Assembly: GCF_002056795.1 (NCBI RefSeq)
Contig: NZ_CP020104.1
Coordinates: forward strand, 2,119,001 to 2,183,000
DNA length: 64,000 bases
Direction of reading: 5' to 3'
DNA from: Spirosoma aerolatum
GTDB taxonomy: Bacteria; Bacteroidota; Bacteroidia; Cytophagales; Spirosomataceae
Shown here: positions 1-64,000 of the stretch, piece after piece
How positions within the stretch are numbered: position 1 is the first letter of the stretch
Layout of the letters: every line of letters begins with the position of its first letter
Notes under the pieces: generated by a model
The model's database searches: none
What the model was told of the DNA's origin: nothing
Seen by the model: only the letters and a program-made list of their open reading frames with translations
Translations under genes and position numbers: made by a program

Positions 1-1
1 T

Positions 2-1159
2 AACCTGATGATTTCGACCTGGCGGAACTATTACAGCGCCATCAACCGGGCCAATCTGGTTCTGTCGAAACTGGAAACGGCCGATCCGGCTGTGGTAACG
101 AACAAAGATCGGCATGTGGGGGAAGCCAGGTTTCTGCGCGCGTTTGCCTACTTCGATCTGGTGCGCATTTTTGGCGATGTGCCATTAAACACCAAGCCGA
201 CAACGGCCGACGAAGGGTATACGAAAGTTCGGGAGAAGGTCGATAAGATTTATGATGAGGTAATCATTAAAGATCTGATGGAAGCCGAAACGAAGCTGCC
301 TGCCAAATACACGGGCGTCGATGTAGGCCGTGCGACTAAAGGGGCTGCGAAGGCTATTCTGGGACGTGTGTACATGACCCGTAAGGATTTCGTAAAGGCC
401 GAAGCCAAGCTTCAGGAAGTGACTACATTGGGCTACGCACTCCTGCCGAACTATAGCGATCTGTTCGACTACACCAAAGATGAACACCATAGCGAGTATA
501 TCTTCGATATTGAGTATCAGGACGGTAACCTGGGTGCAGGCAGCGGTTTTTCAAACAAGTTTCTGCCAAAATCGGCCAACTCGGCCGCCGAAGCCTTCTA
601 CGGTATAAAAGGTGGGGCAGGTGAGCAGAATACGCCCACGCTGGCACTGTTCGATTCTTTCGATCCGAAAGACCCCCGACGCGACATTACCGTAGCCAAA
701 GGATACACGGACAACAATGGGGTATTTCAGGGCTTCCTGCAGATTGCCACCTTTACGAAGAAATACCTGGCGGCCACTAATTCGCTGAACGACAGCAAAG
801 CAAACTGGAAAGTAATCCGCTATGCCGATGTGCTGCTGATGTATGCCGAAGCCCTGAATGAAAACGGCAAAACCGATCAGGCGCTTACCTATCTGAACCA
901 GGTGCGTACGCGGGCCAAAATGCCAGCTTACCCGACCATGACGAAAGACCTGCTACGGACGAAGATTTACGACGAACGTGTCTACGAACTGTCGATGGAG
1001 GGCGTTCGCTGGTTCGACCTCGCCCGGACGGGCCGTCTGGACGCGGTGATGGGGCCACTGGGCTACAAACCGTTCAACGCCCTCTTTCCGATTCCACTGG
1101 TCGAAATTCAGATTATCAATAACCCATCGGTTCTGCCACAAAATCCGGGGTATAGTTGA
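2..1159 (+). CDS. SusD/RagB family outer-membrane nutrient-binding lipoprotein, 5' truncated by window edge
   Basis: The frame is open to the left edge, so only the C-terminal 385 or so residues are present; SusD proteins are usually about 500-600 residues and the missing part would carry the lipoprotein signal. Seen: the TPR-type core signature EARFLRAFAYFDLVRIFGDV, then WKVIRYADVLLMYAEALNE and YDERVYELSMEGVRWFDLAR, which are the classic SusD blocks. By family knowledge it sits on the cell surface over a SusC TonB-dependent channel and binds glycans; the SusC gene should lie just left of the window. The GH92 genes downstream point to a mannose-containing glycan (inference). Confidence 0.95.
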   Translation, partial: NLMISTWRNYYSAINRANLVLSKLETADPAVVTNKDRHVGEARFLRAFAYFDLVRIFGDVPLNTKPTTADEGYTKVREKVDKIYDEVIIKDLMEAETKLPAKYTGVDVGRATKGAAKAILGRVYMTRKDFVKAEAKLQEVTTLGYALLPNYSDLFDYTKDEHHSEYIFDIEYQDGNLGAGSGFSNKFLPKSANSAAEAFYGIKGGAGEQNTPTLALFDSFDPKDPRRDITVAKGYTDNNGVFQGFLQIATFTKKYLAATNSLNDSKANWKVIRYADVLLMYAEALNENGKTDQALTYLNQVRTRAKMPAYPTMTKDLLRTKIYDERVYELSMEGVRWFDLARTGRLDAVMGPLGYKPFNALFPIPLVEIQIINNPSVLPQNPGYS

Positions 1160-1237
1160 TTGGTTTTCCCCTTATCCCTCTCTCAAAACTAATCGTATAG
1201 GGTTTTTGAGAATCGTATTTAATCCATTGTAACCTAG

Positions 1238-1331
1238 TTTTTTGTCATTCCGATGAACGAGGAATCTTAAATTACCCCTATTTGAGAGTAAGGAAGCCTT
1301 AAGATTCCTCGTTCATCGGAATGACAAAAAA
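1238..1331. repeat. Long perfect hairpin repeat, copy 1
   Basis: Arms 1238-1270 and 1299-1331 are a perfect 33-bp inverted repeat (core GTCATTCCGATGAACGAGG) around a 28-base loop. A second member of the family lies at 6165-6288, in the opposite orientation as judged from a shared 20-base loop segment. It lies after the SusD stop and may also end transcription (T-tract at the outer edge). It resembles a non-autonomous or REP-like dispersed element. The rest of the 1160-1468 gap shows nothing else I can name. Confidence 0.9.
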
Positions 1332-1468
1332 GCCTCAAAGCCTTACTTTACACTGTATTAAAATACCCCTAAATAAGAGCTTCGTTCATTTATGTGAACC
1401 CCTACAAGATTAGCCTAAAGGGGTAGGGGCCTATAAAAAACGTATTCCGAACCTTCCTTTTCTCAGCT

Positions 1469-3763
1469 ATGAAACGAAATATCAGCTCATTCGTCGTTTT
1501 TGTCCTGGTAAGTTACCTGATGAGTAGTCAGGTGGGCTTTGGGCAGAAGAAACCGAATTCAGCGGATGGATTAACGTACATTGACCCAACTATTGGCAAT
1601 GTGGCCCCCCTGCTGAACAGCAATCGGCCGGTGGTTCATTTGCCTAATCAGATGGTCCGCATCTACCCCAAACGCCAGGACCATCTCGACATGCAGATCA
1701 CGGATTTTCCGATGCTTTCGCAGAACGTCATTACGCCCCAACTGATTTTTGCGATCAAACCGTACTCCGGTGCGTTGGCCGATACGGGCTGGTACCGACG
1801 CCTGACCTACGATCACGATTTTGAAACGGTTCACCCCTGGTATTACTCAGTCCGGCTCACCGACGATAACATCCTGACCGAATTTACACCGGGCGCCCGC
1901 ACAGGTATTTATCGGTTTACTTTCCCGCCTGGCGTGAAAAAGCACCTGCTTTTATCCCACTATTACGCCAACGGCAAATACGACTTTCAGAATGGGAATG
2001 CGATTGCAGGCACCGAGACCGTAAACGATGCGATTCATGAACAGAAGGGCATGGCCTACCTGTACGGTATGTTTACGGGCAAACCCCAGACCGGCAAGCG
2101 CGATGGCGAAAAAGACTGGGGACGCTATACCGTGACCGGTACCCAGGAAAAGCCCAAAAAAGTGCCGGGTGAACGGGCCTATGCAAGTTATTCTGAGTCG
2201 GACGGTCCGGTCGTGGAGTTTCGGTATGGGGTTTCGTTCATTAGTGTCGAACAGGCAAAAAAGAATCTGGAAGCTGAACTCGCTGGGGTAAGTTTCGATC
2301 AACAGAAAGCGAAGGCACAGGCGGCCTGGGCCAAAACCATCGGTCGGATTCAGGTCGAAGGGGGAACTGAAGCGCAGAAACGGAGCTTTTACACAGCCTT
2401 GTACCGTTGCTACGCCCGTATGTTCGATATGACCGAAGACGGGAAGTATTATAGTGGCTATGATAAGACGGTTCACACCGATAAACGACCTTTCTACAAC
2501 GACGATTACACTTGGGGGAACTACCTGGCCCTGCATCCCTTACGCTGCATTCTGGACCCAGACCGGGAAGCCGACATGCTGGAATCCTACGTGCGAATGT
2601 ATAAGGAGAGCGGCTGGATGCCCGAATATCCCAAACCCTACGGAGATCGGCCCGGTATGTTTGGCTTCAAATCCTGTGTGATGTTTCTGGATGCTTACCG
2701 CAAGGGTATTCGCAACTTCGACACCAAAACGGCATTGGAAGGGATGCTAAAAAATGCCGAACAGGCGACCATGCTGCCCTCCCGAAACGGTCCTAAAGGC
2801 GCTCTGGAAGATTTTTATTATGCCAAAGGCTACTATCCGGCCTTGCGACCGGGCGAAACCGAAACCGATCCGTTTGCCTCGCAGAAGCGGGGGCAAAAGC
2901 GGTCGGCGGTGGCTATCACCCTGGGCAACAGCTACGATAGCTGGGCGTTGAGTGAATTCGCTAAAGAGCTGGGTAATCAGCCCGTCGCCCAGAAATTTGC
3001 GCCCTACGCCCAGAATTACAAAAATCTCTTCTATCCGAAAACGGGCTTTTTCATGCCCAAAGATGCCCAGGGCAACTGGATTGACATCGATCCGAAGTTT
3101 GATGGTGGCCATGCGGGACTGGATTACTACAACGAAAACAATGGCTGGAATTACCGTTGGAATGTACAGCAGGACATCAAAGGACTGACCGAACTGATGG
3201 GCGGCCCCGATAAGGTAGAACAAAACCTCGACCAACTGTTTCGGGAAGGGGCCGACCGTCCTAAGCCGGTTTTCTGGGAGAAATTTCCTGATCAGACCGG
3301 GTTGATCGGTCAGTTTGCGATGGGCAATCAGGTGACGTTTTTTATTCCCTACCTGTTCAATTACACCAATGCCCCCTGGAAAACCCAGAAGTACACCCGG
3401 CTGCTGCTGGACACCTGGTTTCAGGACAACATCTTCGGTGTGCCGGGTGATGAAGATGCCGGTTCCATGAACTCGTTTGTCGTCTTTTCGGCGATGGGTT
3501 TTTATCCAACTACGCCCGGTATTCCCCGCTATTCGATCACCAGCCCCTTGTTTACTAAAATCAGCGTCGCTTTACCGAATGGCAAAACCTTTACGGTGGT
3601 TGCCCGGAATAATTCCCGGATCAATAAATATATCCAGTCGGCTACACTGAACGGCAAACCATTGAAATCGCTCTCGTTTACGCACGATGAGCTGATGACT
3701 GGTGGTACGCTGGTACTGGATATGGGTGAGAAAACCGACAAAAAATGGGCGATACTCTATTAA
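1469..3763 (+). CDS. GH92 family glycoside hydrolase (alpha-mannosidase type), secreted
   Basis: A signal peptide (about residues 1-25, ending VGFGQ) is followed by a full-length GH92 protein, 764 residues. Family knowledge: GH92 enzymes are calcium-dependent inverting exo-alpha-mannosidases. Seen: the region YYNENNGWNYRWNVQQD (Glu556, codon at 3134) matches the catalytic acid segment, and GDEDAGSM (Asp661 and Asp663) followed by FSAMGFYPTTPG matches the catalytic base block. The usual GNEP motif reads GNQVTF here, so a residue tied to alpha-1,2 linkage recognition in characterised members is changed; linkage preference is therefore uncertain. A close paralogue follows directly. Confidence 0.93.
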   Translation: MKRNISSFVVFVLVSYLMSSQVGFGQKKPNSADGLTYIDPTIGNVAPLLNSNRPVVHLPNQMVRIYPKRQDHLDMQITDFPMLSQNVITPQLIFAIKPYSGALADTGWYRRLTYDHDFETVHPWYYSVRLTDDNILTEFTPGARTGIYRFTFPPGVKKHLLLSHYYANGKYDFQNGNAIAGTETVNDAIHEQKGMAYLYGMFTGKPQTGKRDGEKDWGRYTVTGTQEKPKKVPGERAYASYSESDGPVVEFRYGVSFISVEQAKKNLEAELAGVSFDQQKAKAQAAWAKTIGRIQVEGGTEAQKRSFYTALYRCYARMFDMTEDGKYYSGYDKTVHTDKRPFYNDDYTWGNYLALHPLRCILDPDREADMLESYVRMYKESGWMPEYPKPYGDRPGMFGFKSCVMFLDAYRKGIRNFDTKTALEGMLKNAEQATMLPSRNGPKGALEDFYYAKGYYPALRPGETETDPFASQKRGQKRSAVAITLGNSYDSWALSEFAKELGNQPVAQKFAPYAQNYKNLFYPKTGFFMPKDAQGNWIDIDPKFDGGHAGLDYYNENNGWNYRWNVQQDIKGLTELMGGPDKVEQNLDQLFREGADRPKPVFWEKFPDQTGLIGQFAMGNQVTFFIPYLFNYTNAPWKTQKYTRLLLDTWFQDNIFGVPGDEDAGSMNSFVVFSAMGFYPTTPGIPRYSITSPLFTKISVALPNGKTFTVVARNNSRINKYIQSATLNGKPLKSLSFTHDELMTGGTLVLDMGEKTDKKWAILY

Positions 3764-3768
3764 CCCTC

Positions 3769-6078
3769 ATGACAATGGCAACGCACAATCAATCAGGAAT
3801 AAAGCGAGGGCTGGCCGGTTTGCTGCTAAGCGTTTTAGTGGCTCAGGTCGGTTGGGCGCAACCTGGCAAACCGATTAATCCGGCTCTGAACTACATCGAC
3901 CCGACCATTGGCAATGTGGCCCCGCTGCTGAATACCAATCGGCCTGTAGCGCATTTGCCCAATCAGATGGTGCGCGTGTTTCCGCATCGGCAGGACCACC
4001 TCGACATGCAGATCACGGACTTTCCGATGCTGTCGCAGAACATCATTACGCCCCAGATGGTCTTCGCCATCAAACCCGCCAAAGGGGCGCTAGCCGATAC
4101 GGCCTGGTTCCGTCGGCTCACCTACGACCACGATCTGGAAGTGACGCGCCCCTGGTATTACTCCGTCAAACTGACCGACGATGACATTCTGCTGGAGTTT
4201 ACACCGGGTGCGCGGACGGGTATTTATCGCTTTACCTTTCCGGCGGGTGTTAAGAAAAACCTGCTCCTGTCGCACAATTATGCCAACGGTACCTACGATT
4301 TTCAGAACGGAAACGCCGTTGTGGGCACCGAGTTTGTGAACGATGCGATTCATGAACAGAAGGGCATGGCCTACCTGTACGGTGTGTTTACAGGCAAGCC
4401 TCAAACCGGCAAGCGCGACGGCGAAAAAGACTGGGGACGCTATACGGTGAGTGGTATTCCTGAAAAACCGAAAAAAGTGCCGGGTGAACGGGCCTATGCA
4501 AGTTATTCTGAGTCAGACGGTCCAGTAGTCGAGTTTCGGTATGGAGTTTCGTTTATTAGCGTTGAACAGGCGAAGAAGAATCTGGAAGCCGAACTCACGG
4601 GCGTCAGTTTCGACCAGCAAAAGGCTAATGGACAGGCTGCCTGGGCCAAAGCCATCGGAAAAATCACCGTAGAAGGTGGTACCGAAGCGCAGAAACGCAC
4701 GTTTTATACATCCCTGTACCGCTGTTACGCCCGCATGGTCGACATGACCGAAGGGGGGAAATACTACAGTGGCTACGACAAGCAGGTGCATACCGATTCG
4801 CGCCCGTTCTACACCGACGATTACACCTGGGGCAATTACCTGGCTCTACACCCGCTGCAAATTATCCTGAATCCGAAAGGCGAAGCCGACATGCTGGAAT
4901 CCTATGTGCGGATGTACAAGGAAAGCGGCTGGATGCCGGAATACCCGAAACCGTATGGTGATCGACCGGGGATGTTTGGTTTCAAATCGAGCGTTGTATT
5001 TCTGGATGCCTATCGCAAGGGGATACGTAATTTCGATGTTAAAGCTGCGTTTGAAGGGATGCTCAAAAACGCCGAACAGGCCACCATGCTCCCGTTCCGT
5101 AATGGTCCAAAAGGTGATCTGGAAGACTTCTATGCGAAGAGTGGCTATTATCCAGCGCTTCGTCCCGGCGAAAAAGAGACCGATGCGTTTGCCTCCCAGA
5201 AGCCCGGTCAGAAACGGTCGGCCGTGGCCATAACCCTGGGCGATTGTTACGATAGCTGGGCCTTGAGTGAGATGGCCAAAACGTTGGGTAACGAAACTGT
5301 CTACGCTAAATATGCTCCCCGAACACAGAACTACCGGAATCTGTGGAACCCCAAATACAACATGTTCATCCCGAAAGATGCCCAGGGTAACTGGATCGAC
5401 ATCGACCCGAAATTCGACGGAGGGCATAACGGGTTCGATTACTACAACGAGAACAACGGCTGGAGCTACATGTGGAATGCCCAGCAGGACCTCTCCGGCT
5501 TACGGGAGCTAATGGGTGGCCCCGAAAAAATGGAACAGAATCTGGATCAGCTTTTCCGCGAAGGCATGGAGAAAAGCAAACCCGTATTTTGGGAAATGTG
5601 GCCCAACCAGACGGGCATGATTGGCCAGTTTGCGATGGGCAATCAGGTGACGTTTTTTATTCCCTACCTGTTCAACTACACCAACGCATCCTGGAAAACC
5701 CAGAAGTACACCCGGCTGCTGCTGGACACCTGGTTTCAGGATACCATTTTCGGGGTTCCCGGCGATGAGGATGGTGGTTCGATGTCGTCGTTTGTGGTTT
5801 TTTCGGCGATGGGTTTTTATCCAACCACGCCCGGTATTCCCCGCTATTCGATCACCAGCCCGCTGTTCACCAAAGTTAGTGTGGCACTGCCTAACGGCAA
5901 GACATTTACCATATCGGCTCCCAAATCGTCCCGTACCAACAAGTACATTCAGTCGGCTACGCTGAACGGCAAGCCACTGACCTCGCTTTCGTTTACGCAT
6001 GATGACCTGATGCAGGGCGGCACGCTGGTGCTGGATATGGGCGAGAAAACCGACAAAAAATGGGACATGCAAAACTGA
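3769..6078 (+). CDS. GH92 family glycoside hydrolase, tandem paralogue
   Basis: Paralogue of the preceding gene, with many identical segments such as the MGNQVTFFIPYLFNYTN region. I choose the ATG at 3769, five bases after the upstream stop, because it (or the ATG at 3775) gives a normal signal peptide (RGLAGLLLSVLVAQVGWAQ); an upstream in-frame ATG at 3745 overlaps the first gene and adds eight residues that do not fit a signal peptide. Catalytic positions are kept: Glu codon at 5449, Asp codons at 5764 and 5770. It has the same GNQ change. The genes are very probably cotranscribed. The two enzymes may differ in fine linkage or subsite preference (inference). Confidence 0.93.
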   Translation: MTMATHNQSGIKRGLAGLLLSVLVAQVGWAQPGKPINPALNYIDPTIGNVAPLLNTNRPVAHLPNQMVRVFPHRQDHLDMQITDFPMLSQNIITPQMVFAIKPAKGALADTAWFRRLTYDHDLEVTRPWYYSVKLTDDDILLEFTPGARTGIYRFTFPAGVKKNLLLSHNYANGTYDFQNGNAVVGTEFVNDAIHEQKGMAYLYGVFTGKPQTGKRDGEKDWGRYTVSGIPEKPKKVPGERAYASYSESDGPVVEFRYGVSFISVEQAKKNLEAELTGVSFDQQKANGQAAWAKAIGKITVEGGTEAQKRTFYTSLYRCYARMVDMTEGGKYYSGYDKQVHTDSRPFYTDDYTWGNYLALHPLQIILNPKGEADMLESYVRMYKESGWMPEYPKPYGDRPGMFGFKSSVVFLDAYRKGIRNFDVKAAFEGMLKNAEQATMLPFRNGPKGDLEDFYAKSGYYPALRPGEKETDAFASQKPGQKRSAVAITLGDCYDSWALSEMAKTLGNETVYAKYAPRTQNYRNLWNPKYNMFIPKDAQGNWIDIDPKFDGGHNGFDYYNENNGWSYMWNAQQDLSGLRELMGGPEKMEQNLDQLFREGMEKSKPVFWEMWPNQTGMIGQFAMGNQVTFFIPYLFNYTNASWKTQKYTRLLLDTWFQDTIFGVPGDEDGGSMSSFVVFSAMGFYPTTPGIPRYSITSPLFTKVSVALPNGKTFTISAPKSSRTNKYIQSATLNGKPLTSLSFTHDDLMQGGTLVLDMGEKTDKKWDMQN

Positions 6079-6164
6079 AATCGTTGAGTACGTTCTCAAT
6101 CGAAGCGGCTATTGTATACGAATGGTTTAGCTATAGAACCGCCCGGACGACCCCGACATTTTTA

Positions 6165-6288
6165 GGATGATTATGATCAGTTTCTGTCATTCCGACGAAG
6201 GAGGAATCTTAAGACTTCCTTACTCTCAAATAGGAATAATGTAAGATTCCTCCTTCGTCGGAATGACAAAAACTGATCATAATCATCC
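6165..6288. repeat. Long hairpin repeat, copy 2 (inverted relative to copy 1)
   Basis: Arms 6165-6211 and 6242-6288 pair over 47 bases with one mismatch, around a 30-base loop. The inner arm GTCATTCCGACGAAGGAGG matches copy 1 at 1238 apart from a few changes that are compensated in both arms. The loop contains CTTCCTTACTCTCAAATAGG, the reverse complement of the copy 1 loop. The outer parts (GGATGATTATGATCAG) are unique to this copy. It may terminate the GH92 transcript before the permease gene. Confidence 0.92.
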
Positions 6289-6317
6289 GTGTTCCATTTG
6301 TTTTAATTCATTTAACT

Positions 6318-8087
6318 ATGGTCTGGAAACAAGTAATCGACCCGTTTGACAACCTCTTTTTATCGGCGCTGCTGGCTTCGCTGCCCATCCTGTTCATTTT
6401 CTGGGCGCTTATCATCCGAAAGATGAAAGGCTATCAGGCATCCCTGATGGCCATTGTGATTGCTTCAGGCATTGCCATGGCCGTCTATAAAATGCCCCCT
6501 CAACTGGCTGGGCTTTCCATTCTACATGGGGCACTCTATGGCCTGTTTCCCATCTGCTGGCTGGTGACCATGGCCGTTTTCCTCTTTAACCTCACCGTTA
6601 AGGCCGGACAGTTCGACATCATCAAACACTTCATGGCTTCCATCACTTCCGACCGACGACTCCAGGCCCTGCTCATCGCCTTCTCCTTCGGCGCTTTCCT
6701 GGAGGGCACCGCTGGATTCGGCGCGCCCGTGGCCATCACCGCTGCCATGCTGGTCGGACTAGGCTTCAACCCCCTCTATGCCTCCGGCATCTGCCTGATT
6801 GCCAACACCGCTCCCGTTGCCTTTGGCTCCATCGGTATTCCCATCACGGTGGCCTCCCAGGTCTCGGGCATTCCCGAACTGCCCATTTCCCAGATGGTGG
6901 GCAGAACCCTGCCTATTCTGTCGGTGATCCTGCCGTTTTACCTGGTAACCATCATTGCCGGATTCAGGAAGGCCCGGGAGGTGATGCCCGCCGTGCTGGT
7001 GTCGGGAGGAGCCTTTGCCCTGTTGCAATACCTGTCTTCCAATTTTCTGGGTCCTGCCCTGCCCGATGTGATTGCCGGACTAGGGTCGATTATCTGTCTG
7101 ATGACGTTTCTACGGTTCTGGAAACCCAAAACCATCTGGCGGTTCGCCAACGAACCGGCGGCTAGCTTCGATAGCTCGATTCACTATTCGGGTGGGGAGT
7201 TACTGCGAGCCTGGAGCCCGTTCCTGCTGCTGACGATCATGGTGATTTTCTGGGGCTTGCAGTCGATCAAAGAGGTACTGAATGCGCATGGGCAACTTCA
7301 GTTCGAGTTTCCGGGTCTGCACAATGCCATTCAGGGACAGGATGGTACGTTGCTGGCTAAGGTTTTCAAGTTCAACTACCTCTCAGCGGCTGGTACGGCC
7401 ATTCTGATTGCCTCGCTGGTAGCCATTCCGCTGGTGGGGCTGAGCTACCGGCAGGGGTTACAAGTCTTTGGTGCTACCCTGTATCAGCTACGGTTTCCGA
7501 CCCTGACGGTGGCTTCGGTGCTGGGGTTTGCCTACCTGGTGAATGATTCGGGGATTACCCTGACCCTGGCGCGGGTACTGGCTAGCACGGGGAGTTGGTT
7601 CCCCTTTTTCGCGCCGGTGCTGGGGTGGCTGGGCGTGTTTATCACCGGGTCGGATACGTCGGCCAATGCCCTGTTCAGCAAGTTGCAGTATGCCACGGCT
7701 CACTCCATCGGGGTCGACCCGGTGGTGAGTGTGGGGGCCAATGTATCGGGGGGCGTGGTGGGTAAAATGATTTCGCCCCAGTCGATTGCGGTGGCGGCAG
7801 CGGCTGGTGATCTGGTGGGGAAAGAGTCGGATTTGTTCCGGTTTACGGTGAAGCACAGTTTCATCATGCTGGTCTTTATCTGTGTGCTCACGCTGGCTCA
7901 GGCGTATGTGTTCAAGTGGATTATTCCGGTTTATGAACTGGTAACGGGGGCTAAATCGGCAGCTACACCTGATTTATCGAAGGGCTATACGTATTTGATT
8001 GGCCTTGTTGCTTTACTGGTAGCCCTGGCGGTAGCTGTGCTGACGAGGGCGAAGAAAAAGCCCAACGTACCGACGCTGGTCGACTAA
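6318..8087 (+). CDS. lldP: L-lactate permease family transporter (LctP/LldP type)
   Basis: 589 residues, highly hydrophobic, with many membrane segments (the family has about 12-14). Seen: the family hallmark EGTAGFGAPVAITAAMLVGL, followed by NTAPVAFGSIGIPI and, near the C-terminus, the GSDTSANALFSKLQ and ANVSGGVVGKMISPQSIAVA blocks. The family imports L-lactate, D-lactate or glycolate with protons across the inner membrane. Here it lies between GH92 genes and a secreted TIM-barrel protein, with no lactate dehydrogenase gene next to it, so the real substrate could be another hydroxy acid (inference). The hairpin repeat upstream suggests its own promoter. Confidence 0.92.
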   Translation: MVWKQVIDPFDNLFLSALLASLPILFIFWALIIRKMKGYQASLMAIVIASGIAMAVYKMPPQLAGLSILHGALYGLFPICWLVTMAVFLFNLTVKAGQFDIIKHFMASITSDRRLQALLIAFSFGAFLEGTAGFGAPVAITAAMLVGLGFNPLYASGICLIANTAPVAFGSIGIPITVASQVSGIPELPISQMVGRTLPILSVILPFYLVTIIAGFRKAREVMPAVLVSGGAFALLQYLSSNFLGPALPDVIAGLGSIICLMTFLRFWKPKTIWRFANEPAASFDSSIHYSGGELLRAWSPFLLLTIMVIFWGLQSIKEVLNAHGQLQFEFPGLHNAIQGQDGTLLAKVFKFNYLSAAGTAILIASLVAIPLVGLSYRQGLQVFGATLYQLRFPTLTVASVLGFAYLVNDSGITLTLARVLASTGSWFPFFAPVLGWLGVFITGSDTSANALFSKLQYATAHSIGVDPVVSVGANVSGGVVGKMISPQSIAVAAAAGDLVGKESDLFRFTVKHSFIMLVFICVLTLAQAYVFKWIIPVYELVTGAKSAATPDLSKGYTYLIGLVALLVALAVAVLTRAKKKPNVPTLVD

Positions 8088-8138
8088 GTCGTATGGATAG
8101 GAAGCGGTCTAAACTCAACTTTTTATATAGTAAACCTC

Positions 8139-9785
8139 ATGACATTGATGACTCTTACTAAACGCTATCTTCTGGCAGCCCTGTTTTGCCTGTGTGTTCA
8201 AGGGGGGCAGGCTCAGGCTCTAAAACGATCGAATGTTCCGGCTCCGGCTTTCGAGGTGACGGGCAGTATTTATCCCTGGGAAGTACACGACGAAGGGATG
8301 GACCTGATTCTGGACAATATGACCCGAATTGCGGGCGTCAATTCGGTGTACCTGATTGCCGTGATGCATGAAGAACACCGGCCGTTCAACAACGACAAAC
8401 TGCCCGGTACATTCACGTTTATCCACAATCCGGTTCGGTCGCAGTGGGATGCCGAAGATTCCCGCGCGTATTTCAAGCCGGATATGGCCATGTACGGCAA
8501 AATCAAGCCCCTGATGTCGCGCGAGTCGTGGCTAAATGATACCGACTGGCTGAAAATCGTGCTCGACAAAGCCCACGCACGTGGCTTACGGGCCGGGGTT
8601 GAAGTATCACATACGTATATACCCGTCGAAGTGCTGAACGCGCATCCCGAATACAAACAGCGCGATATAAACGATAAGCCTGTCGATCGGCCCTGCACCA
8701 ATAATCCGGATGTACGGGCGTATCTGACCACACTCTATACCGATCTGGCGAGGCATTACGATGTCGATTATATCCAGACCTGTATGCTGCTGTTCAGCCG
8801 GTCCGACGATCCGGTAAAAGGTGGCTCCTGTTTTTGTAGCTCCTGCAAGCATAAGGCCAAAGCAATGGGTTTCGATATGGAAGCGGCTATGCCCGTTCTG
8901 AAAGACAACCCCTACGCCGAACCGCAGTTGAGCAACTGGCGTAAATTCCGACGGGACTGTACCACCGAGATTTACAAGGAGGTAACCGATAAAATTCACC
9001 ATGAAAATCCGGCTATCGACTTCCGGCTGAACGACCTGAACGATCGCACTTCGGGCTTAACGCTGGAAGAACTGAAAGGAAACATCAACTCGGTTCACCT
9101 CTCGACCCACACCGAACAGAACGGCTATCAGAAATCGGACCGTAAATCGCGGATACTGACCACCCAGTATTTTATGGGCAACGACATTCGGATTATTCCC
9201 GGTGTACCCACTCGGTTACTCACCACGCCAGAAATTATCAAATCGAGCATTAAAATTTCGGTTGAAAACGGCTCGAAAGGCATTGGTATCAAACACTACG
9301 ATGGATCACCGTACTCGAATCTGCGAGCGGTTCGGAATGGCCTGAGCGAAGCAGGGGTAGCCGGTTTTACACCCATCCTGGGGGTCGAAGCCGAAGATAT
9401 GACCTTGGCTGGCTATACGCCTGATAAATTCCTGATTGAAAAATGCGTGCAGACAACTGGAAAAGGAACCGCCAGGTCGACGTTCAACCAGCCATCGGGC
9501 GTATATGATGTGGTGGTTTCTTATGTTGATGAAAAAGGGGGTCAGGGTAATTTATCACTGGCTGTGGCTGGCAAGCAAAAAGCTGCGTGGAAGCTCAGCG
9601 AGGATGTAGACTGCTGGCGACGAAAAACCATTCCCAATGTAAAAATAAACACGGGCGATGCGATTGAGCTAACGGGCGTGGCCGATGGCACAGAAACCGC
9701 CCGCGTCGATTTTATCGAGTTTGTGGCACAAACAAAGCCAGTGGCTACTCAGAAAAATGATCGCAGACCAGGCAAAAGCGAATAA
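8139..9785 (+). CDS. Secreted TIM-barrel protein, putative glycoside hydrolase-like
   Basis: 548 residues with a signal peptide ending around GGQAQA. The main body resembles hypothetical bacterial glycosyl hydrolase families with a TIM barrel: early strand motif GVNSVYLIAVMHEEHRPF, then GLRAGVEVSHTYIP, DVDYIQTCMLLF and the cysteine cluster CFCSSCKHKAKAMG, typical of this loose group. The last 130 residues (after about 410) look like a beta-sandwich, possibly carbohydrate-binding. I cannot assign catalytic residues or a substrate. It lies 51 bases after the permease gene. A Met at position 4 is an alternative start. Confidence 0.65.
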   Translation: MTLMTLTKRYLLAALFCLCVQGGQAQALKRSNVPAPAFEVTGSIYPWEVHDEGMDLILDNMTRIAGVNSVYLIAVMHEEHRPFNNDKLPGTFTFIHNPVRSQWDAEDSRAYFKPDMAMYGKIKPLMSRESWLNDTDWLKIVLDKAHARGLRAGVEVSHTYIPVEVLNAHPEYKQRDINDKPVDRPCTNNPDVRAYLTTLYTDLARHYDVDYIQTCMLLFSRSDDPVKGGSCFCSSCKHKAKAMGFDMEAAMPVLKDNPYAEPQLSNWRKFRRDCTTEIYKEVTDKIHHENPAIDFRLNDLNDRTSGLTLEELKGNINSVHLSTHTEQNGYQKSDRKSRILTTQYFMGNDIRIIPGVPTRLLTTPEIIKSSIKISVENGSKGIGIKHYDGSPYSNLRAVRNGLSEAGVAGFTPILGVEAEDMTLAGYTPDKFLIEKCVQTTGKGTARSTFNQPSGVYDVVVSYVDEKGGQGNLSLAVAGKQKAAWKLSEDVDCWRRKTIPNVKINTGDAIELTGVADGTETARVDFIEFVAQTKPVATQKNDRRPGKSE

Positions 9786-9822
9786 AGCAAGATAGGTAAT
9801 ATGTTTATTGTAGGTTGGTTGG

Positions 9823-9855
9823 AAAGCATGGTAGATTTTCTATCATGCTTTTTTA
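9823..9855 (+). terminator. Intrinsic terminator
   Basis: A 13-bp stem (9823-9835 with 9839-9851, one G-T pair) and a three-base loop run directly into a T-tract. It ends the gene that stops at 9785 and overlaps the tail of the convergent gene stopping at 9843. Confidence 0.85.
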
Positions 9856-10352
9856 TGAGTCGTTTTTTTATGGGCTACTTCGCGCACCTGTGCCCCTAGT
9901 TTTTCTTCCGTCTTCTCAATTGCTTCCTCTACCGAGTGCGATTTGCGTAAGTCGCTGGTTTGTTTCGTCAACTCTGCCATCGCGCAGTAATGTTTGTAGA
10001 GAATCTCCAGTTCTTCTTCGCTCAGGTTTTCGCTGGCTACCAATCGGTTACTGGCTCCTTTAGTTGCGGCAATCAATTCATTGAGTTTGAGCTGAACCGA
10101 TAACGATTCCTTGTTCTGCGCTTTCTGGATAACAAATACCATCAAAAAAGTAATAATGGTCGTTCCGGTATTGATTACGAGTTGCCAGTTTTCGGAATAG
10201 CCAAAAACGGGCCCTAAAGCGGCCCAGACAATAACGGATGCCATTGCCAGAATAAAGGCGGCCGATGAGCCTGTGGCTTTGGCAACAGCAGATGAAAATC
10301 GCTCAAAAAAGCCTTTGTGCGTATGTTCTGACGGATTGAATGAAGCTTCCAT
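9843..10352 (-). CDS. Low-affinity iron permease family protein (bacterial small type)
   Basis: 169 residues. Seen: two central membrane helices (AAFILAMASVIVWAALGPVF and TIITFLMVFVIQKAQN), then KESLSVQLKLNELIAATKGA and a helical C-terminal tail with the HYCAMAELTKQTSD segment. This matches the small bacterial members of the family named after yeast Fet4 (PF04120). Despite the name, iron transport is not well shown for these short bacterial proteins, so the function is uncertain. It is a single gene convergent with the one at 8139. Confidence 0.85.
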   Translation of the reverse strand: MEASFNPSEHTHKGFFERFSSAVAKATGSSAAFILAMASVIVWAALGPVFGYSENWQLVINTGTTIITFLMVFVIQKAQNKESLSVQLKLNELIAATKGASNRLVASENLSEEELEILYKHYCAMAELTKQTSDLRKSHSVEEAIEKTEEKLGAQVREVAHKKTTHKKA

Positions 10353-10390
10353 AACGTGTTTTTTTAGACGTGAACTTGTAAATAGAGGTG

Positions 10391-11188
10391 TTAATTTAAA
10401 TTTAGACCAATGGTGATGCCCAGCCAGGGTTTATGCTGGTAAATCCAACTGGCACGATTGCGGTCAAGCAGGGTATCATAGCCAAACGCAAGCCCCAGGC
10501 TAACAGCCCGGTAGCCAAAAATAGTTGCCAGCCCATAACTCAGACAGGCCCCTTCATAGTCGTCTGTCACCTGGTCCATCGTTGAAAAAGGCCCCACAGT
10601 GGCTGAGCCAATGCCCATAAGTGCGCCGATGCCCAGACTAAATGAGCGAATATCGGACCGCTGCTGATGATGATAAAACACATTCCGCTGATACCCCTGA
10701 TCGAAGCGAAGACCCACATAAAGCGCAGCGTTGGCGTTGGTAGTCAGTTCGGGCGGCTGGCCTTGTTGTGCCAGTCGGTATTTGAACGGGATCGTCACCA
10801 GATCCATATCGAACGACATAAAGTGGTAGCGAAACCAGGGACTTTTGCCATCGACCGGAATTTGCTTTGGTTTCGGATTGACAAAAAACACGAATGATGA
10901 GTCGGACACATCCAGCGTAACTGGATTATTGTCGTTGGGGTGTAGCGATGCCGTCAGCGGTTCTACGAATAAGGTATCGTTCTGTATATAAAGGGCTGCC
11001 GATATGGGTTTGGTTAGTTGCTTCGACTGTGTATGGCCATTCTGGGCGGTGTAAAAAAGGGCTTGCTGTTTGTTTACAGAAAAGGTCTGATCCAATTCCT
11101 GAATACTCCGCCGACTATGGTAGATTTTGGTACAGCCCGACATGAGTACACCCAGTAAACCCGTAAGCAAACCCAGTCGAATAGGCAT
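10391..11188 (-). CDS. Conserved hypothetical lipoprotein, outer-membrane associated
   Basis: I place the start at the ATG at 11186-11188, because it begins a clean lipoprotein signal (MPIRLGLLTGLLGVLMSGC, Cys19 of the mature form); the longer frame to 11308 adds 40 residues with no sense as a leader. The 265-residue product has no domain I recognise. The C-terminal half alternates small and aromatic residues (YVGLRFDQGY, SFSLGIGALMGIG, AVSLGLAFGYDTLL, WLGITIGLNLN), as in small outer-membrane beta-barrels. It may share a transcript with the gene ending at 9843. The 247-base gap up to 11435 shows nothing else clear. Confidence 0.7.
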   Translation of the reverse strand: MPIRLGLLTGLLGVLMSGCTKIYHSRRSIQELDQTFSVNKQQALFYTAQNGHTQSKQLTKPISAALYIQNDTLFVEPLTASLHPNDNNPVTLDVSDSSFVFFVNPKPKQIPVDGKSPWFRYHFMSFDMDLVTIPFKYRLAQQGQPPELTTNANAALYVGLRFDQGYQRNVFYHHQQRSDIRSFSLGIGALMGIGSATVGPFSTMDQVTDDYEGACLSYGLATIFGYRAVSLGLAFGYDTLLDRNRASWIYQHKPWLGITIGLNLN

Positions 11189-11435
11189 ACTAATACAGGG
11201 GGCAGCCGTTGGATGAGAACGGAGTTTTATGCGAATGTATGTGCGTGATAATGGTGGTTTAACCTTATTCATGAGTGCTACGTATAAGGCAATATCAACT
11301 AAACTCACAAGGCCAGGTTTGGTTTTGGGTGATCCATCCCCGTATGCTCATTTATTGATTAATTTTTGATTAATGCATGACTATTCGAATGAGCAACTAG
11401 TTAGATGATGAAAACATAATAACTCAACAGAATCA

Positions 11436-11792
11436 ATGAAAAAGATCGTAATGATAGGAGCGTTGTTTGTGGCGGTAGCCAGCTTCAGCGCACAGGGACA
11501 ATCCACAACAGGTAGTGGCACAGGCAATGGGACAAATGGATCAGCCGCACAAAATGGATCATCGGATCCAACCAGCCGTAGTGGGCAACCTCCTCGGGCC
11601 CGAATGAATAAGCAATCGACGGATCGGACGATGAACTCAAGCAGCAATACTAATAGTTCGGGTTCGGCAACGATGAATGACGGGACCATGAATCAGGGAA
11701 ATTCGCAGGGGCAGGGCCGCAATGGACGGAAAATGAAACGCAATAGCAACCGGATGAACCGTGATTCATCTTCAAATGGCAATCAACGATAG
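11436..11792 (+). CDS. Small secreted low-complexity Ser/Gly/Asn-rich protein
   Basis: 118 residues: a signal peptide (MKKIVMIGALFVAVASFSAQG), then a mature part made almost only of Ser, Gly, Asn, Thr, Met and Arg with no predicted fold. No family recognised. Codon use is like its neighbours and a good terminator follows at 11814, so I regard it as real. A surface or matrix role is conceivable but not shown. Confidence 0.65.
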   Translation: MKKIVMIGALFVAVASFSAQGQSTTGSGTGNGTNGSAAQNGSSDPTSRSGQPPRARMNKQSTDRTMNSSSNTNSSGSATMNDGTMNQGNSQGQGRNGRKMKRNSNRMNRDSSSNGNQR

Positions 11793-11813
11793 GTTAGTTT
11801 TGTAAAACTGTTT

Positions 11814-11847
11814 GAATGCCTGCTCTTCTGCCGAAGGGTGGGCATTC
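11814..11847 (+). terminator. Terminator hairpin
   Basis: Arms 11814-11827 and 11834-11847 pair over 14 bp (three G-T pairs) with a six-base loop, followed by ATTATTT. It ends the small gene stopping at 11792. Confidence 0.65.
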
Positions 11848-11999
11848 ATTATTTGGATGGGTTTGACGTGATTAATGGCTGGCGTCAGGTTCCTTAGTTT
11901 GAAGAAACAGCGAATGGGTGATGAGAAAACCAGGAGAAAGAACTTCTAGGTAAGGAGAAATTATCCGACAGCATACCTGACTGCCTCTAGCCTGATTAT

Positions 12000-13367
12000 A
12001 TGAAAAAGACGACCTTACTCGTTCTCGCATCTTCTTTATTCCTCCGTTTTTCGTATGCCCAAAAGCCCGTCGATGAGCGGATGCAAATTGCGACCGAAAT
12101 GGAGAAATCCATTCAGAATGAAATGCTTAATAAATGGTATCCGCAGTCGGTCGATAAAGAGTATGGGGGTTTTCTCAGTACGTTTACCTACGATTTTACC
12201 CCCACCGGCCCGCAGGACAAAATGATCGTGACTCAGGCCCGCCATGTCTGGACAACTGCGAAAGCCGCTGAACGATACCCCTCTGTTACATATTACAAAG
12301 AAAATTCCCGGCATGGGTTTCTGTTTTTGCGGGATGTGATGTGGGACAAAGAGTATGGTGGCTTTTATAATCTGGTCGACCGGAAGGGAAACGTGAAAGG
12401 CGGAGATATGAAGCTCGTCTACGGAAATGCGTTTGGGTTGTATGCCCTGAGTGCCTACTATCACATGTCACACGATACGGCGGCCCTGAATCTGGCGAAA
12501 AAGTCATTTGCCTGGCTCGAAAAGCACAGCCATGATCCGGTGCATAAAGGTTATTTTCAGCACATGCGTCGGGATGGAACGCCGATTAAACGCGATGCAT
12601 CGGTGCCTTCCACGTCCGATCTGGGCTACAAAGATCAGAATAGCTCCATTCATTTGCTCGAAGCCCTAACGGAACTCTATACCGTTTGGCCTGACCCGCT
12701 CGTCCGCGAACGGCTGGCCGAAATGCTGCACCTCGTTCGGGATGTGATCACATCGCCAAAGGGCAATCTGGTTCTGTTTTTTCAGCCCGACTGGAAACCC
12801 GTATCCTTCCGCGATTCGTCGGAAGCAACCATTCTGAAACACCGTAATCTGGATCATGTATCCTTTGGCCACGATGTTGAAACGGCTTATCTGATGCTGG
12901 AAGCGTCACACGTTCTGGGGCTTAAAAATGATATCAAAACCCGGCAGATCGGTAAACGGATGGTCGATCATGCGCTGGCCAACGGCTGGGATAAAAAAGT
13001 AGGTGGCTTTTACGATCAGGGCTATTACTTCAAAGACAAGCCCGGCATGACCATCATTAATGAAAGCAAAAACTGGTGGTCGCAGGCTGAGGGGTTAAAT
13101 ACGCTTCTGCTAATGGCAGATCAGTTTCCAAACGATCCCATGCATTATTTCGACCAGTACAAATTACTCTGGCAATACGTACAGACCTACCTGATCGACC
13201 ACGTGCATGGCGACTGGTATGAGGAAGGATTAGACAAAGACCCTGAACGGAAAACAGCGCTTAAAGGCCATATCTGGAAATCAGCCTATCATACCTACCG
13301 GGCTTTAACGGGTTGCGTCGATCGCTCTAAAACTAAACCCTCCCCGCATTCATCGACTAAACACTGA
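12000..13367 (+). CDS. Secreted AGE-family 2-epimerase (cellobiose/mannobiose 2-epimerase-like)
   Basis: 455 residues with a signal peptide (ends SLFLRFSYAQ). The (alpha/alpha)6-barrel AGE family interconverts glucose- and mannose-type sugars at C2. Seen: KWYPQSVDKEYGGF near the N-terminus, HVSFGHDVETAYLM (His286 and His291), NWWSQAEGLNTLL, and KGHIWKSAYHTYRAL near the end. These blocks resemble cellobiose/mannobiose 2-epimerases more than renin-binding protein. Such enzymes are usually cytoplasmic; a signal peptide is unusual. Next to mannosidase-type genes it may act on a released mannose-containing disaccharide (inference). It has its own transcript after the terminator at 11814. Confidence 0.88.
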   Translation: MKKTTLLVLASSLFLRFSYAQKPVDERMQIATEMEKSIQNEMLNKWYPQSVDKEYGGFLSTFTYDFTPTGPQDKMIVTQARHVWTTAKAAERYPSVTYYKENSRHGFLFLRDVMWDKEYGGFYNLVDRKGNVKGGDMKLVYGNAFGLYALSAYYHMSHDTAALNLAKKSFAWLEKHSHDPVHKGYFQHMRRDGTPIKRDASVPSTSDLGYKDQNSSIHLLEALTELYTVWPDPLVRERLAEMLHLVRDVITSPKGNLVLFFQPDWKPVSFRDSSEATILKHRNLDHVSFGHDVETAYLMLEASHVLGLKNDIKTRQIGKRMVDHALANGWDKKVGGFYDQGYYFKDKPGMTIINESKNWWSQAEGLNTLLLMADQFPNDPMHYFDQYKLLWQYVQTYLIDHVHGDWYEEGLDKDPERKTALKGHIWKSAYHTYRALTGCVDRSKTKPSPHSSTKH

Positions 13368-13424
13368 TTTGCCCGGACTGGTCAGCAACTGTCTGGAAGA
13401 GAGCAATTTGCGGGTGTCAGGAGA

Positions 13425-14630
13425 CTAGTTGGTAAGAATGGTTTTCCAGGTAGTTCCATTCCAGAACTCTTTGGTATGCGTTGTCAGGTTGTAGATTTCC
13501 AGCCCTTCGTAGGGCGTTAATGCGTCGCGCTCGGCGGTGGTATATCGGTTGCCGCGTACCCCAAATCGACCATTTTCATCGACGACCACCGTTTTCAGGC
13601 TACCCGTCAGATCCGCGCTGTTGCTCGTCATATCCGGCGTTCGGATCGGCGTAGAGCCGTGTAATACACTCTTGTAATGGCTATTGGTAGGATCGAAATA
13701 AGCCTGTCCCTGTACCAGTGTTTGGCCATATTGGAAAAGTCCACCTTCAATATTTAAGGTTGCTGGGAACGTTGCATTGTCCTTACATTTCACACTCAGA
13801 TTATAGCCTCTATGGGCTTCGGATATAAGCGAAAGGCCCGTAAATGACCCCATTGTAAACACCAGAGGGCCGTGCATGCCTACACTCACCTGGGCTCCAT
13901 ATCCGCCCGATGGTCGTAAAACACTCTGATTGTCGGCGCTAAACAGATAAGTTGAATTGTCGAGATACATTCTTCCTGCCGTAATCACATATAGGTTCGC
14001 GCAGGACGCGGAGGGCCGGATTGTTGACCCCTGCACAACAACATCACCCCCATCTACTATAAGCCGATTCGATCCATTTAAGGTCAGATCGAGTGTTCCG
14101 AGTTGCAGCATTGTGCCCGTACTGGCATAAAGCCCTGCATTTAGGGTCATATAGGCAAGTGTAGGATAGGTTAGTGAATACAGGATAACTGATTTATTGA
14201 TGACCTCGTGATCTGTACTCAACACAACCGGATTTGCTGGCGTAGTATTACGAAGGCTAACGAAGTAGCTATAACCCGAACTGCCGTTTATCCATTCGAT
14301 TGCCTTGTCTAAGGTTTTAAACACTACCCCGCCCGTAAAACTTTCGGTCCGGATAGTATATTCCGATGGCTCTTTTGTATCGTCGCCATTCACGGGATCA
14401 ATGCCGATGAATAGTGAGCCACTCGTATTGAGGGTATGATAGGTTAATTTGTCAACTCTATTGACCCCACTGATCGTTACATTTCCTGACAGCGTCGTAC
14501 TGATTGGCTGGTTAATTACCTCTGTCTTTGCAATATTGGGGGCTTGATTTATCTGTCGGCTAATTTCAACGTCTTGACCGAAGCCAAGAAAGCTGGTCAG
14601 CGATAGAACGATTGACAGAATATGTTTCAT
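13425..14630 (-). CDS. Secreted protein with beta-solenoid-like middle and tail-fibre-like C-terminus
   Basis: 401 residues with a signal peptide (ends SFLGFGQ). No catalytic motif. The middle (about 130-330) is rich in short beta repeats with Asn, Thr and Gly, consistent with a right-handed beta helix. The last 40 residues (ERDALTPYEGLEIYNLTTH then KEFWNGTTW) match a short C-terminal segment common on Bacteroidota surface and tail-fibre-like proteins. Convergent with the epimerase gene; the 57 bases between show no clear hairpin. Function unknown. Confidence 0.7.
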   Translation of the reverse strand: MKHILSIVLSLTSFLGFGQDVEISRQINQAPNIAKTEVINQPISTTLSGNVTISGVNRVDKLTYHTLNTSGSLFIGIDPVNGDDTKEPSEYTIRTESFTGGVVFKTLDKAIEWINGSSGYSYFVSLRNTTPANPVVLSTDHEVINKSVILYSLTYPTLAYMTLNAGLYASTGTMLQLGTLDLTLNGSNRLIVDGGDVVVQGSTIRPSASCANLYVITAGRMYLDNSTYLFSADNQSVLRPSGGYGAQVSVGMHGPLVFTMGSFTGLSLISEAHRGYNLSVKCKDNATFPATLNIEGGLFQYGQTLVQGQAYFDPTNSHYKSVLHGSTPIRTPDMTSNSADLTGSLKTVVVDENGRFGVRGNRYTTAERDALTPYEGLEIYNLTTHTKEFWNGTTWKTILTN

Positions 14631-15109
14631 GTCGAGTTGTTAGATTGAATATACAGTACTTGCTTTTCAGCTTGATAACGCAGCGAGGACGGCCCCGACG
14701 GGTAGTGGTTGCTGGTAGCCCAATGGAATAAAAACGAGTTGCCAGCGCCTGTTTTGGGCAGCAACGAGCGTCTTTTGTTCCCGCACACCTATTTGTTTCC
14801 CCACACTGATCGGACTCTATTTGCCTTTGTAGGAATCGGTTACTTAAAAGTATCGAAAATCCAATCAGGTTACGAGTGTAGCGCCTTCAAAAATCGAGCC
14901 TATACTTGCCGATCATGGCCGTTTCGTTCAACTCGTCGCTGACCAGTATCCACGTTTCAGAGGGTAGAACCAATCCGGGGGCGGTGGAGCATGGCCTGTT
15001 GGAACCGACCTGCACATGGTCGCCAATCGTTGTTGCCCAAGTAAAATTTCTGGCCGGTAGCCTTCTGTAGACAATTTACTGCATGTTCCAGACTTTTAGC
15101 TGATAAGCA
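14631..15109. other. Intergenic stretch, possible gene relic
   Basis: No convincing gene. The longest frames have no start context or family match. On the minus strand two short peptide-like pieces in different frames (around 15071-14965 and 14965-14885) look protein-like, which could be a decayed gene, but this is weak. It also holds the divergent promoters for 14630 and 15110. Confidence 0.4.
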
Positions 15110-16294
15110 ATGACTTATTACGTCATGGGTACCCGACGAGCGAACACACTAAAACAACACCTCTTCCTGGCGCTTATTTTGCTGAGTAGTTTTCAACAGA
15201 TTTTCGGACAATCGGTCAAGCGAGCGACCTTTCGTAAGCAGATGATTGCGTCCGAAAGTGCTGAATCGGTAGGGGTATTCGATGTCAATGGTGATCAGCA
15301 TCCTGATTTGGTTTCGGGAAGTTACTGGTACGAAGGCCCTGCTTTTCTGAACCGACATCTGATCGGGCAGAGTGAGCGCAAAGGCGAATACTTCGATGAT
15401 TTCGCCACCATCCCTCTCGATATCAATGGCGATGGCAAACTGGATTACGTAACGGGGGGATGGTTCAGCAAAAAAATGGTCTGGCGTGAAAACCCAGGCA
15501 ATAACGGCGAATGGAAAGAGCATGACCTCGCCCAGTCGGGCAATGTTGAAACCATTCGTGCCTGGGATGTTGATGGCGATGGCCGGATCGATATTGTGCC
15601 CAATACTCCCAATCTGCCTCTAGTATATTATAGTCTGGTACTGGATCAGGCCGGGAAACCCACAGGGCAGTTCTCGGCTACGAAAGTGGCGGAGAAACAT
15701 GGGCATGGTCTTGGTTTTGGGGATATTAACGGCGATGGTCGGGGCGACTTTATTGTGGCTGATGGCTGGCTGGAAGCCCCCGATAAACGATCTGATAAGT
15801 CGCTGTGGAAACATCACCCTACCTTCAACCTGGACCATGCCAGTGTTCCCATTCTGGTGGTCGATGTGAACAAGGATGGCCTGATGGATGTGATTGTTGG
15901 TCAGGGCCATAATTACGGACTGGACTGGTACGAACAAAAAAGGGTCAATCAAACCATAACCTTTACCCGGCATGCCATCGACCCGTTTCAGTCGCAGTAT
16001 CATACGATGGAATGGGTGGATATTGATCAGGATGGCGAGAACGAGTTGATCACGGGAAAGCGTTACCGGGCTCATAACGGCAATGACCCTGGAGCGAATG
16101 ACCCCCTGGGGCTATACTATTTCAAGTGGAATGGGGAGTCCTTCACAAAGAATTTTATCAGCTACGGGCCATTTGGCGAGGGTAAAGGGGCTGGGCTTTA
16201 CTTTTCGGTGTCTGATCTTCGCGGCACCGGACGAAAGGATATAATCGTTGCCGGAAAAGATGGGCTTGTTGTATTTTTTAATGAAACCCGCTAA
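15110..16294 (+). CDS. Secreted FG-GAP/VCBS repeat protein
   Basis: 394 residues; signal peptide HLFLALILLSSFQQIFGQ (the ATG at 15125 is an equally good start). Seen: six calcium-loop signatures in a row, DVNGDQHPD, DINGDGKLD, DVDGDGRID, DINGDGRGD, DVNKDGLMD and DIDQDGENE, spaced as blades of an integrin-like beta-propeller. No catalytic residues. It begins a three-gene run with an SGNH hydrolase and a PVC-type dehydrogenase (gaps of 54 and 6 bases). A binding or scaffold role for that set is likely (inference). Confidence 0.9.
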   Translation: MTYYVMGTRRANTLKQHLFLALILLSSFQQIFGQSVKRATFRKQMIASESAESVGVFDVNGDQHPDLVSGSYWYEGPAFLNRHLIGQSERKGEYFDDFATIPLDINGDGKLDYVTGGWFSKKMVWRENPGNNGEWKEHDLAQSGNVETIRAWDVDGDGRIDIVPNTPNLPLVYYSLVLDQAGKPTGQFSATKVAEKHGHGLGFGDINGDGRGDFIVADGWLEAPDKRSDKSLWKHHPTFNLDHASVPILVVDVNKDGLMDVIVGQGHNYGLDWYEQKRVNQTITFTRHAIDPFQSQYHTMEWVDIDQDGENELITGKRYRAHNGNDPGANDPLGLYYFKWNGESFTKNFISYGPFGEGKGAGLYFSVSDLRGTGRKDIIVAGKDGLVVFFNETR

Positions 16295-16348
16295 GCAAGC
16301 CGGTATTTTCTTGAGGTAGTTCGCCTTTCCTGTCAGGATCGAGAACCA

Positions 16349-17611
16349 ATGCTCCTCCCGTACTCTTCCATGCGAAAGCAGTTGATTGTATTGACCTGTT
16401 CAAGTTTATTGTTCATAGGGCTCTGCCTGATGGCTTCGGCCCAGTCGTCAGCGGTTTCCGGTAGATCTGGTCCTGATTTTCGGCTTGCCGATGGGGATCG
16501 GGTTGTTTTTCTGGGCAATTCCCTAATGGAAGATGATGTGCAGTTCGGCTACCTTGAATTGGCGCTGACCACCCGCTGGCCTGGTCGAAACGTTACGTAC
16601 CGAAACCTGGGTTGGTCGGGCGATAATGTGTTTGGCGAGGCCCGTAGCTACGTAACCACTCCGCCTACACCATACGAACTGCTCATGCAGCAACTCACCA
16701 ACGCCAAACCAACGGTCGTCTTTCTGGCCTACGGAGGGGTCGAAGCGCAGGACGGCGAAGCGGGGTTGTCGCGCTTTAAACGGGGTCTGAATCAGCTAGT
16801 CGATAAAATTGAACAGCTTGGTGCACAAACCATTCTGGTGTCGCCTATCCCCGTATTATTGTCCTCATCGGCTAGTATAAACCAACGAAATGCAGCGCTG
16901 GAACTTTATGCCTCGACCATTGCCCAGACGGCTTCTGAGCGAAAAAAACGCTATATCGACGTGTTCCGGCCGATTCAGGACGCCAGTAAGCAAATGCTGA
17001 TTACCGATGATGGTGTTCACCTCAACGAAACGGGCTATTATTATCTGGCTAAAGCCTTTGAAAATGGGCTGGCTCTACCACCTCGTACCAACAGCATTAC
17101 CATCGACCTGGTGAAACAGGCTGTAGAATCAGCTACGCCCATCAAATTGCTGAATACGGACAAAGCAACGGCCAATGTTAATTTTATCGTTAATGAAGCC
17201 AATCTGCCTCTTCCGGCCCCCAAACAGGATGACAAGGCTCTGGACGTCGACAATGGGCAAGTGCTGACCATTAAAGGGCTGAAAAAAGGATTTTATACGT
17301 TACATGTTGATAATGAAGAGGTAATGACCGCGTCGGCGAAGCAGTGGGCCAACGGTATCGTCATTCGGCAGGGACCATCGTTTACGCGCTCGGCGGAGTT
17401 GCAGGCCCTGGTTCAGAAGAAAAACAAACTACATTTCTTCCAGTACCGACCGCTGAATCAAACGTACATCATCGGCTTTCGTTCTTACGAGCAGGGTCGT
17501 CATAAAAAAGGGCTGGAGGAGCAAAGTTACCTCATTACCTGGCTGGAAGGCGAAATTATGGCTACCAACCAACCTAAGCCCGCAACGTATTCCCTTACTC
17601 AGCTAAAGTAA
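16349..17611 (+). CDS. Secreted SGNH/GDSL-family hydrolase
   Basis: 420 residues with a signal peptide (the ATG at 16370, MRKQLIVLTCSSLLF, is an alternative start). SGNH blocks seen: block I is VVFLGNSLMEDD (GNS in place of GDS), block II NLGWSGDNVFGEAR, block III VFLAYGGVEAQDG (Asn of the usual GxND not evident), block V DGVHLNETGYYYL carrying the Asp-x-x-His pair. This variant form is common beside PVC-type dehydrogenase genes. Probably an esterase that removes acyl groups from a polysaccharide (inference). The last about 150 residues form an extra domain of unknown role. The gene stops six bases before the next start. Confidence 0.87.
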   Translation: MLLPYSSMRKQLIVLTCSSLLFIGLCLMASAQSSAVSGRSGPDFRLADGDRVVFLGNSLMEDDVQFGYLELALTTRWPGRNVTYRNLGWSGDNVFGEARSYVTTPPTPYELLMQQLTNAKPTVVFLAYGGVEAQDGEAGLSRFKRGLNQLVDKIEQLGAQTILVSPIPVLLSSSASINQRNAALELYASTIAQTASERKKRYIDVFRPIQDASKQMLITDDGVHLNETGYYYLAKAFENGLALPPRTNSITIDLVKQAVESATPIKLLNTDKATANVNFIVNEANLPLPAPKQDDKALDVDNGQVLTIKGLKKGFYTLHVDNEEVMTASAKQWANGIVIRQGPSFTRSAELQALVQKKNKLHFFQYRPLNQTYIIGFRSYEQGRHKKGLEEQSYLITWLEGEIMATNQPKPATYSLTQLK

Positions 17612-17617
17612 CCCACC

Positions 17618-20600
17618 ATGAGGCCGCGCAACCGTTTTATACATCTCTTTCCGTTACTCCGTAAAAGTCTGCTCGTTCCGTTGCTGGTGCTGACAACGGC
17701 CCTGGTCAATCAGGATAAAGCGCCTGATGTACCAGACCCCGACGTGCAAAAAGAACTTGAATCGTTTAAATTGGCCGATGGCTTCGAGGTAACCTTGTTT
17801 GCCGCCGAACCTTTAGTAGCCAAGCCGATTCAGATGAACTGGGATGCCCAGGGGCGTCTATGGGTAGTGAGCAGTACGGCCTATCCGCACCTGAAAACGG
17901 GTGAGCAGGCCAACGATAAGATTTTTGTGCTCGAAGATACCAATGGGGATGGCAAGGCCGATAAATCGACGATTTTTGCCGAAGGGCTGCTTACCCCAAC
18001 GGGTATTCTTCCGGGCGATGGTGGCGTGTACGTGGCCAATTCGACCGAAATTCTGCATTTTTCGGATACCGATGGTGATGGCAAAGCGGATAAAAAACGG
18101 CGCATACTGAGCGGGTTTGGTACTGCCGATACCCACCACCTGATTCATACATTCCGTTGGGGGCCAGAAGGGAGCCTGTACTTCAACCAGTCCATCTACA
18201 TCTATAGCCACGTCGAAACGCCATCGGGAATAAAACGACTCGAAGGCGGTGGCGTGTGGCGATTGCGTCCTGAGCATTTGGACCTCGATATTTATGCCAA
18301 AGGACTGGTGAATCCCTGGGGGTTACAGTTTACCCGCTGGGGAACAACGTTTATGACCGATGGGGCTGGTTTCGAAGGGATCAACTACGCTTTCCCAGGG
18401 GCAACCTTCCTGACGGCCCCCGGTGCTGAACGGATTCTGCGGGGTCTTAATCCCGGTCAGCCCAAACACTCGGGGCTGGATGTTATTTCGGGCCGACATC
18501 TTCCCGATGATTGGCAGGGGACATTGATTACCAACGACTTTCGGGCTAACCGGATCAATCGGTTTAAATTGGAAGAGCAGGGAAGTGGCTTTGCGTCGAA
18601 ACAATTGGCCGACTTGCTATGGACGGACCACGTCGCGTTTCGCCCGGTCGATATTTCGGTGGGACCCGATGGCGCTATCTATGTTGCCGACTGGTATAAC
18701 CCGATCATTCAGCATGGGGAAGTCGATTTCCACGATCCCCGTCGCGACCAGCAACACGGACGTATCTGGCGAATTGTGGCCAGAAATCGCCCCTTGGTCA
18801 AACGGCCTGAACTGGAAAAAGCGACGGTTGCCGAATTGCTCGACGCGCTTCGCCAACCTGAAGACTGGACACGCTTGCAGGCTAAGCAAGTGCTCAAACG
18901 GCACGGTGCCAAAGACGTAATTCCCGTTCTGGAGCAATGGATAACCAAACTGGACCCGAAAGCAGCCGACTACGAACACCTGCTGCTGGAAGCGCTGTGG
19001 ACATACCAGACCCTCGATACCGTAAACGAACCTTTACTGCTGAAGTTGTTGAACGCCAGTGATCACAACGCTCGGGCTGCCGCGTTACGGGCCTTTCAGT
19101 TGTGGCATGGAAAAATAAAGGATGAACCTGCTTTGCTGGCTAAGGCGGTACAGGATGCCCACCCACGGGTACGGCTGGAGGCTGTTGTTGCCTTACGGAA
19201 TCTCCAGTCGGCCGAAGCGGCTCGTGCGGCACTCATGGCCCTTGATCTGCCAATGGATGAGTTCCTGGATTTTGCGCTCTGGCAAACCGTTCGTGAGCTT
19301 GAACCGCAGTGGGCCAATCGGCTGAAAGCTCAACCAACCTTCCTAGGCGATGCACGCAAAACCGTTTTTGCATTGAAGTCAGTGAGTAATTCGGAGGCTA
19401 TTGCCCAGTTGACCCAGCTTTACCGGCAGGGGCAGGTACCCGATGAGTACCAGAAGGACGTACTGGCTTCGATTGCCAAGTGGGGCAAGCCGGACGACCT
19501 GAATACGTTGTTCGATATGGCCGTGCAGGGCAATGCCCAACGTGACAAGCAAACCGTAGCCCGCTTAACCACACTAGCCGATGCCGCCCGTCAGCGAAAA
19601 GTAAAACCAACGACTGACCTGGGCCGTATCGCCGGGTTTATCAGTAATGATGACGAAGAGGTAGCCACTGCTGCTATTCGATTAATCGGACTGTGGCAGA
19701 TGGATGAGTTGAGCAACCGATTGGTTAGTATCGTTCCCAAAGGGACCAAATCCATTCAGAAAGCAGCTTTAGGGGCCTTAGCGACCATCGGGAGCGATCA
19801 ATCGAAAAAAATGCTGATTGGTCTCAGCGGCCCAGGTAACACACCCGTCCTGCGATTGCTGGCTACGGCCCAGTTGGTATCGGTGGATGCTCCTGAAGCG
19901 GCTCGAATCGGTACAGGGTTACTAAGGACCATACCACCAGAAACGGACGCTGCCGATCTGTTTCTGGCGTTTTTTGCCACGAAGGCGGGGCTTCAGGCGC
20001 TGGCTGACGCCCTCACGGCCCAAAAAATCCCTGAGTCATTTGCCAAATCGGGTAGACAATTGATGGCTCGTAATCTACCCTTTAACCGGCAGCGGTCGGA
20101 TGAGGTGAATCGATTGCAGAAAGCCCTGGAGGCATCTGGTGGTACGCTGCCCGTGGAACGAATGCCGCAGCAGTTGAGTAATCCCGAAATCACGGCTTTG
20201 GCCCAAACCGTCAGCCAGTCGGCAGACCCCGCGCTGGGCGAACAAGTCTTCCGAAAGAGTGAACTGCTCTGCCAGAACTGCCATGCTATTGGTGGTGCCG
20301 GTGGGCGGATCGGCCCGGATTTGAGCAGTTTGGGTACTAGCTCGCCGGTTGAAACTATCATTCGTTCGGTTTTGTACCCGTCATTGTCGATCAAAGAAGG
20401 CTACGAACTTCAGCGGATTGTCAAAGAAGATGGCTCTGAAATGATGGCCTATCTAGTCAGCAACGGGCTATCGGAAGTCGTCGTACGGGATGTTGGCGGT
20501 CAGGATTTTGCGATTCCGAAAAGCCAGATCAGTACAATTGAAAAAACACCCGGTACCCTGATGCCCTCTGGCCTGACGGCCGGTCTGGACAAGCAGGAGT

Positions 20601-21115
20601 TTATCAACCTGATTGGATTCCTGTCTAAACTGGGAGGTTCAGGTAGGTTCCGTGTGCCCACTACTCAGTTTGTCCGGCGATGGAGTATGGTTTCGGCCAA
20701 TAAAGAACTGGCTCGCAAGCTGGCTACCGAGGGAACGGCTTATGCCGCAAAAGATGCTGGGAAACTACTGGCCATGCCCATTTACAGCACCGTATCAGGA
20801 GCGCTACCCATCAATGAATTGCCGATTGTGGAAGTGGGGCCAGGTAAACGATACAGTTTCGTTCGGTTCGATCTGGAAGTGGTTAGCAAAGGCAACGTCG
20901 ATCTTGGTTTTACATCAACGATTGGTGTAACGGGATGGGTTGGCCCGAAAGCCCTGAAAATGACCGCTCAAGGTACGGTCATCGATCTGCCTCAGGGTAT
21001 TCAGACCATTACGTTAGCCATCGACCGTACGCAGTTTACGGCTGCACAATTGGGTATTCAATTGCAGGAGGCTCCACAATCACCCGCACAAGTCCGGCTC
21101 GTTATGGGGCGATAG
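17618..21115 (+). CDS. PVC-type membrane-bound dehydrogenase / HEAT-repeat / cytochrome c protein
   Basis: 1165 residues with an N-terminal signal or anchor (LLVPLLVLTTALVN). Domains in order: a sorbosone-dehydrogenase-like beta-propeller (about 45-390; FKLADGFEVTLFAAEPLVAK, GPDGAIYVADWYNP), HEAT-like helical repeats (about 400-800), a mono-haem cytochrome c with Cys885-Gln-Asn-Cys888-His889 and distal GPDLSSLG, then a C-terminal beta domain. This is the CxxCH protein architecture typical of Planctomycetes and Verrucomicrobia, also found in Bacteroidota. Probably oxidises a sugar or alcohol in the periplasm and passes electrons to its haem (inference from family). Last gene of the run from 15110. 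Confidence 0.92.
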   Translation: MRPRNRFIHLFPLLRKSLLVPLLVLTTALVNQDKAPDVPDPDVQKELESFKLADGFEVTLFAAEPLVAKPIQMNWDAQGRLWVVSSTAYPHLKTGEQANDKIFVLEDTNGDGKADKSTIFAEGLLTPTGILPGDGGVYVANSTEILHFSDTDGDGKADKKRRILSGFGTADTHHLIHTFRWGPEGSLYFNQSIYIYSHVETPSGIKRLEGGGVWRLRPEHLDLDIYAKGLVNPWGLQFTRWGTTFMTDGAGFEGINYAFPGATFLTAPGAERILRGLNPGQPKHSGLDVISGRHLPDDWQGTLITNDFRANRINRFKLEEQGSGFASKQLADLLWTDHVAFRPVDISVGPDGAIYVADWYNPIIQHGEVDFHDPRRDQQHGRIWRIVARNRPLVKRPELEKATVAELLDALRQPEDWTRLQAKQVLKRHGAKDVIPVLEQWITKLDPKAADYEHLLLEALWTYQTLDTVNEPLLLKLLNASDHNARAAALRAFQLWHGKIKDEPALLAKAVQDAHPRVRLEAVVALRNLQSAEAARAALMALDLPMDEFLDFALWQTVRELEPQWANRLKAQPTFLGDARKTVFALKSVSNSEAIAQLTQLYRQGQVPDEYQKDVLASIAKWGKPDDLNTLFDMAVQGNAQRDKQTVARLTTLADAARQRKVKPTTDLGRIAGFISNDDEEVATAAIRLIGLWQMDELSNRLVSIVPKGTKSIQKAALGALATIGSDQSKKMLIGLSGPGNTPVLRLLATAQLVSVDAPEAARIGTGLLRTIPPETDAADLFLAFFATKAGLQALADALTAQKIPESFAKSGRQLMARNLPFNRQRSDEVNRLQKALEASGGTLPVERMPQQLSNPEITALAQTVSQSADPALGEQVFRKSELLCQNCHAIGGAGGRIGPDLSSLGTSSPVETIIRSVLYPSLSIKEGYELQRIVKEDGSEMMAYLVSNGLSEVVVRDVGGQDFAIPKSQISTIEKTPGTLMPSGLTAGLDKQEFINLIGFLSKLGGSGRFRVPTTQFVRRWSMVSANKELARKLATEGTAYAAKDAGKLLAMPIYSTVSGALPINELPIVEVGPGKRYSFVRFDLEVVSKGNVDLGFTSTIGVTGWVGPKALKMTAQGTVIDLPQGIQTITLAIDRTQFTAAQLGIQLQEAPQSPAQVRLVMGR

Positions 21116-21131
21116 CCTGTCATATAAATGT

Positions 21132-21176
21132 CTGGTCAACAGAAAGCCCGGCTTTTACAGGCTTTCTGTTGACCAG
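21132..21176. terminator. Bidirectional terminator hairpin
   Basis: A perfect 17-bp inverted repeat (21132-21148 with 21160-21176) around an 11-base loop lies exactly between the convergent genes ending at 21115 (+) and 21177 (-). No long T-tract, but position and strength support a shared terminator. Confidence 0.8.
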
Positions 21177-22148
21177 CTATTCGTTTATGGCCGTAGTAAC
21201 CTGCGAATCTATCGACGATTTTCTGACCCCTTTTGCCTTTAGCATCTGACCGATACCGTTTGCTATATCAATAGAGGCTTCAATCTCCGCTTTGCGAATG
21301 GCTACACTTTCGATATTGAAGCCAAAGGGGATGGCGCGTTCCATACAGAACGTGGTGAGTGCAGAAGCAATATCGAGGCATATTCTTACCGATTTTTCGA
21401 GAATATCGTCCGACGTTTTCAGATCTTCCTTCAGTTCATCTGGTACATGAATGCCCAGCCATTCCATAAACTGGAGAGTTTTGGCCGACCCGCAGGCGGT
21501 AATCGTAAAAATGATCGTCGGAGGTTTTATGTTTTGTCGGTTACAACTAAGCGCCAGATCTTCGATAACCTGCCTCGCATACTCGAGATTGAAAATGCAT
21601 TGTGAGATAAAGTAAGACACCCCGCAGTTCATCTTGTCCAGCATTCGAACATCTTCATCGTTCAGCACATTATGCCGTTCCGGGATGGTTACAGCACCGA
21701 TTACAGAAGTGTCCTGATACTTGCTCCAGATCGTGTAGGCTTCCTGCAGGCTCGTTTTTACGGGGAAATCTGGTGCCGGTACGCCGACAAAAACTGGATA
21801 GAAATTGTGTGTATGTAGCCCTTCCAGCCATTCGGACAGCTCTGAGGCCGAAAATTTTCCCGCAGGGCGGTAGATTATTTTCGGGACGGGTAAAGAATCC
21901 AAATACGTAGACGCAAACGCAAACGGATCAAGCGCATTTATAAACGGAAACGGCCTTTCTTCTTTTGTTCGGGCCGATTCATCCTGAACGTCATATACGA
22001 CCAGCGCATCAATGTCTAGGGTTGCCAGTCGCTCCATTGTTTTTTGAGCAATCTCGGCAACGCGTTCGGGAAGCGTACCGACTTTGGGTGGCGTGATACC
22101 ATATAATAACACGCCTGATTCTGCAGATTTGATTTTTTCTAGAAACAT
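21177..22148 (-). CDS. Methylenetetrahydrofolate reductase-like protein
   Basis: 323 residues. The fold pattern follows the MTHFR TIM barrel: ITPPKVGTLPERVAEIAQ at the N-terminus, ALVVYDVQDES, VFVGVPAP, and NCGVSYFISQCIFNLEYARQ, which matches the MTHFR ITQ..FD segment. It is clearly diverged from canonical MetF: the usual EFFPP start is absent (GVLLYGITPPK instead) and no methionine-synthesis genes are near. It resembles orphan MTHFR-family proteins of other bacteria, whose flavin and folate use is uncertain. The product is probably cytoplasmic; the substrate is not certain. Confidence 0.8.
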   Translation of the reverse strand: MFLEKIKSAESGVLLYGITPPKVGTLPERVAEIAQKTMERLATLDIDALVVYDVQDESARTKEERPFPFINALDPFAFASTYLDSLPVPKIIYRPAGKFSASELSEWLEGLHTHNFYPVFVGVPAPDFPVKTSLQEAYTIWSKYQDTSVIGAVTIPERHNVLNDEDVRMLDKMNCGVSYFISQCIFNLEYARQVIEDLALSCNRQNIKPPTIIFTITACGSAKTLQFMEWLGIHVPDELKEDLKTSDDILEKSVRICLDIASALTTFCMERAIPFGFNIESVAIRKAEIEASIDIANGIGQMLKAKGVRKSSIDSQVTTAINE

Positions 22149-22729
22149 GATGGCACTTGAACTATGTATCCAGGCGGCTTTCCACTAACGTGAGGTCACT
22201 GATGTTTGAACAGACGAACCCGTTCTGGATAGCGCGTACGGCATTTGTATGAGTGATCATACACCTGCGCAAAATTCTACACATCAGCAAAGATGGTGTC
22301 TTGATATCCATTGGGCAAATAGGAGGTCATAAATTTCAACAGAAGATTCAGTCGTTTGCCAGCAATAGTGATTGATGTTTATGGCATCCATTGATCATCG
22401 CTTGGTGGCTTACATCTCGATTAGAATAGAGTTGCCAGATGGAAGGGCTTCAATTTGCTTGCCTTTCGGCCTGAAAAAACGTAGGGCGTTAGCGTATCAT
22501 TCCCGCGATTTTAATGATGGGGTTTTTCTCGGTTTTATACGCTAAAAGGAGTAGTTAATAAAATACACCTTTTGGGCGATTTTATGTGCATTGGTAGTGG
22601 TGAACTTTGTTGCGTAAATGGGATGAAAAAGTCGGTAGTTCATTTATTGTAAATGGGCTTGCTACGCCTGGAATTTCATTGACGTGCAGAAATTGATAGA
22701 AACAAACAATCTGTTAATATAAAATCGCC
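22149..22729. other. 580-base intergenic region with regulatory motif
   Basis: No gene is seen here. It separates divergent genes at 22148 and 22730, is AT-rich toward the right, and carries the dyad motif at 22548. Nothing else recognised. Confidence 0.6.
22548..22575 (+). promoter_or_regulatory. Shared dyad motif, copy A (upstream of Hedgehog-like gene run)
   Basis: GGAGTAG, nine bases, TACACCTTTTGG; the half-sites GGAGTA and TACACC form a GGWGTA-N10-TACWCC dyad. The same motif with identical spacing occurs at 27765-27792 (minus) and 36772-36799. It starts 182 and ends 155 bases before the start codon at 22730, which leads the four-gene run to 26717. Probably an operator or promoter of one regulator (inference). 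Confidence 0.7.
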
Positions 22730-23947
22730 ATGAACTCAATCAGACTTATAATACTCACTGCTTTTCTACTAAGCAGAGCATTATTTTTACAGGCGCAGAG
22801 TAACACTGCCAGCACAACGGTAGATACATCCGCCCTTAGAAAAAATATATTTAAGGATAACTCGAAAATATATAATTTGGTGAAGGATATGGTAAGCGGA
22901 AACCGAGATGTAGGTGCTCTGGTTAAGCCTTTTTCTGATACCTCTAATACATGGGGTGTTAATTTAACTAACAAGGCTATTGTCGTAGTTAAGCACGCCT
23001 TTAAATATGAGCTTAATGAAGAAAATTTTAAGGGGGAAAATACAGATAGAACTGAGATAATTGTCTTACATAAGGATAAAAGTTACATAGATAATACTAA
23101 TAATTGGAGTGATTATCTGTTAAATACTAAGGATGTTTTGCTGGTTTTTATAGGTGGTGTAAATGATTTACAAAATAGTACTATTGAAATAATAAAGAAG
23201 AAATCATTTTTCAGTACCAGCCTTGCCGATTTAATAACATTATCCCAGGCTGTTTTAAGTCCTTCGCTTGCAATGGATGCGTCGTCGGCATCTACCAAAC
23301 TTCCAGTAACGTTTGTTTTGTTAAATCCTGAGAAGCTGAACTCGCCCTGTAACATCAATATTACGTATGACGAGAAGAAAGAGCCACTAAAAGTGGACAT
23401 TCACGAGAGAAACTTTTTTGCTTTCCATGTAGGCGTTTCCGGGCAGCAGTTAAATAAAAATCAGGTGAAATTGCAAAATCAGCAACTGACTGTAGCACTT
23501 GATAGCACTCAGAAAAAAGAGTGGACCAGCAATCTGGTTGTTATGCTTACATTTTACCCATTTGGTGGTAGGGATATTGATCGATTTGAGCCCGTGTATA
23601 AACAGAACTTGAAAGGTAAAACAGCCGGATATGTTTTGTATAAATACACGGCTGAGCGAATCGGTATTTTCGGTGGTGCCAAATTGTCAATAGATCCTAT
23701 TCAGAATTTGTACCTGGGTGCCAGTTACGCCTTCTCGAAAAATTTTAATTTTAATTTTGGCTGGACTTGGGCTAATACATTAACCCCGTCGGTCACAAGT
23801 GTAGGCAATATTAATTCAATAAGCGATGCTATTAAATATGCCGATCGAAAATATGAGCGACAAACATTTATCGGCGTTTCGTTTTCTCCTGGTGTCATTA
23901 CTGATATTCTTGGTTTGAAAAAAGAAAAAGAAAGTACTAAAAAGTAG
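22730..23947 (+). CDS. Unknown secreted protein, AT-rich, possible outer-membrane beta-barrel end
   Basis: 405 residues with a signal peptide (ends RALFLQAQ). No family recognised. The mature protein has a mixed N-terminal part with many Asn, Lys and Asp, then from about 300 an alternating pattern (IGIFGGAKLSIDPIQNLYLG, ASYAFSKNFNFNFGWTW) typical of outer-membrane strands. Base composition is clearly more AT-rich than the genes to its left. First gene of a run of four on the same strand (next gap 112 bases) and preceded by motif A. It could be the outer-membrane partner of the Hedgehog-like protein (inference). Confidence 0.7.
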   Translation: MNSIRLIILTAFLLSRALFLQAQSNTASTTVDTSALRKNIFKDNSKIYNLVKDMVSGNRDVGALVKPFSDTSNTWGVNLTNKAIVVVKHAFKYELNEENFKGENTDRTEIIVLHKDKSYIDNTNNWSDYLLNTKDVLLVFIGGVNDLQNSTIEIIKKKSFFSTSLADLITLSQAVLSPSLAMDASSASTKLPVTFVLLNPEKLNSPCNINITYDEKKEPLKVDIHERNFFAFHVGVSGQQLNKNQVKLQNQQLTVALDSTQKKEWTSNLVVMLTFYPFGGRDIDRFEPVYKQNLKGKTAGYVLYKYTAERIGIFGGAKLSIDPIQNLYLGASYAFSKNFNFNFGWTWANTLTPSVTSVGNINSISDAIKYADRKYERQTFIGVSFSPGVITDILGLKKEKESTKK

Positions 23948-24059
23948 TTGCTTTTTTCTGAAGGTATGATAGGTGATATCGTAATTAAACTATATCATTC
24001 CAGCGTTAACGGTTTTTGTGAACGGACAGTACCATAGTCTGTAAATAAACCTCTTTTTT

Positions 24060-25013
24060 ATGTTGTTTTTTGTTGCTTTACTTGCCTTTGCCGGGTCAAT
24101 TGGTGGATTAATTGGCTACCTGGTTTTCGTTAAAGGGTTGCGTCTTCCGCCGGACGCCAATTCGGGTGGAGCGAGTTTTAGTGTTGATGCACCCAGCAGT
24201 ATATGGGAGCGCCTGTATGCATTCATACGCAATCACTGGGAATTATTTGCTTATCTGCTCCTGGGTATTTCGGGAGCACTTCTTGTACCGCTCATCAATA
24301 TTTGGGTGGGAGGGGGCCTGAAGGGGATTGAGGAATTGGCTTCACAGCTTTTACCGACCGATAAAGCAGGTACTGCGAACGAGTTGACTACCTGGCAAAA
24401 ACTCATTGTTTTCGACTATGGACTTGTGTTTGGCTATGCCGCTAACCGACTCTTTGGGGGGCTAACGAATGCTTTACTGGCCCGGATAGGAAATACATCG
24501 CAAACACCTGATTCCCCAGGCGCACCAGCCGTAAGGGCCGACTTCGCATTGGAATCTACAAACCTGACGCTTGGGCAGAAAGTGCCCGATCGGGCCGAAA
24601 AAGACTCACTGGCCTCTGGTCCCTTCAACAAAGCAATCCTGCGGGGAACACCCGAGTTTGCTACGTTGGTCGAGAATAAGAATGAGAAGGTTGTGTTCAA
24701 AAACGAGGAAGGTGATGGTTCAGACCGAATGATGACCCCTGTTCTCAAAACGCACGTTGATCGGCTGGCCGATTTAGTACGATCGGAATGGGGAGCTGGT
24801 GTGAGCCTTCGTGTTACGGAAGCCTGGGACGACACGGGCGAACATTCCAGTAGCCACAGCCTCCATTATGAAGGGCGGGCTGTAGACCTTACCACTAGTG
24901 ATTTAGATAAATCAAAATTGGGTCGATTGGGTCGGTTGGCGGTGGACGCTGGCTTTAACTGGGTTTATTACGAAAATCTACTCCATATCCATGCTTCCGT
25001 AACTAAAGCATAG
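24060..25013 (+). CDS. Membrane-anchored Hedgehog N-terminal signalling-domain-like protein
   Basis: 317 residues. N-terminal helices at about 2-24 and 62-86 and a weaker one near 122-140 anchor it. From about 165 to the end it follows the whole animal Hedgehog signalling (HhN) domain: [14 protein letters not shown], then [52 protein letters not shown] and HIHASV. Zinc ligands of Sonic hedgehog map to His269, Asp276 and His311; the putative catalytic Glu maps to Glu305 and a nearby His to His262. Calcium ligands map to Glu216, Glu217, Asp222, Glu254 and Asp257; the sixth is Thr259, a change. No C-terminal Hint autoprocessing domain. The fold is shared with LAS/VanY-type D,D-peptidases, so cleavage of cell-wall peptides is one possible role; substrate unknown. 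Confidence 0.9.
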
Positions 25014-25058
25014 AACAGTAAAAAGACCATTTATTTTCTAACGTATTCTGCTAAAACG

Positions 25059-26390
25059 ATGATCCTAAATGCCCCTCAGGTAGATCCGCAGCCTCGTAGC
25101 GTACTGGTCGAGCTTAAAGCTCCCCAGACGCTTGGATTTGGCATGGCCAGCGAAAATTCGACAACTATATTGAGCGATTTAGGGATTAGGCCTGATCCTA
25201 CGTTTGCTCCCGTACCTGTTAAGCCTACTACTGAACAGCGTCTGGAAATGCTTGTTCAGAATGAAGATAATCAGCACCTGATCGTTCGAACCGATTACCT
25301 GAATGCCGAGCAGCAGGCAATAGCGCTGAGTCATCCCGATGTGGTTGCCATATGGTCCGATGCCGTGGTTGAGCCGTTTGCCTGTCCCATACCGCCCTGC
25401 GATTGCTCGGCCAGTGTTGCCAAAGGATCGTTGAGCGATGTAGCCGATTTTCTGGGTGTCAGTACCTTATGGGCTAAAGGATTCCGTGGGGCCAATATGG
25501 TCGTTGGCGTTGTTGATGGAGGAATTACAGCCAAAGGCCGAACGACCGTGACAGTCGAAAACCCAGCCAACCTTATCGACAACGTAATTGGAGGATGGAC
25601 TCCCGATTGGGGCACCACTGGCAAAGGTTGGAATTTTCATGGCAATATGTGTGCAACTGACGTACTTGGAATGGCACCCGACTGTCGTCTGTATGACCTG
25701 CGGATAGCCAGTCCCACTGTTCCCGGAATGTTGTCCAATGCGATCAGTGCTTACCGATGGGCCATAAATCAGCATATGGCTACGGGTACCCCCCATGTGC
25801 TGACCAATAGTTGGGGAATGTATCAGCCGGGCTGGGCTCCTGATTATGTCAATGACCCTGCCCATCCTTTTTCGCGTATTGTTGTAGAAGCCATTAATGA
25901 GGGAATCATTGTGCTGTTTGCGGCTGGAAACTGCGGCAGTACCTGTCCTGACAACCGATGTGGAGCCAGCACGGGGCCTGGTGCCAGCATTTGGGGGGCT
26001 AATGGCCATCCAAGAGTGATGACGGTTGGGGCCGTCAATAAAAACGGACAGTTTGTGGGCTATAGTAGCCAGGGTCCGGCATCTCTTGATCCGCACAAGC
26101 CTGACTTTTGCAGTGTTACGCATTTTAAAGGCTATTTTACCTCTGATAGTGGTACATCAGCAGCTACACCAATTGCAGCGGGTGTTGCAGCCCTGTTGAA
26201 GCAGGCCTTTCCGACATTGACACACGATGGTATAAAACAGGCACTCATCACAACGGCACACGATATTGGGCCGGCTGGCTGGGATCAGCATTCGGGGGCT
26301 GGTATCATATCGGCTATTGACGCATATACTTCGCTCACTGCTTCTCCCGTTCTTGCAATGGCTGATGTAGCAATGGTGAACGCTTTCTAG
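25059..26390 (+). CDS. Subtilisin-like (S8) serine peptidase without signal peptide
   Basis: 443 residues. The triad is intact: Asp153 in VVGVVDGGI, His194 in WNFHGNMCA, Ser367 in GTSAATPIAAGVAALL, with oxyanion Asn in FAAGNCG. About 120 residues precede the catalytic domain and look like a propeptide-type or interaction domain. No signal peptide is visible, unlike most Bacteroidota subtilases, and no C-terminal sorting domain. It starts 45 bases after the Hedgehog-like gene, so the two are probably cotranscribed. Cysteine-rich stretch CPIPPCDC precedes the domain. Likely a cytoplasmic or non-classically exported maturation or effector protease (inference). Confidence 0.9.
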   Translation: MILNAPQVDPQPRSVLVELKAPQTLGFGMASENSTTILSDLGIRPDPTFAPVPVKPTTEQRLEMLVQNEDNQHLIVRTDYLNAEQQAIALSHPDVVAIWSDAVVEPFACPIPPCDCSASVAKGSLSDVADFLGVSTLWAKGFRGANMVVGVVDGGITAKGRTTVTVENPANLIDNVIGGWTPDWGTTGKGWNFHGNMCATDVLGMAPDCRLYDLRIASPTVPGMLSNAISAYRWAINQHMATGTPHVLTNSWGMYQPGWAPDYVNDPAHPFSRIVVEAINEGIIVLFAAGNCGSTCPDNRCGASTGPGASIWGANGHPRVMTVGAVNKNGQFVGYSSQGPASLDPHKPDFCSVTHFKGYFTSDSGTSAATPIAAGVAALLKQAFPTLTHDGIKQALITTAHDIGPAGWDQHSGAGIISAIDAYTSLTASPVLAMADVAMVNAF

Positions 26391-26444
26391 GGCGCTTTGC
26401 TCGTCGGGTTATCCGCTTCTGGATACATATAGACATAGCAGCCA

Positions 26445-26717
26445 ATGATACTTACCCTAACGAAAAAATCGGCTACGACTGGCGATATCCAGGTAGCGCA
26501 TAAAGAATTCGATTTAACCTCCGAAGAAGTAAGGAAAGTAATGGGCCAGGTAAGAGAGACGAATGCGGGCGATTTCAGTCCGTTTGCCACAATTTACATA
26601 GACCCCGATCAGTATATACTTGAAGCGGATGGGGAGTCAGTAGAATTCAAGCCCCAGCTCTGGCCTGTGTCTCAGAGTGAGATTATACATGAGCTAATGC
26701 AGAATTTGCGAACCTGA
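26445..26717 (+). CDS. Small unknown protein, last gene of Hedgehog-like run
   Basis: 90 residues, acidic, soluble, no signal peptide; a mix of strands and a helix (FDLTSEEVRKVMGQVRET). No family recognised. It starts 54 bases after the subtilase and is followed by a hairpin, which fits the end of an operon. A role as inhibitor or chaperone of the subtilase is possible, as small genes next to peptidases often are, but nothing in the sequence shows it. Confidence 0.6.
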   Translation: MILTLTKKSATTGDIQVAHKEFDLTSEEVRKVMGQVRETNAGDFSPFATIYIDPDQYILEADGESVEFKPQLWPVSQSEIIHELMQNLRT

Positions 26718-26753
26718 AAGTTGTATTTCGGTCTGGTACGATTATAAGTTTTT

Positions 26754-26796
26754 ATGAGCCTTACTCTGATAGAGACTATGTCAGTGTAAGGCTCAT
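26754..26796. terminator. Hairpin between convergent genes
   Basis: Arms 26754-26769 and 26781-26796 pair over 16 bases with one mismatch, loop of 11. It lies between the + gene ending 26717 and the - gene ending 26960. No proper T-tract after either side, so termination is likely but not certain. Confidence 0.6.
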
Positions 26797-26959
26797 AAGC
26801 TTGAAAGGTTCGCTGCTTTCCAGCAGGTTCAGCACAGGTTTTAGGATACCGTCTCTTTGTGGATGGTAACAGGTAATCAAATCCTAAAACGATGACAGTT
26901 CGCTTGGTTGCAACTAGGTGAGCAGCTTGATCAGAAGGCGGCAGTTTAGATCTGGACAA

Positions 26960-27616
26960 TTATTTCGGTGCTCTATTCAGCAGGTTATTGTCTACAGCGT
27001 ATTTAACCAGCGCAGCTGTGTTTGTGCAGTTAAGTTTACTGAGCATATTGGAACGGTGCGTTTTAACGGTCAACGGGCTCAGAAATAGCTTTTTAGCGAT
27101 CTGTTCATTGGTTAGCCCGTCCACAATCAGCTTCAGTACATCTCGCTCCCGTTGAGTAAGTGTCTCGACGTAGGAAAGCGTTGGGGGCTTACGATTGGCC
27201 AGTCCATGAAACAGAACAGGCGTTAGCTCAGGGCTTACATAAATTTCGCCATGTCCAACAGCTTCCAGAGCTTTTACCAACTCGGCCTTGCCCACATTTT
27301 TAATCAGGTAACCATCGGCACCGGCACGAAGCATGGCTCTTACGGTGCCATAATCATTGTCCATACTAACGGCCAGTATCCGTACGCCAGGAAACTGTTT
27401 TTTGATCCGTTTGGTGGTCTCAATGCCATTCAGGGCGGGCATTTGTACATCCAGCAGGACGCAATCAACAGGGGTTTGGGCTAGTATAACCAGCACTTCT
27501 TCGCCAGTACCTGCTTCTCCAATAACTTCACAGCCATCAATGCGGTCAAGCAGGCTATGCAAACCGTCTAAAAATAGTTGGTGATCGTCGGCAATGAGTA
27601 TACGTGTGGGCAGCAT
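26960..27616 (-). CDS. NarL/LuxR-family DNA-binding response regulator
   Basis: 218 residues: receiver domain with acidic pair Asp10-Asp11 and phospho-acceptor Asp56 (VLLDVQMPALNG), then a LuxR-type helix-turn-helix (about 150-205; LTQRERDVLKLIVDGLTNEQ and SPLTVKTHRSNML). No kinase gene adjoins it, but a matching HisKA_3 kinase is encoded at 34741-36657. Its own upstream region carries motif copy C (148 bases before the start), and the kinase and the Hedgehog-like run carry the same motif, so it is the best candidate to bind it (inference). Confidence 0.95.
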   Translation of the reverse strand: MLPTRILIADDHQLFLDGLHSLLDRIDGCEVIGEAGTGEEVLVILAQTPVDCVLLDVQMPALNGIETTKRIKKQFPGVRILAVSMDNDYGTVRAMLRAGADGYLIKNVGKAELVKALEAVGHGEIYVSPELTPVLFHGLANRKPPTLSYVETLTQRERDVLKLIVDGLTNEQIAKKLFLSPLTVKTHRSNMLSKLNCTNTAALVKYAVDNNLLNRAPK

Positions 27617-28017
27617 AAGTCACCAGAAGGAATTAAAATTAAAAATACGAAAAAGCTTCAGATAATTTCGCAAAGAGCGTCTGCCAATCACCATAAGCCT
27701 GTTCTCTTTCTGAAAAGGTTTAGGTACTGACAAATTTCCATCGCCATTTTTCACAAAACATCATCCGAAAGGTGTAATTCGTAAACTACTCCCAAATGAG
27801 TAACTGGTACAAAACGCCCATGAAGCAGTTGCTCATAACATTTGTCCAAAAGATAAGGATCATCCTGTTTCGCGAACGACTAAAAACAGGTATTTTACCG
27901 GAAAAGTAAAAATATATCTATGTTGTTCATTTACAGGTTCATTCAAGTGTCTGCATAGGGGTACTTTCTACTAATGACTTTATACCACAACCTATAACCT
28001 GCTCTCGCCCAAATCCT
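27617..28017. other. 400-base divergent promoter region
   Basis: Lies between the response-regulator gene (-) and amidase gene (+). It holds motif copy C at 27765-27792 on the minus strand; the amidase side shows no copy of the motif. No gene seen. Confidence 0.6.
27765..27792 (-). promoter_or_regulatory. Shared dyad motif, copy C (upstream of response regulator)
   Basis: Read on the minus strand: GGAGTAG, nine bases, TACACCTTTCGG, followed by ATGATGTTTT. Spacing is identical to copies A and B. It lies 148 bases upstream of the start of the response-regulator gene and in its direction, suggesting autoregulation (inference). Confidence 0.7.
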
Positions 28018-29484
28018 ATGAGTCAGTACATTTATCAGTCGGCTACAGAATTAGCAGCTATGATTCGTGAAGGAAAAGCGTCAAGTGTAGCCATCGTACA
28101 AGCGCATTTAGATCAGATCAAAAAACATAACCATACTATAAATGCACTCATTTCTATTTTTGAAGAAGAAGCTCTACAGGAAGCCTTTCAGTGTGATCTG
28201 GAAGCCCAAGAAGGTCGATTCAGAGGGCCGCTGCATGGCGTTCCTGTCACTATAAAAGAGATGTTTTGGATTAAGGGCAAAAGCAGCAATCTGAACTCCA
28301 GAATACTTAAGTTTTTTGTTGCTCCGGCCGATGCCGTGATTGTTGACCGAATAAAAAAGAGTGGTGCTATTATTCTTGGGCAAACCAATGTGCCGAGGTA
28401 TATACTCGACTATCAGGTAAATGGTGATATCTATCCGGAAGGTAAGAATCCGTACAATACTGAGTATACGCCCGGCGGAAGTACAGGTGGAGGGGCTGCG
28501 GCTTTAGCGTCGGGCTTTACTCCTTTGGAATTAGGAGGTGACTTTGGTGGTTCAGCGCGTGTGCCTTCTAATTTCTGCGGATTGTATGGTTTAAAACCTA
28601 CCGACAAAACCGTTCCATTATTTGGGAATTGGCCACTGCCCAAAAACGCGAAGTCGTTTATTATTCATATGTTTCAGGGGAGCCCACTAGCCCGAACCGT
28701 TGATGATCTTGAGTTGCTCTGGAAAGTAATTGTTGGCCCTCACGAGAGCGATCGTACTATTCCAGATATAAGCTGGAAACCATCAGTCAAACAATCACTT
28801 CGTGAATACCGGATTGCCTGGGCCGACGGATGGCCTGGGCATGAAGCCAGTGCGCAAATACAAAAGGCGGTGCAATCCGTGGCCGATACCTTAGTGAGCC
28901 AGGGAGCGAAGGTTGAAAAGAAGATTCCCGATGAAACGCTGTATAATGAATCGCTTTCAACCTTCGCGGGCTTATTTCCTTATGTAATTGCCCAGTATAT
29001 GCCCTGGATTCTCAGGCAGTTATTTAAATGGTCATTGCTCCTGGGCATTCTGAAAGGGGTAAAAAAAGAGTCGCCTGAGTTGGTAAAGGCAATGAAAAAA
29101 GCCTTCAGGATGAAAGCGCGCCATTATGGAGAGATGCTGTTTCAAAAAAGCCAGATCACAGAACGGTGGGAACACTTTTTCGAAGCATACGATTTCCTGA
29201 TTTGTCCCGTTGCCTATGGGCCTGCTTATAAGCGCTGTAAGCTGGGAAGCCGAATTACGTATGATGGCAAAGAAATGATTTATAACAATTATGTTTGGCC
29301 TTATGTGGCTGGTTTTAGTGCTACAGGTCATCCCTGCCTGACAATTCCCTTAGGATTGGGAAAAGAGGGGTTGCCAATTGGGGTGCAGGTTGTTGGTAAA
29401 TACTGGAGTGAACCTGAGTTGATTCAGTTTGGCAAACTAATCAGCCCGCTTACGAAAGGTTTTGTTAAGCCCGAAGGCTATTAA
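28018..29484 (+). CDS. Amidase-signature family amidohydrolase (FAAH-like)
   Basis: 488 residues, no signal peptide. The Ser-cisSer-Lys triad is intact: Lys80 in VPVTIKEMF, Ser155 in GGSTGGGAAALASG and nucleophile Ser179 in GGDFGGSARVPS. The spacings (75 and 24) equal those of fatty-acid amide hydrolase, and the GGDFGGS form is FAAH-like rather than the GSDTGGS of GatA. No gatB or gatC nearby, which also speaks against tRNA amidotransferase. The substrate is probably an acyl amide or other small amide (inference). Single gene, divergent from the response regulator, ended by the hairpin at 29555. Confidence 0.9.
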   Translation: MSQYIYQSATELAAMIREGKASSVAIVQAHLDQIKKHNHTINALISIFEEEALQEAFQCDLEAQEGRFRGPLHGVPVTIKEMFWIKGKSSNLNSRILKFFVAPADAVIVDRIKKSGAIILGQTNVPRYILDYQVNGDIYPEGKNPYNTEYTPGGSTGGGAAALASGFTPLELGGDFGGSARVPSNFCGLYGLKPTDKTVPLFGNWPLPKNAKSFIIHMFQGSPLARTVDDLELLWKVIVGPHESDRTIPDISWKPSVKQSLREYRIAWADGWPGHEASAQIQKAVQSVADTLVSQGAKVEKKIPDETLYNESLSTFAGLFPYVIAQYMPWILRQLFKWSLLLGILKGVKKESPELVKAMKKAFRMKARHYGEMLFQKSQITERWEHFFEAYDFLICPVAYGPAYKRCKLGSRITYDGKEMIYNNYVWPYVAGFSATGHPCLTIPLGLGKEGLPIGVQVVGKYWSEPELIQFGKLISPLTKGFVKPEGY

Positions 29485-29554
29485 TACTATCCGGTGTATG
29501 TAATTCCAGTTACGGTAATAAGTATAATGCATCTTTAGAACCAATTGAATAATA

Positions 29555-29606
29555 ATTGTCTGGCTCTAACCCATATTTAGGTAATTATGGGTTAGAGCCA
29601 GACAAT
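29555..29606. terminator. Strong bidirectional terminator hairpin
   Basis: Perfect 21-bp inverted repeat (29555-29575 with 29586-29606), ten-base loop, between the convergent genes ending at 29484 (+) and 29678 (-). Confidence 0.85.
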
Positions 29607-29677
29607 CGACCGTTTAAACTGGAATAATCACTTAATAGCCGACCGATGAATTAGTAGTACGCTGAGCTTTTTATGCC

Positions 29678-32600
29678 TTATACCGTAAGTACATGTTTGG
29701 AAGCCAGCGAACTCATGGCCATAATTGTCCACTGCGGATTAAGATTCATACTGGTTGGAAATACAGACGCATCGGCCACAAAAACATTGGAGAAACCCTC
29801 CACACGGAACGTTTCATCGACAACACGTTTGGCCCGAATAGCCGCCGAAGCAGTTTGGCCAGCCATCAGATTTCCGCCCTGTGGGTGTGCCGTATTCAGC
29901 ATTATTTTGCCGGCCGACATTAAGTCGTATCCCTGAATAAGGCGGCTAAACGTGGCTACGTTCTCACCATTAACATCGAACATAAGCCCAGGCTGGAGCG
30001 GAACAACAACCTGTTTGGCGCCAGCACCCTGGCCAATTTTGAGTAAAGTTGTCAAAGCGTACCGAATATTATCCTGATCCTTACAGCCCAATTCCCAGGA
30101 AAATCCTTTACCGTTGAGTAAATCGGCTTTACTTAGAATCTTCCCGTTCGATTCGGACCCTACCAGAACCCCAAAATTTAACAGATACGTATAGTCATCC
30201 ATTAAAGCCTGATAGCGACCAAAATAGAACGGAAGCGATAGACCGAAGGTACTGGGTGGGTTAAAGTAGGTTTCAAAAACCATCTGATCGTTGGCACTGA
30301 TGGCTCCCATCGTAATCTGTTCGCCATCAAAAGCCTGGATGGGTTCGTCGAATTTAAAAGCTACGGGCAACGCAAAATTGCAGCTCATTCCCAGCCCTAC
30401 CGAACCTTTTACTTCGCTCTGTGTCAGAAAATGGCTGCTGGCAATTGTTCCGGCTGCTACCACAACCGCTTTGTTTACCATTACCTCGTGCAAGCGGCCG
30501 GATGCCGTTTGTAGCACAACACTGGTAGCCCGACCCTGTTTACTCATAAACCGAACGGCGGTTGTATTGGAGGCTACCGATACTCCTCTGGCTTCGGCCC
30601 AGGGAATATACGTTTCCAGCATCGAGCGCTTTCGTAGGTATTTGTTTCCCAGATTCCATAGTCCGTCACCCGCAACATTAGCCCCGTTTATGTTGGCTAG
30701 GGTAGGGTATTGTAACTGCTCATTCGGGGGGGCTGTTCTATTATAGGCACTAACTCCTTTTCTGAATCGGTGAGCTACTTTTGTATTGACGCCATTGCTT
30801 CCGATCCTGGTAATGCCTAGTTCTCGGGCAATTTGCTGATATTCATGATCCAGGCTGTCAAGGGGTATTCCGTATTCCTTTTTCCAAACTGTTTTTACCC
30901 GCGCTGGTAATTTATAACAAACGGCATTATTAATAACGCTTCCCCCGCCTACACACTCGGCCTGCAAAATAGACATGTCGGCACGCTTCGTCTGTTGAAG
31001 GCCTCCTTCTTTATACACCTTAGCCATCATCTCGATTTCCCGGTCGTTAAAATCCTGAAGGGGCGAATAACGATTCCCCCGGTCAATCATCAGAATGCGT
31101 GCAGTTGGATTTGCCCGGATGAGCCGATATGCCATTACTGAACCTGCTGGTCCCGATCCGATGATAATATAATCTACCTCCGTAGGCAGAGGGTCTTCAT
31201 GAACGGGCGTCGACAAGCGGGCCGCTGGTTTTGGAGGAATTGGCTTCTTCGAAAGAGGCTGATAGTTAAGCGGGTCGTTGGGATGTTTGGGTAAGGGCGC
31301 AATCCGCGCAAATGGTGGTGGGCCTGTTGGTACTTCCGGTTGCAGCCGATCTCTGGCGCCCGGTGCTATGTAACCGATCCGATTATGCTTTTTCAGATTG
31401 GAATAGGCCGCAAACATTACCATCGAATGAGCGGCTATGCTAAGTTGCGTGGTCAGGTCAGCATAAGCAGGGATTAGTGAACGCTGCCGTTCGGAAGCTG
31501 GTCGAATGAGGTAATGGCGTAGGTAATAAAGTTGTTCATCGTTCGACATCGTTGAGAAAGGGGGCCTGAACGCCCACGTAACACTCAGTACATTTTCGAT
31601 GAGCCAGAATGGGAAATTGAGTAATCCCCGCTTACGCCCCCGAATTGTACCGGCATACCGATCAATTGCCTGCAAGATGTCACCACTGTCTTCTGGCCCT
31701 TCAGGAAAAAGTGCCTGATGAATGGCCAGTACATTCTGAGCACTAGAAGGCCGAAACGAAGTAATGGTGTATTCTATTTCATAAAAAAGCTTTCGAAAGG
31801 CGAGTAGCATAATAAACAGAAACAGAACCAGGATCAGGCTAAACGTAAACCAGGATTGTATATCAATGATCTGGCCCGTTTCTGTTTCGATGGCCACATT
31901 GGCCACCGTGAGCCAGATCAACGCGCCTGCAATCCTGATAAAATATCCCCTTAACAACGTCCCAATCAGATAGTAGCTAAGACGCTCGTTTTTTACCATT
32001 AGAAAACATAAGACAATAATGGCCGTATACATCGTAACGGCATTTCCCAGGGTCGGGTCGGGGCCATGAAAAATGGCTCTCAGAGGTGTGTTTGGGTATC
32101 CATGAAAGCGTAGATAAAATGCTACTCCGATCATCAGCAAGGCCAGGATGCCAATGCCCCAGAATGCCCAGTTCAATAATGTAGCTGGTATTGAGAGCAG
32201 CCGTTGCGCTTTCGTATTGGCTCTGATCTTATCAAACGTCTGTTTATTGATTGCCTTACCCGAGCTGATTAATATCCAGATAAAAGCGATAACCATTACT
32301 AAATCCGTAATGCCCGATAGTAGCAGAAAATCATGATCAGGCCCCGTAGAGGTACCGAGCACGTAGAACAGGAACGAGCAGAATACCGACACAGCATGGC
32401 CAATACAAAGTACGAGTGTAGTATAAAAACGCAGTCTCTTGTTGTAAGCGCCTATGAACGCCATTCGGATCATCAATGAGATCTTCGCCATCGTACAGAG
32501 GGCCAGAAACGGATTTCGATAGGTGGTAGCAAAAAGGTCGCCAATTCCCGGAAATTTAAATAACGAAGGGGCAAATGCCCCGACGAGTAACAAGCCCAGA

Positions 32601-33172
32601 TAGGCTAAATACCCAATACCTAATAAGCGCAGAATCCAGAAACCGGCATCTCTTTTGGGTTTGTCTACCCGCTCATAACTCCATTCTTCGGGCATTGTAG
32701 CTGGAGAGGGGGGCGTAACTGGATTGATTATCGACACGATAAGGCGTGCCAGCCACAGACAAACAGGCCCAATCAGAAAAGCGTCAATGGATATAGTAAT
32801 GAAAAATTGCAGCGGTAATAACTTAATGGTGCTGATTGGTGCTGCTGAAACAGTCAGCGGATTATTGATATTATGAACATTGGAGTATAAAGACAGCACA
32901 TATAAGGGCAAAAAAACGAGCAGGTATTGAATGATGGAACTGGCCTTACGCAGCATAAGTACCATTGGTGCCAAGATGCATGTACAGAGACCCACAATGA
33001 CACTCAGCAACCAGGGAGTCGGCGAGATTGGAAATCGGTTGGTGATCCAATAAAGCAACAGCGAGATCATTGCGGCTGTAACACTTATGATGATGATCAA
33101 TCTGGTAGGCCGGGAAACATAATCGAGCGGATCTGAGGCCGTATACCCCGTTGCGGTAAAAAGTGGTGCCAT
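29678..33172 (-). CDS. Giant membrane protein fused to GMC-type FAD oxidoreductase
   Basis: 1164 residues. About residues 1-500 hold at least ten hydrophobic helices. About 500-640 resemble the helical domain found before long-chain alcohol oxidase or gluconate-dehydrogenase-type GMC proteins (ALFPEGPEDSGDILQAIDRY, PFSTMSNDEQLYYLRHYLI). From about 665 a GMC oxidoreductase follows: FAD motif DYIIIGSGPAGSVMAYRL, ECVGGGSVINNA, then HPQGGNLMAG with the active-site His and MNLNPQWTIMA with the Asn. Normal GMC enzymes are 500-600 residues and soluble or secreted; this fusion is unusual. Likely oxidises a membrane-soluble alcohol or sterol-like lipid and may pass electrons within the membrane (inference). 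Third gene of a minus-strand run with the phosphoesterase and kinase. Confidence 0.9.
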   Translation of the reverse strand: MAPLFTATGYTASDPLDYVSRPTRLIIIISVTAAMISLLLYWITNRFPISPTPWLLSVIVGLCTCILAPMVLMLRKASSIIQYLLVFLPLYVLSLYSNVHNINNPLTVSAAPISTIKLLPLQFFITISIDAFLIGPVCLWLARLIVSIINPVTPPSPATMPEEWSYERVDKPKRDAGFWILRLLGIGYLAYLGLLLVGAFAPSLFKFPGIGDLFATTYRNPFLALCTMAKISLMIRMAFIGAYNKRLRFYTTLVLCIGHAVSVFCSFLFYVLGTSTGPDHDFLLLSGITDLVMVIAFIWILISSGKAINKQTFDKIRANTKAQRLLSIPATLLNWAFWGIGILALLMIGVAFYLRFHGYPNTPLRAIFHGPDPTLGNAVTMYTAIIVLCFLMVKNERLSYYLIGTLLRGYFIRIAGALIWLTVANVAIETETGQIIDIQSWFTFSLILVLFLFIMLLAFRKLFYEIEYTITSFRPSSAQNVLAIHQALFPEGPEDSGDILQAIDRYAGTIRGRKRGLLNFPFWLIENVLSVTWAFRPPFSTMSNDEQLYYLRHYLIRPASERQRSLIPAYADLTTQLSIAAHSMVMFAAYSNLKKHNRIGYIAPGARDRLQPEVPTGPPPFARIAPLPKHPNDPLNYQPLSKKPIPPKPAARLSTPVHEDPLPTEVDYIIIGSGPAGSVMAYRLIRANPTARILMIDRGNRYSPLQDFNDREIEMMAKVYKEGGLQQTKRADMSILQAECVGGGSVINNAVCYKLPARVKTVWKKEYGIPLDSLDHEYQQIARELGITRIGSNGVNTKVAHRFRKGVSAYNRTAPPNEQLQYPTLANINGANVAGDGLWNLGNKYLRKRSMLETYIPWAEARGVSVASNTTAVRFMSKQGRATSVVLQTASGRLHEVMVNKAVVVAAGTIASSHFLTQSEVKGSVGLGMSCNFALPVAFKFDEPIQAFDGEQITMGAISANDQMVFETYFNPPSTFGLSLPFYFGRYQALMDDYTYLLNFGVLVGSESNGKILSKADLLNGKGFSWELGCKDQDNIRYALTTLLKIGQGAGAKQVVVPLQPGLMFDVNGENVATFSRLIQGYDLMSAGKIMLNTAHPQGGNLMAGQTASAAIRAKRVVDETFRVEGFSNVFVADASVFPTSMNLNPQWTIMAMSSLASKHVLTV

Positions 33173-33289
33173 GCAATTGAAGATAGGAATAGGTTGGAAC
33201 AGGTTTGATAGACATTGATCGCGTATACTGAGTTTCTGGCTGGGTTGAACCCGAACACATTTCCCCGTGATACTATGATGGTTCTCAAT

Positions 33290-34678
33290 TTAACGTTTAT
33301 TGATCAGCGTCATAGGCTCAGTCCGTAAAGCATCGTCGTTCCACCGCTCAAGTAGTAAGGCATCCCAGTTAACAGCAGGAGTCATAGGGATATGCAGGAA
33401 CGTGAACGTCCGGTCGAAGCGAATGGCCGCAGACGAGTTTTCGATAATAGGAATCCAGGTGCCCGTATTGACAAATAGATTCATATGCCATCGAGACTGA
33501 GCTGGCGTGTGAGTATGGCCGAAGGTAATCAGGCGAATTCCCTTATTGGCTTTGAAAATTTTCAGGGCCTCAGGAAACAGATTATCTGGCTCAGTCATTA
33601 ACAAGCTGCCAGCCACACGCCCCAGAACATAGGCAGCAGCCAGCCAGATAGCCGCCTGTCTTACAGTAGCCCAGGATACCTGGTGGTGTAGGATCTGGTA
33701 ACCGATTGTCCAGACACCAACGCCCAGGGGTACACCAATGGCAATAAGCAGAGGCAGAAACTGCCGGAGCACATAGGCGTAATAATGCTTGGGAATAATC
33801 CGTAACACAAATGGTAAATGATGCAGCAGTAGTTTTAGAGCCAGTGAAAATCGTTCCCGGATCAGCAAGGGTAATACATTGGTGGTAGGGCGTATATTGT
33901 CCAGGAAAGGATAATCCAGTTCGATTCGGTTTAGCAGGTATCGATTCAGGAAAGAACCAAACGGAATAGTCAACTCCTCACCACCTGCCAGAACGGGCTT
34001 GCCACGGACCTGGCTGTATATATCGTAGCGATGACCATGCTCCACATAGATCTGGCCGTCGATCAGCAGGCAATCATCGAAAAAACGAATAGGCTCCTCC
34101 TGTTGCGATGCAGAAGTTGATAAGGCAACGGCTTCATAAATCTGATTCCGCAAACACTGTTGAACGAGTGGCCAGTGCCATTCGAGATCATGATTTCCAG
34201 TCATGATCCATAGCTGATTTCCGTAACTTAACCACCTCCGCAAAGCAATATAGAGTTCGGTATGCCCTTCGGCTACTAGCCGGAGTTTCCACACGGATTT
34301 ATAATCGTTCGTTTTCAGGCCATATATAGTTTCTTTTTCCGAAATAGACTCTTTTAGTTCCTGCGCCGACTTGTTTACTCCGAGTGTAGCTAATAACTGA
34401 TGCCATGCCAAAAAATCTGCCTCCGTTTGAGGTATTTCCGTGACCCGAAGAAAATCAACAAAATCGCCATTAATGAGCAAAATGGCAGGTTTGGGCCGTT
34501 GTTCTGAAATATGGGTTAGCCAGCGTGCAAACGTGGCGTCATAAAAGAAGTTTTCGGTACCAGAGAAGCAGCCGTCTTGCTGTTTGCCCGATGCCAGGTG
34601 TAAATCACTGACAACAAAAATATCCTTACCGTAAGCCGATACGTCTGTTATGGTTGGGTGGTTATGCATAGTAGCCAT
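33290..34678 (-). CDS. Calcineurin-like metallophosphoesterase with membrane helices
   Basis: 462 residues. The metal-binding blocks of the family are all present: VVSDLHLASG, LINGDFVDFL, MTGNHDLEWHW, EHGHRYD and TFGHTHTPAQS. This arrangement is close to UDP-2,3-diacylglucosamine hydrolase (LpxH) types, but the protein is almost twice as long and has two hydrophobic helices between about 300 and 365 (LLIAIGVPLGVGVWTIGYQI, AAIWLAAAYVLGRVAGSLL) inserted before the last block. Probably acts on a membrane phospho-lipid or nucleotide-lipid (inference). It lies 62 bases after the kinase gene and 117 before the GMC fusion. Confidence 0.9.
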   Translation of the reverse strand: MATMHNHPTITDVSAYGKDIFVVSDLHLASGKQQDGCFSGTENFFYDATFARWLTHISEQRPKPAILLINGDFVDFLRVTEIPQTEADFLAWHQLLATLGVNKSAQELKESISEKETIYGLKTNDYKSVWKLRLVAEGHTELYIALRRWLSYGNQLWIMTGNHDLEWHWPLVQQCLRNQIYEAVALSTSASQQEEPIRFFDDCLLIDGQIYVEHGHRYDIYSQVRGKPVLAGGEELTIPFGSFLNRYLLNRIELDYPFLDNIRPTTNVLPLLIRERFSLALKLLLHHLPFVLRIIPKHYYAYVLRQFLPLLIAIGVPLGVGVWTIGYQILHHQVSWATVRQAAIWLAAAYVLGRVAGSLLMTEPDNLFPEALKIFKANKGIRLITFGHTHTPAQSRWHMNLFVNTGTWIPIIENSSAAIRFDRTFTFLHIPMTPAVNWDALLLERWNDDALRTEPMTLINKR

Positions 34679-34740
34679 AGCCTGGATGTGTGGAGGGAGC
34701 AGCGTTTGTTACGACAGGGTATTCGCCTGGCTCTTGAACC

Positions 34741-36657
34741 CTAATGACTTTTAAGGATAATCTGATGTACCATTCCGCCAGTCGGTTTTTCATCAATCGT
34801 CAGCTTACCATGCAATTGATGAACTACCGTCCGAACGTTACGAAGGCCTATGCCTGTCGATTTCTGACTGAGTTGATTCGGGTTGTAGCCGCAACCATTA
34901 TCGGATACGTTAAGACAAAGTGTTTGACCGGTCTGGTATAATTCGATATCAATAATCGTAGCTTCGGCATGCTTCAAGGCATTGTTTATCAGTTCTTTGG
35001 CGATTTGGAGCAGCGGCTGCTGGATGAACTCTGGCAGCGGTTCGGTGAGTATATGCGTGAAACTGATTTCGGGCTCATTCACTCTCCCATTGAGTTGCGA
35101 AACATAATCATACAGACTAGCCACTAGCCCCTGTTGTTGCAGATCGGTTGGCATAAGCGCATGCGACACCTGCCTCACATCGGCAACAATTCTGTCGGCC
35201 TGGGTGATAACCCGGCTTAGCGTTTTGCCGATCAACGTATCTGTATTGTCATCGAGAGCGGCTTCCAGTTGTAGTTTCAGAGATACCATATCGGGGCCAA
35301 TATGATCGTGCAGATCACGGGCCAGCCGCTCGCGTTCGGCGAGTTGGGTACGAAGAGCCAATTGGTTTTGCTCGCGCAGCAGTCGCTCACGTTCATCATG
35401 ATACGTTTTGAACCGATAAGTTAGCCCTAAAAGGAGTACCGTCGTTTCAAAGACAATAGAAACGGCAACTGGTTTTATCTGAACAAACCCAAACGTAGAT
35501 ACCGGCAGAATCACCGTTATGAACCAGCCTACGGTTATAAACATAAAGGGACTGACTGCAATCAGATATAACCATACGTTCCCCCGCACGTTTTTCTGAA
35601 ACAGAGCGTAGCCTAACGTTGACGTCAATAAATTTAATAATACGCCTACAATGGCTATTCCAATATATAGCTCAATTATAATCCAGGACTTAAAGGCCTC
35701 GGTCGGTAGAGTTCGATAAAGCCACTGCTCCAGTATAGGTACAAGTATGGCAAAAGCCGCCCATACCTTAATGGCTACCAGGCAAATACGATTCAGGAGA
35801 GGAGGTAAATACGCTTTGGCATTCAGCAGCGAGCGAACAAACAGAAAGCAGGAACCCATAGCGATCAGAATAAACCAGTTCCGTACCCGATCGCCCCCTA
35901 CATAGTCAGTCATCAGGTAATAACGGCCAAAGAGTCCGTCATTGGTCAATACCGCTCCCATGTTGCAGAGAGCGTAAAAGCAGTAGAGTCCATAGATTAA
36001 CCCCTGTCTGGCTAAAAAAAGGAAAAGGCTTAAACAAGTAGCCGCCAGGGTCCATCCAACAACGCCACCCCAGAACATCTCTTCCTGTCGGTCGAATCGT
36101 AGAAAATCTCTTGGCCGCCAACCCTTAATCGAAACGTTTAACGGACCAAAATCCCGCTGGATTCGCAGGTAAACCGTGTATTCCTGTTGGGGGGGCAGGT
36201 TGATTGGTAAGATAAAATCGCGGTTGTCGACCGGACGAGAGGCAAAAGGTGTTCGCCAGCTTAAAGGAGGGCTAAGCGCTGTCAGGTGATTCTGATGGAC
36301 TACGTAGCTGCTGAGCTGGTCGAGGTATGGGTAATCAAGCTCAATCCAGACAGGCAACGTCCGATTGTCCCGATTACGGATGGAAAATTTGACCCAAACA
36401 GGTTTTGGTCCGACCACAGGTACGGGCGAAGCAACGGCTTTAAATGGATACCGATCAGGCTGCCTTACTAATTGATCGGCAGTAATGTGTTCTGATGTAT
36501 CCTGAAAGGAGAACAAGCCTTGTTGAAACGTCAAGCGCTCCGTTTTTCGGTCTACGTCAAAAATGGGGTTAGTCTGTTGTGCTCTAAGCCCGCTTTCGTT
36601 GGAAATAGTTAATAAAATAAGCAAAAAGCACTGTAGGTAGTAGACCTGTTTTTGCAT
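34741..36657 (-). CDS. 7TMR-DISM sensor histidine kinase (HisKA_3)
   Basis: 638 residues: signal peptide, extracytoplasmic 7TMR-DISMED2 beta domain (about 40-175; PVWVKFSIRNRDNRTLPVWI), seven membrane helices (about 190-400), a short coiled coil, then HisKA_3 with His450 in LARDLHDHIG and a HATPase with NALKHAEAT, DNGCGYNP and STGIGLRNVR. Family sensors often detect carbohydrates or other ligands outside the inner membrane. HisKA_3 kinases pair with NarL-type regulators; the only one in this window is at 26960. The gene lies at the head of a run with the phosphoesterase and GMC genes and has motif copy B 114 bases upstream. Confidence 0.95.
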   Translation of the reverse strand: MQKQVYYLQCFLLILLTISNESGLRAQQTNPIFDVDRKTERLTFQQGLFSFQDTSEHITADQLVRQPDRYPFKAVASPVPVVGPKPVWVKFSIRNRDNRTLPVWIELDYPYLDQLSSYVVHQNHLTALSPPLSWRTPFASRPVDNRDFILPINLPPQQEYTVYLRIQRDFGPLNVSIKGWRPRDFLRFDRQEEMFWGGVVGWTLAATCLSLFLFLARQGLIYGLYCFYALCNMGAVLTNDGLFGRYYLMTDYVGGDRVRNWFILIAMGSCFLFVRSLLNAKAYLPPLLNRICLVAIKVWAAFAILVPILEQWLYRTLPTEAFKSWIIIELYIGIAIVGVLLNLLTSTLGYALFQKNVRGNVWLYLIAVSPFMFITVGWFITVILPVSTFGFVQIKPVAVSIVFETTVLLLGLTYRFKTYHDERERLLREQNQLALRTQLAERERLARDLHDHIGPDMVSLKLQLEAALDDNTDTLIGKTLSRVITQADRIVADVRQVSHALMPTDLQQQGLVASLYDYVSQLNGRVNEPEISFTHILTEPLPEFIQQPLLQIAKELINNALKHAEATIIDIELYQTGQTLCLNVSDNGCGYNPNQLSQKSTGIGLRNVRTVVHQLHGKLTIDEKPTGGMVHQIILKSH

Positions 36658-36771
36658 AATTCAGGTGTTGGAAGGCATTGGAAGTCAAGATACTATAAAA
36701 AATCAATAGCCATTTATCTATAGTAAAAAAAACAGAAATAAGATAAAAGGCGTGTTTACTATACTACCAAA

Positions 36772-36799
36772 GGAGTAGGTTTACATTTACACCTTTTGG
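36772..36799 (+). promoter_or_regulatory. Shared dyad motif, copy B (upstream of kinase gene)
   Basis: GGAGTAG, nine bases, TACACCTTTTGG, followed by CTGATTTTTTT; same spacing as copies A and C. It ends 114 bases upstream of the kinase start at 36657 but is 543 bases from the + gene at 37343. As the core is a dyad it could serve the minus-strand gene. Confidence 0.7.
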
Positions 36800-36872
36800 C
36801 TGATTTTTTTAAGTAGATAGACGTGGAAATTTGTCAGGTAATACATCTATCCACACCTAAATAGTTTAGTTC

Positions 36873-36931
36873 GTATACTACAATTTTACCTGTTAGAGGG
36901 GCTCTCATAAGCTGGCGAGATTGTAGTATAC
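36873..36931. repeat. Perfect 12-bp inverted repeat with 35-base spacer
   Basis: GTATACTACAAT at 36873-36884 and ATTGTAGTATAC at 36920-36931. It may be an operator pair or an RNA stem; a partial copy of the arm (ATACTAC) sits just before motif B at 36761. Function unknown. Confidence 0.7.
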
Positions 36932-37342
36932 TTTTAGTGCATGTTGAAGTTGCTTAACCTGTTTGTAGTTGCTATACAAGCAGGTAGCCTATTCGATTTA
37001 GTCAGTACTGAACATTTTACGGCTAATGATCTGGTGAATTTCTCATCGGTAATGCTCAGAAGGAAGTACACACATCATCCCACTCTCAGTTGATACTCCA
37101 TGTCTTTTGATGGTATAAATGAATTTCTCATCAGGTGTCGGATTTACCAGTTGACGGGTTATGGCATCGCCTATCGCCTGGGCAGGGGCATGGTCTCACG
37201 GGTAATCTAATTCTGTATATTTTACTATTATGGCAATGTTATCAATTGATAATCAGTCTGCCCGCTTGGTAGAAAGGGGGTTTTTACCCTTGCCCAGGTT
37301 ATGATGAATGCCTTATTTGTTGCGCCTAAATTCTAACCACGT

Positions 37343-39562
37343 ATGCAGCTAGTTCCTAAAGTGATTCAGAAAGCCGTCCGGCAACGATTAATGGAGTCGA
37401 TTCCGGACCAACAGGAAACGCTAAAGAAAATTGAGGAAGGTAAGCCACTTGAGGCTGAGAAAGACGAAAACCGAAAATTGGCTTATATTCAGCGACAGGT
37501 TAAATGCAGTTTATCGGTTGCCCGTCGGATTGCAGATAGAGAAGATCCTGCCAATCTGCCGCTCAATGACGACCAGCGGAACAAAGCGGAGAGCTTGCAG
37601 GGAGATACTGCTGATTTTGTACCCATCTGTTTTCTGGATATAGGCCGGGCTGCGTCCCGTTCGGTAGCTATTGTTACGCTGCCCGACCGCTCGCCTAAAG
37701 GAACCGGCTTTATGGTTTCGCCAAGTCTTTTTCTCACCAATCAGCACGTTATACCCTCTTCGGCCGATGCCCGTAACCGGCTGATCGAGTTTACCTATGA
37801 ACTTGATCCCGATAAACAGACCACCCCCGTCACCCAGTTTCAGCTTGATCCCGATACGTTTTATCTCAATGATTCAATCGACGATCTGGACTATGCTCTC
37901 GTGGCAATAGGGCCGAAGCGTAATGGGCCTCTATCGGTTAGCGAGCTGGGCTTTTTGCCACTTGTCGATGCGAATGATAAATGGATTACGGCAGGATTTG
38001 TTAATATCATACAGCATCCTAACGGAGAATTTAAACAGTTGGTTGTTCGCGAAAACCGAATTACAACCCACAGCAACAATACGCTGATTTATGGTACAGA
38101 TACATTGCCCGGATCGTCAGGATCCCCCGTATTTAATGACGACTGGGAGGTGCTGGCTCTCCATCATTGGGGTGAACCGCACCGGGCTATCGCTGATTTA
38201 CGTTCGGATGGCCTGCCTATTCCGGGTTTGGGAAACGAAGGCATTCGGATAAGTGCAATTATTAAGGAACTGATTGATAAACTGCCAACTTTAACGAAAG
38301 CGCAACAGAATCTGCTTAGTGAGGCTCTCAACCCAGGGTTTCGCCATCCTAGTCTGTTAGGCGCTTCCGTTCGCCAGCCGGAGGCTACTCGTGCCATACT
38401 GCCTGATCCTCCGCCTGATCCTAAACCCCAACTCTCTAAAACCCCCCAAGCTATGTTGTACAATGCCAGTAATGGAACGGTTTCGTTTACAGTACCTATC
38501 ACTATTTCATTGAGTTTTGGTCAGGTAGAACAAACAGTACGAGCGGTATCGCCCGAAAAAAATGAACCTCAGGAGGTATCACCCGAAGACCCGGGTGCTG
38601 CTGAGGCTATTGTGTTTAAGCCTGCCCCTGACTATAGTAATCGAAAAGGATACGATCCCACCTTTTTGGGCATTGTCTTGCCTTTACCAGGCTTAACAGG
38701 TACACAACCAGATCTGGCTGCTATTAATAAGCAAGCCCTGCCCAACCGGCCTTTTGAGTTTACATACCAGAATTTTAGCCTGGTCATGAATAAGAAGCGT
38801 AGACTTCCGTTTTTTACAGCCGTTAATATCGATGGCGGATCCGTCGTGCAAATTAATCGCCAGACGGGGGCCATTACCCGAAACGAAAGTGAAGGGTTGG
38901 AAGAAGCCCGGGAAACCTGGTATGATGATCCCCGTATTGATCCGAAGGAAACGACTCAGGATACACTTTATCGAACGGCGGACTTTCGTATTTTCCAACG
39001 TGGGCATCTGGTTAAACGTACCGACCCCTCGTGGGGAGGAGCAGAACGGGCGTTCAAAGGCCAGTCCGACACATTTCATTTTACAAACTGTAGTCCGCAA
39101 CACGAAAAATTTAACCCTATCAATACGCGTTGGGCGGGTGTTGAAGATTGGATTACCCGAGTAAGCGATAATGAAAACATTCGGGTAACTGTGTTTAGTG
39201 GGCCTGTTTTTGGCGACAATGATCCGCTTTTCAGCAATTTACCCGTCCCTAAGCAGTTTTGGAAAGTGATTGTTTGGTCTGAGAATGGCAAAATTCGATC
39301 AACCAGTATTTTGGCCGATCAGGGCGATTTACTACAGGCGGCTCAATCGGGAAGGGAAGGTCTTGATGATCCGAATGCTGATTCCAGAAATAAGTTTCCT
39401 AAAACATATCATGTTTCGATCAAAACTATTGAAAAGCTAACGGGGCTGGATTTTGGAAATGATGTTCGACGGGGTGATTCGGCTCCACGCGGGGGGGAGT
39501 CATTGGAGTTTTCGGACGTCACTCAGTTACAGCCGATTGTTTTTCCTGATAAGGGGTATTAA
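37343..39562 (+). CDS. Trypsin-like protease / NUC-type DNA/RNA endonuclease fusion
   Basis: 739 residues, no signal peptide. Residues 1-90 are a small helical domain; 95-320 a trypsin-like peptidase with His135 (LTNQHVI), Asp183 (DLDYALV) and Ser259 (PGSSGSPVF); a proline-rich linker (about 345-430) follows; then a NUC/EndoG-type nuclease at about 440-720. The usual DRGH motif reads QRGH (Gln552-His555), with the general-base His kept, and NCSPQHEKFN gives the metal-binding Asn591. Both active sites look usable. Fusions of protease and nuclease without export signals are known from bacterial conflict and programmed-death systems; that role here is inference. The single gene starts 685 bases from the kinase gene. 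Confidence 0.9.
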   Translation: MQLVPKVIQKAVRQRLMESIPDQQETLKKIEEGKPLEAEKDENRKLAYIQRQVKCSLSVARRIADREDPANLPLNDDQRNKAESLQGDTADFVPICFLDIGRAASRSVAIVTLPDRSPKGTGFMVSPSLFLTNQHVIPSSADARNRLIEFTYELDPDKQTTPVTQFQLDPDTFYLNDSIDDLDYALVAIGPKRNGPLSVSELGFLPLVDANDKWITAGFVNIIQHPNGEFKQLVVRENRITTHSNNTLIYGTDTLPGSSGSPVFNDDWEVLALHHWGEPHRAIADLRSDGLPIPGLGNEGIRISAIIKELIDKLPTLTKAQQNLLSEALNPGFRHPSLLGASVRQPEATRAILPDPPPDPKPQLSKTPQAMLYNASNGTVSFTVPITISLSFGQVEQTVRAVSPEKNEPQEVSPEDPGAAEAIVFKPAPDYSNRKGYDPTFLGIVLPLPGLTGTQPDLAAINKQALPNRPFEFTYQNFSLVMNKKRRLPFFTAVNIDGGSVVQINRQTGAITRNESEGLEEARETWYDDPRIDPKETTQDTLYRTADFRIFQRGHLVKRTDPSWGGAERAFKGQSDTFHFTNCSPQHEKFNPINTRWAGVEDWITRVSDNENIRVTVFSGPVFGDNDPLFSNLPVPKQFWKVIVWSENGKIRSTSILADQGDLLQAAQSGREGLDDPNADSRNKFPKTYHVSIKTIEKLTGLDFGNDVRRGDSAPRGGESLEFSDVTQLQPIVFPDKGY

Positions 39563-39769
39563 TGCGCTCCGAAATGCTCACTTCCAGAATACAGAAGTTA
39601 CCCTAAGCGGACGGCATGTCGAGTGTTACTTCGACCAATAGGGAAGAATGAGCTACCCACTAAGTTGAATGGAATCCAATTTGTGGGATTTCGTTCGGCT
39701 TGGTAGTATGTAATTGCTGTGTAGTAATGGTTTGTAAACGAGTGATTTAAGGCCTATGCGCCTAATAGG

Positions 39770-39789
39770 AGGTACAAATAGTGTTCAAA
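39770..39789 (+). repeat. 20-bp direct repeat, left copy
   Basis: AGGTACAAATAGTGTTCAAA; an identical copy lies at 41261-41280. The pair brackets the LytTR relic and the stress-protein gene (1.49 kb apart). Could mark a duplication or a former mobile segment, or be two binding sites for one regulator. Confidence 0.75.
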
Positions 39790-39799
39790 ATTTGAACAC
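39781..39799. promoter_or_regulatory. Operator-like palindrome
   Basis: GTGTTCAAA-A-TTTGAACAC, a perfect 9-bp dyad around one base. Only its left half is kept in the second repeat copy at 41261. It precedes the LytTR relic and may have been its operator (inference). Confidence 0.6.
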
Positions 39800-40090
39800 T
39801 GAACAGAAATAAGACTTATAAGTAAGTTTCCGGGTTAGTACCTCGTTTGCTTCCAATTATTAAAAGCCGCTTAGCAGCATCAGTGTATGAGCAGCAGCAC
39901 CTTTACTTAGGGTAAATTAACGCATATGTTCTGCTCGCCATATTTATTGAGCCCACTTGATCGGGTAGCTCCGAGTGGAGGCATACCGTGATTGGAGCTG
40001 TATCACGATTGAGGGAGCATTTGGAAAATCATTCTCCATATCAACCAAACCGAAATCGTATAGGTAGTTCCCATTCTTCCCTGTGTCTGA

Positions 40091-40279
40091 ATGTCAAATT
40101 CACTGGAAGCTCAGTTACTTGCCAACCAGTTTGTTCGGATTCATCGATCATTTATTGTAGCGGTTTCGGCGATCACTAGCTATGCACCCCGCCACGTTAA
40201 AATCGCTGGTCTGAAGCTACCCATCGGCCGACTCTATCAGAAGGATGTTGAACGGATACTAGATGTATCGAAGCGGTAA
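40091..40279 (+). pseudogene. LytTR DNA-binding domain fragment
   Basis: 62 codons encoding the C-terminal part of a LytTR domain: LEAQLLANQFVRIHRSFIVA, then LKLPIGRLYQKDVERIL. An in-frame stop sits directly before the ATG, and no receiver domain or first half of LytTR is found in any frame upstream, so this is a remnant of a LytR/AlgR-type response regulator rather than a complete gene. It might still be translated as a short peptide. Confidence 0.75.
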
Positions 40280-40323
40280 TTATGTACGCTAAAGGCGCTA
40301 CATGGTAGTTTTTCATCAACCAA

Positions 40324-40385
40324 CGTTCGTCAATTTGGGCAATACCATTACAGTTTATAAATAGTATTGCCCGAATCGACGAGCG
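40324..40385. terminator. Bidirectional terminator-like hairpin
   Basis: Arms 40328-40345 and 40364-40381 pair over 18 bases with one mismatch and one G-T pair; weaker pairing continues outward. It lies between the LytTR fragment (+) and the convergent gene ending at 40412. Confidence 0.65.
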
Positions 40386-40411
40386 GCTACTGAGCGACTA
40401 GTTTTTATTTT

Positions 40412-40948
40412 TTATACACTTAATTTACCCTCAATTGAGTCATCTAAGGTTTTTCCCATAATCGCACCGGCAGCCATTTTGACAAAGGCTATCGCATTCC
40501 CGTGTTTATTGTCCCAATAATAGCCCTCACGCGTGTCCACTTTGATCACCGTAATACGCGGATCGTCCTCTCCTTCGGTAAACCACGTTTTTAACAGCGG
40601 CTCCCAGAGTTCTTTGATGAGGGTTTTATCTTTCGATATAGTGGCCTCACCATAGATACTCAGAAAATCGGAATGGGCCGAGCCCTGAAATAAAAGGTGA
40701 ACTCGATGGTCAAGCTGTATCTCCGCATTTTTATGACTATCGTCGGCGCTCAGGAACCAGAAATTACCGGCTTCATCCACCTTTTGCACCGACATTGGCC
40801 TAGTTGTCAAGGGTTGGCCTGAGGTGATTTTCGTACAGAAATAACAGGTCTTATTCTGGTCTACCAATTCCTTGATTTTCTTTCCGGCTTCGGTCCCATT
40901 CAGATCCTGGTGATTGGTTTCGGGTTGTTCTTGATTAATGCTATCCAT
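40412..40948 (-). CDS. Pyridoxamine 5'-phosphate oxidase-fold protein (general stress protein 26 type)
   Basis: I start at the ATG at 40946-40948 (MDSINQEQPE); the frame extends to 41002, but those 18 residues are not typical. The 178-residue product has the split-barrel flavin fold: CYFCTKITSGQPLTTRPMSV, NFWFLSADDSHKNAEIQ, VHLLFQGSAHSDFLSIYGEA and PRITVIKVDTREGYYWD, which match the COG3871 stress proteins. Members bind FMN, FAD or F420 and may act in redox stress. Single gene, cytoplasmic. Confidence 0.9.
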   Translation of the reverse strand: MDSINQEQPETNHQDLNGTEAGKKIKELVDQNKTCYFCTKITSGQPLTTRPMSVQKVDEAGNFWFLSADDSHKNAEIQLDHRVHLLFQGSAHSDFLSIYGEATISKDKTLIKELWEPLLKTWFTEGEDDPRITVIKVDTREGYYWDNKHGNAIAFVKMAAGAIMGKTLDDSIEGKLSV

Positions 40949-41587
40949 AACGTTTTTGATTCGTGTAGACTTGTTTCCAGGGCTAACAATCTGTTGAACC
41001 AACCGTCTTTGGAAAAAACCTTACTACTAATTTTCTTTATTTAATGGCGACACTATCATTTTTAGTAGGGGTCTTGAGAGTAGACGTAACGACTTTCTTA
41101 TCCATGAGTTGCCTTGAGCAAAACCAACCTTTTCAGGACGGGACCCGGCATCAAAAGCCCATTTTCAGGGCTTTAAGCACGCTTACTTTCCGATACAGAA
41201 AGTAATACTGTTAGATAAGTAATTGATTATTAGAAATTTATATGTAATATATTTTGTATAAGGTACAAATAGTGTTCAAAAAATGTATAATTTTTATCAT
41301 TCATCTACTTTTATCGCCAGATTATAATTTATTATTTTGTTGAGCAACAGAATCATAAGTTGTCAAGCATATCAGAAACTTCTGTTGCTTCATGAAACAG
41401 CTCCTTACTTGTTTAGCGCGCCTAAGGCTAACGACAATTATTGAAACCCCAACCCTGGTTGATTGTCCTAGTATCCGCTCTTCTACTGGCATAATTGGTA
41501 TTGACGCTGTGGGGTGTATCGGGAAGGGGAAACAGGCTGAGTAAGAAATCTGGAAAGGAGGATAATTGCTTAACTATATGTAATCAA
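40949..41587. other. Intergenic region, AT-rich to the right
   Basis: No gene seen. The right copy of the 20-bp repeat is at 41261-41280. A frame from a TTG at 41495 runs into the next gene but its first 31 codons have no support. Confidence 0.5.
41261..41280 (+). repeat. 20-bp direct repeat, right copy
   Basis: Identical to 39770-39789. Here the sequence after GTGTTCAAA is AAATGTATAA, so the palindrome of the left copy is not complete. Confidence 0.75.
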
Positions 41588-42064
41588 ATGACCCTTTATT
41601 CTGTTAATTGCTACATAAAGTATTACATTCAAAAAGTCTATTATAACGATATACATTTTGTTTGGTGTAGTGACCAATATGATAGCCGAAAGGAGCCAGC
41701 CCATTCTCCGTCCTCATTAGTACCACCAACCTCAAACCCGGCTGAGATATATAATGACTTAAAAGAGGCTGTCAGACGGGGTGATCGTCATAATTATAAA
41801 ATACTGGAACAACGAACCAATTTGAAAAACTATGCGGCCAAATCTGCGTCAAATGGTACAATAACCGATGATCAACGAGATGAGATCATTTACTTAGCCG
41901 ATTCCGATCTAAATGATATATGGAGACCCCTGGTTTATGTTATTCCAAAAGCCGCCGTACTCTCCCGGATTGAATTAGTACCTTTGGCCCAGCGAGCAGG
42001 CATGGGGCCAGAGTATAGGATTAAAGATTTAAAAGGTACTGAGTTTACCATAATTGAACCTTAA
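41588..42064 (+). CDS. Unknown protein, first gene of an AT-rich two-gene unit
   Basis: The ATG at 41588 is chosen (MTLYSVNCYIKYYIQ); the longer frame would need a TTG. 158 residues, soluble. Features that look conserved rather than random: VYYNDIHFVWCSDQYDS, a Pro-rich turn, EIYNDLKEAVRRGDRHNYKI, then DEIIYLADSDLNDIWRPLVYVIPKAAVL. I do not recognise a named family. The next gene starts one base after its stop, so the two are translationally coupled. Composition and setting (IS element, nuclease relic, umuDC) suggest an acquired defence or conflict module (inference). Confidence 0.7.
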   Translation: MTLYSVNCYIKYYIQKVYYNDIHFVWCSDQYDSRKEPAHSPSSLVPPTSNPAEIYNDLKEAVRRGDRHNYKILEQRTNLKNYAAKSASNGTITDDQRDEIIYLADSDLNDIWRPLVYVIPKAAVLSRIELVPLAQRAGMGPEYRIKDLKGTEFTIIEP

Positions 42065-42065
42065 T

Positions 42066-42983
42066 ATGCTTCAGTCACTAAAAAGTTTTAGCTCTGATTT
42101 CTCCCAAAAAGTATTAGTTGTTTTGGGGGAAAAATTTATAACAGACCCATTAGGTGAAAAAGCAACTTATGACATTGATCCATTAATAATTGAAAGCACT
42201 TTGCAAGAGATTAAAAACAGGATGCATATTCGTGAAAATGAATTGAGTGAAAAGTCTAAATCGAAAATATTGAATTTTATATCCGATGAAATTACATCTG
42301 TAACTCTAAAACCTTTTCAAAAGCAAAAAGCAAAAGAAAGGTTAGGCGATAAAGGTTTACTGGCTTTGAAAGATTATAAATTAGTTTTAACCAGCATAAC
42401 ACCAACTTTTCAGTTATTAGGAGTCAGCCCAGCCCATATAAAAGACGCCTTTCAATTCCACGATAAATATTATCATGTAGAAAATCCTAAAACACCTGTT
42501 ACATTTTTCTCTAAATTAATTAAAACTGATAAGTCAGAAAATAATTTTATAGTATTTGTTTTGGCAGATAGAGATGGCGATTTACTAGTTGTCAGAGCTG
42601 CTTGGCGTGTTTACTTATCTGATGTAAACATTTCTGAAGACTACAATATTTCCCAGCTACTAGATATTTTTTTGGATCGCTATGGTATGTTAATCAAGAC
42701 TCCTACGACAAACTGGTCAAAGCTAATATGGTTTGATTTAAGCAGATATAATACAAATCAAGATATTGAAGTCTGGAATCAGGAAAGTTTGACAGATCAT
42801 CGTTTTTTAAAAATCGCAACTCGAAAGAGAGCGCCAAGCTTTGGATTAATCGAGGTGTTTTGTATTTACGCCGTTGACATAGAAAAATATTTAGCTGACC
42901 TAATTAAACATGGAGCTGTGGGAAATGATTTATTGGATAAGAAAAAATATCCAATAGGCTATTTTCATTTCTCTACTTATTGA
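42066..42983 (+). CDS. Unknown protein, second gene of AT-rich unit, 3' end altered by IS630 insertion
   Basis: The ATG at 42066 lies one base after the upstream stop. 305 residues, very AT-rich, no signal peptide, no family recognised. Mostly helical in the first third; a mixed region with FIVFVLADRDGDLLVVRAAW and NWSKLIWFDLSRYN follows. The IS630 element begins at 42980, inside the last codons: its first bases supply the present stop TGA. Removing the IS and one TA restores a TAA one codon earlier, so only one Tyr was added and the protein is in effect intact. Confidence 0.7.
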   Translation: MLQSLKSFSSDFSQKVLVVLGEKFITDPLGEKATYDIDPLIIESTLQEIKNRMHIRENELSEKSKSKILNFISDEITSVTLKPFQKQKAKERLGDKGLLALKDYKLVLTSITPTFQLLGVSPAHIKDAFQFHDKYYHVENPKTPVTFFSKLIKTDKSENNFIVFVLADRDGDLLVVRAAWRVYLSDVNISEDYNISQLLDIFLDRYGMLIKTPTTNWSKLIWFDLSRYNTNQDIEVWNQESLTDHRFLKIATRKRAPSFGLIEVFCIYAVDIEKYLADLIKHGAVGNDLLDKKKYPIGYFHFSTY

Positions 42984-42991
42984 TGCGTGAA

Positions 42992-43579
42992 TTAGTTTGT
43001 AATGAAGGCTATTTCCTCTTTGTTGAAAAAAGCCTTAACTAACTCATGATTGGCTTGTAGATGTTTAATTTGTTCACGAATCGCAATTGTTAGCTCATCT
43101 AAATTAGTGAACACCTGATTCTTTAACTGACCTTTCAGGTAGCTCCAGATCAGTTCTACTGGATTCAGCTCTGGGCTGTAAGCCGGTAAACGCTCTAAAT
43201 GAACTCGGTTTGGACGTGCTTTCAAAAAAGCTTTGACGGCCTCGCTGCGGTGGATGGCAGCCCCATCCCAGATCACCAGCATATTTCGTTTGCGATAACG
43301 CCCGCACAGCATAGTGAGGAACCAGACAATATCTTCACCCGTAAACGGCTGGTCTTGCCCCGCTACATAGATACGACCGTTAGGCGCAATAGCAGCGATC
43401 AAACTTAGATGAGCCCGTCCCGCTTGCTCAACTAATATCGGTGTTTGCCCCCGAGGGGCCCATGTGTTAGCCAGCATGGGTAACAAATAACAAGCCGATT
43501 CATCCACATATAAAATGACGCGCCCTTCAATTTGGGCTTTTTTTGAGTTCGGGTAAGCGTTCTTCTTTCCATTGGGCAA
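42992..43579 (-). CDS. IS630 transposase, DDE catalytic part (second frame)
   Basis: Catalytic triad seen: Asp in VILYVDESACY, Asp in MLVIWDGAAIHRS and Glu in SPELNPVELIWSYLK (DDE_3 type). The frame opens only with a TTG at 43579 and overlaps the upstream frame by 53 bases. It is +1 relative to it, and the junction is a run of seven T on the + strand (seven A in the mRNA, 43538-43544). With six A the two would be one protein. So it is made either by slippage on the A-run or is disabled by a one-base change. Confidence 0.88.
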   Translation of the reverse strand: MPNGKKNAYPNSKKAQIEGRVILYVDESACYLLPMLANTWAPRGQTPILVEQAGRAHLSLIAAIAPNGRIYVAGQDQPFTGEDIVWFLTMLCGRYRKRNMLVIWDGAAIHRSEAVKAFLKARPNRVHLERLPAYSPELNPVELIWSYLKGQLKNQVFTNLDELTIAIREQIKHLQANHELVKAFFNKEEIAFITN

Positions 43580-44000
43580 CCGCTTGAGGATCTTGTTGAT
43601 AGGCTTTGCGCTGCGGCTTCTGTCTGCTCCAGCCCACCTTTTTTAAAATCCGGCCTACTTGTGAGGGGTCATAACTGACAGCAAATAACTTTTTGATCAC
43701 CTCATTGACGCGAGGACGGGTCCATATCTGGCCCGGAAAGCCATGATGCTCAGCTCCTTTATTCAATTCCTCAACTAGTTGAGCCAGTTGCGTATTAGTC
43801 AGCTTAGCTGTAGCCCCGGCAGGTTTGCGCCAAGTCAGTGCATCTTGACCTTGCTGACGATATTTAGTTATAGTGCGACTGACCCAGCCTTGAGTTAGCC
43901 CTAAGGCCTGAGCGATATCGGCCTGTTTCCAGCCTTCTTGATGGAGAGTGGCACATCGTCGGCGCAGGACTTCATATTGGGTCTGTTGATAGCTTGCCAT
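43527..44000 (-). CDS. IS630 transposase, N-terminal DNA-binding part (first frame)
   Basis: 157 residues: helix-turn-helix (KQADIAQALGLTQGWVSRTI), then a winged-helix Rve-type linker (WTRPRVNEVIKKLFAVSYDP and LKKVGWSRQKPQRKA). It stops just after the A-run at 43538-43544, where the catalytic frame takes over. The start ATG at 43998-44000 is normal for the family. Confidence 0.88.
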   Translation of the reverse strand: MASYQQTQYEVLRRRCATLHQEGWKQADIAQALGLTQGWVSRTITKYRQQGQDALTWRKPAGATAKLTNTQLAQLVEELNKGAEHHGFPGQIWTRPRVNEVIKKLFAVSYDPSQVGRILKKVGWSRQKPQRKAYQQDPQAVAQWKEERLPELKKSPN

Positions 44001-44001
44001 A

Positions 44002-44655
44002 ATGAAGGCAAGATACGAACATTACAAACCTATTCACGGATCAATAAAGGATTTACTTTCCTTTCTGGCATTTTTAAGAAACTCTCGCCAATCTCCAGTT
44101 GTGTCAAGCTTCTTTGAGGCTAAGCATAGCGACTATACCAACATTGGCTTTGATCGTGGCCATCTCTGCCCATCAGATGATCGAGATAGTACAGGGGAGG
44201 AAAACAAGACCACGTTTACCCTGACCAACATTGTACCCCAGGCTCCGCAGCTTAATTGGCAGGCTTGGTTACGGCTGGAAGAGTACTGTCGCAACCTGGT
44301 GACGCAAGGAAATGAACTCTACATTATTGCCGGAACCTATGGCAAAGGGGGTGAAGTTGATAATGGCAAGGTGAATAGCATAGCCAGCGGCAAGCTGACC
44401 GTTCCTGCTACGCTATTGAAGGTAATAGTCGTGTTACCTGTAGGTTCGGACGATGTACACCGGATCAACGCTCAGACGCGGGTTATTGCGGTCTGGATAG
44501 GCAATACAAATACCGTAGGTGAGCAGTCGTGGGGACTTAACCGGGTTAGTGTCGATGAGGTGGAGAAGCAAACAAGTTATGATTTGCTGTCGAATGTGCC
44601 AGCGAGTGTGCAGAAAGCAATTGAAGCTAAAATCGATAAGGTAGATTTATTATAA
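44002..44655 (+). pseudogene. 5'-truncated NUC-type DNA/RNA non-specific endonuclease
   Basis: Only the C-terminal part of the nuclease is present. Seen: GFDRGHLCPSDDR with the general-base His54 (numbered from the ATG at 44002) and LTNIVPQAPQLNWQAW with metal Asn85; spacing equals that of Serratia nuclease. The first about 15 codons lie inside the IS630 end, so the present ATG is not native. Without the IS, the frame meets a stop inside the upstream gene and finds no start, so the N-terminal strands and leader were lost before or during IS arrival. Composition is more GC-rich than the AT-rich neighbours. Activity is doubtful. Confidence 0.8.
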
Positions 44656-44689
44656 ACGAATCTGAAGGCGATTGCCTTATGTTATTCGG

Positions 44690-45364
44690 CTACTTCATTC
44701 TGTTCTGCTGTTTGTCATATTTTTCAAGTAAATCAGAAACTTCTCCGTATCCGTAGTACTTTAAATAGTTAGAAAATTTTTCTTGAAACTTATTAGACTT
44801 CCGTTTTCTATAATCCAAGACTTTTAACCAATCCTTTAGATATAATTCTGCTTCTTTTTCAGTTATTATTCCATCGTCAATATATCTATTAAAGAAAGAG
44901 AAATCATCCAGGAAATTATTCAAGATGCTACGTACCCTAACCTCTGTCTCTGTATAGTCGTTTCTATTCTGATCTACTTCTAGAGCCTGTACTAGCAAAT
45001 CATCAGAAACTATTACCCACCTATCTGCACCTGTCTTATCTGTATAAAGTTCTAAAGTAGAAATATTATATCTAAAGAAATCAATAGCAAGTTTATTATC
45101 AGCTTCTGATTTAATCTTCCTTATTTCTTCAACCAAAAATTGTGTTTTCTCCCATTTTGACTTAGAGAAATTAGAGCAAGCATTTATAGACAGTGTAATC
45201 GCGGCAATGAGAATACTCGTTGTAGTTAACCAGTCCTTTAGTTCAATACGTCGCAATCTACCCCAAAAGGTCACAGCTTCTGAAGTAGATTGTTCGTTTT
45301 CTTGAACAATATTTATATACAGCGGATTGTTCTTATCAGTAACAATGGCTTGTTGCTTTCCCAT
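44690..45364 (-). CDS. Unknown membrane protein with one helix, AT-rich pair
   Basis: 224 residues. A short cytoplasmic start, one membrane helix at about 45-65 (LTTTSILIAAITLSINACS), then a long helical, charged region up to the C-terminus. No named family recognised. It starts two bases after the stop of the gene at 45367-45831, so the two form a unit. Composition is clearly AT-rich. Confidence 0.65.
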   Translation of the reverse strand: MGKQQAIVTDKNNPLYINIVQENEQSTSEAVTFWGRLRRIELKDWLTTTSILIAAITLSINACSNFSKSKWEKTQFLVEEIRKIKSEADNKLAIDFFRYNISTLELYTDKTGADRWVIVSDDLLVQALEVDQNRNDYTETEVRVRSILNNFLDDFSFFNRYIDDGIITEKEAELYLKDWLKVLDYRKRKSNKFQEKFSNYLKYYGYGEVSDLLEKYDKQQNRMK

Positions 45365-45366
45365 AG

Positions 45367-45831
45367 CTATCGTTTAAGATAAAATGTAAATGCTATATCT
45401 TTAGAAATTTTATTACCTTTTATTCCCTCAACAGAAATAATAAAATTTGTACCGGCTGTTATAGGCTTAAATGACAAATCAATATTTATTGTCTCAAGTG
45501 ATTTCTTATTGATATTTTCTGCTAAAACTTCTTCTTGCTTATCATAGCCAAAATCTTTTCTCCCGAGCTGTGTATGCATCCCCTGCCAACCAGTATATTT
45601 CAATTTAATTCTATCAATATTAATTTCCGTATTATCGCTGATTTTAAATGAAATCTTATCTTTATAATCAACGCGAATTATGTCTTTATTAGGGGCGGGA
45701 TTATTATTTATAAGTACAATTAATATTGAATGATCCAATTGGTTGCTCTTGTATAAAAACACAAGTGAATATATAGCAAAAATATAAGTTAGGTGAGCCA
45801 TGACTGAGTTTATCCAATTTGTAAAATGCAT
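45367..45831 (-). CDS. Unknown protein with N-terminal helix, AT-rich pair
   Basis: I use the ATG at 45829-45831 (MHFTNWINSVMAHL); the longer frame needs a TTG. 154 residues: one membrane helix (about 11-28), then a beta-rich domain with DYKDKISFKISDNTEINIDR and INIDLSFKPITAGTNFIISV, likely an Ig-like fold facing the periplasm. No family recognised. Coupled to the downstream gene. Confidence 0.6.
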   Translation of the reverse strand: MHFTNWINSVMAHLTYIFAIYSLVFLYKSNQLDHSILIVLINNNPAPNKDIIRVDYKDKISFKISDNTEINIDRIKLKYTGWQGMHTQLGRKDFGYDKQEEVLAENINKKSLETINIDLSFKPITAGTNFIISVEGIKGNKISKDIAFTFYLKR

Positions 45832-46109
45832 GTATTCCCTTATGGACAGCAACTACTGTAATTCTCTCCTTATATTCCAGGGGAAAAATACCCAATTTTG
45901 ATGGATGTGTATTATTCATCCATTTATTATCAAAGACAATAATTCAAACTTATCCTGTACCAGCGCCTGATTAAAGATTTCTATCTGCTGCTGAATGTGT
46001 TCTATTGAGCGTTAATTATCAGTCGGAAGCTGGCGAAGTGCTTTACTTAATTAATCCTTCTTGCCTTTACCTGAGCCCGTTCATTCCGATTCATCGTATA
46101 TACCTGGTT

Positions 46110-47396
46110 TTATTTGACGACTAAAATATCCTGCCAGTGAGTGGTGTAGCGGGGTGATAAATACTTCGGCTTCATGGGCCATTCAGGATCGCGCATCTGG
46201 GAGGCTAGCCTGAGCGTATCCTTCCCGTAACGGTAGTTCAGTTTATCGACTACCTTAGCCAGCTTTAACGATTTTTCATTAGGTCCTTCCACAAACAATC
46301 CCTTCTGCCGGTAATCCGCAGGCACTAAGTCAGTCAGCATGATGCCTACCCTCAGATAGTGATAGCCAAAGGCGAAGATTTCTTTCAGGGCGGCAGATGC
46401 ATATTGTAACAATTCGGCGGTTGAACTAGTCGGATGGGGTAAACGTACCGTACGGGAGTTACTAAACTGTTTACTGGGTAGCCCGTTTCCTGGTGTTTTG
46501 CGGTTAGGATCAGTACGTAGGTAAACGATCAGACAGCCAGCTAATGAACCCTGTTTACGCAGCTTTTCGCAGATTCTCGACAGGTGAAACGTCAACGCAT
46601 CTTGAACCTGCTCAAAGCTGGGTGTCACCTGGCCAAAACCAGGCTCTGTGCATATCGACTTCCGGGCAGGCTGGTTTACTTCCAGTAGTTTACAGGGCTT
46701 GCCTCGCAGTTCATACACTAAACGAACGCCATTCACCGTCATCTGCTGGCGTATCCAGTCATCCGGTACATCCCGCAGTTGTGCCGCTGTACGAATGTCG
46801 AACTTCTTCAGTTTTCCGGCTGATTGACGACCGACTCCCCATATATCCTCAACAGGAAACGTCTCCAGAACATCATTGATCTTCTCGGGTGTATCCAGCA
46901 CACAGACTCCCTGATAGTCTGGATTCTGCTTGGCTAGCCTATTAGCTATTTTCGATAGTGTCTTTGTAGGACCAAATCCAATACTCACCGGCAGGCGGAG
47001 CCATTGCCTGATCTTGGCCCGAATCGTTTCGCCCAGTCCCTGATATGACGGGTAGTACTGGTTGTAACTATCATCGACGAGCAGGAACGCTTCATCAATC
47101 GAATAGACTTCTACGTCCTCGACAAACTTAGCCAGGCAGCTCATCAATCGGGCGGATATATCGCCATAGAGCGGGTAATTACTACTGAATACCGCGATGT
47201 TATGCTGGGCTACCAGCTCCTTCATTTCAAAGAAATATCCGGCCATTTTGACGCCTAGCGCTTTCGCTTCGGCATTCCGGGCAATCACATTGCCATCTCG
47301 GTTAGATAAAACGATAACCGGTCTACCCTCCAGAGCGGGGTTAAAGCTGCGTTCGACCGAACAGTAAAACGAGTTGGCATCAACGAGGGCGTACAT
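46110..47396 (-). CDS. umuC: Y-family DNA polymerase, UmuC type
   Basis: 428 residues. Catalytic motifs: MYALVDANSFYCSVERSF at the N-terminus (first metal Asp) and VYSIDEAFLLVDD (Asp and Glu). Then helix-hairpin-helix segment (VEDIWGVGRQSAGKL) and little-finger region; C-terminal DUF4113-like tail (LSPRYTTHWQDILVVK). Makes error-prone lesion-bypass synthesis in the SOS response, as a complex with cleaved UmuD. It overlaps the end of umuD by 17 bases, so translation is coupled. UmuDC sets of this kind are also common on mobile elements, which fits this accessory region. Confidence 0.96.
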   Translation of the reverse strand: MYALVDANSFYCSVERSFNPALEGRPVIVLSNRDGNVIARNAEAKALGVKMAGYFFEMKELVAQHNIAVFSSNYPLYGDISARLMSCLAKFVEDVEVYSIDEAFLLVDDSYNQYYPSYQGLGETIRAKIRQWLRLPVSIGFGPTKTLSKIANRLAKQNPDYQGVCVLDTPEKINDVLETFPVEDIWGVGRQSAGKLKKFDIRTAAQLRDVPDDWIRQQMTVNGVRLVYELRGKPCKLLEVNQPARKSICTEPGFGQVTPSFEQVQDALTFHLSRICEKLRKQGSLAGCLIVYLRTDPNRKTPGNGLPSKQFSNSRTVRLPHPTSSTAELLQYASAALKEIFAFGYHYLRVGIMLTDLVPADYRQKGLFVEGPNEKSLKLAKVVDKLNYRYGKDTLRLASQMRDPEWPMKPKYLSPRYTTHWQDILVVK

Positions 47397-47859
47397 ACTT
47401 GGGAGGCTCAGAAACGATAAAAGTCACTACACCCAGTATTTCGAAATGGTCCTGTTTGGGATGGACGTAGATCGGTAGGTATTTGGCATTACTGGGTTCA
47501 AGCATGATCATTTCCCCTTTCTCTACGTAGCGCTTGACACACCATTCCCCGTTGACGCTAGCCACGATGATTTTCCCCGTTCTTACCTCAATCATGGCAT
47601 CGACAATCAATATTGATCCGGGAAAGATATAGGCCCCCGTCATGCTTTCCCCGGACGCTTTAACAAAATGGGTCATGTCGGGGTGCTTCACGCATAAGTC
47701 CTGAAGGTTCAATCGGGCCTCGATGTAGCTTTCGGCTGGCGAGGTGAATCCGGCCTGAACGGGTGAACTGTAATAGGGGATCGCCTGCCTACGAGATGGG
47801 TCAACTCGGTAGATATTTTCAGCGGGAATAGGCTCAATAGAATCAGACGGCTTAGTCAT
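47380..47859 (-). CDS. umuD: UmuD-type LexA-family self-cleaving protein
   Basis: 159 residues, S24 peptidase. Cleavage site Ala36-Gly37 (VQAGFTSP), Ser72 (KASGESMTGAYI) and Lys109 (WCVKRYV). The distances from cleavage site to Ser (36) and Ser to Lys (37) equal those of E. coli UmuD. After damage, RecA filaments trigger autocleavage and the product activates UmuC. The N-terminal arm is about 12 residues longer than in E. coli. Upstream, the 110-base divergent gap is AT-rich; I cannot point to a certain LexA box. Confidence 0.95.
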   Translation of the reverse strand: MTKPSDSIEPIPAENIYRVDPSRRQAIPYYSSPVQAGFTSPAESYIEARLNLQDLCVKHPDMTHFVKASGESMTGAYIFPGSILIVDAMIEVRTGKIIVASVNGEWCVKRYVEKGEMIMLEPSNAKYLPIYVHPKQDHFEILGVVTFIVSEPPKYVRPR

Positions 47860-47972
47860 CGAATTACCCAGTTTGTCACAAAACCGCTATATTATATTTT
47901 TGTTATATATCATACAAGTAAATTATACAGAATGGCTTATTTTTAACTTGTAACTGGACTCGACAATCACTC

Positions 47973-48311
47973 ATGAACGCCTTTCTTCGACTGCTTTGCT
48001 ATGACGATCCCTCGCGTCAAAGCTGGACACAACTTCACCCAGATATGCCAATGGACTTCCAGCAGCTACCAAACCTCACCTACGGGCAGGATATGCGGGT
48101 GGGTAGTGATGATACTGATCCGTTATTTTGGCCGATCTATCTGGTGGCGAATATCCCCCTCATGCAGGAGATCGAAGACACTGATATACCCGGCAAAAAG
48201 GCAATCCTGTTGAACGTGTATCTAGTCAAGGAGGAGTGTTGGGATTACTTTGATGTGCCGGAAAGAGTGCGGCATATACTGGAATTGGAAGATCCTGGGC
48301 ACATTGACTAA
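47973..48311 (+). CDS. Unknown small protein divergent from umuDC
   Basis: 112 residues, acidic, soluble, with PLFWPIYLVANIPLMQEIED and KKAILLNVYLVKEECWDYF, which look like strands of a compact domain. No family recognised. Shares its promoter region with umuD, so it may be damage-induced (inference). The next small gene follows 49 bases later. Confidence 0.6.
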   Translation: MNAFLRLLCYDDPSRQSWTQLHPDMPMDFQQLPNLTYGQDMRVGSDDTDPLFWPIYLVANIPLMQEIEDTDIPGKKAILLNVYLVKEECWDYFDVPERVRHILELEDPGHID

Positions 48312-48360
48312 CAAGTGGCTAGGGAACAAATCCTTTTTTCTGTTTGATAGTTATGCCCTT

Positions 48361-48657
48361 ATGGACCATGAACCAACCTCGATCAATACCCCTCCACCTC
48401 TAGCTGAGGTAGTGCTGGCCGCTTCGAAAATCGAAGGAGCTGAACCTGAAGCTGACATCACCGGCTTGTTTGCCCATGTACGCCAATCCTTTTGGCAGTT
48501 CATCGAAGTGGCTGACGACCCCAATGCATATGTTCTAGCCTGGAATATGATTGATAAGTATGCCCAGGCTGACTTAATCGAATACCAGGTAACCGGTAAT
48601 ACCGACGCACTGGAACGGCTAAAGTACAAGGTGAATTATGCTGTAGAGTTGCTCTAA
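48361..48657 (+). CDS. Unknown small protein, second of pair next to umuDC
   Basis: The start is taken at the ATG at 48361 (MDHEPTSINTPPP); earlier codons of the frame overlap the previous gene. 98 residues, acidic, mostly helical (FAHVRQSFWQFIEVADDPNA, YVLAWNMIDKYAQADLIEYQ). No family recognised. Confidence 0.55.
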   Translation: MDHEPTSINTPPPLAEVVLAASKIEGAEPEADITGLFAHVRQSFWQFIEVADDPNAYVLAWNMIDKYAQADLIEYQVTGNTDALERLKYKVNYAVELL

Positions 48658-49203
48658 TAGGCAATGTAAAAGGTACTTTTTTAGCTTAACTTCTCGAAGA
48701 AGCTAAGAAACAGAACGCCGTAGAACTGGTTAAACAAATAGCAGTAAAAGAACGAATTAGTGGAAGGAATTGCCTTCCTCTTAGGGGGGCGATTTAAGAT
48801 CCTGCCCTTTTTTATTGGGATACAGCACCATAATAGCGTATAGTGGTCCATAAGTATAGCCTACTTACCTAACACGGCTGCTTCGGAGAAATTTCGTAGT
48901 GAACTGTAATTACCCTATCAGGCCACATTCTAAATGGGAACTGTGAGTAACCTTGAGTAAACCAGTAGGGCATCAACTTCTTTCCCCCTTCGTAGCTACC
49001 TACAAATAAGGTAACACCGACGAACTAGAGCAGCTAACGACCGCTGATTTGTTTTAATTATAGACAGGTTGGACCAATTATAAGGGTGCTATAGCTCAAA
49101 AATATGGGCAATGGTGAACCGGTTGCTCAATAAAACAGCTCTCTGCTTTCCTGCTTAATCGATTTTTGCGACAAAGTAGCCAGAACTGTCTCGAACCAGC
49201 ATC
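48658..49203. other. Intergenic region, 546 bases
   Basis: No gene seen. A small hairpin (TTAGCTT at 48681 with AAGCTAA at 48700) may end the 48361 gene; a weak GGGC/GCCC stem followed by six T lies near 48786-48815. The rest shows nothing I recognise. Confidence 0.45.
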
Positions 49204-49749
49204 ATGAAAAAGCTACGTCACCTTATACCGCTACTAGTTCTGTTCAGCCTGATGGCAAACGCTCAACAGACCGAAGTCAAAAACGTTACGGCCAAAGAGT
49301 ATCAGCGCGAATTTACTCGGTTGGTCTCGCAGGGCTATCGGCCTATTAAAGTGTGGGCCAAAACATTGGGTGTGTTCGATTATCAGCCTGGCGAACGGCC
49401 TCAATTGGGTTACTGGGGTATTTTTGAGAAACGACCCAACACGACGCCCTGGGTGGCGCGGCATGGCCTGAGTCAAGAAGCCTACCAGCGCGAGTTTAAC
49501 ACCTGGACCCGGCAGGGCTATATGCCTACTGACATCAACGTAGCCTTCATGGACGGTCAAACGAGTTACTGCGTTATTTACGACAAAATTCCCAATCCGC
49601 CAGCCTGGGTGGCACGGCACGGGTTGAACTTTACCGACTTTTCCAAAACAAATGACGATCTGATTCGGCAGGGCTATACACGAACCATTACAAGCCAGTG
49701 CCAAACTCAGAACGGACGAGCACTGGCCGGGCTATGGGTAAAACGGTAG
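49204..49749 (+). CDS. Secreted protein with three BTRD1-type tandem repeats
   Basis: 181 residues with a signal peptide (ends LMANAQ). Three copies of a unit of about 50 residues: YQREFTRLVSQGYRPIKVWA, YQREFNTWTRQGYMPTDINV and FSKTNDDLIRQGYTRTITSQ, with the linking WVARHGL motif twice. This is the bacterial tandem repeat seen in polyglycine-hydrolase-type and beta-lactamase-associated proteins (PF17660-like). No catalytic domain here, so only a binding role can be guessed. Single gene. Confidence 0.8.
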   Translation: MKKLRHLIPLLVLFSLMANAQQTEVKNVTAKEYQREFTRLVSQGYRPIKVWAKTLGVFDYQPGERPQLGYWGIFEKRPNTTPWVARHGLSQEAYQREFNTWTRQGYMPTDINVAFMDGQTSYCVIYDKIPNPPAWVARHGLNFTDFSKTNDDLIRQGYTRTITSQCQTQNGRALAGLWVKR

Positions 49750-49924
49750 GATAGAGTATACTTCTAAAACGACAATGCAAAAACGCCCGGTTCACGCTGA
49801 AACCAATAATCCTGCAAAGTACATACGACCTTACGGGTTACTCCGGTGATGGAAGCGGGGCTAGCGAAACGACCAATGGAAATCCGCGAGATTGTTGAAC
49901 GAACCCGATTAGTTGTAAAGCACT

Positions 49925-50152
49925 ATGAATCCGCTAACCGTTTTTGGGGTAATGGTCGTCATTATTTCGCTGGTCTGCTTCTTCTATCTGCTTCAATCCC
50001 GGTCAAAGTGGGGGGTGCTTGGGTTTGGCTTGTCCGGTATCTTGGTTGCTATCTACGAGTTTTTGGATGGTAATTGGTGGTTTGGCGTTTTCGGGGCGGT
50101 ATGGTCACTTATTGGTCTGGGTCGCTGGTGGCTTGGACGAAATTCAAACTGA
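49925..50152 (+). CDS. Small two-to-three helix membrane protein
   Basis: 75 residues, hydrophobic throughout: LTVFGVMVVIISLVCFFYLL, then GVLGFGLSGILVAIYEFL and WWFGVFGAVWSLIGLGRWWL. The hydrophobic pattern is regular enough to support a real gene over the overlapping frame starting at 49846. Unknown function. Confidence 0.55.
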   Translation: MNPLTVFGVMVVIISLVCFFYLLQSRSKWGVLGFGLSGILVAIYEFLDGNWWFGVFGAVWSLIGLGRWWLGRNSN

Positions 50153-50239
50153 GACACTACCCAAAAAGGGTATCCTTTGGCGGTGATTACCTTACTTTTT
50201 TAACTCAGCACAGCACTTAAAAGGGTTTTTAAGCATAAA

Positions 50240-50262
50240 AGCCCAGCTTGATAGGCTGGGCT
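50240..50262 (-). terminator. Intrinsic terminator (minus strand)
   Basis: Eight-bp stem AGCCCAGC/GCTGGGCT (50240-50247 with 50255-50262), followed on the minus strand by TTTTATG. It ends the gene whose stop is at 50412. A second perfect hairpin (50372-50383 with 50389-50400, 5-base loop) lies just after that stop. Confidence 0.75.
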
Positions 50263-50411
50263 CTAGTCCTATGGGGTAGTACCGGAGAAAGTATCTAGTA
50301 GACGACAGGCTTAACCAAAAGTCACAGGCGAAAAAAAATGTTTTTAGACCTGCACGATCTACACTTCCTATACGGAGTTTTCATACCTTGAAAACTCCGT
50401 TGGTTACCGAT

Positions 50412-53400
50412 CTATAAGCCATTGATGATTCGGGCATAGATATTATTAAGCCGATTCACATCATAGATGCCTCCTCCATCATTGGCTACATTGATGGTGA
50501 TATTGGAGGTACTCCCCCCATTGGCGGTGGTCCGAGTGATGGTCAAGCCCAGCTTCAGTGTCGTATTGGCCCCGATTGACTCACCCCCATTGATCGCCAG
50601 ACTCAACTGCTGACCGGCTATCGTGTTACTCACATGCCACTTGTTGTTCTGTATAGTCACTGGATTATTACTTCCGCCCGATACATTGAGGCTGGTTAAG
50701 GTATTGTCGAAACTAACGCTGTAGCCAGTAGGGACGCTAATGGTAATGACAATAGCCCCACTGGAAACCGCTCCGTTGACTTCCTGCAACTGTACCAGCA
50801 GGCCTTTACTCTCCCCAATCGAGAAGTTACCATTGGGCAGACTAAGGATGGCGGATAGGTCAGGCCCAGCGACAGCCGTCACACTGACAAACTGGGTCTG
50901 GCTACAAACGCCGGTGGTTCCTACTACGGTAAACGTCTGCACCCCAGCAGTGGTTAGACTGGCCGAAACAGCCGAAGCGTTGGCCAGTGTGGTCAGTGGT
51001 GCCGTGCTTGGCGCAATCCAGAGATAAGAAGTAGCGCCCGACGCGGTCAGGCTGGCAATGGCACCCACGTTCATCAGGGATAGCGTAGAAACCGCAGAAA
51101 CCGATAGGGCGGTGTTACTGGAAATGGACGTAGTGGCGACGGCGGAACAACTATTGTTGTCGGTTAAGGTCACCGAATATTGACCGCTTGTACTCACCTG
51201 GATACTTGGGCTCGTTTCCTGCGTGCTCCAGCGTACCAGCCCCTCTCCTTGCGCCGAGAGTGAGAGCGGTTGATTGGTGCAAGTCAGTATAGTAGTCGAG
51301 GAACTGATGCTTACTGTTGGCAGTGAGTTAATGGTAACGGAGACGGCACTGCGATCACTCTCGCAGCCATTATTGGTTTGACTAACGTAATAGGTGGTTG
51401 AGCCCACGGCTGAAGTCGATAACACCGGTGTACTCCCGTACAGCATGCCAGCGATTGGTGCACTGTACCACTTTAGATTACTACCGGATGTAACAGCCGT
51501 TGTTAGTGAAACAGCAGGGGTATTCAGACAAAGCGAAATTGGCGTAATAGTGGGAGCCGCTGGCTTTGCATAGATTATCACCTGGATCGATGCCCGCTCA
51601 CTTTCGCAGCCAAGGGGATCTTTCTGGCTCACATAATAGAAGGAAGCGCCAGCATTGGTCGTTGAGGGAGACGAAGCGATCGTCGAAGCCGTTCCGCCTG
51701 TAACATTGGCCCCGTACCAGACCAAGCCATTATTAATAGAGGCTGTGGCACTCAGTGGCAGCGATTCAGCGGATTGACAATAGCTGGCGGAAGCGGTAAC
51801 CGTAGGCCTTGGGGGAAGCGCATTAATCTGCACATTGATGGTCGATCTGGGGCCTTCACATCCATTCAGGGTCTGACTGACATAATACGTATTACTATTT
51901 GTCGTGGAGGGTATTAACGAAGCAAAGCGTGTTCCCCCGGTAGGCTGAACATAAAAGTTCAGAGTGGCGTTCGTACTGGCGATAGCCGTCAGCGAAGCGG
52001 CCGTTGTATTCTGGCAGTAGGTCAGTGAACTAGGGTTGACCATCGGTGCAGCCGGATACCCATTGACAATGAACGTAAGTACTGCCCGATCGCTCTCACA
52101 ACCATTGCCGTCAACCTGGCTTACATAATACGGAGTCTGGCCTATCGTATTGGTCGCGGGCGATGGTGCCACCGTTGAACCTGTCCCACCCGTGTTACCC
52201 GTGTACCATTTCAGGTTAGAACCTGACGTAATGCCCGTCGCTAAGGAAACGGGTGTTGTATTCTGACAAACGCTAACCGGTGTTGTTGTCGGAGCCACAG
52301 GGCGGCTGTTGATGGTCAGTTGAATCGTTGTCCTGGGGCCTTCGCAGCCACTGATCGTCTGAGTCACTGAGTAAAAGGTAGTGCCGGGAATGGTTGTGGG
52401 CGGAGTAGGCACCGTAGTGCCCAATGAATTATTGGATGGGCCATACCAGTTTAGGCTACTACCCGAAACGCCCGTAGCCGACAGGGGACTAGCCACCGCA
52501 TCCTGACAATAGACCATCGGGGTGGTTGCTGAGGGGGCCGCAGGTGCCGCTTTGATGGTCACTGTAATTTCGGCCCGATCGCTCTCACACCCACTCCCAT
52601 CAGTCTGATTACTGTAATTCGTCTGGCTCACGTAGTAGGTTGCTGACCCCACATCCGAAGTGGAGGGCGTGGGTGCTACCGCCGAACCAGTTCCCCCCAG
52701 GGCTGAGGTGTACCATTTCAGGTTACTGCCCGACGTGACGGCTTCCGCCAGGGAGAGAGCACTCGTATTCTGGCAATAGAACAATGAAGTAACCACTGTA
52801 GGCTTGGCGGGTGGGGGGGTGATCGTAACCTGCAACGCAGCCCGTGGACCTTCACAGCCATTGCCATTCGTTTGACTAACGTAATAGTTAGTGGTGCCCG
52901 TGGTCCAGGTAGGCGGTGTAGGGGCGGTTGTAGTTCCTCCACCACCCGAAGCAGCCGGATACCAGGTCAGGTTCTGGCCAGTAGCCGTTAGGGGTTGGAT
53001 ACCCGTAGTCCCCACACAGTAAGCCACATTCGATACCCCCGGAGCAGCTGGCCGGTCATTAATGACTAAACTAAGATTGTTTGTGCTATTGATTACGCTG
53101 GCGTTAGCCAATTGGCGAATCAGCCTGACGGTGTACGTACCTGCCGTGCGATTAGAGGGAATAAGCCCTTGTATGCTCCCATTGCCGCCACCAACTGATG
53201 CGGCACCTATAATTACATCAGGTCCACTGAGGACTAAGTACAGAGTACCCACATCGCTAGCTGTATACGAATAAGAGACGGTGATGGACGAGTTGGCGCA
53301 GACGGTGGTAGGTGTAACAGAAGTAACGTTAAGTTGCTGCGCCTGGCTAGTACCACAGAGTAGCAATAGCATGATACAAAAGAGGAAGCACCGGATAGTT

Positions 53401-53435
53401 GCAATAAGGGGTGTTGGATGTAAAACGTAGGGCAT
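50412..53435 (-). CDS. Large secreted Ig-like repeat surface protein
   Basis: 1007 residues; signal peptide ends CGTSQAQ. Then an N-terminal beta domain, seven repeats of about 80 residues (each with xAAP, YCQN-type Cys, LxWY, YYVSQ and GCESxRA; the paired Cys probably form a disulfide), an eighth diverged unit, and a C-terminal CARDB-like domain (GPDLSAILSLPNGNFSIGES). Repeat units are alike at DNA level too. I see no clear T9SS sorting domain at the C-terminus. A long adhesin-like rod on the cell surface is the likely role (inference). Single gene with a terminator at 50240. Confidence 0.88.
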   Translation of the reverse strand: MPYVLHPTPLIATIRCFLFCIMLLLLCGTSQAQQLNVTSVTPTTVCANSSITVSYSYTASDVGTLYLVLSGPDVIIGAASVGGGNGSIQGLIPSNRTAGTYTVRLIRQLANASVINSTNNLSLVINDRPAAPGVSNVAYCVGTTGIQPLTATGQNLTWYPAASGGGGTTTAPTPPTWTTGTTNYYVSQTNGNGCEGPRAALQVTITPPPAKPTVVTSLFYCQNTSALSLAEAVTSGSNLKWYTSALGGTGSAVAPTPSTSDVGSATYYVSQTNYSNQTDGSGCESDRAEITVTIKAAPAAPSATTPMVYCQDAVASPLSATGVSGSSLNWYGPSNNSLGTTVPTPPTTIPGTTFYSVTQTISGCEGPRTTIQLTINSRPVAPTTTPVSVCQNTTPVSLATGITSGSNLKWYTGNTGGTGSTVAPSPATNTIGQTPYYVSQVDGNGCESDRAVLTFIVNGYPAAPMVNPSSLTYCQNTTAASLTAIASTNATLNFYVQPTGGTRFASLIPSTTNSNTYYVSQTLNGCEGPRSTINVQINALPPRPTVTASASYCQSAESLPLSATASINNGLVWYGANVTGGTASTIASSPSTTNAGASFYYVSQKDPLGCESERASIQVIIYAKPAAPTITPISLCLNTPAVSLTTAVTSGSNLKWYSAPIAGMLYGSTPVLSTSAVGSTTYYVSQTNNGCESDRSAVSVTINSLPTVSISSSTTILTCTNQPLSLSAQGEGLVRWSTQETSPSIQVSTSGQYSVTLTDNNSCSAVATTSISSNTALSVSAVSTLSLMNVGAIASLTASGATSYLWIAPSTAPLTTLANASAVSASLTTAGVQTFTVVGTTGVCSQTQFVSVTAVAGPDLSAILSLPNGNFSIGESKGLLVQLQEVNGAVSSGAIVITISVPTGYSVSFDNTLTSLNVSGGSNNPVTIQNNKWHVSNTIAGQQLSLAINGGESIGANTTLKLGLTITRTTANGGSTSNITINVANDGGGIYDVNRLNNIYARIINGL

Positions 53436-53827
53436 ATTATTCGGGAAAAAGGGTAAAAATGTGGAACAAGCTAAAAATAAATTATAATCATTTTTACATA
53501 TTATCTACTTAATTTAATTCAGTTTATTATTTGGCTTGAGAAACTAATTAAGGGGATGAGGACTGCTAGTCTTTTTAGGACAAAGATCTGCCGCCCGATT
53601 AAGGCAGAGTTAGCTCGTTTGGGACAAAAGCTACAAGGTTTGGGACAAATCCATCAAATCCTGCCACTAGTTAGAACTAGTGCTTTTCTGAAAACAACGC
53701 ACTATATAATGTATAGCCTAGCGAACCTGCCTCCTGATGCATTACCTAACAAAAACGCCAGCCCAACAGAGCCAGCGTTTTTGTTAGGTTTTCCAAACGA
53801 TTCGGCGAACTGCACCTATAGATACTT
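53436..53827. other. Intergenic region with terminator hairpin
   Basis: A + frame at 53556-53831 has no family match and overlaps the hairpin, so I do not call it a gene. The AT-rich left part is the promoter side of the 53435 gene. Confidence 0.5.
53745..53788. terminator. Strong terminator-like hairpin
   Basis: Perfect 14-bp stem CCTAACAAAAACGC/GCGTTTTTGTTAGG (53745-53758 with 53775-53788), 16-base loop. It lies 40 bases after the stop of the gene at 53828 on the minus strand. Confidence 0.75.
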
Positions 53828-56800
53828 TTAATTCACTTTTACGAGTTTGACTGATCGACTCTCCGTTGCGTTGCTCACCCGAAGTATGTACAATCCGGCA
53901 GTACCCTTTTGAAAGTTCAACGTATAACGTTCTACCGGAGTAGCTGCTTCCTGATGCTGTTCATCAATTAGCCGCCCCTGCCAATCGGTCATCGTCAGGT
54001 ATACGCGCTGACCCTGTACTCCAATCACTTCTATTTCTGCCTGATCTGTATGCGTAGGATTAGTCAGGACCCTAATCTGAAATCCATTTGTCTCCTTTTC
54101 AGCAGCTAACCTGGCTCCTGATGAGGGTTCAGTACCGTATACCAATTGTCCTTTGTAGTAGAGTGTTATAAGTGGATTGTCAGCCGCACGACCATTAGGC
54201 CGGTATGAATAGTCATTGGCCTCATTAAAAGAGGACCAATCCGATTTAGCCACTCTAAACTGGACGCTTCCAGTACTGGCTTGTTGATTCAGGGCTCCGA
54301 GGCTGCTCTTGAAACCAAACTCCAGGTATGTATCGGATCCACTTCGAACCGGAGACACGTTTATAAATTCCCCAGTTACATTAGCCGCACCTAGTTCTGC
54401 ATAATCAATCCAGTAATTTAGCTTAGCAGTCCCGTCTTTAGTAAACCAGTAACGCATCGTCAAATCACCGTATGAAACAGATGTATTGCCCACATTGTTG
54501 ATTTTTAGATACGTACTAATTTGATTGCCAGTGGCCGTGCTGTTTTTGTTTTCAGACTGTACCACAAGTCTTGTAATTGGTGTCGCCGGAACGGGTTCAG
54601 TACCCCACACCAATTGAGGCACTCCCCCCGCTATACTGCGATAGACGGTGATATGCACATTGTCGAAATAAGCGCTCGTGGCTTGAAATGAGTAGTCGTC
54701 TAGTTCATTAAATAGCGCCCAGTTTTGATTGGCTAGACGAGACTGGATAGGCCCTGAATTGGCTCCTGAAGGCAAACTTCCTGTGGACGGATCAAAACTA
54801 TATTCGATATAGCCATCAGCTCCCTGGTATGGTTTGTCCAACCGAACGTATTTCATTTTAACCCGGTTAGAGCCGATCTGTGCGTAATCGATCCAGGTGT
54901 TAATACCTGCATAATTTTCAGCCGTGAACCAGTAGCGAACTGTCAGGTCGGTATACGAAATAGCTCCGGTACCTGTATTGACCAAACGAAGGGTTGGGTT
55001 AATCGAGTTATTGTTGGGTTGGCCATTGTCACCATCCAGCGACTGTACCTTGACCGCTATACTACTGGCCAGGTAAGTAAAGCTGCGGGGACTGGCAGTC
55101 TGTGCCCCTACGCTAACTACTACCGCTTGTGGACCTACCTGTCCGGGCGGACTGATGACTACGAGTTGGGTATGGGATTGACTCACCACAGTAGCGGAGC
55201 TAGCCCCAAAACTGACTTGAGCCGATTGGCCAAAGTTAGCTCCCGTTAAGGTGACCGATGTCCCTCCCGTAGAAAGCCCACTGGCCGGGCTAAGTTGGGT
55301 CACCATTGGGGCATCGTATGAAAACGATAGCGGATTACTTACCAGTCCATCAGCCCGGGTAAGCACCAGGGATTGGCCGGTACCCTGACCGGCTATCAGT
55401 ATGCATTGTACTTGAGTGTCTAACCAACTAGTGATCGAAAGCGCTGTTCCATTTAACGAAACCTGTCCGGGAAGGCTACCGAACTGACTACCCACAAGGG
55501 TTAAAGAAGTGCCGCCCGATGTAGGGCCATGATTGGGGGTAAGGGTGGTCAGAACAGGCGGAGAAGGAGCGGTAAAACTAAAGTTAAGTGGGTTCGAGGT
55601 TTGCCCAACGACCGTCACCCGCACCGGTTGAAGACCAAGCTGGCCGGGCGGACTGATGGCCACGAGCTGGGTGTGCGACTGACTCACGATCGTAGCCGAG
55701 CTGACGCCAAAACTAACCTGGGCCGATGTACCAAAACTGGTACCATTCAATGTGACCGAGGTACCTCCGGTTACAATCCCAGTAGTCGAGCTTAGGCTGG
55801 TAAGCGTAGGGGCATTGTAATTGAAGGCTAACGAATTGCTTTGTTGTCCATCCGAACGAAGGATGCGCACCGGCTGGTCCGTACCCTGCCCTACTGGCAG
55901 GAAGCACTCAATAGATGTGTGTGTCCAGCTATTAGCTTTTAGTGAGGCTTCCTGCCCGCCTATTGTTATCGTACCACCGTTTCCAAAATTATTACCTAGC
56001 AAGGTTAAAGAAGTAGTACCACTGGTCGGCCCATAGTTTGGGCTCATACTGGACAGGATTGGGACATCGTACGTAAAGGAGAGGCTGTTGCTACTGGCTT
56101 GCCCATCCTGGCGAATAATCGAAACGGATTGACTACCTTGACCCGCTGGTAGAATAGCCTGGATTAACGTGTCGCTCCAACTGGTAATAGGTATGGCGAT
56201 TGCGCCCATTTTCAGACTCCCTGCCTGACTGCCAAATCTTACACCCGAAACAGTCAGAATACCCCCTCCCGCTGTTGGACCATGATTTGGTTTCAGATCG
56301 GTTAGCATCGGGGAAGGAGGAGCCGTGTAGGTGAAGTTTAGTAAGTTCGATGTTTGCCCACCCACTGTTACAACAACTAATTGAGCGCCTGACTGGCCAG
56401 GTGGATTGATAACGACTAACTGCGTGTGAGATCGACTAATCACCGTTGCCGAACTATTCCCAAAGCTAACCTGCGCATCTTGGCCAAAACTGGTTCCCGT
56501 CAAGGTGACAGAGGTCCCCCCAGTGGCTAGCCCACTGGCAGGGCTCAGGCGGTTAAGCATAGGCGCATCGTAACTGAACGTTACGGATTTGCTCGATGTC
56601 TGCCCGCCGACTAGTATCGAGACTGACAGATTGGTTCCCTGGCCAGTTGGTAAACTGACAACGACAGACGAATGGGAATACTGACCGCTTACTACAGGAG
56701 CCTCCACTCCATCAATGGTCACTATGCCACTCATGCCGAAATTAGATCCTGTCAGTGTAAGTGAAGTTCCGCCACTAGTCGGCCCATGCGCCGGACTGAT

Positions 56801-58627
56801 GTTGGCAATTTCTGGAACATCATAGTTAAAAGACAAACTACTACTTGCTTGCCAATCTGAGCGGGTGACAACTACTGACTGGTTAATCCCCTGGCCTGCT
56901 GGTAGGATACCCTTTACCAAGGTATCGCTCCAGCTTTTGACAGTCATGGTACTTGACCCCATTGTTACACTACCCATCTGACTACCCATCCTTAATCCGG
57001 TAATAGTCACAACTGTTCCTCCGGCTGTCGGGCCATGGTTTGGCTTAAGTGCTGTTAATACAGGCGGAGGAGGAGCGATATAAGTAAAATTAAGCGGGTT
57101 GGACATTTGCCTATCCACACTTACGACGACGGGTTGTTGACCTATTTGACTTGGTGGAATCATAACCACCAGTTGCGTGTGCGACTGGTTAACAAGGGTA
57201 GCAGGTATGTTGCCAAAATTTACCTGAGCCGAAAGACCGAAGTTGGTACCCGTTAACGTAACCGATGTCCCGCCGGTCGTTAGACCACTAACAGAACTGA
57301 TCGTGCTTAGGCTAGGCGCATCATAACTAAACAGTAGAGTGTTACTGATCGCTTTGCCCGATGTCTCTACGGCAATAGGAATCGCTGTGCCTTGCCCCAC
57401 TGGTACTTTACAAACGACTAGGGTATCCGACCACTTTAGTATCGAAGCCGCTTGGCTACCAAAGTTGATCCTCCCGGATGATGTTCCAAAATTTGTCCCC
57501 GTTAATGTTAATGATTCACCTCCTGAAGTAGATCCATGATCCATTGATAAGGTCTTTAGGAGAGGAGCAGGAGCGACATAGGTAAACAACATACTATTGG
57601 ACGATTGGCTGGCAACTGTAACCTGTATTAGGGCAGATCCAGGATCACCTAAGGGCGTTATAACAACCAGTTTAGTATGGTCATGGCTAATGACTTTTGC
57701 GTTCCGCCCACCAATAGTTACCGTAAAATCATTGCTATAGGTATCTAGTAAAGCTGGGCTACTGAAGTTACTCCCTGTTAAAACTAATTCTGTCCCTCCA
57801 GACGTGGAGCCACTACTGGAACTAGTATTTGTGATGACCGGTGCATCGTAAAGAAAGGGAAGTGCAGGGGAGGTATTCTCTCCAAGCCTGGAAATTATAA
57901 TAGAAGCATACCCCTGCCCGGGCGGTAAATTGCACTGGAGAATGCTATCATTAAAACTTATAACTTTCGCTTCATAATATATTAATGCATTTTTTTGAAA
58001 AAAAACCTTGAAAGTGCTTGTGCTAATGGGAGTATTGGGTGGGGAATAAGTTGTCGTAAAATTTCCTCCTACTAACGACATTGATGTGCCTCCAGTAGTA
58101 GGACGGCTTTCGGTTATAATTCGGCTCAGGTAGGGATGATAGGGGCCACTTACGTATAATTTAAATTTCTGACTAGTTGCGCTACTACAGCTATTAGAGA
58201 TAACAACCCAATAACTATATATATCAGAGGGTAGATTATCTAGCGTTAGGGTAGCAGTTGTAGCCGATGCTACTCCGGTCAAACCTATCCCATACCACTG
58301 ATAGGTAAAAGGACCTGTTCCATCAACCTTAACAGAAACAGTAACTCGGTCCCCTTCTTCCACAGAAGAGAAACTGGCTGGTTGTTCAGTTATCGTTATA
58401 GGCTGGCAGTCCTGAATATCCGCTTTATGTTGCAACTCATCCGTTGACGTTTTTGGCTGTAGCCGATCTGGCGGCCTGCTGGTCAATGCTGCAATACGAT
58501 CTATAGGTTTAACATCCTGACCATAACTAACGGTATTGGTAAGGACTATCAGCCATAGCCAATAAAATAAGTAAACGAACTTTGGCCATGAAAAGGGAAA
58601 AGAGGCAGGATAAAGATGATGCTTCAT
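53828..58627 (-). CDS. Giant secreted protein: Ig-like, 12 IPT/TIG repeats, two CBM3-type modules, T9SS sorting domain
   Basis: I start at the ATG at 58625-58627 (MKHHLYPASFPF), since it gives a signal peptide ending TNTVSYGQ; the frame runs 28 codons further. About 1599 residues. Order: Ig-like domain, 12 IPT/TIG domains of about 85 residues (each with PTxGGTSLTLTGxNFG), two carbohydrate-binding modules of CBM3 type (SYTDLTVRYWFTAENYAGIN, SYGDLTMRYWFTKDGTAKLN), and a C-terminal Type A T9SS domain (GLYILRVSNATESRSVKLVK). No catalytic domain. Probably a cell-surface protein that binds cellulose or a similar glycan (inference). It lies 95 bases after the flavoprotein oxidase gene on the same strand. 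Confidence 0.92.
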   Translation of the reverse strand: MKHHLYPASFPFSWPKFVYLFYWLWLIVLTNTVSYGQDVKPIDRIAALTSRPPDRLQPKTSTDELQHKADIQDCQPITITEQPASFSSVEEGDRVTVSVKVDGTGPFTYQWYGIGLTGVASATTATLTLDNLPSDIYSYWVVISNSCSSATSQKFKLYVSGPYHPYLSRIITESRPTTGGTSMSLVGGNFTTTYSPPNTPISTSTFKVFFQKNALIYYEAKVISFNDSILQCNLPPGQGYASIIISRLGENTSPALPFLYDAPVITNTSSSSGSTSGGTELVLTGSNFSSPALLDTYSNDFTVTIGGRNAKVISHDHTKLVVITPLGDPGSALIQVTVASQSSNSMLFTYVAPAPLLKTLSMDHGSTSGGESLTLTGTNFGTSSGRINFGSQAASILKWSDTLVVCKVPVGQGTAIPIAVETSGKAISNTLLFSYDAPSLSTISSVSGLTTGGTSVTLTGTNFGLSAQVNFGNIPATLVNQSHTQLVVMIPPSQIGQQPVVVSVDRQMSNPLNFTYIAPPPPVLTALKPNHGPTAGGTVVTITGLRMGSQMGSVTMGSSTMTVKSWSDTLVKGILPAGQGINQSVVVTRSDWQASSSLSFNYDVPEIANISPAHGPTSGGTSLTLTGSNFGMSGIVTIDGVEAPVVSGQYSHSSVVVSLPTGQGTNLSVSILVGGQTSSKSVTFSYDAPMLNRLSPASGLATGGTSVTLTGTSFGQDAQVSFGNSSATVISRSHTQLVVINPPGQSGAQLVVVTVGGQTSNLLNFTYTAPPSPMLTDLKPNHGPTAGGGILTVSGVRFGSQAGSLKMGAIAIPITSWSDTLIQAILPAGQGSQSVSIIRQDGQASSNSLSFTYDVPILSSMSPNYGPTSGTTSLTLLGNNFGNGGTITIGGQEASLKANSWTHTSIECFLPVGQGTDQPVRILRSDGQQSNSLAFNYNAPTLTSLSSTTGIVTGGTSVTLNGTSFGTSAQVSFGVSSATIVSQSHTQLVAISPPGQLGLQPVRVTVVGQTSNPLNFSFTAPSPPVLTTLTPNHGPTSGGTSLTLVGSQFGSLPGQVSLNGTALSITSWLDTQVQCILIAGQGTGQSLVLTRADGLVSNPLSFSYDAPMVTQLSPASGLSTGGTSVTLTGANFGQSAQVSFGASSATVVSQSHTQLVVISPPGQVGPQAVVVSVGAQTASPRSFTYLASSIAVKVQSLDGDNGQPNNNSINPTLRLVNTGTGAISYTDLTVRYWFTAENYAGINTWIDYAQIGSNRVKMKYVRLDKPYQGADGYIEYSFDPSTGSLPSGANSGPIQSRLANQNWALFNELDDYSFQATSAYFDNVHITVYRSIAGGVPQLVWGTEPVPATPITRLVVQSENKNSTATGNQISTYLKINNVGNTSVSYGDLTMRYWFTKDGTAKLNYWIDYAELGAANVTGEFINVSPVRSGSDTYLEFGFKSSLGALNQQASTGSVQFRVAKSDWSSFNEANDYSYRPNGRAADNPLITLYYKGQLVYGTEPSSGARLAAEKETNGFQIRVLTNPTHTDQAEIEVIGVQGQRVYLTMTDWQGRLIDEQHQEAATPVERYTLNFQKGTAGLYILRVSNATESRSVKLVKVN

Positions 58628-58722
58628 ACAGGTTAGGACTATTCCTAAATTTGATGTTTTGTTGGTAGAATCAAGAGAAAGGATTGGCTGCAAAGAGCTG
58701 ATCGACAGCAAGTATCGGTTAG

Positions 58723-60219
58723 TTAGAGACCTGAGGTTGGTATGCAGTACCTGCCCGGTGCAATAACTCCATTGGGGTCGGTGGCTACTTTAATATTCTG
58801 TATGGTTGCCCAGAAATCATCGTCTGGCCGATTGGTAAAGTGATCCATCATCCCAATGTTGTTCCGATACGGATACACGCCGATCTGCTCTAGAGCCAGG
58901 TGAACCTCTTTATTCCATCGGTGTGCCTTCGCTACGGCTTTGGCATCGTTTCGGTCAAAGTATACCCGGTAAAATCCTTCAAAGGTATAGTTGTCTACCG
59001 TGCCGAAATTGTAAAAGGTATGTACGCCCAGCCGGGAAGAAACAGCCTGAACTGTATCCATTACCTTGCGTATGCTCTCCCCATCGAACGGTACGGCGGG
59101 TAGAACTACCGAGAAGCCGGGCATGGTTATGTTCTGATCAATAGCATACGAATTGTTCAGCGAAATCCCCGCCATTTGTGCCATGGTATCCAGACTGTAA
59201 TTCGACGGAATGCCGTTATACAGATTGACCAGAATCGAGAAGAAGGGATGTTTATGGATGCGTTCGTGGTCATCGGTAGCAATAAAATCAACATGATGAC
59301 AGATGGGTTCCAGACGTTTACGAGCCTCAATAAGTTGTTGTTGCGTAATATCCGAATTAGCCCCTTCAATAGACGACAGAATAAACCAGTCACCCGTGTA
59401 GGCATACTGGCCAGGGGTAGTCGTTCGGGGATCATTCTTATTGGTTACCAGCGCCCAGCCTCGTGTGATATGATCTTCGCCCAGCTTGTATAGCGTATCG
59501 ACCAGCGAGCTCAACCGGGCTTCGTTCGTCTCGGCATGAAGAATAATACCGTTTCGTCGGGGCAGTAACTTGAGAATAACTTTCGTAACAATACCGATAT
59601 TGGACTGCGTAAATAAGCCGTTCAGGTCTGGCCCGAGTCCTTTGGCATAACTGAGACTAATAGGAGGATGGCTTTGCTGCTCACTGGCATAGTGCCATAA
59701 ACCTGTCCGTATCACTTTCCCATTTCCCAGCACGGCTTCAACACCCAGCAGTAGACTATTCCGGTGATTAAAGGCAGTGGTACCCCGTTCTAACAGATTG
59801 CCTACAACACTGGTCGATACAGCGGAGCCGGTAACGGGCAGTTTAAAAGGGGTATCCAGGAGAAACTCAGCTAACTGCCCTTGGGTAACGCCTGCTTCCA
59901 GTATGACATAGCCGAAGCGTTCATTGAGTTCGATAATCTGGTTCAGTCGGGACAGATCAACCAGTAGGCTATGGTCGGCCATTGGTACTTTGGATCCCTG
60001 CCCCCAGTTCATACCCGAGCTGTAAGGATACAAGGCTATTTCAGCATGGTTAGCAATTTGTACGAGTTTAGTTACCTGATTGGAATCAAGAGGTTGAACC
60101 CTTCCAAGCAGTTCCTTCGACTGGTATTCCGTAATATTCTGTTTATAACTTGCTGATTCGTCTGGCGAAAAAAAAGGAATGTCCCTAAATAGGGTATGTA
60201 TATTGACAGTGGCTTCCAT
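58723..60219 (-). CDS. FAD-dependent oxidase of vanillyl-alcohol oxidase / PCMH type
   Basis: 498 residues, no signal peptide. PCMH FAD-binding domain at about 40-220: VQPLDSNQVTKLVQIANHAE, YPYSSGMNWGQGSKVP, GYVILEAGVTQGQLAEFLLD and VVGNLLERGTTAF. The cap domain follows, and the C-terminus VATDPNGVIAPGRYCIP is the typical VAO end. Such enzymes oxidise phenolic or other alcohols and amines, often with covalent FAD. It lies 70 bases after the cyclodipeptide synthase gene, so its likely substrate is a cyclodipeptide or a product of it (inference). Known cyclodipeptide oxidases are of another (nitroreductase-like) type. Confidence 0.9.
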   Translation of the reverse strand: MEATVNIHTLFRDIPFFSPDESASYKQNITEYQSKELLGRVQPLDSNQVTKLVQIANHAEIALYPYSSGMNWGQGSKVPMADHSLLVDLSRLNQIIELNERFGYVILEAGVTQGQLAEFLLDTPFKLPVTGSAVSTSVVGNLLERGTTAFNHRNSLLLGVEAVLGNGKVIRTGLWHYASEQQSHPPISLSYAKGLGPDLNGLFTQSNIGIVTKVILKLLPRRNGIILHAETNEARLSSLVDTLYKLGEDHITRGWALVTNKNDPRTTTPGQYAYTGDWFILSSIEGANSDITQQQLIEARKRLEPICHHVDFIATDDHERIHKHPFFSILVNLYNGIPSNYSLDTMAQMAGISLNNSYAIDQNITMPGFSVVLPAVPFDGESIRKVMDTVQAVSSRLGVHTFYNFGTVDNYTFEGFYRVYFDRNDAKAVAKAHRWNKEVHLALEQIGVYPYRNNIGMMDHFTNRPDDDFWATIQNIKVATDPNGVIAPGRYCIPTSGL

Positions 60220-60289
60220 GCTCGTTCAGGATTGGGGAGATAGTCGATTGTGCACTGAGTCAGTAAACAGTAGGCGTTCAATTGCCAAC

Positions 60290-61153
60290 TCAACAGGCAG
60301 AAATAAGCATTGGCTCGGTCGCTTCGCTAGTCGACCTGTTAGATTCCTCATTGAGGTCAATCTCAAAGATCAGATAGCCGATACCAGGTAGGGGCTCCTG
60401 ATACTCACCGTCGCAAAACCGTTGGCCCAGCGCAGAATCTTGATGGTAAGGGATTACCAGATCGCGGCCCAATGCTGTCCGGCAAACCATTAGGTAGGCA
60501 AATTCTTTAAACAGATACTCAATACACTCACGTACAGCAGCCCGAGTAATGGATGCTTCAGGTACTCTTTTTGCAAGTACGGAGTATCCCTTATTCAGTA
60601 CCGCTTGCTGAAAATGTGGATTACGATCAAAGATTTGGCAAGCATGGGTATACGCTTCCCAATAGCCAGATAGAGTACTTATATCTTGTTCCCAATCAAG
60701 GATGCGAATAGTTGCCGATGGATTAACCTTTCTTGCTCGTTCGATAGCCCGTAGGCATCGATTTTTAATCTTCTGACCAGCCGTCCTAGCCTTTGCCTTG
60801 CTTCTCGCTTCATCATAGCCCAGCGCCCTGTAGGTATGGGCAGTTACCGAATCAGGAATGACAATCGTCACTTCCCCAAAGAGTTGAGCCATACCACAGA
60901 TCGCTATTTCAATCCGTTTTCGGGTAAAGAACGTATTACCAAGACTGATCCCTAACAGCACTAACGGTTGTTGAGGTAACAGGTCAAGGCCTATCTGTAA
61001 AGCCCGGGTATGACTTACGGGTAGGATACGGAGTCTTCCTTCAATGCCTTCAGGACCATCATGCGTATAGGTTAAAAGCTCCTGATTTAGGAAGGTAAGA
61101 CCTGGGTTGCTGAAAGCATCAGTTGCAGGCGATGAACGATGAATAGAATGCAT
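60290..61153 (-). CDS. tRNA-dependent cyclodipeptide synthase, NYH-type
   Basis: 287 residues. Seen: LLGISLGNTFFTRKRIEIAI, with Ser70 (matching AlbC Ser37, which receives the aminoacyl group) and Asn73 (AlbC Asn40); YDEARSKAKARTAGQKIKNR in the Rossmann helix; Tyr213 and Glu217 (ECIEYLFKEFAYLM), matching AlbC Tyr178 and Glu182; and Tyr236-His237 (VIPYHQD), matching Tyr202-His203. These define the NYH subfamily. The enzyme uses two aminoacyl-tRNAs to make a diketopiperazine; which amino acids cannot be read from here. It is followed by a VAO-type oxidase and preceded by a hybrid sensor. A first gene of a biosynthetic operon is likely. Confidence 0.93.
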   Translation of the reverse strand: MHSIHRSSPATDAFSNPGLTFLNQELLTYTHDGPEGIEGRLRILPVSHTRALQIGLDLLPQQPLVLLGISLGNTFFTRKRIEIAICGMAQLFGEVTIVIPDSVTAHTYRALGYDEARSKAKARTAGQKIKNRCLRAIERARKVNPSATIRILDWEQDISTLSGYWEAYTHACQIFDRNPHFQQAVLNKGYSVLAKRVPEASITRAAVRECIEYLFKEFAYLMVCRTALGRDLVIPYHQDSALGQRFCDGEYQEPLPGIGYLIFEIDLNEESNRSTSEATEPMLISAC

Positions 61154-61249
61154 GGCATACGAGATTATGTCGGATGGGTCTGCCAGCTTCAGATCACGAG
61201 GTCTTCTAGCGAACAGACGTCACAAAGCACGGCATCCTCTCGCTCATCC

Positions 61250-61280
61250 GTGTGCCAAAATGCATCACGAGTGTGCCAAA
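61250..61280 (-). promoter_or_regulatory. Direct repeat with 21-bp spacing upstream of cyclodipeptide synthase
   Basis: On the minus strand TTTGGCACAC occurs twice, at 61280-61271 and 61259-61250, exactly 21 bp apart (two helical turns). AraC-type regulators commonly bind such direct repeats. It lies 97-127 bases upstream of the synthase start and just after the gene for a hybrid sensor with an AraC output domain. Probably its target site (inference). Confidence 0.65.
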
Positions 61281-61318
61281 TGAAGAAGTTTGTAATCCGT
61301 AAAGCAGGTCTTATCGAT

Positions 61319-64000
61319 TTAAAGGTAATCAGAAGGGCTTTTGCCATATCGCTTTTGGTAGAGCTGAGCAAAATGGCTAACCTGCCGCAGGCCTACCTGG
61401 TAAGCGAGTTGTTTAACCGATACGACCGATTGGGTTTCCAGTAGTCGACGCGCTTCCCGAAAACGAGCCTCCATCAGGTATTGGGCGGGCGTTAATCCGG
61501 TCAGTCGTTTGATGGTCCGGTAGAAGGTACGCCGACTCATACTGATTTCATCGGCCAGCTCATCGGCGGTGAGATCAAAGCTCCCCAGTCGATCCTGTAT
61601 CAACTGTTCTAGTTGCTCCAGCCAGCGAACATCGGCCAGGGGTAAAGTGGGCGAATCGTCTGACGGCACGACTTGATGTGTATCGGCCTGCTTTTGCCGC
61701 TCTCGCTGATTACGGAGTAGGTTCGATACGCGGGCCGTTAATTCGAGTTCATCAAAAGGTTTTAGCAAATAATCATCGACTCCAAGCCGAAGTGCCCGTA
61801 ATTTATCGGCCATATCGGTTCGGGCGGTGAGCATCACAACGGGAATAGATCGATAAACTGGGTGCGCCTTTACCGTTTCCAGTAATTGAAAGCCATCCAT
61901 GACAGGCATCATGATGTCAGCGATCAGTAACGAGGGCAGTTCGCCCAGTTCCGCCAGGACAGTTAACGCTTCTTGTCCATTTGCTGCTGTACGGATGGTA
62001 TAGGTGGAGGCTAACATAGCCGTCAGGTAAGCTTTCAAGTCGACATTATCTTCAACAACCAGCACGGTCTCAGCTGATTCGAAAGATCCCGAAGTTTCTA
62101 TAGGCAGGGGAAGATTGGACGAAGCTATTACTGCACTTGAAACATCGATAGTAGGTTCCTCGGTTGGAGGCTCTGTAAAAGCAATCTCCAGCGGTAACTC
62201 CATTAAAAACGAACTACCGCTACCCCAGTTACTTGTCACGGTAAGCTTTCCGCTCATAAGCTGCACCAGTTCTTGGCAGAGAGCTAACCCAATACCCGTC
62301 CCTCCTTCCAGTGGAGCATACGGTAGACGCGTTTGAAAATAGCGCTCAAAAATATGTGGTAAATCATTGGGATGAATACCGCGACCGGTATCCTCTACCC
62401 AACACTGCAATCGGTCAGCCTCGGTACGAACCCGTACAGTTATCCTACCGCCTGCTGAGGTAAACTTACAAGCATTTGACAGCAGGTTTTGTAGGATCTG
62501 CTTTACCTTACCTGCATCCAGCAAGACTACCAGGTTTGGCGCGGCTCCAAGGGTTATCGTTAAAGTAATGCCCGTCTGTTGTGCCTGCACCTGAAAAGGC
62601 AGTATTGTTTCATCCAGCAGCCCTTTTAAAAAGACGGGCTGTGGTTTTAAAACCAGTTGGTCGGCTTCAAGTTTGGTTAGATCCAGTAAATCGCGAACCA
62701 ACCGGAGGAGCTGGCGGGCGTTGGCATCGGCCAGACGTAGAAGCTGTTCATCTTGGGTAGTTAATTGTTGGCGACGAAGCAAAGTGCTTAGGGGGCCTAG
62801 CATCAGGGTTAAGGGCGTGCGAAGTTCGTGGGATACATTGGCAAAGAAACGGGCTTTATCTTTGGCCACTTGTTCTAATTTTTCAGTCTGCTGCTGCCGT
62901 TGACTTAACTCCCTGCGTTCATCCTGTCGTTTCACCCGAAAACGTATTAACGCCACACTGCACGACCCTAGTAGTAATGCATAGAACAAATACGCCCACC
63001 AGCTTGCCCAGACAGGTGGTTGAATGATCAGGGCTAATTGCCTAACCTGCCTGTTCCATTGACCGGCTGCATTAGCAGCTTTGACGTCAAAGCTATAGTG
63101 ACCTGCTGGCAATTTCGTATAGTTGGCGGAAGGTTGTTCACTAGTAGTCCAGTCTTCGTCGTAACCTTGTAACTTATAGCGATAGGTTACCCGGTCCGGT
63201 TGATGATAACGTAAAGCGGCAAAATCTACCGTCAGATAGTTTTGATCATGTCTAAGCACTAGCTGGGTCAATATACTGAGCGGCTGAGGAATGTTAGCCT
63301 GACTGCCGTACTGGGTAACCGGTTGGTTGTTAATCCGTAGGCTAGTTAACACTACCTGCGGTCTGGCTGTATCCGGTTTAATTTGCGTCGGATCAAAATC
63401 AACCCATCCTTTCACCCCACCAAACGCTAACCGTCCATCGGGTAATCGAAGCTGGTGGAACCGATTAAATTCCTCCCCTGGCAATCCATCCGACAGACCA
63501 ATAGATAGTGTTGTCTGCGAACGTGGATGAAAGCGACAAAGGCCACGGTTTGTACTGAGCCATAAATACCCCTGCCGGTCGGGTAAGATGGAATAGACCG
63601 TATTGTCAGGCAGTCCCTGTCTGGTGGTAAAACGCCGGTAGCGTCCTGTACGTTTATTGAAGCCAATAAGGCCCTGAAAACTACCTATCCAGAGCCAATC
63701 GGAATGCACTTCATCCTGCTGCACATCCAGCAATTGCTCGTCTGGTTGAAGGCTGTTAGCAATCGAAAATCGGAATCTACGAGGCCTCTTGCTCCCGGTA
63801 GTAAATCGCAACAGACCATGGCTAATTGTCGATACCCATAACGACTGGCCATCAGCTACCAGATCATTGGCATCCAGTGTTATTTCGCCGAATGGCGCTT
63901 CCCATTGATGCGTTTTTTGATTATAGCGATAGGATGTTGCGGTCTTCGACACGATCCAGACCTGCCCACCGGGATCGATCGAGAGGCCACGTAAAAACTC
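61319..64000 (-). CDS. Hybrid two-component sensor/regulator (HTCS), 5' end outside window
   Basis: The frame is open through the right edge; the first visible part (SIDPGGQVWIV) is already a beta-propeller blade, so the start lies outside (a GTG at 63952 is only an internal codon). Domains visible: end of a two-component-propeller region, Y_Y_Y domain, one membrane helix (AYLFYALLLGSCSVALIRF), HisKA with FANVSHELRTPL, HATPase, receiver (LIADIMMPVMDGFQLLE) and an AraC-type DNA-binding domain at the end (FDLTADELADEISMSRRTFY to YGKSPSDYL). Family members sense oligosaccharides or other ligands in the periplasm and regulate neighbouring genes; the cyclodipeptide operon is next on the same strand. 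Confidence 0.95.
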   Translation of the reverse strand, partial: EFLRGLSIDPGGQVWIVSKTATSYRYNQKTHQWEAPFGEITLDANDLVADGQSLWVSTISHGLLRFTTGSKRPRRFRFSIANSLQPDEQLLDVQQDEVHSDWLWIGSFQGLIGFNKRTGRYRRFTTRQGLPDNTVYSILPDRQGYLWLSTNRGLCRFHPRSQTTLSIGLSDGLPGEEFNRFHQLRLPDGRLAFGGVKGWVDFDPTQIKPDTARPQVVLTSLRINNQPVTQYGSQANIPQPLSILTQLVLRHDQNYLTVDFAALRYHQPDRVTYRYKLQGYDEDWTTSEQPSANYTKLPAGHYSFDVKAANAAGQWNRQVRQLALIIQPPVWASWWAYLFYALLLGSCSVALIRFRVKRQDERRELSQRQQQTEKLEQVAKDKARFFANVSHELRTPLTLMLGPLSTLLRRQQLTTQDEQLLRLADANARQLLRLVRDLLDLTKLEADQLVLKPQPVFLKGLLDETILPFQVQAQQTGITLTITLGAAPNLVVLLDAGKVKQILQNLLSNACKFTSAGGRITVRVRTEADRLQCWVEDTGRGIHPNDLPHIFERYFQTRLPYAPLEGGTGIGLALCQELVQLMSGKLTVTSNWGSGSSFLMELPLEIAFTEPPTEEPTIDVSSAVIASSNLPLPIETSGSFESAETVLVVEDNVDLKAYLTAMLASTYTIRTAANGQEALTVLAELGELPSLLIADIMMPVMDGFQLLETVKAHPVYRSIPVVMLTARTDMADKLRALRLGVDDYLLKPFDELELTARVSNLLRNQRERQKQADTHQVVPSDDSPTLPLADVRWLEQLEQLIQDRLGSFDLTADELADEISMSRRTFYRTIKRLTGLTPAQYLMEARFREARRLLETQSVVSVKQLAYQVGLRQVSHFAQLYQKRYGKSPSDYL

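Follow-up and report, generated by a model that had tools for sequence, protein, structure and literature searches.

A membrane-anchored bacterial protein with a Hedgehog N domain in Spirosoma aerolatum and the gene contexts of its relatives

The window, that is, the whole stretch of DNA that was analysed, comprises 64,000 nucleotides of the Spirosoma aerolatum contig NZ_CP020104.1. It contains an uninterrupted open reading frame from ATG to stop at positions 24060-25013 of the plus strand, and the encoded protein of 317 amino acids, referred to as BacHh, joins a membrane anchor to a Hedgehog N (HhN) domain. The features of the locus are as follows.

22730..23947, plus strand: upstream gene, 405 amino acids, no Pfam family above the cut-off; possible partner
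24060..25013, plus strand: BacHh gene, membrane anchor and Hedgehog N domain, 317 amino acids (open reading frame and Pfam)
24060..24554, plus strand: N-terminal module, residues 1-165 (predicted helices 2-26, 60-82, and 111-147; homology to a protein of genome G094)
24543..24998, plus strand: HhN domain (PF01085), residues 162-313 (Pfam and PDB sequence matches)
24705..24836, plus strand: calcium-site segment, residues 216-259 (alignment)
24843..24995, plus strand: zinc and catalytic residues His262, His269, Asp276, Glu305, His309, and His311, within residues 262-312 (alignment)
25059..26390, plus strand: subtilase (Peptidase_S8), 443 amino acids, 45 bp downstream of BacHh; possible partner
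37343..39562, plus strand: Trypsin_2 and Endonuclease_NS (NucA) protein, 739 amino acids (Pfam; co-linear with a protein of locus L006)

The PF01085 profile matched residues 162-313 of BacHh with a score of 171.4 bits (E 1.6e-50; profile positions 12-161 of 161), compared with a curated cut-off of 22.1 bits. The runner-up family, Peptidase_M15_3 (PF08291), reached 18.8 bits and stayed below its cut-off of 23.2 bits; an M15 family was not the best hit. In the PDB sequence search with BacHh, all 25 matches at E <= 1 were Hedgehogs, the best being 3d1m (E 7.8e-42), and the identity to the bovine Shh row (P0121) was 52.7% across 146 amino acids. The Hedgehog fold was likewise found for the HhN domain by computation. 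BacHh is certainly a true HhN homologue, by PF01085 membership and by fold. The preliminary description of this DNA, which had recognised a complete Hedgehog signalling-domain match far closer to Hedgehog than to VanY types, is confirmed, and identity as an ordinary VanY protein was dropped, since PF08291 was below its cut-off and comparisons with the M15 group gave only 12-20% identity. As had also been described, a Hint domain is absent from BacHh, with no PF01079 match and a C-terminus 4 residues after the PF01085 match. A lipid-bearing CGPGR N-terminus with a signal peptide was not found in BacHh, in which a membrane module of approximately 162 residues precedes HhN.

The alignment placed the zinc ligands of BacHh at His269, Asp276, and His311 (Shh His141, Asp148, and His183), all of which are present together with Glu305 (Shh Glu177), His262 (His135), and His309 (His181). 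Five of the six calcium ligands are kept by alignment (Glu216, Glu217, Asp222, Glu254, and Asp257), and the position of Shh Asp132 is occupied by Thr259, in agreement with the residues first read from the sequence. Conservation was surveyed in 27 rows taken as animal and in 138 bacterial rows, of which 120 were the best hits and 18 came from loci, with a few proteins present twice. The equivalents of the zinc ligands and of Glu177, His135, and His181 were invariant in 138 of the 138 bacterial rows, as is expected for a working enzyme. Those of Glu90, Glu91, Asp96, and Asp130 were also invariant in all 138, and the Glu127 equivalent was Glu in 133 and Asp in 5. The Asp132 equivalent was Asp in 24 of the 27 animal rows; since it was Asp in only 53 bacterial rows, with Asn in 66 and various letters in the remaining 19, this residue does not define the bacterial family. 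Residue 134 was Glu in 136 of the 138 bacterial rows, whereas it was His in 23 of the 27 animal rows, and this Glu could act as a substitute calcium ligand.

In Shh, a second, solvent-exposed calcium lies near Asp132, and its binding, which drags Glu127 and His135, was proposed as a catalytic off-switch (PMC4102407). By alignment, the inner calcium site of BacHh looks intact and the inhibitory outer site looks altered by Thr259; because the Asp132 equivalent is missing at this proposed inhibitory site, BacHh may be less calcium-inhibited than Shh. The accessible text of PMC6027127 states that all calcium residues are identical, a claim that the variation at Asp132, as judged from the aligned bacterial rows, refines.

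The structure model of the BacHh N-terminus contained long helices at residues 2-26, 60-82, and 111-147, with low confidence in that region, whereas plain hydropathy gave two membrane helices; a membrane-spanning N-terminus had been noted in the preliminary description. Residues 1-165 are conserved in P0002 (75%) and P0003 (58%), and a search with these residues alone returned solely P0001 and P0002. An anchor profile made from BacHh, P0002, and P0003 detected one further genome, G094, among the 222 family genomes (E 1.8e-19), and none beyond the window's own genome among 385 sampled phylum genomes. The G094 relative is a 644-amino-acid protein with Endonuclease I (PF04231, E 1.1e-33), the N-terminus of which is 34% identical to the anchor (E 1e-17). 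Against YLATT (PF20303; cut-off 26.7 bits), it scored 32.8 bits as a whole and 37.6 bits over its first 200 amino acids, the match being marginal in the six-frame search (26.3-26.9 bits), and residues 1-165 of BacHh scored 13.4 bits, below the cut-off. From this homology, with Endonuclease I attached in G094 and HhN here, the BacHh anchor is a divergent relative of a module bearing different effectors. Near the G094 YLATT-nuclease gene are a SMEK_N gene (NACHT match below the cut-off), a metallo-beta-lactamase-fold gene, and an M4 metalloprotease gene. The YLATT module presumably belongs to conflict systems; a literature search on YLATT found no publication. An M15-like character of the G094 C-terminus, seen by eye in the spacing of His/Asp/HxH, was rejected as unsupported by Pfam or PDB sequence searches. 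Separately, three proteins around the YLATT-nuclease gene (L040 1513-2226, 4547-5038, and 8832-9563) share a terminal YDHGTACCPIG, a pattern that was absent from the window and the other loci examined.

The side of the membrane on which HhN lies was also considered. An eye count of the loop charges and, in the G094 relative, a Cys-x3-Cys within the second loop lean towards a cytoplasmic HhN, which would make it an enzyme in waiting for a membrane breach. A periplasmic HhN was proposed for the rhizobial BacHh (Roelink 2018, PMC6027127). A firm placement on either side was dropped.

A search of 5.8 billion proteins, in which 8000 candidates were scored, gave at least 468 homologs at E <= 1e-3, and the best 120 of these were used for the homolog analyses. 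The closest among the homologs listed were P0002 (81%) and P0003 (67%), both homologous over the full length, and HhN domains up to 87% identical to that of BacHh occur in proteins having the same anchor. HhN was found in 1 of 36 genus genomes and 1 of 222 family genomes, the window's own genome both times, in 1 of 390 sampled order genomes, and above the cut-off in 1 of 395 sampled phylum genomes; one more phylum genome (G668, 21.1 bits) was below the cut-off and was left out of the count. In 84,980 species genomes, a pattern scan located 26 HhN loci, the hosts of which include Algibacter, Flavivirga, Lacinutrix, alphaproteobacteria, Paenibacillus, Polyangiaceae, Pseudonocardia, Sumerlaeota, Phycisphaerae, and Chloroflexota. 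An HhN open reading frame was obtained from 19 of them, and 18 scored > 60 bits and entered the alignment; the remaining 7 loci were probably lost to the preference for overlapping longer frames. HhN was present on one conjugative plasmid among 72,556 records, none was found in the viral contigs and annotated phages scanned, and a single-protein scan of genome contigs with BacHh found no relative. Such a rare and scattered distribution is typical of a mobile accessory gene.

By crude hydropathy, which probably overlooked some signal peptides, 16 of the 120 listed homologs have at least two transmembrane segments, 6 have a signal-like stretch (3 of these with a lipobox-like Cys), and 98 have neither a transmembrane pair nor a signal-like stretch, so that for the majority no route by which a wall enzyme would get to its substrate is apparent. 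P0110, P0111, and P0119 (also P0106) are bacterial HhN proteins of approximately 180 amino acids in which a signal-like stretch is accompanied by a lipobox-like Cys. These short proteins perhaps carry an N-terminal lipid tether, in parallel with the lipid-bearing N-terminus of animal Hedgehog.

A maximum likelihood tree was calculated from 93 HhN domains, thinned from 165, over 148 columns. Many of its forks are unresolved, the bootstrap was unsettled, and the Chloroflexota rows L025 and L026 were chosen as the root. The animal rows came from a Shh search with 120 listed rows, all taken as animal and several nameless; the 27 that had 138 or more aligned residues were kept and then thinned to 12 for the tree, among which P0141, P0146, and P0148 lack an organism name. 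The tree set contained no identified cnidarian, Hedgling, or Hedglet sequence. As a result, the 12 animal rows formed one clade (100/100), and BacHh, P0002, and P0003 formed a separate clade among the bacteria (100/100, branch 0.74), both within a crown of 81 rows (95/80) under the Chloroflexota root. A sister relationship of the window clade and the animals was not seen in the tree and was not rejected (AU p 0.197). The highest animal-bacterium identity was 62.6% over 139 amino acids, between the snail Hedgehog P0144 and P0020, compared with a best value of 54.8% for BacHh. From these clades and identities, the animal Hedgehogs seem to form a single lineage inside the bacterial diversity, and no special place of BacHh near them is apparent.

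Two origins offered in the preliminary description are therefore not upheld: the window protein has no privileged place as an ancestor, other bacterial HhN domains being closer to the animal rows, and the phylogeny, which puts it with P0002 and P0003 among bacteria, speaks against transfer from animals. A recent animal transfer, or animal contamination of the assembly, might account for an identity of up to 54.8% to animal Hedgehogs, but we consider it hardly credible and dropped it in view of the clade with 100/100 support, the HhN domains up to 87% identical in proteins with the same anchor, and an assembly that is a single 7.96 Mb contig with completeness 100 and contamination 0.35.

Domain fusions of the relatives point to the cell wall. 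A Pfam domain additional to PF01085/PF08291 is present in 14 of the 120 listed homologs, and 13 of the 14 are wall enzymes; the extra domains are VanY in 6, Amidase_3 in 5, and GH25, the L,D-transpeptidase catalytic domain, and WXG100 in 1 each. The WXG100 domain is fused to HhN in P0044, which suggests type VII secretion of that one HhN protein. A phage lysozyme gene immediately precedes HhN in Algibacter and Lacinutrix (Pfam scan), lysozyme homologs occupy the matching position at two Flavivirga loci, an Amidase_2 and M23 gene lies two genes from HhN in L006, and an M15_4 protein is encoded four genes upstream of HhN on a Pararhizobium plasmid. Very large proteins were also observed. In Pseudonocardia dioxanivorans, a 1722-amino-acid frame (L024 3282-8450) has an N-terminal HHH_3 and HhN at its extreme C-terminus. 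In L012 (2,487 amino acids), L011 (2,494 amino acids), and L009 (cut off), a giant protein starts 50-65 bases downstream of HhN, that of L012 having no Pfam match at E 0.01, and a 2,181-amino-acid relative lies just downstream in L005, a Phycisphaerae MAG.

One island combines HhN with proteases and nucleases. The L006/L044 record is named 'Bacterium M00.F.Ca.ET.205.01.1.1' and is one that we take to be rhizobial. On one side of its transmembrane HhN gene (TM-HhN) are genes for Matrixin, Trypsin_2+Endonuclease_NS+S8 (the trypsin-NucA protein, two genes from HhN), bDLD2+Trypsin_2, and an NPHP3_N-type NTPase (NACHT match below the cut-off), with an integrase and tRNA-Phe; the other flank carries DUF3616 and the Amidase_2+M23 gene. 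This set of genes agrees with 'System 3' as described by Kaur et al. 2020 (PMC7159879), for which a proteolytic cascade was proposed to deploy NucA. A trypsin-NucA relative was found in 1 of 26 HhN loci (L006 only, with flanks of up to 8 kb) and bDLD2 in 1 of 21 genomes or records of HhN loci other than the window; the link to System 3 thus rests on one island and on the like neighbours reported in Mesorhizobium and Bradyrhizobium, which were interpreted there as feeding (PMC8052667). By text search, 'Hedgehog' was absent from the main text of PMC7159879, from PMC8195603, and from PMC8213781; in the accessible sections of PMC12419801, toxin systems are named as the source of Hint and SuFu but not of HhN. 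A literature search for HhN in conflict systems or injection particles found none.

In a Paenibacillus genome (L016), Baseplate_J and Tail_P2_I genes lie upstream of HhN with two genes between (Pfam scan), and a second Paenibacillus (L023) has an equal gene order around HhN by homology. The Paenibacillus HhN proteins contain a GNSAVL motif in the N-terminus. Motifs of this type mark contractile-injection cargo.

The genes next to BacHh were then compared with other genomes. The N-terminus of the 405-amino-acid upstream protein resembles a signal peptide by eye, no match was found in the 35 other genus genomes, and the G+C content drops to 0.36 at 23-24 kb, over this gene. A conserved two-gene pair was rejected as the protein is dissimilar to the 262-amino-acid upstream protein of G094. 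Relatives of the downstream subtilase at 64-67% occur in 4 of the 35 other genus genomes, all four without HhN, so that its pairing with HhN may be chance. The genus relatives in L030, L031, and L032 are approximately 140 amino acids longer C-terminally, and the gene downstream of each is putatively ATP-grasp-like by eye.

The trypsin-NucA gene is separated from HhN by 12.3 kb and from the subtilase gene by 11 kb. Its product is co-linear with the L006 protein (27% over 647 columns, E 6e-43), and a tblastn search found no further copy in 400 kb sampled elsewhere (5% of the genome). Between it and HhN are response regulator, amidase, GMC oxidoreductase, phosphoesterase, and sensor-kinase genes; since these are unrelated and on both strands, the two genes are not in one operon, and membership of one system is possible but weakly indicated. 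Direct repeats in 21000-28500 were short and inexact only, with no clear island ends, and PADLOC and PHROGs gave no match. Elsewhere in the window, DDE_3 and HTH_33 (transposase-like) frames adjoin a short Endonuclease_NS (NucA) frame, matched from profile position 59 (42992-44655), and a 1164-amino-acid protein (29678-33172) has a GMC oxidoreductase C-terminal half and a long hydrophobic N-terminal half, with a weak SLAC1 match below the cut-off.

Judging by its residues and the company of its relatives, BacHh is likely to be a peptidase with a wall substrate, which supports the wall-peptidase reading of the preliminary description. Zinc would be bound by His269, Asp276, and His311, Glu305 would be the base, His262 and His309 would grip the substrate, and the centre would cut peptide bonds of peptidoglycan stems. 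The inner structural calcium would be retained and the outer inhibitory site weakened by Thr259. The anchor of about three helices would keep the enzyme at the inner membrane, from which proteolysis or membrane damage might release it into action as a lytic effector, alongside proteases and nucleases, in a conflict or self-lysis system. That BacHh is such a membrane-tethered zinc peptidase of peptidoglycan, acting as a lytic or conflict/self-lysis effector, we judge to be evenly balanced between right and wrong. The points counted for it are the HhN fold, the invariant active site, the wall-enzyme fusions and neighbours, the L006/L044 island, the Paenibacillus tail genes, the anchor in common with an Endonuclease_1 protein near SMEK_N (G094), the window trypsin-NucA gene, and the patchy gain. 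Counted against it are the early Shh assays, the lack of recorded BacHh activity, and the Shh/BacHh chimera (all described below), the unrelated genes between HhN and the trypsin-NucA gene, the narrow basis of the System 3 link, the sub-threshold or marginal YLATT scores, the negative PADLOC and PHROGs searches, and the 98 listed homologs with neither a transmembrane pair nor a signal-like stretch. Somewhat more doubtful is the wider proposal that bacterial HhN is a peptidoglycan-cutting effector of conflict or self-lysis systems (YLATT-type membrane effectors, NucA-trypsin-Death-like-domain islands, and phage-tail-like particles) and that animal Hedgehog descends from a bacterial conflict effector.

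Other readings share part of this evidence. The wall-enzyme fusions and the M15-type active site would also be compatible with a periplasm-facing housekeeping enzyme, the anchored HhN trimming or remodelling the cell's own peptidoglycan, as Roelink 2018 (PMC6027127) implies for the rhizobial form by putting HhN in the periplasm. We regard this as unlikely, since its presence in a single genome among 36 of the genus and among 222 of the family makes the protein dispensable for normal wall growth in that group, and the L006 HhN is adjoined by proteases and nucleases. Those same neighbours, together with the lysozymes, suit a feeding enzyme digesting detritus or prey cells with the subtilase and a nuclease, as Jagers and Roelink 2021 (PMC8052667) read the rhizobial cluster; but no signal peptide is recognisable by eye at the start of the HhN protein or of the subtilase, the HhN protein appears membrane-anchored, and the Death-like domain and NPHP3_N-type NTPase of the L006 island would be superfluous in a digestive set, which leaves feeding an improbable role.

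A peptidase-dead domain that binds wall fragments or a partner protein, comparable to the 'pseudo-active site' view of Shh, would accord with early Shh peptide assays, in which no activity was seen, later in vitro results having been interpreted as self-cleavage (PMC4102407). It is difficult to reconcile with catalytic residues that are all invariant throughout the 138 bacterial rows across deep divergence and with HhN fusions to other wall hydrolases, and we give it little credence. No record of enzyme activity of any BacHh was found in the accessible literature, and a Shh/BacHh chimera failed to substitute for Shh's own domain in matrix binding (PMC8052667).

It has long been asked from what source the Hedgehog signal arose and whether its zinc centre acts as an enzyme. 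Bacterial HhN proteins that keep all catalytic residues, some fused to wall hydrolases, offer a testable substrate, peptidoglycan, and the calcium-switch model finds a natural contrast in bacteria, where Asp132 at the inhibitory calcium has been lost. The relatives among wall-cutting and predicted defence genes hint at the source of the animal signal. If the conflict-effector reading were true, the signalling half of Hedgehog, besides its Hint half, would derive from bacterial weapons, and Hedgehog would join Hint, SuFu, Wnt, and Teneurin as animal signalling parts of bacterial-warfare descent.

Hedgehog-like bacterial proteins were, as the preliminary description had it, already known, and the membrane-anchored kind itself was described in 2018 (PMC6027127); what is new is the BacHh anchor and the contexts around the relatives. 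The Bradyrhizobium and Mesorhizobium BacHh proteins (PMC6027127, PMC8052667) are like the window protein, in the sections accessible, in a C-terminal HhN with zinc, catalytic, and most calcium residues, in an N-terminal membrane region, and in having no Hint, but the window protein differs in its YLATT-related anchor, in Thr at Asp132, and in mostly different neighbours. Multi-TM homologs such as P0008, with a Cys pair in the first loop and no YLATT match, are also unlike the window anchor. Compared with animal Shh, Ihh, and Dhh, the window protein is without the signal peptide and CGPGR and without Hint, and the bacterial rows favour Glu over His at position 134. From the M15, VanX, VanY, LdcB, and MepA peptidases, BacHh is separated by the low identity and the sub-threshold PF08291 score given above, and the double calcium centre has been described as unique to ShhN among these peptidases (PMC4102407). 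With the three-TM YLATT proteins, BacHh has in common the module of the G094 protein, which passes the YLATT cut-off, whereas BacHh falls below it and its effector is HhN in place of endonuclease I. In System 3 as accessible in PMC7159879, the Death-like domain, trypsin, and NTPase form one protein, whereas they are encoded by two adjacent genes in L006. The L006 island has a TM-HhN gene; the window has the trypsin-NucA gene and a subtilase adjoining HhN, but this core gene is 12.3 kb away with unrelated genes between.
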